Source: an uncultured Lachnospiraceae bacterium
GTDB taxonomy: Bacteria > Bacillota > Clostridia > Lachnospirales > Lachnospiraceae
DNA length: 41,671 nt
Assembly: GCA_947385425.1 (NCBI GenBank)
Contig: CANDKY010000027.1
Location: 1 to 41,671 of the forward strand
Direction: 5' to 3'
In this document: positions 1-41,671 of the stretch, piece after piece
Position numbering within the stretch: the stretch's first letter is position 1
How the letters are laid out: the number at the start of each line of letters is the position of its first letter
Notes under the pieces: generated by a model
The model's database searches: none
Told to the model about the DNA's origin: nothing
The model's input: the letters and a program-made list of their open reading frames with translations, nothing else
Position numbers and translations under genes: made by a program

Positions 1-75
1 TTCATAAAGTTTGGATAATTCAGAAAATCCAAATATTTGGATTTTTTCAAAGAGACGGAAGGAGGACGGGAGATT

Positions 76-285
76 ATGAGCCAGGTGTTTGAGGAATTGG
101 CGGAGGAATTAGCGGAGGAATTGGTGGAGGAATTGGCGGAAGAAAGGGCGGAAGAAAAGAAGATAGAGGTCTTGCTTGATGCGGTTAAAGGTTTGATGCA
201 GTCTATGAAATGGACGGCAGAGCAGGCAATGACCGCTATGAACTTATCAGAGAAAGACCAGGCAATTTTGAAAACAAAAATTTGA
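76..285 (+). CDS. Short Rpn-like C-terminal tail, probable gene fragment
   Basis: Encodes 69 residues. ATG 76 is preferred because GGAGG (about 61-65) lies upstream at good spacing; a TTG at 37 in the same frame has no such site. The first half is an acidic helix made of EELA/EELV/EERA units, written in the DNA as a 12-bp tandem repeat. The second half (KGLMQSMKWTAEQAM, then NLSEKDQ) resembles the three-helix tail found at the C-terminus of Rpn/PD-(D/E)XK transposase-like proteins. No nuclease core is present, so it is more likely a leftover tail than a working gene. Expression is possible given the ribosome binding site. No function is claimed. Confidence 0.4.
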   Translation: MSQVFEELAEELAEELVEELAEERAEEKKIEVLLDAVKGLMQSMKWTAEQAMTAMNLSEKDQAILKTKI

Positions 286-302
286 ACCAAATGCCCGACT
301 TT

Positions 303-330
303 AGAGCGTGTCTTAGAATTCATTGGCAGT
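303..330 (+). repeat. Possible terminal sequence of a mobile element
   Basis: The sequence AGAGCGTGTCTTAGAATTC starts just after the short ORF. It shares the leading AGAGCSTGTYT with the repeat ends at 2271, 13247 and 29360 and lies about 115 bp upstream of an IS256-like transposase start. It may be the left end of that element. No matching right end was found nearby. Confidence 0.25.
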
Positions 331-418
331 GTAAAAAAAGTTTGCGTCTTTGGAAAAAAATATCTCTTTTTTGGTAAGAATCAGTATATGACGATTTTTA
401 TCGAAAAAGAGTATTTTT

Positions 419-526
419 ATGCCAGTAGTAAAGGAACAAATTCGACAGATTATTGCAGATAACAACCTGAGCAGTATAGCTGATGTCTGCACCCGGCATG
501 TGACACGCCACTTCATTCGAAAATGA
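419..526 (+). pseudogene. IS256-type (mutator) transposase, N-terminal remnant
   Basis: From ATG 419 the frame reads MPVVKEQIRQIIADNN and then LSSIADV, which matches the usual opening of IS256/mutator-family transposases. After about residue 23 the expected continuation (a leucine-rich helix followed by the DDE core) is replaced by unrelated residues, and the frame stops at 526. The remnant therefore breaks off near base 490, beside the 3' end of the minus-strand antitoxin gene. It cannot encode an active transposase. Confidence 0.5.
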
Positions 527-836
527 TATTATTCGTATTTTCATAGCCTGAAGAGGAAAACCCAAGTTCCTGATCCACCTGCTCCTGTGTTATGAGTGTG
601 TCGGGATCAAAATGGGACATCCGTTCTGTGGCGGCAGTAAGAAGCCTTGCATCGTTGGCTTCATCCAGAAGGCGGATGTATTCTTCCGGGGAAAGCAGTA
701 CACATTCAGGGGTATTATTTTTCATGACGACTTTTGCCCCGTTATTTTTAACATCATCAAAAATTCTTCCTGCCAGCCCGCGGTTGAACAGGGAAATGGA
801 TATTGTGTTTTCTATTGCACTCCTGATAGAACTCAT
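513..836 (-). CDS. Phd/YefM-type antitoxin, apparently orphaned
   Basis: A 107-residue protein from ATG 836, chosen because AGAGGGG sits six bases upstream; ATG 842 is too close to that site. The N-terminal half (SISLFNRGLAGRIFDDVKNN, then GAKVVMKNNTPECVLLSPEEY) has the layout of Phd/YefM antitoxins: a DNA-binding fold in which a regulatory strand ends in a leucine-rich 'V(L)LSPEEY' motif. The acidic C-terminal third would be the toxin-binding arm. In such operons the toxin gene follows directly, but here the downstream DNA becomes the IS256-type remnant and no RelE/Doc-like ORF exists. The partner was probably lost, or lies elsewhere. Autoregulation is normal for the family. Confidence 0.65.
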   Translation of the reverse strand: MSSIRSAIENTISISLFNRGLAGRIFDDVKNNGAKVVMKNNTPECVLLSPEEYIRLLDEANDARLLTAATERMSHFDPDTLITQEQVDQELGFSSSGYENTNNIIFE

Positions 837-857
837 GAACATCCCCTCTTTGATTAG

Positions 858-885
858 AGTATATGGGATATCAGCAAAAAAACAA
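858..885 (-). promoter_or_regulatory. Sigma-A-type promoter of the antitoxin gene
   Basis: On the minus strand TTGTTT (885-880) is followed after 16 bases by TATACT (863-858), about 22 bases before the antitoxin start codon. The spacing and hexamers fit a housekeeping promoter. Confidence 0.45.
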
Positions 886-915
886 TAAATTTACTGATAA
901 GATTTGGAAAAATAA

Positions 916-1005
916 AACCTCTGAGCTGAACCAGAGGTTAAAGCAATGTTTCCATGCCGTACATTGCGAAACATGTTTGAATAAACAGCGTTTCCATGCC
1001 GTACA
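916..1005. repeat. Hairpin and short direct repeat in non-coding stretch
   Basis: Between the antitoxin and the Rpn-like gene (843-1249) there is no convincing intact gene. It contains a hairpin with an 8-bp stem (AACCTCTG at 916-923, CAGAGGTT at 932-939) and a 16-bp direct repeat GTTTCCATGCCGTACA at 948-963 and 990-1005. These look like debris of a mobile element. No function can be assigned. Confidence 0.3.
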
Positions 1006-1068
1006 CCGTAAAGTGTCTTACGGCTATTTTATATGCAAAAGCCCGTGTGAGGAAAATCTGATTTAAAG

Positions 1069-1167
1069 GAGGGCATCGTAAAGTATTCTGCGCTGAAGCA
1101 GTACAATGAGAAATTTCACACAGATGTGGACAATCTCCTGAGACTGGATCCCGGCAATACCTTGTAA
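1069..1167 (+). pseudogene. Unrecognised gene fragment
   Basis: An open stretch without its own start codon reads EGIVKYSALKQYNEKF, then HTDVDNLLRLDPGNTL, and stops at 1167. The composition looks protein-like and the stretch ends just where the next promoter begins. It could be the 3' end of a truncated gene. I do not recognise the family. Confidence 0.25.
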
Positions 1168-1190
1168 AACCCGATTTTTTTTCATATAAT
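1162..1190 (+). promoter_or_regulatory. Sigma-A-type promoter of the Rpn-family gene
   Basis: TTGTAA at 1162-1167 and TATAAT at 1185-1190 are separated by exactly 17 bases. The promoter lies about 60 bases before ATG 1250, which is preceded by GAGGG. Confidence 0.6.
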
Positions 1191-1249
1191 GATTATAAAC
1201 AGTGAAGTTGAAATGACATGGCAGTAGAATAGCGGCAAAAGAGGGTAAA

Positions 1250-2170
1250 ATGAGAAAAGAGACTGAAATTGATATTGCGGTCGCAGAAGCGGTTGGGAGC
1301 AAATATGATAATGCATGTAAAAGGCTGTTCCAGAACAGGGAAATCATAGCGCCGGTATTAAAAGAGGTAGTGCCGGAGTATAAAAACTCCACAGTGGAAG
1401 ATATAATACGGTATATAGATGCAGACAGTATCCGGGATATTCCTGTTGGGGATATCCCGGCAGGGGTAGGCCAGCTACAGACGGAAATGAGCTCTGCCAG
1501 CGATAAACTAATCCGGTATGACACCCATTTTAAATCGGTAAACCCCATGCTGAGTAATGAAAGCCTGTGCATCCACCTTCATATTGATTTGGAAGTCCAG
1601 AACAATTACAGGCCGGCTTCCCCATCCTATCCGGTCATAAAGAGGGGAATCTATTATGCCGCAAGGGAGATCAGCTACCAGCTCGGTACATTAACGGAGC
1701 AGACGAATTATGGGGATATCCAGAAAGCCTACAGCATTTGGATATGTAATGAGAGGATTCCGGCCAGGCTGCAGAATACCGTGACAATGTATTCCATCAA
1801 GAAGACAGATGTGATAGGGAAGGTAGATGAGCCGGAAGAAGAGTATGATATGATGGGTGTGATTATGATACGCAGGGGAGAAAAAACAGATGCACCGATA
1901 TTTGACTACCTGACGGGAGTGTTTAACTGTGACAAAGGAAAAATAGAAGAATATGTGGATATAGCAGAAAATGAAAAAGTTTTGAAAGGAGTGGATGAGA
2001 TGAGCGGCTTAGGACAGACCATCATGAATGAAGGGATACAGAAAGGGGAAAATCTGCTGGCAACACTTGTCGGGTATTTAAAGAGGGATGGGAGGCTGGA
2101 TGCTCTGGATCAGATTGCGGATGAGGAAACAAGAAAGCAACTGTACAGGGAATATCATTTGGATGATTGA
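1250..2170 (+). CDS. Rpn/PD-(D/E)XK nuclease-family transposase-like protein
   Basis: A 306-residue protein of the Rpn-like family (PD-(D/E)XK nucleases often annotated as putative transposases). The probable catalytic core is visible: RYDTHF around D91, then HIDLEVQN with D113, E115 and Q117, the E-x-Q form typical of this family. A region rich in aromatic and charged residues follows, then the usual C-terminal helical tail (about 255-306) with MNEGIQKGENLLATL. E. coli RpnA-type proteins are DNA endonucleases that promote RecA-independent recombination; whether this copy is active is unknown. It has its own promoter and a good ribosome binding site. A second family member (11820-12832) in this window is disrupted, and a tail fragment lies at 76-285. 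Confidence 0.75.
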   Translation: MRKETEIDIAVAEAVGSKYDNACKRLFQNREIIAPVLKEVVPEYKNSTVEDIIRYIDADSIRDIPVGDIPAGVGQLQTEMSSASDKLIRYDTHFKSVNPMLSNESLCIHLHIDLEVQNNYRPASPSYPVIKRGIYYAAREISYQLGTLTEQTNYGDIQKAYSIWICNERIPARLQNTVTMYSIKKTDVIGKVDEPEEEYDMMGVIMIRRGEKTDAPIFDYLTGVFNCDKGKIEEYVDIAENEKVLKGVDEMSGLGQTIMNEGIQKGENLLATLVGYLKRDGRLDALDQIADEETRKQLYREYHLDD

Positions 2171-2270
2171 ATGCAGGTGTGTTATGCTGCACATGATAAT
2201 ACACAGCACGTACACGCCCATATCCTTTTGAACAGTGTTTCATAGTGCTATTTAAGTGGCTATAAGTGTT

Positions 2271-2446
2271 AGAGCCTGTTTAAAATCTCATTTTCGCCAT
2301 CTGTACACGGTGAAACCGTTCATCATTTTGCGAGATCTTTGCCCCTCATTCAGTCAACGTAGCCCCACTACGCCTCCCTCATTCGGGGCAAACCTCTCAC
2401 AAACTGTGGCGCACATCTGGCGAAAAGCAGATTTTAGACAGGCTCT
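2271..2446. repeat. Palindromic repeat, family A (full copy, 176 bp)
   Basis: The ends are imperfect inverted repeats of about 30 bp: AGAGCCTGTTTAAAATCT at the left, and AGATTTTAGACAGGCTCT at the right. Inside is a second inverted section around GCCCC...GGGGC. There is no coding capacity. Related pieces occur at 13247-13300, 29360-29385 and 40136-40210. It has the form of a MITE-like or REP-like element. Confidence 0.7.
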
Positions 2447-2550
2447 TAAACCGCAGAAGCCAGAGAAGGAGCTATACATGGGAAGCTTTCACTAAAGGAT
2501 TATAGACGAGAGCAGCCCTGAAATTGCCAGATTAGTTCAGAAAATTACTT

Positions 2551-2586
2551 AAACGCCGTCATCCCTAAAACAGGTGGCGGCGTTTG
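2551..2586 (-). terminator. Hairpin downstream of the FAD oxidoreductase
   Basis: AAACGCCG at 2551-2558 pairs with CGGCGTTT further right, forming a GC-rich stem just beyond the stop codon of the minus-strand gene. The following U-run is weak, so termination efficiency is uncertain. Confidence 0.5.
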
Positions 2587-2607
2587 CTTATATGGTATTT
2601 ATTTTAC

Positions 2608-4203
2608 TCATTCCATTTCATTAGCCGTTGCTTCTTCGTGGTACTCTTTTTCGGTATTTACACTCCAGACATTGCTTTTGTCCCTGATTCCGTTTTTGAT
2701 ATTTTTTACGGCTTCAAAGGAAGTACACATGGAATGGTCTATGTTGTTGTAGCGGTGCTGGCCGTTTCTTCCAACGCAGTACAGATTGTCGATGGTGTTG
2801 AGGTAATCTACAAGTTTATCCATGTGTTTGTAAGTATCGAAGTAGGCCGGGTAGGCTTTTTTCACATGTTCGGAATGCGTGTCGATAACATCGGAGGCAT
2901 TGTCGATCAGCCCCATTTTCACCATTTCCCCGACGGCAAATTTTGTGAAGGCTTTGTCGGACATATTCCAGTATTTGTCGCCTTCATTGCAGAAATATTC
3001 CAAACCGACCCAGACGGTGTGCTTCAGGTCTTTGACCATGTAGGGGGACCAGTTGTTATAGACTTGTAAGCGGCCCAGTTTGACGGTGCGGTCATGGACA
3101 TAGATCCAGCAGTCGGGAACAATGTTTCCTACGGTCTTTATTTTGGTTCTGTTTTTCAGGTTGAGTTTCGGGACAAGGACGCCGAGGGTGCGGTAATCGC
3201 GGTAGGGCAGCCCGGCGGCAATGTGCGCGATTTTCTTCGGGACGTTGTCCATGCCGCCAACCAGGTCTTTGACCGGCATGGAGGATATGAAAATATCGCC
3301 TTCCATAGTATGTGTTTCGCCGTTTTGTTCATAAGTAAGGGAAGTGATATGGTTGTTTTTGTCTTTGGTAAATCCGGTTACTTTGCTGTTTTTCAGGATT
3401 TTTCCGCCGCGTTTGGTGATTTCCTCAGCCGTGACGTCCCATAATTGCCCGGGGCCGAGCTTGGGGTATTTAAACTGTTCGATCAGGGAAGTTTCCACCT
3501 TGCGGTTTTTCCTTGCGGGAAGGAGTTTGGCAAACATATCTTTTATGATAGCAAAGATAGACAGTCCCTTTGCGCGCTGTGCCCCCCAGTCAGGGGCTAT
3601 TTCGCTGGGGTGGCGTCCCCACAGGTTCTCCGTGTAATTTTCAAAGAACATGGCGTATAGTTTATGGCCGAAACGGTTTACATAGAAATCTTCCAGGGAA
3701 TGTTCCTTCCGCTTATGGAGCAGGGCGGCAAGGTAACTGAAAAATACATGTACTGTCGTCAGGATGCCCATATTCTTCAAAGTCTCGAATTTCAGGGAAA
3801 TCGGATAATCGAAGAATTTTTTCTTAAAATAAATGCGGGAGACACGGTTGCGGTTGAGCATGACGCGGTCTTCCTTCTGCGGATCCGGCCCTCCCGGTGT
3901 GAGGGGCATGGGACGTTTCAGCAGTATATCGTCATAAGTGGGTGAACCCTGGCCGGGAAGCATATTGTCCCACCATTCGTTTACTTCCGGTACTTTGGAG
4001 AAGAAACGGTGCCCGCCCATATCCATGCGGTTGCCTTTATAATTAACGGTTCTGGAAATGCCGCCCATGGTGTCGCTTTCCTCGAATACGGTAACTTCAT
4101 AATCGTTGTCGATGTCCGGGCTGCCGGATTGTCTGTCTGTCAATAATTCATAGGCAGCGGTGAGCCCAGCGGGGCCGGCGCCGATGATCAATACTTTTCT
4201 CAT
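2608..4203 (-). CDS. NAD(P)/FAD-dependent oxidoreductase, protoporphyrinogen-oxidase/UGM-like
   Basis: A 531-residue flavoprotein. The N-terminus [20 protein letters not shown] is a classic Rossmann FAD-binding motif, followed by an acidic residue region (VTVFEESD) and the GG doublet of MGGISRTV. Further on, GGHRFFSK and a C-terminal [19 protein letters not shown] segment complete the FAD fold of the COG1232 group. Members near polysaccharide genes are usually annotated as amine-oxidase or UDP-galactopyranose-mutase-like proteins. The substrate here is unknown; action on a nucleotide sugar or lipid-linked sugar is an inference from context. ATG 4203 follows AGGGA at good distance. It is transcribed divergently from the membrane-protein gene at 4741, with a repeat-rich spacer between. 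Confidence 0.75.
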
Positions 4204-4270
4204 AAATTTCTTTCCCTCTTATTCCTCTCATTGGCGTGGGTTTATAGACGGCGGCATATAGAAATTTCTG

Positions 4271-4317
4271 CCTGTGCGGTTGGTGCCCTGTACCTTCCCG
4301 GCGGCTAACCGCACAGG
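4271..4317. repeat. Hairpin repeat, family C (copy 1)
   Basis: CCTGTGCGGTT at 4271-4281 pairs perfectly with AACCGCACAGG at 4307-4317 around a loop containing GGTGCCCTGTACC. It lies in the 5' leader of the oxidoreductase. Related copies are at 11249-11280 and 35125-35175. Confidence 0.65.
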
Positions 4318-4510
4318 TGGAAAAAATTTTGCCTTTCCATATCCACAATCGTATATATTTTACCACGCAATGAGTGGATTGTCCATGGACAGATAGACAG
4401 AATTGGTTTAAAATAGTAACAGTATTGCACTGCCCCGCGGCCGGCATATCCGGATGCGGGACAGACGCCGGGTTTATGGAAAGCCAGAGGGAGAACAATA
4501 ACAGAAAAAA

Positions 4511-4705
4511 TAATTATAGTAGGAAAGCAAGGATAGAAAAATAATTATAGTAGGAAAGCAAGGATAGAAAAATAATTATAGTAGGAAAGCAAGGACAGAA
4601 AAATAATTATGGTAGGGAAGCAAGGATAGAAAAATAATTATAGTAGGAAAGCAAGGATAAAAAAATAACTATAGCTGGAAAACAATGATAAAAAATAATT
4701 ATGAG
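4511..4705 (+). repeat. Tandem array of a 31-bp A-rich repeat
   Basis: Six units begin at 4511, 4542, 4573, 4604, 4635 and 4666, with a partial seventh at 4696. The core is TAATTATAGTAGGAAAGCAA followed by GGATAGAAAAA. The last copies are the most diverged. The 31-bp period is close to three helical turns, so the A-tracts are in phase. The array ends about 35 bases before ATG 4741. It is not CRISPR, since no variable spacers occur. Confidence 0.85.
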
Positions 4706-4740
4706 GCGAAACTAATAAGGAAGGAAATGGAGTAGAAAAT

Positions 4741-5937
4741 ATGGTTGTTATAAAGGGAATCAGTCTGATTTTGTGGTTAGTTATTCTGCCGTGCTGTATG
4801 GGGCTTATTCCCATGCGGGGGATTCCGGAGAAAAAAAGAAATATAGGAGTGGTTTTTATCGGGGGATATTTGATTATGTTTTCGCTGTGCTGGGTGGTTA
4901 CTGTCCCCTGTATTCTTCTGGTAAAATATTATAGTTTCCGCACAATGGCCGTATGGTATACGGCGGCGCTGCTTTTGGCATCGGCATTGGGTGTCGGGCT
5001 TGCGGTATGGGCATGGCGGCGGAGAAAGTGGGTGTCTTTAAAGCCGCAGATAGATTTCAAAGGAATGTCCGTGGAAGTGAAAGCGGAATGGATTATGTTT
5101 TTCCTTTTGCTTTTCTGGCAGCTTTACAAAGCGTTCACGCTGGCTTCCTTTGACGGGGATGATGCGGAGTATGTGGCCCAGTCGCTGGTGACGCAGCAGA
5201 GCGAAACAATGTACCTGATCCTGCCTTATACCGGAGGGACTACTTCGTTGGATATCCGGCATTCGCTGGCGGTGCTGCCTGTGTGGGTGGCTTTTATCGG
5301 CAGGCGGACGGGGATCCATACAACTATTTTGGCACACAGTATATTGCCGTTTGTGCTGATACCGCTGACTTATATGATATATTTCGAGATTGGAAAGCAT
5401 TTACTGAAAAAGAAGGGCGAATATCTTCCTGCTTTTATGGTTATTATGGCGCTTCTGCAGATATTCGGGAATGTTTCTATTTATACAAATGAAACCTTTT
5501 TCCTGACCAGGACATGGCAGGGAAAGGCGGTGGCGGCGAGTTTCGTGATTCCGGCAACGATTTGGCTGATGTTATGGATTTTTGACAGCGGCGGGGAAAA
5601 GGAGCCGGGACGCAGGAGGAAGCGGAGGAAAAGGCATAAGCTGCGGTTAGTGAAAGGCGTGGGGCAGGAGGGGGACGCAACGGCCGGAGGAAGGGGATCG
5701 GAGCCGGGGATGGCTGGAAAAGGAGGGCAGGCAGGGCTTTGGCTCCTTTTGTGCCTGGTGAATATAACGGCAGGTGTCTGTACGTCCATGGGCGTTTTCC
5801 TGAATATGATTCTGATAGCGGCAGCGGCGTTTTGGATAATGGTGGCGGAGCGGAAGTTCAGTATTCTGGTAAAGGCGGGTTTTGCCTGTGTGCCGAATGT
5901 GGTTTACATGATTTTGTATTTGTTCCTGCATGTATAG
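4741..5937 (+). CDS. Polytopic membrane protein, GT-C-like (DUF6077-type)
   Basis: A 398-residue protein with about ten hydrophobic segments. After the third segment comes FDGDDAEYVAQSL, an acidic loop of the kind that holds the catalytic Asp in GT-C glycosyltransferases using lipid-phosphate sugars. NETFFLTRTWQGKAVAAS is another conserved loop. It resembles proteins annotated as DUF6077, but this is by eye. A strongly basic, glycine-rich insert (about residues 285-335, with RRRKRRKRHK) interrupts two membrane segments and looks like a local expansion. The protein ends abruptly after a membrane segment, and the next gene may provide a C-terminal soluble part. ATG 4741 follows a purine-rich site (GGAG). 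A role in surface glycan assembly is inferred. Confidence 0.6.
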   Translation: MVVIKGISLILWLVILPCCMGLIPMRGIPEKKRNIGVVFIGGYLIMFSLCWVVTVPCILLVKYYSFRTMAVWYTAALLLASALGVGLAVWAWRRRKWVSLKPQIDFKGMSVEVKAEWIMFFLLLFWQLYKAFTLASFDGDDAEYVAQSLVTQQSETMYLILPYTGGTTSLDIRHSLAVLPVWVAFIGRRTGIHTTILAHSILPFVLIPLTYMIYFEIGKHLLKKKGEYLPAFMVIMALLQIFGNVSIYTNETFFLTRTWQGKAVAASFVIPATIWLMLWIFDSGGEKEPGRRRKRRKRHKLRLVKGVGQEGDATAGGRGSEPGMAGKGGQAGLWLLLCLVNITAGVCTSMGVFLNMILIAAAAFWIMVAERKFSILVKAGFACVPNVVYMILYLFLHV

Positions 5938-6001
5938 AAGGGGATTTCCGGAGAGAACTGAGAGAGGACAGGAGGGGCGGAATCCAAACGGGTAATCGGA
6001 G

Positions 6002-6183
6002 CGCCGCAGACCATATGTCTCGTCCGGACGCACTTTCGCCCAGCGGCAGACGCAATGGTACTAACACTACATTACATGTAGTGTAGCACCAAAACACGGC
6101 GCCTAAGTGTCGATGCCTTTCGATGGTCCGGATTGAGATATATGGTTTTCAGCGCTGCGAAAAGCTTAAGTTAATGACATTGG
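6002..6183. repeat. Palindromic repeat, family B (copy 1), with central hairpin
   Basis: Imperfect inverted arms: CAGACCATATGTCTCGTCC near 6015 matches the reverse complement of GGATTGAGATATATGGTTTT near 6130-6150. At the centre ACACTACAT (6064-6072) and ATGTAGTGT (6076-6084) form a perfect 9-bp stem. The right end, GCTTAAGTTAATGACATTGG, recurs at 11283 (inverted) and 29450. It lies in the 527-base gap between two membrane-protein genes. Confidence 0.6.
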
Positions 6184-6203
6184 GCTGAGGAGTGTTGGTG
6201 GAA

Positions 6204-6418
6204 AGATTAAGCGTAACGGGGACAAAGCCGGGGAATGATGGCAGAAGGATTAAGCGTAACGGAGGCAAAGCCGGGGAATGATGGCAGAAGGATTAAGCGT
6301 AACGGGGACAAAGCCGGGGAATGATGGCAGAAGGATTATGTGTAACGGAGGCAAAGCCGGGGAATGATGGCAGAAGGATTAAGCGTAACGGCAACAAAAC
6401 CAGGGAATGCGGAACAGA
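6204..6418 (+). repeat. Tandem array of a 43-bp repeat
   Basis: Five units start at 6204, 6247, 6290, 6333 and 6376; the core is GGATTAAGCGTAACGG then CAAAGCCGGGGAATGATGGC. Because 43 is not a multiple of three, the array is not a protein repeat. It ends about 45 bases before ATG 6465. Together with the family B palindrome it fills the gap between the two membrane proteins. Confidence 0.85.
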
Positions 6419-6464
6419 ATAAGAAGGGCGCAAGGGGAATAAAACCGGGAGCGGGAGGTTTGTA

Positions 6465-7274
6465 ATGTACGGGATATTTATGGAAAGTGTTGTGATATTC
6501 AAAAATTATGTGGGCGGGCGGTATATTGTGGCCTTATTTCTGCTGGCGCTGCTGTATCTCATTTTTGCAGAAAAGAACAGGAGGCGGCGGGCGATGTTTG
6601 TGTATATGCCTGTCAGCCTTCTGCTGGCATTTTTCTTCCCGGTTACGCGGAAGGTTTTTGTGCGGCTGATGGGTGAGGGGGATACGTATTACCGGATTTT
6701 GTGGCTGGTGCCTATGGGGCTGGTAATTGCTTACGGAGGCGTGAAATTTGCCGTATTTGTGTGTGAGAAGAAAGGGCTGGTGATGAAGCGGCTGACGCTG
6801 GCGGCGCTGGCGGCGGCGGTGATGCTGTGCGGGACTTATGTGTATGCCAGCCAGTATATGTCCAGGGCGGAGAACCTTTACCATATTCCGCAGAAGGTGA
6901 TTGATATCTGCGATGTGATAGCCCCGGCGGAGGGCGAGGAGCGTATATGGGCAGTGTTCCCGACGGATCTGGTTTATTTTGTAAGGCAGTATGATACGGA
7001 TATTCAGATGCTTTACGGGAGGGAAATGGTGGAGCCGAAGTGGCAGTATGCGGAGCCGGTGCATACGGTGATGAATCATCCGACAACAATAGATATGGAA
7101 GCGTTGGTGGCGTTGACGCGGGAGCGGAACTGCACGTATATTGTTTTGCCCAATAACAAGGGCGTGTCGGAGACGCCGGAGAATTTCGGGCTGGAATTAT
7201 TGGATACGATAGAGGGTTATCCGGTTTATTTTGATCCGGTGGCGGAGCAAATGTTGGAAGAACGGTTTGGATAG
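6465..7274 (+). CDS. Membrane protein with C-terminal soluble domain, possible GT-C partner
   Basis: A 269-residue protein. The first 130 residues hold about four to five membrane segments (for example VALFLLALLYLIFAEKN and LAALAAAVMLCGTYVYA). The rest is a soluble, probably external domain with VIAPAEGEERIWAVFPTDL, a layout like the C-terminal domain of GT-C glycosyltransferases. I do not recognise a named family. GGGAGG six bases before ATG 6465 fixes the start. Only nine bases separate it from the MBOAT gene downstream, so they are co-transcribed. It could be the second half of an enzyme whose first half is the preceding gene. Confidence 0.6.
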   Translation: MYGIFMESVVIFKNYVGGRYIVALFLLALLYLIFAEKNRRRRAMFVYMPVSLLLAFFFPVTRKVFVRLMGEGDTYYRILWLVPMGLVIAYGGVKFAVFVCEKKGLVMKRLTLAALAAAVMLCGTYVYASQYMSRAENLYHIPQKVIDICDVIAPAEGEERIWAVFPTDLVYFVRQYDTDIQMLYGREMVEPKWQYAEPVHTVMNHPTTIDMEALVALTRERNCTYIVLPNNKGVSETPENFGLELLDTIEGYPVYFDPVAEQMLEERFG

Positions 7275-7283
7275 GAGCCTGGC

Positions 7284-8774
7284 ATGTTATTTCATTCGTA
7301 TTTGTTTGTGTTTATTTTCCTGCCGGTGAGCCTAGCCGGATATTATCTGCTGGCAGGAAGGGGAAAGGGGGCTGCGGCCAGGTTATGGCTGGCGGCGGTG
7401 TCCCTTTGGTTTTACGGGAGTTTCCGGGCCGTATATCTCTTGATTCTCTTAGGCAGCGCGGTGTTTAATTATGGTATTTATTTGCGGATGGAAAAGCGGC
7501 GGGACGCCGACGTGGCGGGCAGGTTATGGCTGGCTTTTGGGGCCTGTGGGAATCTGGCTTTGCTGGCTTATTTTAAATATACGAATTTTTTTCTGGAGAA
7601 TCTGTACCGGTTAGGCGGAAAGGAATTTACGGCATGGAAAATCCTGCTTCCGGTGGGGATCAGCTTTTTTACGTTTCAGCAGATTTCTTTTCTGGCGGAC
7701 GGATACCGCGGGGAAATCAGGGGCTGCGGTTTTTTGGATTATTTGCTTTATATTGTTTATTTTCCGAAGCTGGTGGAGGGGCCTTTGGCGAAGCATGAGG
7801 AGCTGCTTCCGCAGTTTGCGGCGATTGGGAAAAATTGTTTTGACGGAGAGCGTTTTATACAGGGGATTGCTTTGTTTATTATGGGGCTGCTGAAGAAGGT
7901 TATATTGGCGGATACTTTCGGAGGGGCTGTGGATTACGGGTATTCCAACCTGGCGTTGATGCATGGCCTGGATGCGGCGCTGTTGGTGGTTTTTTATGCG
8001 CTGCAGTTATATTTCGATTTCAGCGGTTATTGCGATATGGCCAGGGGCGTTAGCTGGATGTTCGGCATAGAACTGCCGGTGAATTTCAATTCGCCTTATA
8101 AGGCGGGGGATATCGTTGATTTTTGGAAGCGTTGGCATATTACGCTGAACCGTTTTTTTACAAAGTATGTTTACATTCCGTTGGGAGGGAACCGGAGAGG
8201 GAAGTGGAGGACATACCGTAATTTGCTGGCGGTCTTTTTCCTGAGCGGGATATGGCACGGCGCGGGATGGAATTTCATCCTCTGGGGGATGATGCATGGC
8301 GTGCTTTATGTTTTGACGCGGATGTGGCAGGGAAGAAGGGGGGCGGCGTGCAGCAGGAAGGCTGCCGGAGGCGTACGGAGGCTGGCCGGTGTGGCGGCTA
8401 CGTTCCTGTATGTCAGTGTGGCATGGGTGTATTTCCGGGCGGAAAGCGTGGCGCAGGGGAATGAGCTTCTGGTTAAAATATTCCGGAATGATTTTGTAAG
8501 GGTAAACCGGAATCTGGCCGGGTATTTTAATTTGGATGAATTTTGGTACGTCCTGAAAGTATTGCGGCTGGACAGGTGGGAATTCGGGCATTATATTTTA
8601 ATGGCGGTGATAACGGCAGGTTCGCTTCTGCTTATATTTTTCGGGAAAAATGCGGCGCAGGCGGCGGAGCGGATGAAACCGGGAATCTGGAACGCTGTGC
8701 TTTTGGCGGTGCTGCTCTTATGGTGCGTGCTGTCGTTTTCCAATGTCAGTACGTTTCTGTATTTTAACTTTTAG
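7284..8774 (+). CDS. MBOAT family O-acyltransferase
   Basis: A 496-residue polytopic membrane enzyme of the AlgI/DltB/PatA group, which moves acyl (often acetyl) groups onto extracellular glycans. Diagnostic features are DFWKRWHITLNRFF with His285, YIPLGGNRRG, and SGIWHGAGWNF with the invariant catalytic His325. Length and the run of about ten membrane segments fit the family. GGAG lies seven bases before the ATG. Downstream sits an SGNH-like protein, the usual partner in these systems (AlgJ/AlgX or DltD type). Together they imply O-acylation of the surface polymer made by this locus. The TAG stop overlaps the target-site duplication of a MITE-like element; restoring the pre-insertion sequence gives the same stop, so the protein is unaffected. 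Confidence 0.9.
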   Translation: MLFHSYLFVFIFLPVSLAGYYLLAGRGKGAAARLWLAAVSLWFYGSFRAVYLLILLGSAVFNYGIYLRMEKRRDADVAGRLWLAFGACGNLALLAYFKYTNFFLENLYRLGGKEFTAWKILLPVGISFFTFQQISFLADGYRGEIRGCGFLDYLLYIVYFPKLVEGPLAKHEELLPQFAAIGKNCFDGERFIQGIALFIMGLLKKVILADTFGGAVDYGYSNLALMHGLDAALLVVFYALQLYFDFSGYCDMARGVSWMFGIELPVNFNSPYKAGDIVDFWKRWHITLNRFFTKYVYIPLGGNRRGKWRTYRNLLAVFFLSGIWHGAGWNFILWGMMHGVLYVLTRMWQGRRGAACSRKAAGGVRRLAGVAATFLYVSVAWVYFRAESVAQGNELLVKIFRNDFVRVNRNLAGYFNLDEFWYVLKVLRLDRWEFGHYILMAVITAGSLLLIFFGKNAAQAAERMKPGIWNAVLLAVLLLWCVLSFSNVSTFLYFNF

Positions 8775-8930
8775 GAACTGTAGGAAAATAACCTGTGACA
8801 GTTGCGCCGGATTTTTTTTCGAGAGTGCCAACCCAAAATCGGGCGCATAGTGGGCTATGTAACTGATTTTGGGTTGGTGCTATCGGAGAAAAAGACCAGC
8901 AAATGGCATAGGTTATTTTCTTACAGTTCC
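8774..8930. mobile_element. MITE-like element, copy 1 (157 bp)
   Basis: Terminal inverted repeats GGAACTGTAGGAAAATAACC and GGTTATTTTCTTACAGTTCC bound the element. It is flanked by the 3-bp direct repeat TTA (8771-8773 and 8931-8933). An inner palindrome, CCAACCCAAAATC with GATTTTGGGTTGG, makes most of it self-complementary. It has no coding capacity. Copy 2 (12545-12696) has the same ends and the same TTA duplication. Confidence 0.8.
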
Positions 8931-8946
8931 TTAGCAGCGTGAAAAG

Positions 8947-9036
8947 AAGCTCTAAGGCGTCAAAGGACGCCGCCTAAGAGCTTAATCACGCGGAAGAACG
9001 CAAAGCGAAGTATCGCTTGAAAAGCGGCGTTCTTCC
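8947..9036 (+). other. Two consecutive hairpins between MBOAT and SGNH genes
   Basis: AAGCTCTAAGGCG (8947-8959) pairs imperfectly with a segment ending at 8983. GGAAGAACGC (8992-9001) pairs perfectly with GCGTTCTTCC (9027-9036), with a smaller stem AAGCGA...TCGCTT inside. They could attenuate or stabilise the transcript between two genes that belong together. No U-run follows either stem. Confidence 0.5.
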
Positions 9037-9092
9037 AGGTATTTCATAGCCGGGGTTGCGATATAAAGTCGGAGGGGAGTAGGAAGGGCGGT

Positions 9093-10148
9093 ATGGGAAT
9101 GTGTAAAAGATGGATGGCGGTTTTCCTTGCGGTGTGGGCGGTTTTGACAGGCGCGGTGGTTTTTTTGGTGGTGTATGTGGATCCTTTTTTTCAGTATCAT
9201 GAACCATTGGAGGGGTTTCCTTATGTGGTGGATCATCAGATTAACCAGAATCCGGGTATGGCGAAGCATATGGAGTATGACAGCGTCATTTTGGGTTCGT
9301 CCATGACGGTAAATTTTAATACAAACTGGTTCCGGGAGCTGTTGGGGCTGCGTACGCTGAAGCTTAGTTACAGCGGGGCATTTCCGAGGGATCAGGCGAA
9401 TATCATGGATGTTATATTCCGCAGCGGGCATAGTGTGGATGCGGTTTTTCTTGGAATTGATGTGATTACTTACAGCGGCGGTGTGGAGGAAACCAAATAT
9501 CCGATACCGGAGTATTTGTATGATGATAATGTGTGGAACGATGTGCCGTATGTTTTGAATAAGGATGTTCTGCTGGAATATATTTTGCGGCCGCTGGCGG
9601 ATCCGGATAAAACGGATTTGGCAACAGTGTATGCGAGCTGGTGGACGGACGAGTATTATAATAAGCAGTGGGTTATGCATAATTATGTTTCACCGGAAAA
9701 AGTGCGGGAAGAGGCGGATCCGGAAAGTTATGTGCAGAATGTGAAGGCGAATATGGATGTAAATATCTGTCCCTATATTGAGCAGCACCCGGATACGGAG
9801 TTTTATATTTTTTTCCCGCCATATAGTATTTTGTTCTGGAATGATGTGCTGCAGGAAAATCATTTAGAGGCGACTATGAGGGAGTATGAGTATATTGCGG
9901 AGCGGGTGGCAGCTTATGGGAACGTGCGTATTTTCTTTTTCCCGAATCAGGAGTGGATTGTCTGTAATCTGGACAATTATGCGGATTACAGCCATTACCA
10001 TCCGGATATAAACCGGTATATGACGGAATGTTTTGCGTCAGGGGAATGCGAGGTGACAGCAGGGAACCTGGGGGAGGAATTGCAGGAGATGAGGGAAATA
10101 GTGGCTTCTTACGATTTTGAAGGGTTGTTTGCAGAGCAGGATTGGTGA
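9093..10148 (+). CDS. SGNH-hydrolase-like partner of the MBOAT acyltransferase
   Basis: A 351-residue protein with one N-terminal membrane anchor (about 7-27) and an external domain. VILGSSMTVNFN at about 65-76 is the block I serine motif (Ser69/Ser70). YADYSHYHPDINRYM near the C-terminus supplies the D-x-x-H pair (Asp298, His301). This matches the DltD/AlgJ/AlgX type of acyl-transfer partner that takes an acyl group delivered by an MBOAT protein and places it on a glycan outside the cell. The gene follows the MBOAT gene directly apart from the MITE and hairpins. A strong purine-rich site (GGAGGGGAG) precedes the ATG. The acyl group and acceptor cannot be told from sequence. Confidence 0.7.
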   Translation: MGMCKRWMAVFLAVWAVLTGAVVFLVVYVDPFFQYHEPLEGFPYVVDHQINQNPGMAKHMEYDSVILGSSMTVNFNTNWFRELLGLRTLKLSYSGAFPRDQANIMDVIFRSGHSVDAVFLGIDVITYSGGVEETKYPIPEYLYDDNVWNDVPYVLNKDVLLEYILRPLADPDKTDLATVYASWWTDEYYNKQWVMHNYVSPEKVREEADPESYVQNVKANMDVNICPYIEQHPDTEFYIFFPPYSILFWNDVLQENHLEATMREYEYIAERVAAYGNVRIFFFPNQEWIVCNLDNYADYSHYHPDINRYMTECFASGECEVTAGNLGEELQEMREIVASYDFEGLFAEQDW

Positions 10149-10212
10149 TGCCGCGTTGCCATAGGATAATGATGGTGCCGCATCGCCGTATTCGGACATG
10201 GATTTTAAGTGT

Positions 10213-11193
10213 TCAGCGTTTCGAAGTCCGCCCGGTATTGACCAGTTCTGCCAGCCGTTCCGCCATCAGCCTGCGTCCTGCATCATTTAAGTGGATATAG
10301 TCGTCCATATATTCCATATAGTTGTCCTCGTTGATTGTCCCGTAAAAATTGTCGATAATAGATACGCCGCAGGAAATGGATACATCAATTTCTTTCAACA
10401 GGTAGTGCGGCAGCGCGCCATTGCCCAAGTCGGTGCTTCCTCCGTTTTGGTAGTTGCCGTTTCCATCGATGGCGTGGGCAAAGGTGTGCGACATAACGAC
10501 AATGCGGATATAGGGGTATGTCTGTTGGATGTCTTCTATGGCATTGCGCAGGCCTCCGGTGTAGGTGCTCAGCTCATAAGGGTCATTGGGGTTGTCGGAG
10601 GGTATCAGGGCGAGGTAGTCGGCGGCATCATATACGATGGCGATTATGTCAACAGTGCTGTAATCAATACTTTTCAAGGTCTCTGCGGCTTCTGTATATT
10701 TTGGATCGGACTCAGCGGCTGCGGCTGCTTCCAGCCGGTTGAAATCTTTGCTGCAGATACTTTCGGCTACATAGGGAAGGTTAAAATTGTCTTTCGGGAA
10801 ATTTTCATTATAGGAGGAATAGCGTGCGCCGATGGTGGATTCCGGGAAGCCGCCGTTGTACACTATGGCGCCGGTATCGGAAGCCAGCAGGGAGGTAAAG
10901 CTGCCGGAGCCTGTACCGTCTGTCAGGATGTTGTTGCCAAGGCAGAGGATGGTGGTGACTCCATCGTCCTCATGGCCTTCTAAAAGGGTTTCGCTTAAGG
11001 GGAGGATAGTATCCAGGGCTTCTATGTCAAAACCCTCTGCCAGGTTGTTCGGGTCGTAGTCGGATTTCGTACCACGGTTCCACAGGATCAGTCTTATGAC
11101 GGAAATAGCGGCAAGGGTTAATATGGCGATAAGCAATACGAGATGGGGGGTAAGTCGGAATTCTTTTTTACCTTTTGGGCTTCGGTTATTCAT
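10213..11193 (-). CDS. Membrane-anchored SGNH/GDSL-like protein lacking the usual serine
   Basis: A 326-residue protein from ATG 11193, which has GAGG seven bases upstream; an in-frame TTG lies 12 bases earlier. One membrane anchor spans about residues 18-37 and the rest is external. The fold pattern is SGNH: a hydrophobic strand leading into LCLGNNIL at the position of the GDS nucleophile motif, NGGFPEST as a probable Gly block, and DDYIHLNDAGRRLMAERL with the D-x-x-H of block V. The nucleophile serine is replaced by Asn (G86-N87-N88). It may be inactive as an esterase, a binding protein, or a variant enzyme. It points away from the MBOAT operon and ends only 65 bases from it. Confidence 0.65.
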   Translation of the reverse strand: MNNRSPKGKKEFRLTPHLVLLIAILTLAAISVIRLILWNRGTKSDYDPNNLAEGFDIEALDTILPLSETLLEGHEDDGVTTILCLGNNILTDGTGSGSFTSLLASDTGAIVYNGGFPESTIGARYSSYNENFPKDNFNLPYVAESICSKDFNRLEAAAAAESDPKYTEAAETLKSIDYSTVDIIAIVYDAADYLALIPSDNPNDPYELSTYTGGLRNAIEDIQQTYPYIRIVVMSHTFAHAIDGNGNYQNGGSTDLGNGALPHYLLKEIDVSISCGVSIIDNFYGTINEDNYMEYMDDYIHLNDAGRRLMAERLAELVNTGRTSKR

Positions 11194-11248
11194 AAATTTC
11201 CTCAATTCTTTCTTTTTTACACTTTTTTAACGGCATTAAAAATTTCGG

Positions 11249-11280
11249 CCTGTGCGGTTGGTGCCCTGCATCCTCCCGGC
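11249..11280 (+). repeat. Hairpin repeat, family C (copy 2, left half)
   Basis: Shares CCTGTGCGGTTGGTGCCCTG and the following CCTCCCGGC with copies at 4271 and 35125, but the matching right arm is missing; it runs directly into a family B end at 11283. As at 4271, it lies upstream of a minus-strand start codon. Confidence 0.55.
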
Positions 11281-11282
11281 AA

Positions 11283-11340
11283 TGTCATTAACTTAAGCTT
11301 TTCGGGGTGCTGCAGACCATATATTTCAATCCGGATCATT
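11283..11340 (-). repeat. Palindromic repeat, family B (copy 2, one end)
   Basis: Read on the minus strand this segment gives ATCCGGATTGAAATATATGG then GCTTAAGTTAATGACATTG, nearly the same as 6126-6182. Only one arm is present. Confidence 0.6.
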
Positions 11341-11362
11341 TCTGAATCGGCACAAAATATGC

Positions 11363-11394
11363 GCCGGATAAAATTTGTAACCATTTTATCCGGC
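11363..11394 (-). terminator. Perfect 12-bp stem downstream of the zinc-ribbon gene
   Basis: GCCGGATAAAAT (11363-11374) and ATTTTATCCGGC (11383-11394) pair perfectly around an 8-base loop, just past the stop of the minus-strand gene. It probably ends that transcript. The same DNA could act on the plus strand. Confidence 0.6.
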
Positions 11395-11418
11395 ATACAT
11401 ATCCGCACTTTTAAATTG

Positions 11419-11676
11419 TTAGCATTGCTGCCGATGAAGTTCTTTATACCACTTGCTGTATTTGTACATGCGGTAAGTGGTGCTTAACTCTTTGAGTTGA
11501 TCCGGATCAGCGCACTTTGCTTTGAAAGCGTTCCGCTCGTCCATGTCCATGCTGACATAGTCCATATAGGGAATACGGAGTTCAGTAATGGAGCCGCCAC
11601 ATTTGGGACAGGTCATCTTGTGCCCGTTTAACATGTGGACGCGATGGCAGGGTTTGCAGTAGTGCATATACATCAT
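11419..11676 (-). CDS. Small zinc-ribbon protein
   Basis: An 85-residue protein from ATG 11676, chosen because AGAGAGGGG lies nine bases upstream. It opens MMYMHYCKPCHRVHML and then MTCPKCGGSITEL: two Cys-x2-Cys knuckles 13 residues apart that would bind one zinc. The rest is a helical, charged tail (KCADPDQLKELSTTYRMYK). Such short ribbons are common in Clostridia and are usually annotated hypothetical. The role is unknown. It is not in an obvious operon. Confidence 0.65.
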   Translation of the reverse strand: MMYMHYCKPCHRVHMLNGHKMTCPKCGGSITELRIPYMDYVSMDMDERNAFKAKCADPDQLKELSTTYRMYKYSKWYKELHRQQC

Positions 11677-11819
11677 TTGATGATTTCCCCTCTCTGGATA
11701 TGTCTTAATTTTCTGGTAATTTATTCTTATATTTGATTGTGACAGCAATGACTAAAAAAGTCAACAATTATTTTATTTATTCATCGACAAAATAGTATGA
11801 GGAGGGCCTGTTAGGACGG

Positions 11820-12832
11820 CTATTTTGCATATTGGGAAAAATATTCCTGTGCTTTTTTTGCATCCAGGCCGAATTTATTCTGCAGTTTAAGCAGAATCCG
11901 TCCCATATCAATCCCTTCTTCCATATTGTCTTCAATAAATATACGTATTCCTTCTGCCCGGCCTTCTTCATGGCCTTTTGCCCGGCCTTCCTCAACCAGC
12001 ATTTGTCCTAACCGTGTCATACGCATTACCTCCCTGATATTTTCCAATTCGCTGCCCGATAGAAACTTTTCCGCAAATGCATAAATTAATGCCTGCACCT
12101 GTTCTTTTTCCGTATTTGTCAGGCATCTAACCTCTTTTTCTTTTAATAGGCTGAGGGAACTGCTGATTCTCGCGGCGTTGCCCATTGTTCCGCCCATAAT
12201 CGGCAGAAGGATGAGGCTGATAATATCGTCCTTTTCCAGCGGTATCCCATTTTCTGTTTTTTCTGTGATTTGCTCCAGAATGTTTTCCGCATTTTTGTCC
12301 TGTAATGAAATAGGATCCATTTTATATATATTTATGCCATCCGGGAATTCGGAAATGTGGTGTCTGGCATTTGAACTGTATATTACATGGGTAACAACAG
12401 TTTTTCCTGTTTTCATGGATAAGGTGGCTTCATAGGAGCGGAATCTCCTGCAGTCAGAGGAGGAGATATCCGTAGACTGAAATTCGAAATGATGGATAAC
12501 ATCTGTTTCTGTCAGATAATTAAAATCCGTGTTCTGGCGGTTTAGGAACTGTAGGAAAATAAGTGATACAGATTGCGCAGGATATTTCTTCGAGTGTACA
12601 GGCCAAAAAACGTAGGCGTAGCGGGCTACGTTTTTTGGCCTGTGCAATCGGAGAAATAGACAAGTCAAGATGTGTCACTTATTTTTCTACAGTTCCTTAG
12701 TGTTATCGTGACGGATTCCGTCGGCTCCAAAGCGGATATTTTCTCGTGGATACAAAAATACGGAAGGAATTCTTTGGAAAAGAGTTCGCTTGCCCGTTTC
12801 ATTATACTGTCTTCAATTTTCTTTTGATCCAT
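11820..12832 (-). pseudogene. Rpn/PD-(D/E)XK family gene split by a MITE-like insertion
   Basis: The gene starts at ATG 12832 (MDQKKIEDSIMKRASELF) and is cut after codon 45 by a 152-bp element at 12545-12696. Removing the element and one TTA copy joins 12832-12697 to 12541-11820, giving 858 bases, exactly 286 codons including the stop. The joined reading passes ...ESVTIT-LNRQNTDFNYL... without a break. Downstream are the family's catalytic-type motif HHFEFQSTD, the strand VVTHVIYSS, and a C-terminal tail with EEGRAKGHEEGRAEG. The downstream part has an in-frame ATG inside the element, but a protein from it would lack the first 45 native residues. The promoter is intact, so decay looks recent. 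Confidence 0.85.
12545..12696. mobile_element. MITE-like element, copy 2 (152 bp), inside the pseudogene
   Basis: Ends GGAACTGTAGGAAAATAAGT and the near-perfect inverse ACTTATTTTTCTACAGTTCC, flanked by TTA at 12542-12544 and 12697-12699. A long inner palindrome, AGGCCAAAAAACGTAG with CTACGTTTTTTGGCCT, fills the middle. The outer ends match copy 1 (8774-8930), while the inner arms differ but stay self-complementary. Confidence 0.85.
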
Positions 12833-12848
12833 ATGTTCCCTTTCTTAA

Positions 12849-12877
12849 ATTATAGTAAATATTCCGGATTCCTGCAA
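12849..12877 (-). promoter_or_regulatory. Sigma-A-type promoter of the disrupted Rpn-family gene
   Basis: On the minus strand TTGCAG (12877-12872) and TATAAT (12854-12849) are 17 bases apart, just upstream of the leader that contains GAAAGGGA and ATG 12832. Confidence 0.65.
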
Positions 12878-13082
12878 TAAAAGAATACATATATGTTGTA
12901 TATTTTTTCAAGGATAATGTCCGGTAAAAATTTAATGAAAATTCCGGCGGAAAACACCAGAGAATTGCTCTGCTGAACAAAGATTTAAGATAAATTTATA
13001 ATAAAGTATTTGAGAAACAATGTCAAGGATTTTCGAATCTTTTGTTGAGTATAGTAGATGATACGAAAAAGCAGGTAGGGTG

Positions 13083-13248
13083 CTAGTGCTCCATCCGGCT
13101 AGAAATTGGAGTATGGGACTACCTGTTCCGCATCATTGCGTCGTTAAAATTTCTAGACGATGCCACCGCATCGCCGTCGAAATTTTGCCTAGCACTGGTA
13201 CGAAACATGCATCCCCATACTTCAATTTCTAGCCGGATGGAGCACTAG
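13083..13248. repeat. Palindromic element, family E (166 bp)
   Basis: The ends are long inverted repeats of about 35 bp with one or two mismatches: CTAGTGCTCCATCCGGCTAG at 13083, and CTAGCCGGATGGAGCACTAG ending at 13248. The inner arms continue through AAATTGGAGTATGGG and CCCCATACTTCAATTT. No coding capacity. Only one copy is in this window. The 205 bases before it (12878-13082) show nothing I can identify. Confidence 0.8.
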
Positions 13249-13360
13249 AGCGTGTTTGAAAAATCATTCCACCGATCTGTACGCGGTATAACCGTTTCAC
13301 TGGCGGCGGGGAGGAAACAGCCCGGTTACCTATTACGATTTTTATGTGGAAGAACAATAA
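13247..13360 (+). repeat. Partial family A repeat followed by a gene-end fragment
   Basis: 13247-13300 matches the left half of family A: AGAGCGTGTTTGAAAAATCA, then GATCTGTACGCGGTATAACC. It breaks off and runs into a short open stretch reading GGNSPVTYYDFYVEEQ that stops at 13360, possibly the end of a lost gene. The first 26 bases, with the preceding CT, recur exactly at 29358-29384. Confidence 0.5.
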
Positions 13361-13428
13361 GCCATTGAAAAGCAGCAAGCCCCATGTTATTATGTAAACA
13401 TATGTCTGTTATGGAGGATTTACCTGGA

Positions 13429-16400
13429 ATGAAGAAGAAAAGAAAGAGAAAAGCTCCCGAAACCGGTTTTATGGAATTAAATATAGAAGAAATCGATGGA
13501 GAACCCGGATGTGCAGAGGAAAAGAGTGAACTGCCGAAATGGAAAAAGGATGAGGAAGGGATTGCGTTCGAAACGGATTATTCGGATAGGAAAAAAGAAG
13601 AAACGGAAATGAATTACTCGGATGGAGTCGAAGAGAAAGAACCGGAAACAGATTATTTGGATGAGGTAGAAGGGGAAGAACCGGAAACAGGTTATTTGGA
13701 TGAGCTAGAAGAGGAAGAATCGGAAACAAACTATCTGAACAGGAAAGAAGAGGAAGAATCAAAAACGGGCTATCTGGATGAGGAGGAAGAGGGAGAAGCA
13801 GGAACAGATTATCTGGATGGGGAGGAAGAGGGAGAAACAGGAACAGATTATCTGGACGGGGAGGAAGGGGAGGAACCCGAAACAGGCTATCCAGAGGAGG
13901 AAGAAAAGGAAAGTGTAGAAATAGATTATTTGGATGAAGAAGAACCGGAACCGGACTATTTGGATGAAGACAGTGAAGAACTGTCAGAAAACGTACATAT
14001 CTATTTTGCAGAGGTGAAAGAGAACACTGTATATTTAGAGGCAGAACCATCGAAAAAGGAAGAAACCGGGAGTACGGAGGAAGGTGCCGGCAAAGGGCAG
14101 GATAAAGGACAGCCGGAGGAGGGATACCTGGATGATGAATATGGAGAGGAAGACGATTATATAGAAGCCGGGTATGAAGGGGCGGAATGCAGCGTTGCAG
14201 AAGAACTGCCGGAGGGAACCGGAGAGGAAGACATACCGGAAGAGTGTATGGCCGAGGATGCCAAAGACAGCGGAAGCCGCTCTGCAGCAGGATATAGTAA
14301 GACAGCAGCGGACTGTAAAAGAAGGCATATCAGGAAGGGCAGGCCGATAGCCGGGATAGACGGAAAGGGCAGGGCCGCAAAGGGGCATCAGGCTGCAGGA
14401 AGGAAAAAAGGATTTCTTTACAGGATAAAGCACATAGATGTGGTGAACCATATAGCGGCTTCTGTCGGGGTTTTTATTTTGGCAGGATCTATTGTGCTGG
14501 GGACACTTTATGCCAATGAACGTATGGAAGCGGCGCAGATGGCATCTTTTTCCGAAGTGGGAATGCAGATGGAAGGCATTGCAGTAATCGGGGAAAGCGG
14601 ACTGCTGGCCATGACTGATGCGCAGAATATGAAGGCGGCAGTGGCAGAAGCGGAAGCGGCGGAGGAAGCTGCAGCGGTTAAAGAATATGAAGAAAAAGAA
14701 TTGTATGAGGAAGGTTCTATAGAAGTAGAGATGCACTTAAGTTCCGTGCAGAGGGATCTTAAGATAAAATTTATCAACAAGGAAACCGGCAAGCTTATAC
14801 CCAGTGTCCCTTTTGAGGTAACTGTAGTAGGTGCGGATAAGAAAAGCTATGTGTTGAAAGATGACGACATGGACGGGATTATTTATCTGGCCAATACAGA
14901 ACCGGGAAACTGCAGTGTAGCGATGATGGAAGTGGAACATGCGGAAGAGTATGCCATTTCTACAGAAAGTGTGCCTGTAACGGTAAAGGATACGATCGAA
15001 TACAAGAAGGTTGATGTGGCGGATGAGATAAAGAAGGAGTCGGAAGTGAACACGGCTGCCGAGGATACAAAAAGGGTATCCGCTACGGAATCTTCTCTTA
15101 AGGACACGGTCGGCTTTGTAGAATCAACAAAGGAGGCGGCGGATAAGGCTGGCGGTACAAAATCCGAAGCGGAAAATACTAAGGATGCAGGTTCCAAAAC
15201 AGAGGGAAAAGGCGGAACGGGAGAGGTTCCGGATACAGGGAAAAATACCGGTACGGAAAATGCACCGGATGCGAAGGGGGAAAGTAATGCCCAGAAAGTT
15301 TTCGATACAACAGAAAGCGGGTATGAGGAGGTTTCAAAAGAAAATATCGCGGATCCTGTCGCGGCGTTCAGCGACAATGGCGCACAGGAGAATAACGGGC
15401 AGGATAACAATTCGGAGGGGGAAGGGACAGAAGGGGAAGCGCCTTCCGTGGCTTTGAGCAGGACTGAAACCAGCCTTCTGGCCAACCATACGATGCAGCT
15501 TTCTGCAACCGTGAAGGGAATGGAGGACAAATCCGTTGCATGGGTATCCGATAACAGTGAAGTGGCAGGAGTGGCGCTGGACGGTACGGTGACGGGTGTC
15601 AGTGCAGGGACGGCAACGATTACGGTGATCTGCAACGGGGATAACAGTATAACGGCATCTTGTATAGTTACGGTGCATACGGAACCGTCAGAGGATAATA
15701 ATACAAAATTGTCGGATAAGGATGGCAATGCGCTGTATGTGATGAACAGTGACGGGACATTCCGGGAAGCCGTTTATGCGGATTATTACACGGCGGACAA
15801 GCTGTACCGGGCATCGGAAAAGGAACAGGGAGGCCAGGATCAGGGGGCGGAAAACCAGCCGTCAGAAGGACAGGGTAACCAGAACCAGGGGGAGGAAAAC
15901 CAGCCGCAGGAAGGCCAGGATAACCAGAACCAGGGGGAAGGGAACCAGCCGCAGGAAGGGCAGGGCAGCCAGAACCAGGGGGCAGGGAGCCAGCCGCAGG
16001 AAGGGCAGGACAGCCAGGATCAGGGAGAGGGGAACCAGCCGCAGGAAGGCCAGGGCACCCAGAACCAGGATCAAGGGGAGGACAACCAGCCGTCGGAAGG
16101 TCAAGGCAGCCAGAATCAGGGGGAGGACAACCAGCCGTCGGAAGGACAGGACAACCAAAATCAGGGACAGGGAAACCAAGGCCAGGATTCGGGGAACCAG
16201 CCGCAGGAAGGGGAGGAAAACCAGGAGCAGGGAAATGGACCGCAGGAAGGTGATGGGAACCAGGCAGCGGAGGGCCAGGAAAAGCCGGCGGATGAATATA
16301 AATATACCGGTTGGCAGACGATAGATGGAAAGACATATTATTTTGACGCGGATGGGAATAAAGTGACAGGGGAGCAGGTAATCCAGGGGGCAAAGTATAC

Positions 16401-17031
16401 GTTTGGCCAGGATGGGGTACTTTCCACCGCATCGGGGCATATGGGGATTGACGTGTCCAGATGGAATGGCAATATTGACTGGAATGCAGTGAAAAATTCC
16501 GGGGTATCCTATGTAATTATACGTTGCGGATACCGGGGTTCCACGACAGGAGCGCTTATTGAGGATTCCATGTTCAGGAGTAATATTCAGGGGGCATCTT
16601 CGGCCGGTTTGAAAGTCGGGATTTATTTTGTGACGCAGGCTGTCAATGAAGTAGAGGCGGTGGAAGAAGCATCCATGGTAATCAGCCTGATCAGCGGATA
16701 TCAAATTGCCTATCCGGTATTTCTGGATGTAGAGCCAAGCGGCGGCAGGGGAGACGGCATCGGCAAGGCGGAACGGACTGCAGTCTGCAGGGCCTTTTGC
16801 CAGACAATAGCAAATTCCGGTTATACGGCAGGAATTTATGCGAACAATACATGGCTGAATGAAAAAATGGATGCCCCGGCACTTGCCAATTATAAAATAT
16901 GGCTTGCACAGTATGCGGCAGAACCCAGCTATAAAGCTACAAGGTATGATATGTGGCAGTATTCGGCCAAAGGAAAGGTTGCGGGGATTTCAGGGGATAC
17001 GGATTTAAATATCAGTTATCTTGGATATTAA
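13429..17031 (+). CDS. Giant membrane-anchored GH25 muramidase with acidic cytoplasmic region
   Basis: A 1200-residue protein from ATG 13429, chosen because GGAGG (13413-13417) is well spaced; in-frame ATGs at 13384, 13402 and 13411 are less suitable. In order: a very acidic N-terminal region (about 1-290) with YLDE/EEEE repeats of about 14 residues; a basic stretch; one membrane segment (about 342-362), placing the acidic part in the cytoplasm; an external module beginning [11 protein letters not shown] (about 435-525) shared with the second GH25; a Thr/Glu-rich region; a Big_2-like domain (about 671-750); a 15-residue NQPQEGQ repeat linker (about 799-954); a wall-binding repeat ([17 protein letters not shown]); and a GH25 lysozyme domain (about 1004-1200) with GIDVSRWN and the catalytic DVE in PVFLDVEPS. 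It would cut peptidoglycan near the surface-glycan machinery. Phage origin is unlikely, given the context and anchor. Confidence 0.85.
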
Positions 17032-17115
17032 CATATCTGGGATTTTAACACATTAAAGTTATTAGGAATCCCTGAACAGTCCGATTAGTATATCTAGGAT
17101 AGTGTAAAAATTAAG

Positions 17116-17144
17116 TTGTTTTTCAGACAGTATTGAGGTATATT
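17116..17144 (+). promoter_or_regulatory. Candidate promoter upstream of rmlB
   Basis: TTGTTT (17116-17121) and TATATT (17139-17144) are 17 bases apart in the 283-base gap before rmlB. Further down, ATGAAA and TTTCAT (17247-17263) form a small inverted repeat that could be an operator. The long leader (about 165 bases) is AT-rich. Confidence 0.4.
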
Positions 17145-17314
17145 TATATCGTGAGTATTTTTTGGGGAATTGATGCAGGGCTGAAAGCGGAATTTTAATG
17201 TTCTTAATGAGCGGCCATGGAATAACTTTTAATCAGACAAGTCAAAATGAAAGTTTATTTCATGACAGATCCTTACGATAAGTATAAAAAATCAGAAAAA
17301 AGAGAGGAAGAAAG

Positions 17315-18397
17315 ATGAGGACTTATTTAGTAACAGGGGGAGCGGGGTTTATCGGTTCCAATTATATTCATTACATGTTTCGGAAATATGGCGATGCAAT
17401 CCGCATCATTAATGTAGATGCCCTAACCTATGCAGGGAACCTTGAAAACCTGAAGGATTTGGAAAGCAGGGAGAACTATATATTTGTCAAAGCCGATATT
17501 TGTGATAAAGACGCGATAGCAAAGATTTTTGCGGAAAATGAGATTGACCGGGTGGTGCATTTTGCGGCGGAGAGCCATGTGGACAGGAGCATCCGCAATC
17601 CGGAAGTCTTTGTGCAGACAAATGTCCTGGGTACGGCGGTTATGCTCAACTGTGCGAAAGCGGCCTGGGAACTGCCTGACGGCAGCTTTAAAGAGGATAA
17701 GAAATTCCTCCATGTTTCCACGGACGAGGTATATGGTTCGCTGGAAGAGGACGGCGGTTTTTTCTATGAAACAACACCCTACGCGCCCCACAGCCCCTAT
17801 TCGGCAAGCAAGGCAGGGTCGGACATGCTGGTGAAGGCTTACATGGATACTTACCATTTTCCGGCCAATATTACGAACTGCTCTAACAACTACGGGCCAT
17901 ACCAGTTCCCGGAGAAACTGATCCCGCTGATTATCAATAATGCTTTGCACGGAAAGAAGCTTCCCGTGTACGGGGACGGCAGGAACGTGAGAGACTGGCT
18001 GTATGTGGAAGACCATGCGAAAGCGATTGATATGGTACAGGAAGAAGGAAAGCTGTTTGAAACTTACAATGTAGGCGGACACAATGAGAAACAGAATATT
18101 GAAATCATCCGTATTATTCTGGAAACCCTTCAGGAGATGCTGCCGGAGGGCGATCCGAGGAAGAAACTGATAAACGAGGATCTGATCACATATGTGGAAG
18201 ACCGTAAAGGGCATGACCGCAGGTATGCCATTGCACCGGATAAAATAAAAGCCGGAATCGGCTGGGAGCCGGAGACAATGTTTAAGGAGGGAATCCGCCG
18301 GACGATCCAGTGGTACTTTGAGCATGAAGACTGGATGAAAAATGTAACCAGCGGTGATTACCAGAAATATTACGACGAAATGTACACCGCGAAATAA
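17315..18397 (+). CDS. rmlB: dTDP-glucose 4,6-dehydratase
   Basis: A 360-residue extended SDR enzyme, second step of dTDP-L-rhamnose synthesis (dTDP-glucose to dTDP-4-keto-6-deoxyglucose). It has the NAD-binding TGGAGFIG (7-14), the sugar-nucleotide loop AAESHVDRSI, STDEVYG with the catalytic Thr-Asp-Glu, and PYSASK with the Tyr-Lys pair at about 161-166. Near-complete collinearity with the family (NNYGPYQFPEKLIPL, VYGDGRNVRDWLYVEDH) leaves little doubt. AGAGAGGAAG precedes the ATG. It is followed by family D repeats and then rmlA. Confidence 0.97.
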   Translation: MRTYLVTGGAGFIGSNYIHYMFRKYGDAIRIINVDALTYAGNLENLKDLESRENYIFVKADICDKDAIAKIFAENEIDRVVHFAAESHVDRSIRNPEVFVQTNVLGTAVMLNCAKAAWELPDGSFKEDKKFLHVSTDEVYGSLEEDGGFFYETTPYAPHSPYSASKAGSDMLVKAYMDTYHFPANITNCSNNYGPYQFPEKLIPLIINNALHGKKLPVYGDGRNVRDWLYVEDHAKAIDMVQEEGKLFETYNVGGHNEKQNIEIIRIILETLQEMLPEGDPRKKLINEDLITYVEDRKGHDRRYAIAPDKIKAGIGWEPETMFKEGIRRTIQWYFEHEDWMKNVTSGDYQKYYDEMYTAK

Positions 18398-18403
18398 ATA
18401 TAT

Positions 18404-18574
18404 AACCGCCGGAAATGCTTCCATGAGGGTGGGTGTTTGGATGGGAATGGCGGAACTGGAATAAAACAGCCATTGCCAACCAAACGCCCGGAAGGATTTA
18501 CGGACGTGAATACGGCCGGAAATGCTTCCATAAGGGTGGGCGTTTGGGTGGAAATGGCGGAACTGGAATAGGAG
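18404..18574 (+). repeat. Family D palindromic repeats (half unit plus full unit) before rmlA
   Basis: A half unit (about 18404-18463) and a full unit (about 18464-18574). In the full unit GCCATTGCCAACCAAACGCC pairs with GGCGTTTGGGTGGAAATGGC, and an inner arm GGAAGGATTT faces GGAAATGCTTCC. Both end with GCGGAACTGGAATA. At the second end this becomes AATAGGAG, which is the Shine-Dalgarno sequence of rmlA. The same family lies at 24482-24807. Confidence 0.8.
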
Positions 18575-18582
18575 ATAAAGAT

Positions 18583-19452
18583 ATGAAAGGAATTATTCTG
18601 GCAGGGGGGAGCGGCACCAGGCTTTACCCGTTAACGAAAGCAGTATCGAAACAGATTTTGCCGGTATATGATAAACCGATGATATATTATCCGCTGTCAA
18701 CATTGATGCTTGCAGGGATCCGGGAGATAATGATTATCTCTACGCCGAGGGATCTTCCGGCGTTCCGTGATCTGTTCGGTACAGGGGAGCAGTTGGGCCT
18801 TACGCTGGAATATGCGGTACAGGAGCAGCCGAGAGGACTGGCGGATGCATTTCTGATCGGGGCGGATTTTATAGGCGGCGATCGCGTGGCACTGGTGCTG
18901 GGAGATAATATTTTTTATGGACAGAGTTTTTCCAGGGTGCTGCGGGAGGTGGCTTCCAGGGAGAAGGGGGCAACTATTTTCGGTTATTATGTAAGAGATC
19001 CGCGGGAATACGGCGTTGTGGAATTTGATGAAAGCGGGAGGGCTCTTTCCATAGAAGAAAAACCGGAAAACCCGAAGAGCAATTATGCCGTACCCGGATT
19101 ATATTTTTATGACAATGATGTGGTGGAAATTGCGAGGAATGTAAAACCGTCCAAACGGGGCGAGATAGAGATAACGAGTATCAACAATGAATATCTGAGC
19201 CGTGGGAACCTGATGGTTGAGACATTGGGCAGAGGATTCGCATGGCTGGATACGGGAAGCCATGATTCTTTGCTGGATGCATCGGATTTTGTGGCGGCAT
19301 TCCAGAAACGGCAGGGGCTTTATATCTCCTGCATTGAGGAAATTGCTTATAAGAGAGGTTTCATTACAAAGGAGCAGCTTCTTAAGCTGGCGGAACCGTT
19401 GATGAAAACAAATTATGGAAAATATCTGGTAGAGGTTGCGAATGGGCTCTAA
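18583..19452 (+). CDS. rmlA: Glucose-1-phosphate thymidylyltransferase
   Basis: A 289-residue enzyme, the usual RmlA length, which joins glucose-1-phosphate and dTTP to dTDP-glucose. Signature [13 protein letters not shown] at residues 6-18, the lysine of [25 protein letters not shown] with the metal-binding Asp, and [13 protein letters not shown]. The ATG follows AATAGGAG, which belongs to a family D repeat. The last 11 bases overlap the start of the second GH25 gene, so the two are probably translationally coupled. Confidence 0.97.
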
Positions 19453-20977
19453 TGTAAAGCGGATGGCTATTTTTATGGTTATCATCATGTTTGCTGCGGT
19501 TATCGGCATTGTCCTGTATGGAAACAGGATGTCGCAGAGGAAAAGGGACGCGGCGGCTATGGCACAGCAGGAGGCAGAGGAAACGTCAGAGGAAGTGCAG
19601 GGCGGACAGATAGGGGACGATACCCGTGCTTTCCTGGCCGATGAGACTTTCTTTGACTCAGACAAACTTCCATATTCTTCCATTGAGAAATACGAAGGCA
19701 AGGGGGTATCCCTGCTTATGACTTCCGTACAGAGGGATCTGCGTATACAGATTGTGGACAATAATGGAAATCTGGCGGAAGGAGAGAATTTCTGTGTGGT
19801 CCTGAATAAAAAGGATGAATATGTGGATGAGGACCAGGATGGCGTGATTTATATTGAGCATTTGCGGGCAGGCGATTATGCCGTGGAGTTAAAGGAGATA
19901 GCGGGCTATATCGTGCCGAAGGCCCCGGCGCAGATTACGGTAAAACAGAATGTGGAATATGTGGTAATTGACGATATCAGCCTGCTTATTTTTACAGAGG
20001 ATGAGATCAATGCGGAACTGGAAGATTTGGAAGCGAATGCGGCGCAGGAGGATGCGGACAAAACGGAAATTACCAAAATCCAGGACGGCAAGAGCAACGC
20101 GAAATTCGGCATTGACGTGTCCAAATGGAATAAGGAAATTGATTGGGATCGCGTAAAAGAGGCCGGTGTGGAATTTGCCATTATCCGTCTGGGATACCGC
20201 GGTGCTACAACAGGGGCATTGATTGAAGATCCTTATTTTGAGAAAAATATGAAGGGTGCCGCCAGTGCCGGGATTCCGGTCGGCGTGTATTTCTTTACAC
20301 AGGCCCTGGATGCCGTGGAGGCGGTGGAAGAGGCCAGCATGGTTATTACACTGTGCCGGGATTATAACCTGGATTATCCGGTATTTATTGACGTGGAAGG
20401 GCTTGGCGGGAACGGCAGGGCGGACGGACTGGATATAGAAACAAGGACTGCAGTCTGCGCGGCTTTCTGCAAAACCATCGAGGGAGCCGGGTACCGGGCC
20501 GGCGTATACAGCTCAAGGAACTGGTATAACGGAATGCTGAATACGAGTGAACTGGACGATTATATTATATGGCTTGCGGAGTACCGGGATGTCCCGTTGT
20601 ATCAGGGCTACTACCATATGTGGCAGTATACATCCAGCGGAAGCGTGGATGGGATTGAAGGCAATGTGGATTTTAATTTGAGTTATTTAAGAATAGAAGA
20701 TACACAGATGGAGGAACCGGACGAGGGGACTTATCTCCTGCCGGAAGGAGCCGGAAATGATTCGGACGGCCGGGACGGAGAGGAAGACGGGAGTACAGAA
20801 GATGATGACGGCGCAAGCGCGGAGGATGCGGAGGAAACCGGGAATGGGCGGAATGCAGGCAATGGCGGAGAAGCCGGGAATGGCCGGGATGCGGACAGCG
20901 GCGGGGAAGCCGGAACCGTCGGGAATGCAGATAACAATGGTAGAGCCGGAGCCGTCGAGAATGTCGATAACGGTTAA
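19442..20977 (+). CDS. Membrane-anchored GH25 muramidase with truncated repeat tail
   Basis: A 511-residue protein from ATG 19442, which overlaps rmlA by 11 bases; a TTG six bases earlier is an alternative. One membrane segment lies at about 8-26. Outside are a short linker, a module starting [10 protein letters not shown] (about 94-190) that is the counterpart of the one in the giant GH25, and a GH25 domain (about 221-417) with GIDVSKWN and the catalytic pair in [10 protein letters not shown]. The domain closely resembles that of the first GH25, so they are probable paralogues. The end (about 430-511) is Gly/Asn/Ala/Glu-rich low complexity and stops at TAA 20975. The same frame and composition continue to 21289, interrupted only by that TAA and one TAG. 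Confidence 0.88.
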
Positions 20978-21289
20978 ACAGCCAGAAACGGCGGGAACGC
21001 AGATAACGGCGAGAGAACCGAAAACGCCAGGAATGCGTATAACGGTGTGGAAGCCGGAAGCGCCAGGAATGCGGATAACGGTGTGGAAGCCGGAAGCGCC
21101 GGGAATGCGGACGACGGTGTGGAAGCCGGAAGCGCCGGGAATACAGATGACGGTTAGACGGTTGGAAATGACCGGAATGCAGGCAACGGCGAGAAAACCG
21201 GAACCGACCGGAATGCGAATAACAGCGCAGGGAGAGGGAATGTTTCAAATGCAGGAAATAAGGAAGGTGCAGGAACCGGCGGTATATAA
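20978..21289 (+). pseudogene. Untranslated continuation of the GH25 repeat tail
   Basis: In the frame of the preceding gene this stretch reads on as NADNGVEAGSAR-like 12-residue units (36-bp repeats), with one more stop, TAG at 21155-21157, before a final TAA at 21287-21289. Codon use and composition match the tail before the TAA at 20975. The simplest reading is a longer ancestral tail (about 616 residues in all) cut by two nonsense changes. Readthrough is possible but not shown. rmlC starts 73 bases later. Confidence 0.7.
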
Positions 21290-21362
21290 CCGGCAGTGAG
21301 GAAACAAATACCGGCCGGGGCGTTGAAGGTGATACGTAAGGGAAAGGAGCATTGGCAAAAAT

Positions 21363-21920
21363 ATGGGAAAGATAACAGTGGAGACGTGTGAGATAGAAGG
21401 GCTTAAGGTAATTACACCTGCTGTGTTTGGGGATGCCAGGGGCTATTTTATGGAAACGTATAATTACAATGATTTTAAGGCGGCGGGGATTGACCAGGCT
21501 TTTGTGCAGGATAACCAGTCGGCATCGAAAAAAGGAGTGTTGCGAGGGCTGCATTTTCAGAAAAAATTTCCGCAGGCGAAACTGGTGCGTGCAGTCAGCG
21601 GCGAGGTCTATGACGTGGCGGTGGATTTGCGTAAAGGCAGCGCTACTTTCGGGAAATGGTTCGGTGTACTTTTATCCGCGGAAAATAAAAAGCAGTTTTT
21701 TGTCCCGGAAAATTTCGCCCATGGTTTTCTGGTATTGTCGGATTATGCGGAATTTGCGTATAAATGTACGGATTTCTATCACCCGGATGATGAGGGCGGA
21801 ATTTTGTATAATGATCCGGACATTGGCGTAGAGTGGCCGGTTCCCGAAGGAATGGAACTGATTATGTCTGATAAAGATACGAAATGGGGCGGCATTAAGG
21901 AATTTGCCGCGAAAATGTAA
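21363..21920 (+). CDS. rmlC: dTDP-4-dehydrorhamnose 3,5-epimerase
   Basis: A 185-residue cupin enzyme, third step of dTDP-rhamnose synthesis. It shows GDARGYFMETY, the catalytic His64 in VLRGLHFQ, the strand GEVYDVAVDLRKGS, FFVPENFAHGFLVLSD, and CTDFYHPDDEGGI with the conserved Tyr. Length and order are standard. AAGGAG lies 13 bases upstream, a little long. It is followed within about 14 bases by the exporter permease. No rmlD (the last step) is present in the window. Confidence 0.96.
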   Translation: MGKITVETCEIEGLKVITPAVFGDARGYFMETYNYNDFKAAGIDQAFVQDNQSASKKGVLRGLHFQKKFPQAKLVRAVSGEVYDVAVDLRKGSATFGKWFGVLLSAENKKQFFVPENFAHGFLVLSDYAEFAYKCTDFYHPDDEGGILYNDPDIGVEWPVPEGMELIMSDKDTKWGGIKEFAAKM

Positions 21921-21934
21921 AGGGATTGCGGGAG

Positions 21935-23074
21935 ATGAAGACGGCAGGCAAGGCGGCAGGAAAGACGGCCCTTAAGAAGAAAAGAAAAAAAAGGACATCC
22001 AAACAGTCGGTCCGCAGGGCAAAAGGGAAAAGCAGGACAGCGAAGCAGGCAGCATCGAAACAGAAGGCCCTTAAGAAGAATAAGAGAACCGGTATATCGA
22101 AGAAAGCGGCAATGGGTACATTTTATGTCCTTGCCGCTGCTTTGGCAGTTGTGGTAGTGGCACATCATAACCCATTGGCAGACCAGGTGACGGAAACGAT
22201 GAAGAAAGTAATGGCCTGTCTGCTGATAGGATTTACCTGTGTGATATTCGGCGTTTTTTACGACAGGCTCACCGTACTGCCGAAGGAACTGTACCAGAGC
22301 CGCCGGCTTATATGGAAGCTGGCAAAAAATGATTTTAAGAAGCGTTATGCCGGTTCCTATCTCGGTATGGTATGGGCGTTTGTGCAGCCGGTGGTAACTG
22401 TGGTGATGTACTGGATTGTGTTTGACCGGGTGTTTGATACGAGGAGCCAGCTTGTGGCCGGGGGGATAGAGGTGCCCTATGTGCTTTACCTGACGGCAGG
22501 GCTGGTGCCGTGGTTCTATTTTACCGAGGCGCTGACCAACGGGACGATGGCATTGATTGAGTACAATTACCTGGTCAAAAAAGTGGTATTTAAAATCAGT
22601 ATCCTGCCTATTATAAAAGTGATAGCGGCTACGTTTGTCCATGCGTTTTTTGTGGCAGTGCTGTTTATCATTGCCATTGCTTACGGGTATTATCCAAGCA
22701 TTTATACAATTCAGATATTTTATTATAGTTTCTGCGAATTTATCCTTGTGCTGGCTATCAGTTACACAACCTGCGCAGTGGTTGTTTTTTTCAAAGATTT
22801 GCAGCAGATTATAAGTATAGCGCTGCAGATTGGCATGTGGGCAACGCCGATTCTCTGGGATATATCCATGCTTACCGATCGGATGAAACCGATTTTTAAG
22901 CTCAACCCGATGGTATATATCGTGAACGGATTCCGCAGTGCGATCTATGAGCAGGAGTGGTTTTTTGAGCATTTTTATTCGTCTACGTATTTTTGGATAT
23001 TTACAGTGACCATATTCTGCATAGGGTCGTTAATTTTTAAACGTTTGAAAGTGCATTTTGCGGATGTAATGTGA
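21935..23074 (+). CDS. ABC-2 polysaccharide export permease (Wzm/TagG-like) with basic N-terminal tail
   Basis: A 379-residue protein from ATG 21935. Residues 1-57 contain 25 Lys/Arg and no Asp/Glu. Two extra membrane segments follow (about 62-77 and 93-108), then the usual ABC-2 permease of Wzm/TagG exporters from about 120: LIWKLAKNDFKKRYAGS, GMVWAFVQPVVTVVMYWIVF, VPYVLYLTAGLVPW and ATPILWDISML. It exports a lipid-linked polymer across the membrane with the ATPase encoded next. Typical family members start near residue 115 of this one, so the tail and two segments are an added module. The tail would lie in the cytoplasm if the two added segments form a hairpin. Confidence 0.88.
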   Translation: MKTAGKAAGKTALKKKRKKRTSKQSVRRAKGKSRTAKQAASKQKALKKNKRTGISKKAAMGTFYVLAAALAVVVVAHHNPLADQVTETMKKVMACLLIGFTCVIFGVFYDRLTVLPKELYQSRRLIWKLAKNDFKKRYAGSYLGMVWAFVQPVVTVVMYWIVFDRVFDTRSQLVAGGIEVPYVLYLTAGLVPWFYFTEALTNGTMALIEYNYLVKKVVFKISILPIIKVIAATFVHAFFVAVLFIIAIAYGYYPSIYTIQIFYYSFCEFILVLAISYTTCAVVVFFKDLQQIISIALQIGMWATPILWDISMLTDRMKPIFKLNPMVYIVNGFRSAIYEQEWFFEHFYSSTYFWIFTVTIFCIGSLIFKRLKVHFADVM

Positions 23075-23161
23075 TATTTGGACGCAGGTTGTTTGTGTTT
23101 ATGCTGTTTCTGGCTGTACCAAATGGTGTGCGGGAGGATAAGCCGGTTTCGGAAAACGGGG

Positions 23162-24478
23162 ATGGGGAAATTGAAGGTGGAAGAAAAGAAGATAGCGATT
23201 CAGGTCACGGATTTGGACAAAGTATATAAACTGTATGAGAAACCTTCCGACCGGATGAAGGAAGCATTGGGGCTTTCCAGGCAGAAGCGGTATAAGGAAC
23301 ATCATGCCCTGAGCAAGGTCAATATGGCAGTGCATCAGGGGGAAACGGTAGGCATTATCGGGACAAATGGTTCGGGAAAATCTACGATCTTGAAGATTAT
23401 TACCGGAGTGCTGAACCCGACGGCGGGGGAGGTGACGGTAAACGGGCGCATATCAGCTCTTTTGGAGCTGGGGGCCGGATTTAATATGGAATATAACGGA
23501 ATCGAAAATATATATCTGAACGGGACGATGATCGGCTTTTCCGAGAAGGAGATAGAAAGTAAGATGGAATCTATCCTGGAGTTTGCGGATATCGGGGATT
23601 ACGTTTATCAGCCGGTAAAGACTTATTCCAGCGGTATGTTTGTGCGTCTGGCTTTTGCGGTGGCAATCAATATTGAACCGGAAATTTTGATTGTAGATGA
23701 GGCTTTGTCCGTAGGGGATGTTTTTTTCCAGGCGAAATGTTACCATAAATTTGAGGAATTCAAGAGGATGGGCAAGACAATCCTTTTTGTCAGCCATGAT
23801 TTGAGCAGCATCAGCAAGTACTGCGACAGAGTGGTGCTGCTCAACCAGGGGATAAAGCTGGGGGAAGGGACACCCAGGGAAATGATAGATATTTATAAGA
23901 GGGTGCTGGTAGGGCAATATACCGTGCCGGATGAGGATACGGAAAACCTACTGCACGACAGGGAACTGACCGAGGCGGCCGCAGGCAGAAACGCGGATAA
24001 ACGGGAAAACCCGGCGGGGGTAAATCCGGAACTTTTGGAGTATGGTACGAACGCGGCGAGAATTACGGAATATTTTATTACGGATGAGGCGGGGGTACAT
24101 ACCACGGCAGTCATTAAAGGGCAGGAATTTACGCTTCATATGAAAGTGGAGTTTATGGAGGACATCCCGGCCCCCATCTTTGCCTTTACAATAAAAAACA
24201 GTAAAGGGACGGAAATCACCGGAACAAACACGATGGTGGAAAAGGCTTTCCTGGAATCGGTGAAAACCGGTGAAAAAAAGGAAATCACGTTCCGGCAGAA
24301 AATGAGCCTGCAGGGAGGGGAATATCTGCTGTCATTAGGCGTGACAGGGTATGAACAGGATCTTTTCCAGGTATACCACAGGCTGTATGATGTACTGAAC
24401 CTGACAGTAATATCGGACAAGGATACCGTGGGGTATTATGACATGGACAGTGTGGTGCAGGTGGAGCAGATTTTATAA
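23162..24478 (+). CDS. ABC polysaccharide export ATPase (Wzt-like) with C-terminal glycan-binding-type domain
   Basis: A 438-residue ATPase from ATG 23162. The start is uncertain: no clear ribosome binding site, and the open frame extends back to a TTG at 23078. Walker A GTNGSGKST (67-75), signature YSSGM (155-159), Walker B ILIVDE (175-180) and switch His212 are all intact. About residues 300-438 (AARITEYFITDEAGVHTTAV, then a run of beta strands with FAFTIKNSKGTEITGTNT) match the layout of Wzt C-terminal domains, which bind the capped end of the polymer in E. coli O8/O9a-type export. TagH proteins usually lack this, so recognition of a modified chain end is likely here. Confidence 0.88.
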   Translation: MGKLKVEEKKIAIQVTDLDKVYKLYEKPSDRMKEALGLSRQKRYKEHHALSKVNMAVHQGETVGIIGTNGSGKSTILKIITGVLNPTAGEVTVNGRISALLELGAGFNMEYNGIENIYLNGTMIGFSEKEIESKMESILEFADIGDYVYQPVKTYSSGMFVRLAFAVAINIEPEILIVDEALSVGDVFFQAKCYHKFEEFKRMGKTILFVSHDLSSISKYCDRVVLLNQGIKLGEGTPREMIDIYKRVLVGQYTVPDEDTENLLHDRELTEAAAGRNADKRENPAGVNPELLEYGTNAARITEYFITDEAGVHTTAVIKGQEFTLHMKVEFMEDIPAPIFAFTIKNSKGTEITGTNTMVEKAFLESVKTGEKKEITFRQKMSLQGGEYLLSLGVTGYEQDLFQVYHRLYDVLNLTVISDKDTVGYYDMDSVVQVEQIL

Positions 24479-24481
24479 AAA

Positions 24482-24807
24482 AACAGCATCTGCCCGAAGA
24501 GAACCCCAGAGGAATAATTGGCCAGTATTTCGGACAATTATTTCTCTGCCGGGCGAGGGTGCTCTTCGGGTGGATGCGGAACTGGAATAAAAAAACAGCA
24601 TTTATTGAAAGAATGCCCGGAAGGATTTCAGGACGCAAGCGCGGCCGGAAATTCTTCCAGGGAGGGGGCATTCTTTCGATAGATGCGGAACTGGAATAAA
24701 AAACAGCATTTATTGAAAGAATGCCCGGAAGGATTTCAGGACGCAAGCGCGGCCGGAAATTCTTCCAGGGAGAGGGCATTCTTTCGATAAATGCGGAACT
24801 GGAATAG
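24482..24807 (+). repeat. Three tandem family D palindromic units before the methyltransferase gene
   Basis: Units of about 110 bp start near 24482, 24594 and 24705; the second and third are nearly identical and the first is diverged. In each, the outer arms pair: GCATCTGCCCGAAGAG with CTCTTCGGGTGGATGC in unit 1, GCATTTATTGAAAGAATGCC with GGCATTCTTTCGATAGATGC in unit 2. Each ends GCGGAACTGGAATA. The last end supplies GGAG before ATG 24819. Unit 1 also serves as a possible terminator after the ATPase gene. Confidence 0.85.
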
Positions 24808-24818
24808 GAGAAACCGGT

Positions 24819-26906
24819 ATGGCAGAGTTGGTAGGGAAGATCACACTTGATTACAAACATTATCCGGGGGAGGATTTCTATTGTGACGGAGACGTAGAAG
24901 ACGAGCTGTTAGAGATCGTGAAGAAATATCCTTCTGCAGAATACCAGAGAATCATCGAGGAGCGTGCCAGTTGGCCGGTTCTCTATCATCTGTCGCCCCT
25001 GCGGGAAAATATTGTGGATTGGATCCCGATGGACAAGGATGCAAAAGTACTGGAAATCGGTGCAGGGTGCGGGGCAATTACGGGAAAGCTGTCGGAGAAG
25101 GCCGGGGAAGTTGTCTGCGTGGAGCTCTCCAAAAAAAGAAGCCTGATCAATGCCTGGCGCCATCAGGAGTGTGGGAATGTAACAATACATGTGGGGAACT
25201 TTAAGGATGTGGAGCCGGAGCTTCCGGATGACTTTGATTTTATCTTTTTTATCGGGGTCTTTGAGTATGGGCAGAGTTATATCAATACAAAAGATCCTTA
25301 TGGGGATTGGCTGAGGATGATGCGCGGGCATTTAAAAACCGGGGGAAGGATCGTCATTGCCATAGAAAACAGGCTGGGGCTGAAATATTTTGCAGGATGC
25401 AGGGAAGACCATCTGGGGACATTTTTTTCAGGAATTGAAGATTATGTCCATGGGGGAGGCGTGCGTACTTTTGCAAAGAGCAGGCTGGAGCAGATGTTTA
25501 AGGAAAACGGTATGGTAGAATATTCCTTTTATTACCCTTACCCCGATTACAAATTTATGACGGCGGTTTATTCCGACGGACGCCTGCCCAAACAGGGTGA
25601 GCTGTATGATAACCTGAGGAATTTTGATCGGGACAGGGTACTGCTGTTTGACGAAAAGCAGGTGTATGACGGGCTTGTGAAGGACGGGCTGTTCCCGGTT
25701 TTTTCCAATTCCTTTGTTGCGGTGATTGGGAGGGGCTTTGATATCAAATATGCGAAATATTCCAACGACCGTGCGCCGGAGTATGCCGTCCGGACGGAAA
25801 TCAGCGACAAGGGCGGAAGGCGTGTAGTGAAGAAAAGGGCGCTGACACAGGAGGCCGGGGAACATATCGGGAGTATGAGGACGGCATATAAGGATCTGCA
25901 AGAACGGTTTGCAGGCAGTAAGATAGAAGTGAATGAATGCAGCCTTGACCATGGGGGAAGGAGCGCCGCTTTTGAGTATGTGGAAGGGGTAACATTGGCG
26001 GAGATTCTTGACGGCTATCTGGAGAGGGAGGATATAGCCGGTTTCCAGGATATTTTTGACGAATATGTGGAAAGGATTTCCTGGAAAGAGGATATGCCGG
26101 TGGCAGATTATGATTTGATTTTTTCCAATATTTTGCTTCCCCTGGCGGCGGAGGGGGAAGATTATTCGGAAACAGGTGCAGTGAAGGAAGCGGTATGGAC
26201 TATTATAGATTATGAGTGGACGTTCGGAAAGCCGATGGCGGCGAAAGAGATTGCATTCCGTGCAATTTATTGCTATATTTTGGAAAATGATAAGAGAAAA
26301 AAGCTGGATACCGGTCTGCTGCTTGAAAAACTGGGCCTGACGAAGCAGGAAATGGATGCTTACCGTCAGCAGGAGATGGAGTTCCAGAAGTTTGTGACCG
26401 GGAACCGCAAGTCCATGGGGGAAATGAGGGAAGCGATTGGGAACCATGTGGCGGAACCTTTAAAGCGGCTGATCAAAACGGAGGATTCTTCCGCGAAGGA
26501 ATGGGTGCAGGTGTATGAGGACAAAGGGGAAGGGTGCAGCGAAGAGGATTCCTACTTTGTAGCAGATGCTTATGAAGAGGAAAACAGGATGCATTTTACG
26601 CTGTCCGTGAACGGGGATGTCCATCTGGTGCGTATTGATCCGGCGATGGATTATTGTGTAGTCAAAGTGGAGGAATTGTTATTTAACGGGGAGAAGGTAG
26701 AGCCGGATCGGAAAAAGGTGGTAACAAACGGGAGAAGGATGCAGAACGGAAGTTATGTATTTGCCACAGAGGATCCCAATATCAATATTAAACTGGAGGA
26801 TCTGGCAAGGAAGTCGAAGAATACATTGGAGATACGGATGAAAATCGTAAGGCTTCCGGCGGATATCGCACAGGATATGGCGGGGGCGGTGCGGAAAGTC
26901 TGGTAG
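24819..26906 (+). CDS. Fused SAM methyltransferase and kinase-like protein (WbdD-like arrangement)
   Basis: A 695-residue cytoplasmic protein. Residues about 50-240 are a class I methyltransferase: motif I VLEIGAGCGAITGKL (77-91), acidic VCVELSKKR after it, and DFDFIFFIGVFEY as motif IV. Residues about 315-530 look like a small-molecule/protein kinase fold: RRVVKKRAL (candidate ATP lysine 338/339), a hinge-like AAFEYVEGVTL, VADYDLIFSNILL with Asp432 and Asn437 at the D+5 spacing of a kinase catalytic loop, and TIIDYEW with Asp464 as the metal-binding Asp. A beta-rich C-terminal domain follows (about 580-690). E. coli WbdD has the same order of methyltransferase then kinase and caps O-antigen ends. 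The kinase part is my inference; a degenerate or unrelated domain is possible. Confidence 0.7.
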   Translation: MAELVGKITLDYKHYPGEDFYCDGDVEDELLEIVKKYPSAEYQRIIEERASWPVLYHLSPLRENIVDWIPMDKDAKVLEIGAGCGAITGKLSEKAGEVVCVELSKKRSLINAWRHQECGNVTIHVGNFKDVEPELPDDFDFIFFIGVFEYGQSYINTKDPYGDWLRMMRGHLKTGGRIVIAIENRLGLKYFAGCREDHLGTFFSGIEDYVHGGGVRTFAKSRLEQMFKENGMVEYSFYYPYPDYKFMTAVYSDGRLPKQGELYDNLRNFDRDRVLLFDEKQVYDGLVKDGLFPVFSNSFVAVIGRGFDIKYAKYSNDRAPEYAVRTEISDKGGRRVVKKRALTQEAGEHIGSMRTAYKDLQERFAGSKIEVNECSLDHGGRSAAFEYVEGVTLAEILDGYLEREDIAGFQDIFDEYVERISWKEDMPVADYDLIFSNILLPLAAEGEDYSETGAVKEAVWTIIDYEWTFGKPMAAKEIAFRAIYCYILENDKRKKLDTGLLLEKLGLTKQEMDAYRQQEMEFQKFVTGNRKSMGEMREAIGNHVAEPLKRLIKTEDSSAKEWVQVYEDKGEGCSEEDSYFVADAYEEENRMHFTLSVNGDVHLVRIDPAMDYCVVKVEELLFNGEKVEPDRKKVVTNGRRMQNGSYVFATEDPNINIKLEDLARKSKNTLEIRMKIVRLPADIAQDMAGAVRKVW

Positions 26907-26957
26907 GGTGTTTGGGAGCGTTGGCTCCTGTATGGGAGAGCAGGTGTTTGGTGTAAG

Positions 26958-29363
26958 ATGGCAGGGTGGAAGCAATGGGCGAAAAACGGGCTGTTGGCCT
27001 GGCAGAGGCATGGATATAACCGTTTGCTGGAAAAAAAGACAATGGTTTATGACAGTTGGATAAGGCAGGCGGAAGCAGAGCGGTACGGGGATGGCGGCGC
27101 GGAAGAGGGACTGCCGGAGGGCGTGTCAGTGCATCAGGTTCCGTATGAGGCCTGCCGGGATTATCTGACGGGAGGGGCCATGCAGGCAGATAAAGCGGAG
27201 GTGGTATTGTTTGTCGGCGGAAACGGCAGGGCCAGCGATATTGCCCAAAGGGCGGCGGCTGAATATTTTGCGCGGAATGAAGGGATAGAGGTCGCCTATG
27301 GAGATGAGGATGTGATGGGGCCGGACGGGATACGGTATACGCCATGGTTTAAGCCGGACTGGTCACCGGATACATTCTTGTCTTTTTTCTACTTTGGAAA
27401 TGTTTTTGCAGTGCGTATGAGGGCATTGCGGGCATTGACGGAAGCGGAAAAAAACTGGATATGGAAGCCGGAGGGGCTCGCCTGCAATATGGAAATGGGG
27501 ATTTACCGCCTGTGTTATGTGCTGGCAGTGAAATGCGGCGGATTTCTTGCCAGAGTCGGAGATAAAAACAGGGGCGGGGATAAAAACAGAGGCGGAGATA
27601 AAAAAGGAAGCGGAAAAAGGACAGGGTTCGGGTTCCCGATAGGGCATATCGATGAGGTATTGTTCCATGCAAAGGAGAACTGTGAGATAAGGCTGGCCCG
27701 GTCGCAGCCTCTGGACGTGACAGGCAGCCTGGCAGGCAAAAGGACGGACGGCGGGGAATTATCGATAGTGATTCCGTCCAAGGATAATGCCGCGGCATTA
27801 AAGAAATGCATCCATGCAGTGCAGGGGCAGTATGCAAAACGGGAAACGGCATTGGAATGTGAAATTATTGTCGTGGACAACGGAAGCGCGCAGGCAGTGC
27901 GGGAAGAGCTGGCCGGATGGCTGGCGGTACAGGAGGGAGGAATCCATTACCGCTATTTATATCAAAAGATGCCTTTTCATTTTTCAAAGATGTGTAATAT
28001 GGGCGCCGAAGCGGCCGCAGGGGATGTGCTGCTGTTTCTGAATGATGATGTGGAGATGGCGGCGGAAGAGACGACAGGAGACGGCGGGGCGGAACGGAGT
28101 ATGGAAGGCAGTGAAGCGAAGGGGGGAATAAAAGCCTGCGGAGCGGAGAAGAGGACGAAGGCTTGCGGGGCAGGAACGGATGCGCAAGGGCAGGGCTGCC
28201 TGCTGGAGCAGTTGTATGGCAGGGCGAAGCGGGACTATACCGGGGCTGCCGGGGTGAAGCTTTATTATCCGGGCAGCCGGCGGGTGCAGCACGCAGGTGT
28301 GGTGAACCTGCGTTTAGGGCCGGTACACAAGCTGCAGTTTAAGGATGATAATACGGATTATTTTTACGGATGGAACCGGAGGGAGCGCAATGTGGCGGCA
28401 GTGACCGGGGCATGCCTTGCCGTGGAAAAGAGAAAGTACAGGGAGGCGGGCGGTTTTCCGGAGGAACTTCCGGTGGCGTTCAACGATGTTGATTTTTGTT
28501 TTACCCTGTTGGAAAAGGGGTATTATAATGTGGTATTACAGGATGCGGTTGTGTATCATTATGAGTCGATGAGCCGGGGCAATGATGATGACAGGCAGAA
28601 GCTGGAACGGCTTCTGGATGAAAAGGACAGGCTGTACGCAAGGCATCCGCAGATGGCTGGCCGGGATCCCTTTTACCACAAATACCTTGCCGCGGATATG
28701 CTGAGTACGGGATTTGAGCTGAAAGCGGACTATGATGAGAGGCCGCAGGAAGCATGGGGGAAAGTGGCAAAGGAAACGGCCCTTATGGAAAATGCCAGGG
28801 AGGATGCCTGTGTGATGGTGAGCCTGGAATATGCCGGGCCATTCCGGGATTTCCGGGCGGAAGGAGGAACATCCGTAGGGATGGACGGAAGGAAAGAGGA
28901 GTGCCGGAGGGAACCGGTATTCCGGATATGGAAAGCCGGGAAGAAAACCTGCGGCGCAAAAGCGGAGGCCGCTGCCGCGGGCAGGGGCGGGGCATATCTG
29001 CTCCAGGGCTATTCGTTTGTAGCCGGGTCGGATAATGCATGTTATGAGAAATACCTTATTTTCCGGCCGGATGCTACAGCCGCTGCCGGGGAGAAAAGCG
29101 GGGACGGGACGGCGGGGGAATACAGTAAGGAAAGCAGCGCAGAGCGGGGCGGCCGTGTGTTTTCCGTAAAGGCGGAGCCGTTTGTCCGCAAAGATGTGGA
29201 AGGGAATCTGCCGGATCAGGCCAATGTGGGGATGACGGGATTCTGTGTCCTGATTGGAGGGGAGGACTTGCCTCCCGGAGCGTATCAGGTCGGCGTCATG
29301 GCAAGGGATAAATGTTCCGGGCAGAAGCTGTATACATGGACGAACCGGTATCTGACGTGCTAG
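26958..29363 (+). CDS. Large family-2 glycosyltransferase with low-complexity insertions
   Basis: An 801-residue protein with two GT-A-like halves. The N-terminal one (about 1-260) keeps VVLFVGGNG, VAYGDEDVMGPDG and FKPDWSPDTFLS, and the second (about 267-600) is complete: LSIVIPSKDN, IIVVDNGS, FLNDDVEM with D363/D364, VQHAGVV, AVTGACLAVEKRKY, AFNDVDFCFTLLEKG. A C-terminal beta-rich domain (about 630-801) resembles the end of the preceding methyltransferase protein. Two low-complexity inserts interrupt the fold: GDKNRGGDKNRGGDKK near 200-220, and about 50 residues just after the DD motif. It probably adds rhamnose or related sugars to the polymer; donor unknown. The ribosome binding site is weak. 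Confidence 0.8.
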   Translation: MAGWKQWAKNGLLAWQRHGYNRLLEKKTMVYDSWIRQAEAERYGDGGAEEGLPEGVSVHQVPYEACRDYLTGGAMQADKAEVVLFVGGNGRASDIAQRAAAEYFARNEGIEVAYGDEDVMGPDGIRYTPWFKPDWSPDTFLSFFYFGNVFAVRMRALRALTEAEKNWIWKPEGLACNMEMGIYRLCYVLAVKCGGFLARVGDKNRGGDKNRGGDKKGSGKRTGFGFPIGHIDEVLFHAKENCEIRLARSQPLDVTGSLAGKRTDGGELSIVIPSKDNAAALKKCIHAVQGQYAKRETALECEIIVVDNGSAQAVREELAGWLAVQEGGIHYRYLYQKMPFHFSKMCNMGAEAAAGDVLLFLNDDVEMAAEETTGDGGAERSMEGSEAKGGIKACGAEKRTKACGAGTDAQGQGCLLEQLYGRAKRDYTGAAGVKLYYPGSRRVQHAGVVNLRLGPVHKLQFKDDNTDYFYGWNRRERNVAAVTGACLAVEKRKYREAGGFPEELPVAFNDVDFCFTLLEKGYYNVVLQDAVVYHYESMSRGNDDDRQKLERLLDEKDRLYARHPQMAGRDPFYHKYLAADMLSTGFELKADYDERPQEAWGKVAKETALMENAREDACVMVSLEYAGPFRDFRAEGGTSVGMDGRKEECRREPVFRIWKAGKKTCGAKAEAAAAGRGGAYLLQGYSFVAGSDNACYEKYLIFRPDATAAAGEKSGDGTAGEYSKESSAERGGRVFSVKAEPFVRKDVEGNLPDQANVGMTGFCVLIGGEDLPPGAYQVGVMARDKCSGQKLYTWTNRYLTC

Positions 29364-29475
29364 AGCGTGTTTGAAAAATCATTCCCAGGAGTGAATGCGG
29401 CGTCTTTCGATGGTCTGAAAGGGGACATATGGTTCCGGGAGGGCAGAGCGCTTAAGTAAATGACATTGGGTCTGG
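29358..29475 (+). repeat. Family A end fused to a family B end, abutting a stop codon
   Basis: Starts at the TAG of the glycosyltransferase gene with AGAGCGTGTTTGAAAAATCA (identical to 13247-13270), then continues as family B: CTTTCGATGGTCTGAAAGG, and GCGCTTAAGTAAATGACATT near 29449. No gene lies here. Confidence 0.6.
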
Positions 29476-29511
29476 ACAGGGAACCCGGATACCGGGAAAT
29501 GAGGAGGAATT

Positions 29512-31539
29512 ATGGGATTGGGAAAGGCTCCGGAATCGGAGACGGAAAAGAATGCGATTGATTGCAATGGGGCATATGAAAAAGAGTATATTGATTACAA
29601 AGAGGCATATGAAAAGGAGCATATCAAATGTGCGGATCTGGCATCCCGGGTGGCGGAGCTGGATGAGAAGAATGAAGAACTGGCTTTTAAGCTGAACCGT
29701 ATTAAAAACAACCCTCTCTGGAAGCTGAGCGCGCCTTTGCGGAAAGTGATGCATTATATGATCCGGCAGCGGGACAGGCTGAAGAATTGCGGGAACCTGC
29801 GGGGAATATGGGCGAAAGTGAAATATAAGCAGCGCGAACACGAAGCGATGGCGCATTATGGCACAGCCAGCTTTCCCGATGAGGCAAGGCGCAGGGAAGA
29901 GAGCGGTACGGTGTTTCCCAATATGGTGAAAATAAGCATACTGGTGCCTATTTGGAATAACCAGCGGGAATTCCAGATCCAGATGCTGGATTCGGTCATG
30001 GACCAGACGTATGGAAACTGGGAACTGTGCCTGGCGGACGGTTCGGACGAAGCGCACAGTTATATCGGGGACATATGCCGGGAATATGCCGCGCGGGCAG
30101 AGGGCAGGATTGTATATAAGAAGCTGGAAAAAAACGGCGGTATTGCCGGGAACACAAACGAATGCCTGAAATTGGCAACCGGGGAATACATCGGGTTGTT
30201 CGACCAGGATGATATTCTGCATCCGTCGGTTTTGTTTGAATATGTGAAGGCAATCAATGAGCAGGGGGCGGATTACCTTTATTGTGACGAGACTACTTTT
30301 AAGAACAATGATATCAATAAGATGCTGACCATGCATTTCAAGCCGGATTATGCGGTGGACAATCTGCGGGCCAATAATTATATCTGCCATTTCAGCGTAT
30401 TCCACAGGCATTTGCTGGACGGGGACGAGCTGTTCCGGGCGAAGTACGACGGGAGCCAGGATCATGATATGATTCTGCGGCTGACTGACCGTGCGGAAAA
30501 AATCGTCCATGTGCCGAGGCTGATGTATTACTGGCGCTCCCATGCGGGCAGTGTGGCCAGCGGCATCGAGGCGAAGCCCTATGCGGTGGATGCGGCGAAA
30601 GGCGCGGTGGCGGAACATCTGCGCAAGCATGGGTATGAGCATTTCCGCATTACCAGCACGCGGGCTTTTGAGACGATTTTTAAAATCAGTTACCAGATTA
30701 TCGGGAATCCGAAGATATCCATTGTGATTGCCAATAAGGATCACGAGACGGATCTGCGCAGGTGCATTACTTCCATATTGGAAAGATCAACCTATGATAA
30801 TTATGAAATTATCATAGTGGAGAATAACAGCGAAACGCAGGAGATATGGAAGTATTACGGGGAATTGAAGGAAAACGGGCGGGTGAAGCTGGTGAAATAT
30901 GAGGGCAGTTTTAATTATTCTGCGGTGAACAACCTTGGCGTCAGGGAGGCCCAGGGGGAATATATCCTGCTGTTAAATAACGATACGCAGGTGATTACGG
31001 TGAATTGGATGGAAGAGCTCCTGATGTATGCGCAGCGGGAAGATGTGGGCGCCGTAGGGGCAAAGCTTTATTATGGAAACAGGACGATCCAGCATGCCGG
31101 GGTAGTGCTGGCCCTGGGGGCGCACCGGACGGCGGGGCACAGCCATTACGGGCAGCACAGGGAGAACCTGGGGTATATGGGGCGGCTTTGCTATGCTCAG
31201 GATGTGTCGGCGGTGACGGGGGCATGTCTGATGGTTTCGAAAGAGCTGTTTTTAAAGGCAGGAGGGCTGGATGAGTCCTTTGCGGTTTCGCTGAACGATG
31301 TGGATTTCTGCTTAAAGCTGCGGGAAATGGGGTATTTGAACGTGTTTACGCCCTTTGCGGAACTGTATCATTTTGAGTCGGTATCGAGAGGGCTGGATGA
31401 TCAGGGGGAGAAGGCTGAAAGGTATGAGGAAGAGTCGGAGCGGTTCCGGGTGAAGTGGAGAGAGGTATTGGAGAAAGGGGATCCTTATTATAATCCGAAT
31501 TTCTCTTTGGACAGGAGTGATTTTTCTTTGCGGGTGTAG
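29512..31539 (+). CDS. Bifunctional family-2 glycosyltransferase
   Basis: A 675-residue protein. Residues 1-70 form a short coiled coil with an EAYEKEHIKCADLASRV repeat. A first GT-A domain (about 140-390) has ISILVPIWNN and LFDQDDILHPS with D231-Q-D-D; a second (about 400-650) has ISIVIANKDHE, IIIVENNSE, LLLNNDTQV with D491, IQHAGVVLALG, AVTGACLMVSKELF and LNDVDFCLKLREMG. Two complete domains suggest two linkages are made in turn, as in rhamnan and galactan polymerases. GAGGAGG precedes the ATG. It closes the upstream block of the cluster; a foreign-looking cassette follows. Confidence 0.88.
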   Translation: MGLGKAPESETEKNAIDCNGAYEKEYIDYKEAYEKEHIKCADLASRVAELDEKNEELAFKLNRIKNNPLWKLSAPLRKVMHYMIRQRDRLKNCGNLRGIWAKVKYKQREHEAMAHYGTASFPDEARRREESGTVFPNMVKISILVPIWNNQREFQIQMLDSVMDQTYGNWELCLADGSDEAHSYIGDICREYAARAEGRIVYKKLEKNGGIAGNTNECLKLATGEYIGLFDQDDILHPSVLFEYVKAINEQGADYLYCDETTFKNNDINKMLTMHFKPDYAVDNLRANNYICHFSVFHRHLLDGDELFRAKYDGSQDHDMILRLTDRAEKIVHVPRLMYYWRSHAGSVASGIEAKPYAVDAAKGAVAEHLRKHGYEHFRITSTRAFETIFKISYQIIGNPKISIVIANKDHETDLRRCITSILERSTYDNYEIIIVENNSETQEIWKYYGELKENGRVKLVKYEGSFNYSAVNNLGVREAQGEYILLLNNDTQVITVNWMEELLMYAQREDVGAVGAKLYYGNRTIQHAGVVLALGAHRTAGHSHYGQHRENLGYMGRLCYAQDVSAVTGACLMVSKELFLKAGGLDESFAVSLNDVDFCLKLREMGYLNVFTPFAELYHFESVSRGLDDQGEKAERYEEESERFRVKWREVLEKGDPYYNPNFSLDRSDFSLRV

Positions 31540-31637
31540 GGCATTGGTAATGGGCTATGGATTGGATGTTATTAAGCCGGAATAAAATTGTGTAAAAGTA
31601 TGGTATTTGAAGTATTTATGATATATTGATATCGGAA

Positions 31638-32126
31638 ATGCAAAATTATTTATGGGACACTTATGGGTGCGGGCTGAAAGCGCTAGACATGTCTTTTATG
31701 GTAAATGTGAGTAAAGGGGATGAGGCAGTCAGGTTAATAGCGCAGTATATGAAAACTCCGGGAGGAGGAAAAGCACAATTAGAAGTGGGAAACAATCAGG
31801 AGTATATGTTACCGGTTATTGGTGGGTTAAAAGCGTTAATGCTTGAAAAAAAGGATGAATTGGAGAAAGTGCCGTCAGTCAGGGAGGCTCTTGAACAGTT
31901 TATGTTCGAGATAGAAGAAATGTCTGATTATCCATGGATTGAACTGCTATGGGAGGATGAAATCAAGACCAGGAGTAATCATGTAAAGTTTATTTTTGAC
32001 TATATGGGACAGGAGTATTGCCTGCTTCAATATTATTACAGCAATCTTATTGGAATGGAGCGTATGAACAATGTTGTCAAATACATTATCAATCATAGGG
32101 AAGACGATAGGACAACAATTGAATAA
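31638..32126 (+). CDS. Unrecognised helical protein, first gene of a three-gene cassette
   Basis: A 162-residue protein from ATG 31638; a TTG at 31626 is possible, and neither has a clear ribosome binding site. The sequence is mixed helical, with KGDEAVRLIAQYMKTPGGG, GGLKALMLEKKDELEKV and a C-terminal FIFDYMGQEYCLLQYYYSN. No motif points to catalysis and I do not recognise the family. It overlaps the next gene by 56 bases, and the three genes are clearly one operon. Base composition is AT-richer than the glycosyltransferases on both sides, a sign of transfer. It could be a sensor or regulator of the nuclease encoded third. Confidence 0.6.
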   Translation: MQNYLWDTYGCGLKALDMSFMVNVSKGDEAVRLIAQYMKTPGGGKAQLEVGNNQEYMLPVIGGLKALMLEKKDELEKVPSVREALEQFMFEIEEMSDYPWIELLWEDEIKTRSNHVKFIFDYMGQEYCLLQYYYSNLIGMERMNNVVKYIINHREDDRTTIE

Positions 32127-32436
32127 TGGTTCGGATACAACTGCCGTCATTGATTTTTTCCGCAATTATAAGGTTGGTATGTGGGTGTATCCGGGGGTTT
32201 TGAAACGAAGGTTTTCTTTGGATATTGGGACAGTATATGCATTGTTTGCGGCATTGGAGAGGGAAGGGGTATTACAGAGTTATTATGAAATGTATTGCAG
32301 CCATTGCCAGAAATCAATAGGGACTGCAGTCCTGTTTAACCAATTGCCGGATACATTTGAATGTGAGATATGTCACAGTGAGCTGCCTGCTTTGGAAAAT
32401 TCGGTTGTTATTTATAAGGTGATAAGGGATGATTAA
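32071..32436 (+). CDS. Winged-helix plus zinc-ribbon protein
   Basis: A 121-residue protein. Residues about 20-65 (TAVIDFFRNYKVGMWVYPGV, then IGTVYALFAALEREGVL) read as a winged helix-turn-helix, followed by a zinc ribbon with YCSHCQKS and FECEICHSEL, two Cys-x2-Cys pairs. This combination suggests nucleic-acid or protein binding rather than catalysis. GGAG lies ten bases before the ATG, inside the upstream gene. It overlaps the nuclease gene by eight bases, so translation is coupled. Specific role unknown. Confidence 0.6.
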   Translation: MLSNTLSIIGKTIGQQLNNGSDTTAVIDFFRNYKVGMWVYPGVLKRRFSLDIGTVYALFAALEREGVLQSYYEMYCSHCQKSIGTAVLFNQLPDTFECEICHSELPALENSVVIYKVIRDD

Positions 32437-33145
32437 CGTTGGTGAAGCGGATGTGCTGAAAGCGTTAAAGGTGCTGGAGGTACTAAATACTTCGTGCCGT
32501 TGGGAAAACATATGCAGGATTAGCAAAGAGCAGCGGCAAACGTATGAGACATTGCTTAAGGCGTTCGAAGATATTAACGGGGCAGATGAGAAGGCGGAAG
32601 ATGCGCCGGAGAACCTGCACAATTTGAAAGGGAAAGCACTTGAGGCTTTAGTGAGGTATTTATTTCAGATATCCGGGGGAATTTTTCAGGTAGATTGTAA
32701 TTTAAGGACTGCAACAAACGAGATCGATGACTTGATTACGCTGACTCCGAAAGGAAAGGCGCTTTTAAAAAATGGGTTGATAGATGAGCACCTGGAAAAT
32801 TTCCTGGGTGAATGTAAAAATTATGACAGGCCCGTAACAGTTACCTATATCGGGAAATTCTGCAGTTTAATGCTTACAAATAAGGTAAAATTGGGGATTT
32901 TGTTTTCTTATCATGGAGTGAGCGGATCCGGATGGGCGAATGGTTCAGGGCTGATAAGAAAATTTTATTTGCATAAAGAGCGCCTGGAAGAAAGGTACTG
33001 CATTATTGATTTTTCGATTAAGGATTTTCGGTCTATTTTAACAGGAAAGAATTTATTGCAGATTATTGATGAACAGTTAAAGTCTTTGCAGTATGACACA
33101 GATTACAGCAGATACAGGAGTAAACATCCTGCGGAAAATATATGA
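32429..33145 (+). CDS. Mrr-like PD-(D/E)XK restriction endonuclease-type protein
   Basis: A 238-residue protein. Residues 66-150 carry a PD-(D/E)XK core: KGKALEALVRYLFQI with Glu72, TATNEIDDLITL with Asp100/Asp101, FLGECKNY with Glu128 and Lys130, then the helix YIGKFCSLMLTNKVK. This matches Mrr-type type IV restriction nucleases. The N-terminal 60 residues are helical and may be a specificity or adaptor part. AAGGTG precedes the ATG. With no methyltransferase beside it, a modification-dependent or triggered nuclease is more likely than a classical restriction enzyme. The link to phage defence is inferred from fold and operon layout. Confidence 0.7.
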   Translation: MINVGEADVLKALKVLEVLNTSCRWENICRISKEQRQTYETLLKAFEDINGADEKAEDAPENLHNLKGKALEALVRYLFQISGGIFQVDCNLRTATNEIDDLITLTPKGKALLKNGLIDEHLENFLGECKNYDRPVTVTYIGKFCSLMLTNKVKLGILFSYHGVSGSGWANGSGLIRKFYLHKERLEERYCIIDFSIKDFRSILTGKNLLQIIDEQLKSLQYDTDYSRYRSKHPAENI

Positions 33146-33305
33146 GTATACATTTGTATATTCTTATTTAAGAATTATAATAAATGGCAAAACAATTTTT
33201 TTGCTTCCGGCCCAGCTAAAGCCATATCTGAAAGCTTTGGCAGTGCCGAAAGCGGAAATTCTTATGCCGTTAACTATAATATATAAATAAAGAAAAACAT
33301 AATAC

Positions 33306-33334
33306 TTTAAAAATTTCAAAGTATATGGTATGAT
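33306..33334 (+). promoter_or_regulatory. Candidate promoter of the phosphoglucomutase gene
   Basis: TATGAT (33329-33334) with TTTAAA (33306-33311) 17 bases upstream, 40 bases before ATG 33374 and its GGAGGAG site. The -35 box is weak. The stretch 33146-33305 is AT-rich with no gene that I can support. Confidence 0.45.
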
Positions 33335-33373
33335 ATAGGCATTGGAAAACTATATAAGCAGGAGGAGCAGAAG

Positions 33374-35095
33374 ATGGGTTACATGGATGAATTTAACTTT
33401 TGGTTAAGCGATTCGTACTTCGATGAAGGCACGAAGAAAGAACTCGAGGCAATCAAAGGCGATGAGAAGGAAATCGAAGACCGCTTCTATAAAGAACTGG
33501 AATTCGGCACGGGAGGCCTGCGCGGCGTGATTGGTGCGGGGACAAACCGTATGAATATTTATACCGTGCGCAAGGCAACGCAGGGGCTGGCGAATTACAT
33601 ACTGAAACAGGGCGGCAGGGAGAAGGGGGTCGCCATTGCCTACGATTCCAGAAGGAAGTCGCCGGAATTTGCGGATGAAGCGGCTCTCTGCCTGGCGGCA
33701 AACGGGATCAAGGCATATGTGTTTGACGAACTTCGCCCGACGCCGGAGCTGTCTTTTGCATTGAGGACGCTGGGATGTATTTCCGGTATTGTTATCACGG
33801 CAAGCCATAACCCGCCGGAATATAACGGTTATAAGGCATACTGGGAGGACGGTGCACAGGTAACGGCGCCGAAGGACAAAGAGATTATTACGGAAGTAAA
33901 AAATGTAACGGATTACCATGAAGTAAAGACCATGGACAAGGAGGAAGCGATCAAGTCCGGGCTTTATCAGGTGATTGGCAAGGAAATAGACGATGCTTAC
34001 ATGGCAGAATTAAAGAAGCAGATCATCCATCCGGAGATCATCAAAGAGATGGCGGATGATATGAAGATTGTGTACTCCCCGTTCAACGGGACAGGGAACA
34101 AACCGGTAAGGCGGATCCTGTCCGAGCTGGGCTTCAAACATGTATATGTGGTGCCGGAGCAGGAAAATCCCGATCCGGATTTCACTACGCTGGATTATCC
34201 GAACCCGGAAGACCCGAAAGCATTTACCCTTGCGTTAAAGCTGGCAAAGGAGAAAAACGCGGATATTGTCCTTGCTACCGATCCGGATGCGGACAGGCTG
34301 GGTATCTATGCTTTGGACACAAAGAGCGGCGAGTATGTTCCGTTTACCGGAAATATGTCAGGGATGCTTATTGCCGAATATATCTTGAGGGAGAGGACGG
34401 CGGAAGGGCTTATGCCTGAGAATCCCGCTTTGGTAACGACAATCGTTACAACCAATATGGCAAAAGCTATCTGCGACGACTATAAAGTAAAATGCATTGA
34501 AGTACTGACCGGCTTTAAATATATCGGCGAGCAGATCAAATGGTTCGAGCAGAGCGGTTCCAACCATTATGTGTTTGGCCTGGAAGAGAGTTACGGATGT
34601 CTGGCAGGAACCCATGCAAGGGATAAGGATGCCGTTGTAGCGGTTATGTGCCTGTGCGAAATGGCGGCATGGTGCAAGAAGAACGGTAAGACCGTCTGGG
34701 ATCAGATGCTGGCATTGTACGAGAAGTACGGCTACTACAAAGAGACACAGTATGCAATTACGCTGAAAGGGATTGAAGGCTCTAAGCAGATCGCGGAGAT
34801 TATGGATAAGCTGAGAAGCAACCCGCCGAAGGAGTTTGGCGATCTGAAAGTAGTGGAAGTAAGGGATTATGACGGCAATAAGGTGGTAAATATGGAAACC
34901 GGTGAGGAGAGGGAGACAGGGCTTCCGAAGTCCAACGTACTTTACTTCGACCTGACCAACGATTCCTGGTGCTGTGCCCGTCCTTCCGGTACGGAACCGA
35001 AGCTGAAATTCTATATGGGCGTTAAGGGAACGAGCCTTGAGGATGCGCAGGCGAAAGTTGAGAAGCTGACAGAGGCTTTGAAAGCCCATATCTAA
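33374..35095 (+). CDS. pgcA: Alpha-phosphoglucomutase (phospho-sugar mutase)
   Basis: A 573-residue alpha-D-phosphohexomutase that interconverts glucose-6-phosphate and glucose-1-phosphate. All four family motifs are present: catalytic serine in ITASHNPPEYNGYK (Ser144), metal loop DPDADRLG (303-310), sugar-binding GLEESYG, and phosphate-binding RPSGTEPKLKFY near the C-terminus. Length and motifs fit Firmicutes PgcA rather than the shorter GlmM. GGAGGAG before the ATG suggests strong translation. It supplies the substrate of RmlA encoded upstream, so its place in a polysaccharide locus makes sense. Phosphomannomutase activity cannot be excluded. Confidence 0.93.
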   Translation: MGYMDEFNFWLSDSYFDEGTKKELEAIKGDEKEIEDRFYKELEFGTGGLRGVIGAGTNRMNIYTVRKATQGLANYILKQGGREKGVAIAYDSRRKSPEFADEAALCLAANGIKAYVFDELRPTPELSFALRTLGCISGIVITASHNPPEYNGYKAYWEDGAQVTAPKDKEIITEVKNVTDYHEVKTMDKEEAIKSGLYQVIGKEIDDAYMAELKKQIIHPEIIKEMADDMKIVYSPFNGTGNKPVRRILSELGFKHVYVVPEQENPDPDFTTLDYPNPEDPKAFTLALKLAKEKNADIVLATDPDADRLGIYALDTKSGEYVPFTGNMSGMLIAEYILRERTAEGLMPENPALVTTIVTTNMAKAICDDYKVKCIEVLTGFKYIGEQIKWFEQSGSNHYVFGLEESYGCLAGTHARDKDAVVAVMCLCEMAAWCKKNGKTVWDQMLALYEKYGYYKETQYAITLKGIEGSKQIAEIMDKLRSNPPKEFGDLKVVEVRDYDGNKVVNMETGEERETGLPKSNVLYFDLTNDSWCCARPSGTEPKLKFYMGVKGTSLEDAQAKVEKLTEALKAHI

Positions 35096-35124
35096 AGGGG
35101 CAGGGCTGGAGAGAAAATCTTCCT

Positions 35125-35175
35125 ACCTGTGCGGTTGGCGCCCTGTACCCTCCCGGCACCCCTGGTTGCACGGGT
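35125..35175 (+). repeat. Hairpin repeat, family C (copy 3)
   Basis: CCTGTGCGGTTGGCGCCCTG, then CCTCCCGGC and an imperfect right arm GGTTGCACGGGT. It lies 30 bases after the phosphoglucomutase stop and may act as its terminator. Confidence 0.6.
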
Positions 35176-35294
35176 AAAAATCTTTTCAGGGACAGGTATA
35201 AAAAGGCAGATATATAGGCAGAAATACAAAAGCGGAAAGGCAGAAGTAAAATGGGAAAGGCCGGATAGTGGGAAAAGCCAAATAGGGGATAAGG

Positions 35295-35333
35295 AAAAGG
35301 GAAGGGATCCGCAGGACGGGTTTCTTCCCTTTT
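35295..35333 (+). terminator. Stem-loop in the leader of a glycosyltransferase gene
   Basis: AAAAGGGAAG (35295-35304) pairs perfectly with CTTCCCTTTT (35324-35333) around a 19-base loop. The T-run after the stem makes it terminator-like. The 315-base gap between the two genes holds this and the family C repeat, but no gene. Confidence 0.45.
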
Positions 35334-35410
35334 CAGGGATGAGGAAAGCGGCGGGGGACGGGAATGGGACAAAACCGAAACCGGCGGGCATGACAGGGGA
35401 GTGTAGGAAG

Positions 35411-36853
35411 ATGGGACGGAGAATTATAAAAATCAGTAATTTACGCAAGACATATAATTATGTAAGGAAAAACGGTTTAAAGAGTGCATATTATGCGGCC
35501 CTGGAGCGGATAATGAGTGAAAAAGGTTCTTCTTACCATTATAAACAGCCAGGGAAGGATGTGCTGGCGGCGCAGAGGGCGGCAGGGCATAAGTTTTCCT
35601 GCCGGTTCAGTATTCTCGTGCCTGCATATGAGACGGAGGAGGAATACTTCAGGGAAATGATGGATTCCGTACTGGGGCAAAGTTATGGGAACCTGGAGCT
35701 GTTAATCGCGGATGCGAGCCGTTCAGGGCGCGTAAAAAAGATCGTGGACACTTATCAGGACGACAGGATACGTTATATTCCTTTGCCGGAAAACAAAGGA
35801 ATATCGGAAAATACCAATTTTGCGCTGGAGGCGGCAAAGGGGGATTATATCGGGTTGCTGGATCATGATGATGTGCTTACCGGCGATGCGCTGTACAGCA
35901 TGGCAAAAGCGATATACCAGAGGGAAAAAAACGGGGATACGGCATGGCTGCTTTACTCCGATGAAGATAAGGGAAACAGCGGGCTGACGGAATTTTACGA
36001 GCCTCATTTTAAGCCGCCGTTAAATATGGATTTGCTCCTGTCAAATAATTATATCTGCCATTTTCTTGTGATGAAAAGGGAACTGATGCAGGAACTGCGG
36101 TTCCGCGGGGAATATGACGGGGCGCAGGATTACGATTTGATACTCCGGGCTGTCGGCAGGCTGGCGTATGGGGGAGCGGAAAACGCACATCAGGATTTAT
36201 ACGGGGACAGGGAAGGACGGGGAGAAGAAGAGCGGGAAAGCGCAGGGGCAGGCAGTATGGCGGGCAGAAGCGCCGTGATCCATATTCCTAAAGTGTTATA
36301 TCATTGGCGCTGCCATGATTTGTCCACAGCGGAGAATCCGGCGAGTAAATGTTATGCTTATGAGGCCGGGAAACGTGCTTTGGAAGATTTCCTGAAAGAG
36401 AGGGGATGGAAAGGGACGGTCAGCCATACGGAACATTTGGGTTTTTACCGTATTGCGTATAAGGAGAATATCTTTGCACAACGTATGGATGTGGGCGTGG
36501 AAGCAGGGAGGATTCTGGACCACAGGGGGAGGATATGCGGCGGCGCTTATAATGAAAACGGGAGTGTGCTTTATGGGGGGCTGCACCGGGAGTTCGGCGG
36601 ATATATGCACCGGGCGTGCCTGAGGCAGGAAGTGTATGCGGCGGATATACGCTGTATGCGTGTGCGGGAAGAGCTTTGGGGGATTTTTGCGCAGGTATTC
36701 GGGATGCTGTACCGGGAAAATGAAAAAGGCTGGTTTGACTATGCGGGAACGGAGATGCAGGGCGGGGATATTTCGGCGGAACAGGTGCAAAAATGCCTGG
36801 ATTTCGGCAGGCGTGTGCGGAAAGCGGGATATACGGTAGTGTGGTCGCCGTGA
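35411..36853 (+). CDS. Family-2 glycosyltransferase with degenerate second half
   Basis: A 480-residue protein from ATG 35411, preceded by GGGGAG; the open frame extends further upstream but without support. The first GT-A domain (about 65-330) has FSILVPAYETE, LIADASRSG, GLLDHDDVLTGD with D151-H-D-D, YSDEDKGN, FKPPLNMDLLLSNNYICHF and YDGAQDYDLILR. A low-complexity insert with EGRGEEERESAGAG breaks the domain near 260-285. The C-terminal part (about 340-480) follows the outline of a second GT-A domain but lacks its DXD and the AVTGA motif, so it is probably structural. Donor and linkage unknown; a rhamnosyl or similar transferase is likely from context. Confidence 0.82.
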   Translation: MGRRIIKISNLRKTYNYVRKNGLKSAYYAALERIMSEKGSSYHYKQPGKDVLAAQRAAGHKFSCRFSILVPAYETEEEYFREMMDSVLGQSYGNLELLIADASRSGRVKKIVDTYQDDRIRYIPLPENKGISENTNFALEAAKGDYIGLLDHDDVLTGDALYSMAKAIYQREKNGDTAWLLYSDEDKGNSGLTEFYEPHFKPPLNMDLLLSNNYICHFLVMKRELMQELRFRGEYDGAQDYDLILRAVGRLAYGGAENAHQDLYGDREGRGEEERESAGAGSMAGRSAVIHIPKVLYHWRCHDLSTAENPASKCYAYEAGKRALEDFLKERGWKGTVSHTEHLGFYRIAYKENIFAQRMDVGVEAGRILDHRGRICGGAYNENGSVLYGGLHREFGGYMHRACLRQEVYAADIRCMRVREELWGIFAQVFGMLYRENEKGWFDYAGTEMQGGDISAEQVQKCLDFGRRVRKAGYTVVWSP

Positions 36854-37061
36854 ACGTTGGGCGGGACTGCGGGAGCAGGAGATATATTTGCAAAACCGAT
36901 GGCCGGTGCAGGCCGGATAGAGTACTATTGTGCAATCGGGGAAACAGGCTGAAATACAAAACATATACAAAGTGGGGAATGACAGACAGTCAGAAAGAGT
37001 TTTCGGACAGTCTGGGGGCACGGAGTTGGGATTTCAGGGGAAACAGGAGGAGATGGGCCGG

Positions 37062-38174
37062 ATGGGCAGGAAACAGGGATGGAAAGAACAGAAGAGTGTA
37101 AAAACATGGGAGGACAACCGCCGGAACAGGAAATGGGAAAAGATCAGGCAGGCAGACAGGCAGCAGGCGGCAGTGCGGGGGCAGTGCGCGGACGTGGCTG
37201 TAATTATACCCAATTACGAAGGGGAAAAGTATGTGGAAACCTGTCTGGATTCCCTGTGCCGCGGGAGCCGGGTGCCTGAGATTATTGTGGTGGATAACGG
37301 TTCGCGGGACAGGAGCGTGGAGCGCATAAAAAGGTGGATGGCCAGGCGGGCACGCCGGAAGCTTCCTTCCTGCAGGCTTGTCTGTTTCGGGGAAAATCGC
37401 GGATTCTGTGCGGCAGTGAATGAGGGGATCCGCCTGGCGGAAACGAAGTATGTCATATTGCTGAATAACGATACGCAGGTAGATAAGGATTTTGTAAAGA
37501 ATCTTTACAGGGCAATGAAGAAACGGAAAAATGCCTTTTCTGTAAGCGCCAAGGTATTGTCCCTGCGCCGGCCGGATATTATCGATGATGCCGGGGACTT
37601 ATATTGTGCCCTCGGGTGGGCTTTTGCGTTGGGGAAAGGGAAGAAGAGGGGGGCGTACCGGAAGGAGGCAGAGATTTTTGCGGCCTGTGCCTGCGCGGCG
37701 ATTTACCGGAAGAGTGTTTTTGAAACGATAGGGTATTTTGACGAAAATCATTTTGCATATCTGGAAGACATTGATATCGGCTACCGGGCGAAGATTTCCG
37801 GCTACGGGAATTATTTTGCGCCGGACGCGGTTGTTTACCATGCCGGCAGTGCGGTCAGCGGATCGCGGTATAACGAATTTAAAGTGCATCTTGCTTCCCG
37901 CAACAGCCTATATATGGCATACAAAAATATGCCTTTGCTGCAAATATTGTTAAACGCTCCGTTCCTGGCGGCCGGAATCGGGATAAAAGCACTGTTCTTT
38001 GTAAAAAAGGGATTGGGAAAAGCATATTTTAAAGGGCTTAAGGAAGGGATTGCCCTTATTCTGTCAAGGGAAGGCAGGGAGCAGAAGGTTCCTTTCCGGA
38101 CGGAATGCCTTGGGAATTATGGGAAAATACAGCTTGAGCTTTGGGTGAACCTGGCGCGCAGGATTGTTGGGTGA
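37062..38174 (+). CDS. Family-2 glycosyltransferase (rhamnosyltransferase-like)
   Basis: A 370-residue protein. ATG 37062 is preferred because AGGAGG at 37045-37050 is 11 bases upstream; ATG 37053 is too close, and a GTG at 36930 would add a basic, low-complexity leader. After a basic N-terminal stretch comes a single GT-A domain: VAVIIPNYEGEKYVETCLDS, IIVVDNGSRDRS, GENRGFCAAVNEGI, LLNNDTQVD with Asp137, and FAYLEDIDIGYRAKISGYG. Hydrophobic C-terminal helices (LLQILLNAPFLAAGIGI) suggest membrane association. The pattern matches WcaE/RfbN-like rhamnosyltransferases. It is the last glycan gene before the transporters. Confidence 0.85.
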   Translation: MGRKQGWKEQKSVKTWEDNRRNRKWEKIRQADRQQAAVRGQCADVAVIIPNYEGEKYVETCLDSLCRGSRVPEIIVVDNGSRDRSVERIKRWMARRARRKLPSCRLVCFGENRGFCAAVNEGIRLAETKYVILLNNDTQVDKDFVKNLYRAMKKRKNAFSVSAKVLSLRRPDIIDDAGDLYCALGWAFALGKGKKRGAYRKEAEIFAACACAAIYRKSVFETIGYFDENHFAYLEDIDIGYRAKISGYGNYFAPDAVVYHAGSAVSGSRYNEFKVHLASRNSLYMAYKNMPLLQILLNAPFLAAGIGIKALFFVKKGLGKAYFKGLKEGIALILSREGREQKVPFRTECLGNYGKIQLELWVNLARRIVG

Positions 38175-38263
38175 TTGGCAGATGGGTGCCAGGGCCGCGC
38201 ATAGGGCGGAGAGTGAACTGTAATACAGTAAAGGGCAATCATGAAATAAGTACGCGCTTTCTC

Positions 38264-38292
38264 TTGTCTATTGCAAGATGCAGTGCTATACT
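38264..38292 (+). promoter_or_regulatory. Sigma-A-type promoter of the antiporter gene
   Basis: TTGTCT (38264-38269) and TATACT (38287-38292) are 17 bases apart, about 100 bases before ATG 38395. Confidence 0.5.
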
Positions 38293-38394
38293 GGATCCGG
38301 TGATAAAACAGGGCAGTAATACCGGCTGTATGGGAAAGGATGTTCCCTTTGACATAAAGCGAAAGAAAAAACTATAGAAAAACGGAGCAAAAAA

Positions 38395-40134
38395 ATGAAA
38401 AAGAACAAACTGAGTAACGAGGAACTGCGGGGAAAAAGCATGCAAAACAAAAATACGCTAAACAAAAACATGCAAAATAATGAAATACAAAACAATGAAG
38501 TACAAAACAATGAAGTGCGAAAGAGAGGTCCGTTAAGGAAAAAAATATTGCAGGGAGCCTGGCTCTTTGCTCTGTGCTTTGTTTTGCTGCCGCTCACAGC
38601 GTTTGCGGCGGAGGCTGAACCGGAGTATGTCCCTGCCATGTATGCCACTTTCTGGGCCCTGGTCCCGCCAATGGTTGCCATTGTGCTGGCTTTGATTACA
38701 AAGGAGGTTTACAGTTCTCTGTTTATCGGTATTCTCGTGGGCGGGTTGTTTTATTCCGGGTTTTCCTTTGAGACGACAATGACCCATATTTTTAATAATG
38801 GCTTTGTGGCGGTGCTTTCGGACAGTTATAATGTAGGGATTCTTGTGTTCCTTGTAATACTTGGCGCCATGGTGAGCCTGATGAACCGTGCGGGCGGATC
38901 GGCGGCTTTCGGCCATTATGCCAAAGAGAAAATCAAATCCCGGGCCGGCGCACAGTTGGCTACCGTCGCCCTGGGCGTCCTGATTTTTATTGATGATTAT
39001 TTTAACTGTCTTACGGTAGGCAGTGTTATGAAGCCCGTTACGGATGAGCATAAAGTGTCCCGCGCGAAACTGGCCTATCTGATTGATGCCACGGCCGCCC
39101 CGGTCTGCATCATAGCGCCTATTTCTTCCTGGGCAGCGGCGGTAACAGGGTTTGTGGAAGGGGAGGACGGTTTTTCCATCTTTATCCGCGCCATACCTTA
39201 CAATTTTTATGCAATCTTAACGATTGTTATGATGATTGCCATTATCCTGATGAATGTGGACTTTGGGCCTATGAAATCCCATGAGGCGAATGCGCGGAAA
39301 GGGGATTTATTTTCTGTAGGGGGCAGGGATTCCGTGCAGGAGCCGGAGAATGGCAATCCAAAGGGGAAAGTGATTGACCTTCTGATTCCGATTATTATGT
39401 TAATTGTCTGCTGTGTAATCGGTATGATTTATACGGGGGGATTCTTTGAGGGGGAAGGCTTTGTATCCGCTTTTTCCAACTCGGATGCCTCTGTCGGCCT
39501 GGCATTGGGCAGTATCTGCGCCATGCTGCTGACGGTTATTATCTATCTGATACGGAGAGTATTAAGTTTCACAGATTGCATGAAATGCCTGCCGGACGGG
39601 TTCAAGGCTATGGTTCCGGCCATCTTGATCCTCACCTTTGCATGGACGCTGAAAGCTATGACAGACTCTTTGGGCGCTGCGGTCTTTGTCGCTGATGCGG
39701 TGCAGAAAAGCGCCGGGTCTTTTATGAACTTTTTGCCTGCGATTATTTTCCTTGTGGCCTGCTTCCTTGGATTTTCTACGGGAACCTCCTGGGGAACGTT
39801 CGGGATACTGATTCCTATTGTGGTAAATGTATTTCTGGACTCAAACCCGCAGCTTATGATTATTTCGATTTCCGCCTGCATGGCAGGGGCAGTATGCGGG
39901 GATCACTGCTCGCCGATTTCTGATACCACGATTATGGCCTCCGCGGGCGCACAGTGCGATCATGTCAACCATGTATCGACACAACTGCCTTATGTTATTT
40001 TGGTTGCGGCGGTTTCCTTCGTTACATATATCATTGCGGGATTTACACAGAGCGCATGGATATCGCTGCCTGCAGGAATTATTCTTTTGTCCGTTGTATT
40101 GTTCGGGATAAAGAACAGGGAGAAAGCGACCTGA
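38395..40134 (+). CDS. NhaC-family Na+/H+ antiporter
   Basis: A 579-residue membrane transporter of the NhaC/ArsB-like group that exchanges sodium (or another cation) for protons. Diagnostic stretches include FIDDYFNCLTVGSVMKPVTD, IDATAAPVCIIAPISSWAA, GFSTGTSWGTFGIL and GDHCSPISDTTIMASAGA. About eleven membrane segments are visible. The N-terminus is unusual: an Asn/Lys-rich run of QNNE repeats (about 16-41) and then a signal-peptide-like segment ending LPLTAFAAEAEP. GGAG precedes the ATG. It has its own promoter and seems unrelated to the glycan genes. Confidence 0.88.
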   Translation: MKKNKLSNEELRGKSMQNKNTLNKNMQNNEIQNNEVQNNEVRKRGPLRKKILQGAWLFALCFVLLPLTAFAAEAEPEYVPAMYATFWALVPPMVAIVLALITKEVYSSLFIGILVGGLFYSGFSFETTMTHIFNNGFVAVLSDSYNVGILVFLVILGAMVSLMNRAGGSAAFGHYAKEKIKSRAGAQLATVALGVLIFIDDYFNCLTVGSVMKPVTDEHKVSRAKLAYLIDATAAPVCIIAPISSWAAAVTGFVEGEDGFSIFIRAIPYNFYAILTIVMMIAIILMNVDFGPMKSHEANARKGDLFSVGGRDSVQEPENGNPKGKVIDLLIPIIMLIVCCVIGMIYTGGFFEGEGFVSAFSNSDASVGLALGSICAMLLTVIIYLIRRVLSFTDCMKCLPDGFKAMVPAILILTFAWTLKAMTDSLGAAVFVADAVQKSAGSFMNFLPAIIFLVACFLGFSTGTSWGTFGILIPIVVNVFLDSNPQLMIISISACMAGAVCGDHCSPISDTTIMASAGAQCDHVNHVSTQLPYVILVAAVSFVTYIIAGFTQSAWISLPAGIILLSVVLFGIKNREKAT

Positions 40135-40135
40135 C

Positions 40136-40210
40136 GGGGCAAACCTCCCGCAAAATGGTGAAACGGTTACACCGTGTACAGATGGTGGAAATGAGATTTT
40201 AAACAGGCTT
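40136..40210 (-). repeat. Family A repeat, half copy, abutting the antiporter stop codon
   Basis: Read on the minus strand it gives AAGCCTGTTTAAAATCTCAT, then CCATCTGTACACGGTG and GGTTTGCCCC, matching 2272-2344 closely. It begins one base after the TGA of the antiporter gene. The second half of the palindrome is absent. Confidence 0.7.
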
Positions 40211-40273
40211 TATGCACAGGGGCAAAGATGAAGCTGCTGCTTGCGCAGCGTGCGCCCTGTGCGGGCAATTCCA

Positions 40274-41434
40274 TTATCTGTTTTGGGCGGTCAGTTTATT
40301 CAACGGATAAGTCAGAAGGAAGGAACAAATCCCCAGTGCGGCGACACAGCCCAGGGTGAAATCAAATCCGCTGCGCTCGCTGAAAAATCCGGCCACGACA
40401 GGCACAAGCAGGGAAGCCCCGCCGCTGAAGATACTTAGGGCAATGAGCTGGCTGCTGTTTTTCAGTTTATCAGGTGCGATTTCCAAAATCAGTATTTTCG
40501 AAGCGACGAGAATAATCGGGGTGGAGAATAACTGAAGGATACTCGCGCCAATGATAACGGATGGGTTTTTCGCCCAGGCAAACAAAATAAACTGAAAGGC
40601 CAGCATAACGGAACTTAACCGGAGCAGCTTCAGGCCGCTGAATCTGGCAAGCAGAAAAGAACCCGCCAGATAGGTTGGAATTTCCAGCAAAGACTGCAGG
40701 GACCATTTCATGGAAATCTGGGCATCCGAGGCATGCAAATCTATCATCTTATCAATAACGGTACAATTATTTGCGATCACCATAGAATACATCAGGAACA
40801 GGATTACGACCAATAATACATACTGTTTGTTTGTCATCAACTGTTTGAAATCATAAAAGGATATTTTGCTCTTTTCCTCCATTTTTTCAATATCGGGTAA
40901 AACGATAAGGTTCAGTAAGGAAAGTACAGTAATAGCGGCAATACTGATTCCCAGCCCTTTGTAGGCAAACAGGCTGATAATCAGGGATGCGACCATACTG
41001 CCGGCGGCCCAGCCGATGGAGCCGAACGCTTTTATAAAACTCAGGTTTTTCCGGATATCCTCACTGCATCCCAGAATCCAGGTGTCGTACAAACCGCAGC
41101 ACGCATTGAGCAGCCCGCCGGAGAGGGAAACCAGGGTGAAATAAACGGCGAGTGTGGAATTTGCGGTTGAAAACAATGCGGCGGATACCAGGCCGTATAT
41201 GCAGAGGCTGACAATAATAATCTTTTTCATCGTCTGATACCTGTCCGATAAAACGCCGAACAGGAGCTGGAGGATAATTGTCGCCGCCGCGTATCCGGAC
41301 AAAATAATCCCTCTTTGAAAGGCGGAATATCCTATCTCTGACAGATAAGGGGTAAATTTTGTGGAAGAGAAGGCAAATATTGCATAAGAAAGCATGTAAA
41401 AAATAACAAAATTCAGTTTGTAGTTCTTTTTCAT
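40274..41434 (-). CDS. Major facilitator superfamily transporter
   Basis: A 386-residue MFS permease with twelve hydrophobic segments. ATG 41434 is preferred because GGGAG lies about nine bases upstream; the open frame continues to the window edge but includes the promoter. The A-motif-like loop is GVLSDRYQTMKK between segments 2 and 3. The overall shape (FSSTKFTPYLSEIG, a short central loop DIEKMEEKSKISFYDF) is like the MFS_1-like/sugar-proton symporter group. The substrate cannot be told. It converges with the antiporter gene; a family A repeat separates their ends. Confidence 0.82.
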   Translation of the reverse strand: MKKNYKLNFVIFYMLSYAIFAFSSTKFTPYLSEIGYSAFQRGIILSGYAAATIILQLLFGVLSDRYQTMKKIIIVSLCIYGLVSAALFSTANSTLAVYFTLVSLSGGLLNACCGLYDTWILGCSEDIRKNLSFIKAFGSIGWAAGSMVASLIISLFAYKGLGISIAAITVLSLLNLIVLPDIEKMEEKSKISFYDFKQLMTNKQYVLLVVILFLMYSMVIANNCTVIDKMIDLHASDAQISMKWSLQSLLEIPTYLAGSFLLARFSGLKLLRLSSVMLAFQFILFAWAKNPSVIIGASILQLFSTPIILVASKILILEIAPDKLKNSSQLIALSIFSGGASLLVPVVAGFFSERSGFDFTLGCVAALGICSFLLTYPLNKLTAQNR

Positions 41435-41569
41435 GGCGTTAATCTCCCGGGAGCAGATCTTTTGCTGTGTTATTTTGCAGCGGCTTTGATTCTGCTCGCT
41501 TTTTATGTATTTTCTGTCCGGAAATATTTTTGTGCGAAACGGTGAAAATATTTGGGGGCAGTTTCTTAT

Positions 41570-41598
41570 ATTATATAGGAATGGGAGTGATATTGCAA
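41570..41598 (-). promoter_or_regulatory. Sigma-A-type promoter of the MFS gene
   Basis: On the minus strand TTGCAA (41598-41593) and TATAAT (41575-41570) are 17 bases apart, about 135 bases before the start codon. The match is close to consensus. Confidence 0.65.
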
Positions 41599-41671
41599 TA
41601 AGATCCGTATAAAATGCCACGGTAAACGCATGATTTTCCGGGTTTACCCGCGTAAATAAATATGCTATCAT

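What the first reader, a model, noticed from the sequence alone, without database searches (positions are those of the whole stretch)
21935..26906. Gram-positive export system with a WbdD-like capping enzyme and a Wzt-type glycan sensor
Seen: a Wzm/TagG permease, a Wzt ATPase with about 140 extra C-terminal beta-rich residues, then a 695-residue protein with a methyltransferase domain followed by a kinase-like domain (D432, N437 at D+5, D464). Established: in E. coli O8/O9a, WbdD (methyltransferase, in O9a also kinase) caps the polymer end and Wzt-C binds the cap to license export. Inference: this locus uses the same logic for a cell-wall glycan in a Clostridia-type cell, where teichoic-acid-type exporters normally lack a cap sensor. 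This may be a poorly described chain-length control system.
Basis: partly seen in the sequence, partly recalled or inferred. Interest (0 to 1): 0.75.

Follow-up and report, generated by a model that had tools for sequence, protein, structure and literature searches.

The report
Predicted capped-glycan exporter in Lachnospiraceae
A bacterium that its relatives place among the Lachnospiraceae carries a sugar-polymer exporter with an end-binding sensor domain next to an enzyme predicted to stop the growing chain with a methyl-phosphate cap; the logic is known from some Gram-negative O antigens, and here it recurs in a Gram-positive family with its parts arranged differently.

Summary
21935-26906 encodes Wzm, Wzt with a Wzt_C domain (E 1.8e-41) and a 695-aa methyltransferase-kinase. 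In 44 kinase domains down to 22% identity only eight columns are invariant, among them K339, D432, N437, D464. For the AlphaFold model (pLDDT 86.7) Foldseek's first PDB match is WbdD, in an alignment long enough to span both domains. By sequence the nearest characterised enzyme is probably the Klebsiella O7 terminator, reached here through a Pseudomonas homologue, rather than WbdD. Gram-positive relatives of the idea are in print: methyl caps in Geobacillus, a phosphate cap on a C. difficile S-layer glycan. New here: the enzyme is in 129 of 250 genomes of the family sample, 125 of them with Wzt_C, and the O7-type protein is split: the coiled coil sits on a separate dual-GT2 protein in 57 of the 58 loci that hold a full one. 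Cap chemistry, sensing and ruler function are inferred. New variant of a known kind.

The parts
17315..18397 (+). rmlB, dTDP-glucose 4,6-dehydratase
   Evidence: TIGR01181 486 bits, cut-off 365
18433..19452 (+). rmlA, glucose-1-phosphate thymidylyltransferase
   Evidence: TIGR01207 492.5 bits, cut-off 361
21363..21920 (+). rmlC, dTDP-4-dehydrorhamnose 3,5-epimerase
   Evidence: PF00908 E 7e-73
21935..23074 (+). Wzm, ABC-2 type glycan permease
   Evidence: PF01061 E 1.9e-14; start
23162..24478 (+). Wzt, ATPase with C-terminal Wzt_C domain (domain at 24038-24445)
   Evidence: PF00005 and PF14524 E 1.8e-41; domain coordinates
24819..26906 (+). cap protein (predicted chain terminator), 695 aa: methyltransferase, kinase, beta domain
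24831..25730 (+). methyltransferase domain, residues 5-304
   Evidence: Pfam; hhalign to five O7-like proteins prob 100, E 2e-64
25743..26423 (+). kinase domain, residues 309-535, with K339, D432, N437, D464
   Evidence: hhalign to five O7-like proteins prob 98.1, E 8e-14
26499..26888 (+). C-terminal beta domain, residues 561-690 (candidate counterpart of the O7 CBM)
   Evidence: strands in the model; sequence match to the Pseudomonas region not significant
26958..29363 (+). gt1, GT2 glycosyltransferase, 801 aa
   Evidence: PF00535 E 2.5e-14
29512..31539 (+). gt2, coiled coil and two GT2 modules (predicted polymerase carrying the candidate ruler)
   Evidence: PF00535, two stretches
29575..29709 (+). 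coiled coil of gt2, about residues 22-66 (limits judged by eye), followed by NPLWKLSAPLRK
   Evidence: best 28-mer starts at residue 39, 0 of 300 shuffles as good; sequence
33374..35095 (+). phosphoglucomutase/phosphomannomutase family protein
   Evidence: PF02878 E 3e-43
35129..36853 (+). GT2 glycosyltransferase
   Evidence: PF00535 E 6e-26
36930..38174 (+). GT2 glycosyltransferase
   Evidence: PF00535 E 4e-26

Best explanation
A capped-glycan, ABC-transporter-dependent assembly line of the Klebsiella O7 type, working in a Gram-positive cell. GT2 enzymes build a rhamnose-containing polymer on a lipid carrier in the cytoplasm. gt2 (coiled coil plus two GT2 modules) is the likely polymerase and carries the candidate ruler. 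The cap protein phosphorylates the non-reducing terminal sugar with its kinase domain and methylates that phosphate with its methyltransferase domain, which stops growth. The Wzt_C domain binds the capped end and licenses export through Wzm. Shown here: domains, conserved catalytic residues, gene order, co-occurrence, homology to O7-like loci. Inferred: the reactions, the acceptor sugar, cap recognition, length control and the final attachment.
For: Domains. Homology: tblastn found two plasmid records. Citrobacter pF217-3 has rml genes, an IS630 transposase, permease, Wzt_C ATPase, MT protein and GTs; Pseudomonas pCC1524 has permease, Wzt_C ATPase and one 1457-aa MT-kinase-GT-GT protein. The Pseudomonas protein has the six MT residues published for O7 (Y28, Y66, G91, G93, E112, Y158) at identical positions and D443 near published D441. 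The window protein aligns with it at 26.6% over 635 columns, E 2e-45, and the gt2 modules match its GT modules at E 4e-40 and 2e-69. Co-occurrence in the family sample: both 125, cap only 4, Wzt_C only 21, neither 100; phylum sample 8, 2, 21, 268. The Wzt frame lies within 400 nt of the cap frame in 116 of 129 loci. L100 holds MT-kinase-beta-coil-GT-GT in one 1389-aa frame. The own genome's second Wzt_C lies beside an FkbM methyltransferase and groups with Wzt_C domains of loci without the MT-kinase (100/100). Published: the O7 D441A variant gave no product in vitro and no exported O antigen in vivo (PMC11231755; section 11 part 1; passages).
Against: No direct chemistry. I did not hold the O7 ORF6 sequence; the link runs through a homologue. 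The kinase profile of the window family did not hit the Citrobacter or Pseudomonas proteins at E 1e-3; only profile-profile comparison did, and in Citrobacter the residue at the D464 position is Glu. The beta-domain match was not significant (prob 1.3). [quoted passage not shown] The gt2 coil is short, about 45 residues. Of the 4 cap genomes without a Wzt_C hit, two fetched stretches show no Wzt (L144, L146), one is cut at an ATPase (L145) and one was not examined. L139 has MT and kinase frames without a strong Wzt, and L141 has an MT beside Wzt without a kinase hit. The co-occurrence p-values ignore shared ancestry.
Confidence: 0.72

Rival explanations
1. The methyltransferase-kinase decorates internal or side-chain sugars; it is not a terminator, and Wzt_C recognises another end group.
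For: Terminal placement rests on homology only. 4 of 129 cap genomes lack a Wzt_C hit.
Against: Of 123 genomes with the strong Wzt_C subtype 122 have the cap protein, and the last (G081) has a divergent MT-kinase frame beside Wzt found by profile. The gene is within 400 nt of Wzt in 116 of 129 loci. The O7 relative is a terminator by experiment (PMC11231755).
Confidence: 0.13
2. The cap is there but its chemistry differs: phosphate alone, a cyclic phosphate as in C. difficile SLCT-11, or a methyltransferase that acts on the sugar. (Overlaps with the best explanation, of which it changes one step.)
For: PMC6254364 (passages) reports a 2,3-cyclophospho-rhamnose end on a glycan of an ABC-exporter locus. 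MT and kinase are separate genes in several relatives.
Against: MT and kinase modules lie in one frame or in neighbouring frames in most loci examined, and the O7 enzyme makes methyl-phosphate.
Confidence: 0.25
3. The glycan decorates an S-layer or other surface protein, not the cell wall. (Concerns only the last step.)
For: The two published Gram-positive precedents read are S-layer glycans (PMC2943079, PMC6254364).
Against: No ligase or S-layer family was named among the 20 window proteins scanned with Pfam. Four LytR-CpsA-Psr genes lie elsewhere in the genome. R. gnavus, another Lachnospiraceae, has a rhamnose polymer that appears linked to peptidoglycan (PMC12413058, passages). None of this is decisive.
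Confidence: 0.25

Closest known systems
Klebsiella pneumoniae O7 terminator ORF6 (PMC11231755; section 11 part 1 and passages read)
   Same: Methyltransferase, unannotated APH-like kinase, CBM-like domain, coiled coil, two GT2 modules; rml, wzm, wzt neighbours. Published residues correspond, through the Pseudomonas homologue, to Y21, Y56, G81, G83, E102, Y150 and D432 of the window protein
   Different: Gram-positive host; terminator and coiled coil are in different genes; the paper's ortholog list names alpha- and gammaproteobacteria and cyanobacteria
WbdD of E. coli O9a (PMC3482155; passages read)
   Same: Methyltransferase then kinase in one chain; first PDB match by Foldseek; its polymerase WbdA is a separate protein
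   Different: Not among the sequence hits shown; WbdD carries a C-terminal coiled coil, this protein a beta domain
WsaE and Wzm/Wzt of Geobacillus stearothermophilus S-layer glycan (PMC2943079; passages read)
   Same: Gram-positive, rhamnan, methylated terminal rhamnose, Wzt predicted to bind it
   Different: Methyl cap only, no kinase; methyltransferase fused to GT modules
C. difficile SLCT-11 S-layer glycan (PMC6254364; passages read)
   Same: Clostridia, rhamnose-rich, ABC exporter, phosphate-modified terminal rhamnose proposed to end the chain
   Different: Cyclic phosphate; no terminator enzyme named in the passages read

Membership tests
Klebsiella O7-type methyltransferase-kinase terminator | homologous methyltransferase with the published SAM-site residues | tested here: met
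   hhalign prob 100, E 2e-64 to the O7-like set; residues
Klebsiella O7-type methyltransferase-kinase terminator | homologous kinase with catalytic Asp and metal ligands | tested here: met
   hhalign prob 98.1, E 8e-14; invariants; the one-sided profile search did not reach L121 or L122
Klebsiella O7-type methyltransferase-kinase terminator | Ig-like CBM after the kinase | tested here: inconclusive
   beta domain present, sequence match not significant
Klebsiella O7-type methyltransferase-kinase terminator | coiled coil in the same protein as the terminator | tested here: not met
   window residues 500-695 no better than shuffles; in 57 of 58 loci the terminator frame ends 2-17 aa after the beta domain and the coil is on gt2; fused in 1
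Klebsiella O7-type methyltransferase-kinase terminator | adds methyl-phosphate to the chain end | not testable with these tools
   needs enzyme assay and NMR
Wzt with cap-binding CBM | Wzt_C domain after the ATPase domain | tested here: met
   PF14524 E 1.8e-41
Wzt with cap-binding CBM | binds the capped chain end | not testable with these tools
   needs a binding assay
WbdD family proper | methyltransferase-then-kinase structure | tested here: met
   Foldseek ranks 1, 3, 7, 15; best E 4.5e-9; 453-568 alignment columns, gaps included, ranges not shown; TM 0.18-0.30, rmsd 15-19
WbdD family proper | sequence homology to WbdD | tested here: inconclusive
   not among the rows shown
WbdD family proper | C-terminal coiled-coil ruler in the same chain | tested here: not met

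The most novel reading that the evidence does not exclude
About half of the genera of this family end a surface glycan with the same methyl-phosphate cap while the backbone varies, and many of them set its length with a ruler built onto the polymerase and tied to the terminator only non-covalently, unlike the capped systems in the papers I read. Terminator, kinase, ruler and polymerase modules have been split and rejoined more than once.
Probability: 0.4. Interest if true: 0.68.

Novelty: new variant of a known kind. Interest (0 to 1): 0.55.

Why it matters
If right, a terminator chemistry known from a few Gram-negative O antigens is common in a large family of gut bacteria, and a shared capped end could be a common surface feature of these commensals. 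The split architecture offers a natural test of whether a coiled-coil ruler must be covalently joined to the terminator.

Tried and rejected

Rows dropped and limits: A1 used 55 of the 80 loci. A2 used 52 of the 69 Wzt references. A3 was a hand-picked 44 and A4 14. In one search the 129 loci are the window, L002-L110 and L124-L142; the last 19 were chosen by me for unusual architecture and the others are best-scoring relatives, so 105 of 129 with MT-kinase-beta is no population rate. In one search, 22 of 80 loci held no full gt2; of the 54 counted as downstream, L074 and L090 are on the other strand; the heptad score passed 4 in 56 of 58. The line of E 1e-37 for the strong Wzt_C subtype was drawn after seeing the data. 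Two of the 12 fetched Wzt_C loci without cap protein are poorly covered (L158 ends soon after Wzt, L148 starts at it). The Wzt_C tree has long branches and an unsettled bootstrap. In the methyltransferase tree the architecture labels come from frame length, and 27 of 52 inner branches are open. That family f1 is Lachnospiraceae is my inference from record titles, which are mostly but not only Lachnospiraceae.

Full report
What is there. 21935-26906 holds three genes on the + strand: Wzm (21935-23074), Wzt (23162-24478, 438 aa) and a 695-aa protein (24819-26906), with rmlB, rmlA and rmlC upstream and GT2 glycosyltransferases downstream. Wzt carries a full Wzt_C domain, E 1.8e-41. The window is contig 27 of a 4.4-Mb draft genome; record titles of the nearest relatives are mostly Lachnospiraceae.

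The kinase. Pfam does not recognise it in the window protein. K339, D432, N437 and D464 are invariant in 56 full-length sequences. In 44 kinase domains down to 22% identity the only invariant columns are R318, T326, K339, D432, N437, D464, E466 and W467 (renumbered by me). A profile of these 44 finds JAK1 first in the PDB, E 1.5e-4, with K339 on the beta3 lysine and D432/N437 on HRDLAARN; 59 of the 60 rows shown, of 67, are protein kinases. The AlphaFold model has mean pLDDT 86.7. Foldseek's first PDB match is WbdD 4ax8, E 4.5e-9 over 513 columns, and WbdD returns at ranks 3, 7 and 15. TM-scores are low (0.18-0.30) and rmsd high (15-19); differently oriented domains would explain that, but I did not test it. 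The structure therefore supports the architecture, not a close match.

The nearest relative. tblastn against plasmids found two records. Citrobacter pF217-3 has rml genes, an IS630 transposase, permease, Wzt_C ATPase, methyltransferase protein and glycosyltransferases; Pseudomonas pCC1524 has permease, Wzt_C ATPase and a 1457-aa protein with methyltransferase and two GT2 modules. That protein has the six methyltransferase residues published for the K. pneumoniae O7 terminator at identical positions, and D443 against published D441 (PMC11231755). Profile-profile comparison links the window family to five such proteins: methyltransferase prob 100, kinase prob 98.1. The plain kinase profile did not reach Citrobacter or Pseudomonas, and Citrobacter has Glu where D464 stands. 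The O7 enzyme puts methyl-phosphate on O3 of a terminal rhamnose, and D441A abolishes this. I read the window protein as O7-type rather than WbdD-type, without having held the O7 sequence itself.

The ruler. In O7 one protein holds terminator, CBM, coiled coil and two GT2 modules. In the window these are two genes: the cap protein ends after its beta domain, and gt2 (29512-31539) starts with a coiled coil before two GT2 modules. Of 80 loci L031-L110, 58 hold a full gt2; in all 58 the coil is on gt2, in 57 gt2 is separate from the cap protein, and in one, L100, fused to it. PMC11231755 already describes polymerase and terminator as separate proteins in other serotypes, but there the coil goes with the terminator. 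Other relatives have MT alone next to kinase-beta (L132-L134), MT alone next to kinase-GT (L126, L127, L135), or all in one frame (L124, L125). With labels by frame length, the methyltransferase tree needs 11 architecture changes against a shuffled mean of 20.1, and L100 sits in a 27-row group of otherwise split loci (94/86, below the tool's starred level). Repeated fission and fusion is the plain reading.

Distribution and the sensor. The cap protein is found in 129 of 250 genomes of the family sample, which count as 250 genera, and in 10 of 299 of the phylum sample; Wzt_C in 146 and 29. In the family sample both occur in 125, cap alone in 4, Wzt_C alone in 21, neither in 100. The best-scoring Wzt_C subtype (line drawn afterwards) is in 123 genomes: 122 have the cap protein, and the last, G081, has a divergent MT-kinase frame beside Wzt. 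Of 12 loci fetched with Wzt_C but no cap protein, none has an MT or kinase profile hit in the stretch held; of ten first neighbours scanned, four are other methyltransferases. The own genome has a second Wzt_C beside an FkbM methyltransferase, which groups with 11 of those 12 and not with the window's (100/100, with long branches). The Wzt_C type thus seems to follow the cap enzyme type, as a sensor should. Among 44 loci mean identity is 84% for the Wzt ATPase domain, 73% Wzt_C, 73% methyltransferase, 57% kinase, 50% beta domain.

Precedents and novelty. A methyl-capped rhamnan with a Wzt predicted to bind it is described in Geobacillus (PMC2943079, passages), and a cyclic phosphate on the terminal rhamnose of a C. 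difficile S-layer glycan was proposed to end the chain (PMC6254364, passages). [quoted passage not shown] The kind is therefore known. None of my paper listings described the O7-type enzyme in Bacillota, but the 2019 census could not be read.

What is inferred. Acceptor sugar, methyl-phosphate product, cap recognition, chain-length control and attachment are inferences. An RmlD-like gene (best of 20 PF04321 matches, E 3.8e-89), four LytR-CpsA-Psr genes, seven Bac_transf genes and one Glycos_transf_4 gene lie elsewhere in the genome; this fits a rhamnose polymer and possible wall attachment but proves neither.

Noticed in passing
window 24484-24806: Between wzt and the cap gene lie three strong palindromic hairpins (-53.9 to -55.1 kcal/mol, z -7.7 to -11), two of them in a 108-bp tandem repeat, separated by a constant piece of about 29 nt. 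A search of the own genome lists 69 matches, many in tandem, some overlapping or on the opposite strand of the same place. In 8 inserts read from 21 places the outer stems differ while pairing is kept (in 10 of the 21 places the constant piece was not found at the mismatch limit used). Looks like a dispersed palindromic repeat family.
   Followed up: partly
L123 (own genome, contig 2, 28000-47900): A second Wzm/Wzt_C locus beside an FkbM methyltransferase and a two-module GT1-family protein, a candidate methyl-only capped system in the same cell.
   Followed up: partly
window 29557-29624: A 33-bp tandem repeat (2.1 copies, 85%) in the coiled-coil part of gt2; if copy number varied it could change coil length. 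Not compared between loci.
   Followed up: no
window 13384-17031 and 19436-20977: Two GH25 lysozyme-type proteins, one with Big_2 and choline-binding repeats and one with a SpaA domain, lie beside or among the rml genes.
   Followed up: no
L085, L087, L097: The gt2 homologue has some 500 extra N-terminal residues (frames of 1211-1222 aa) and lies between wzt and the cap gene.
   Followed up: no
L150:4460-6034: A Mur-ligase family protein is the first neighbour of a Wzt_C ATPase without MT-kinase.
   Followed up: no
window 20828-21214: Tandem repeats of 36/72/108 bp that overlap the end of the GH25/SpaA frame.
   Followed up: no
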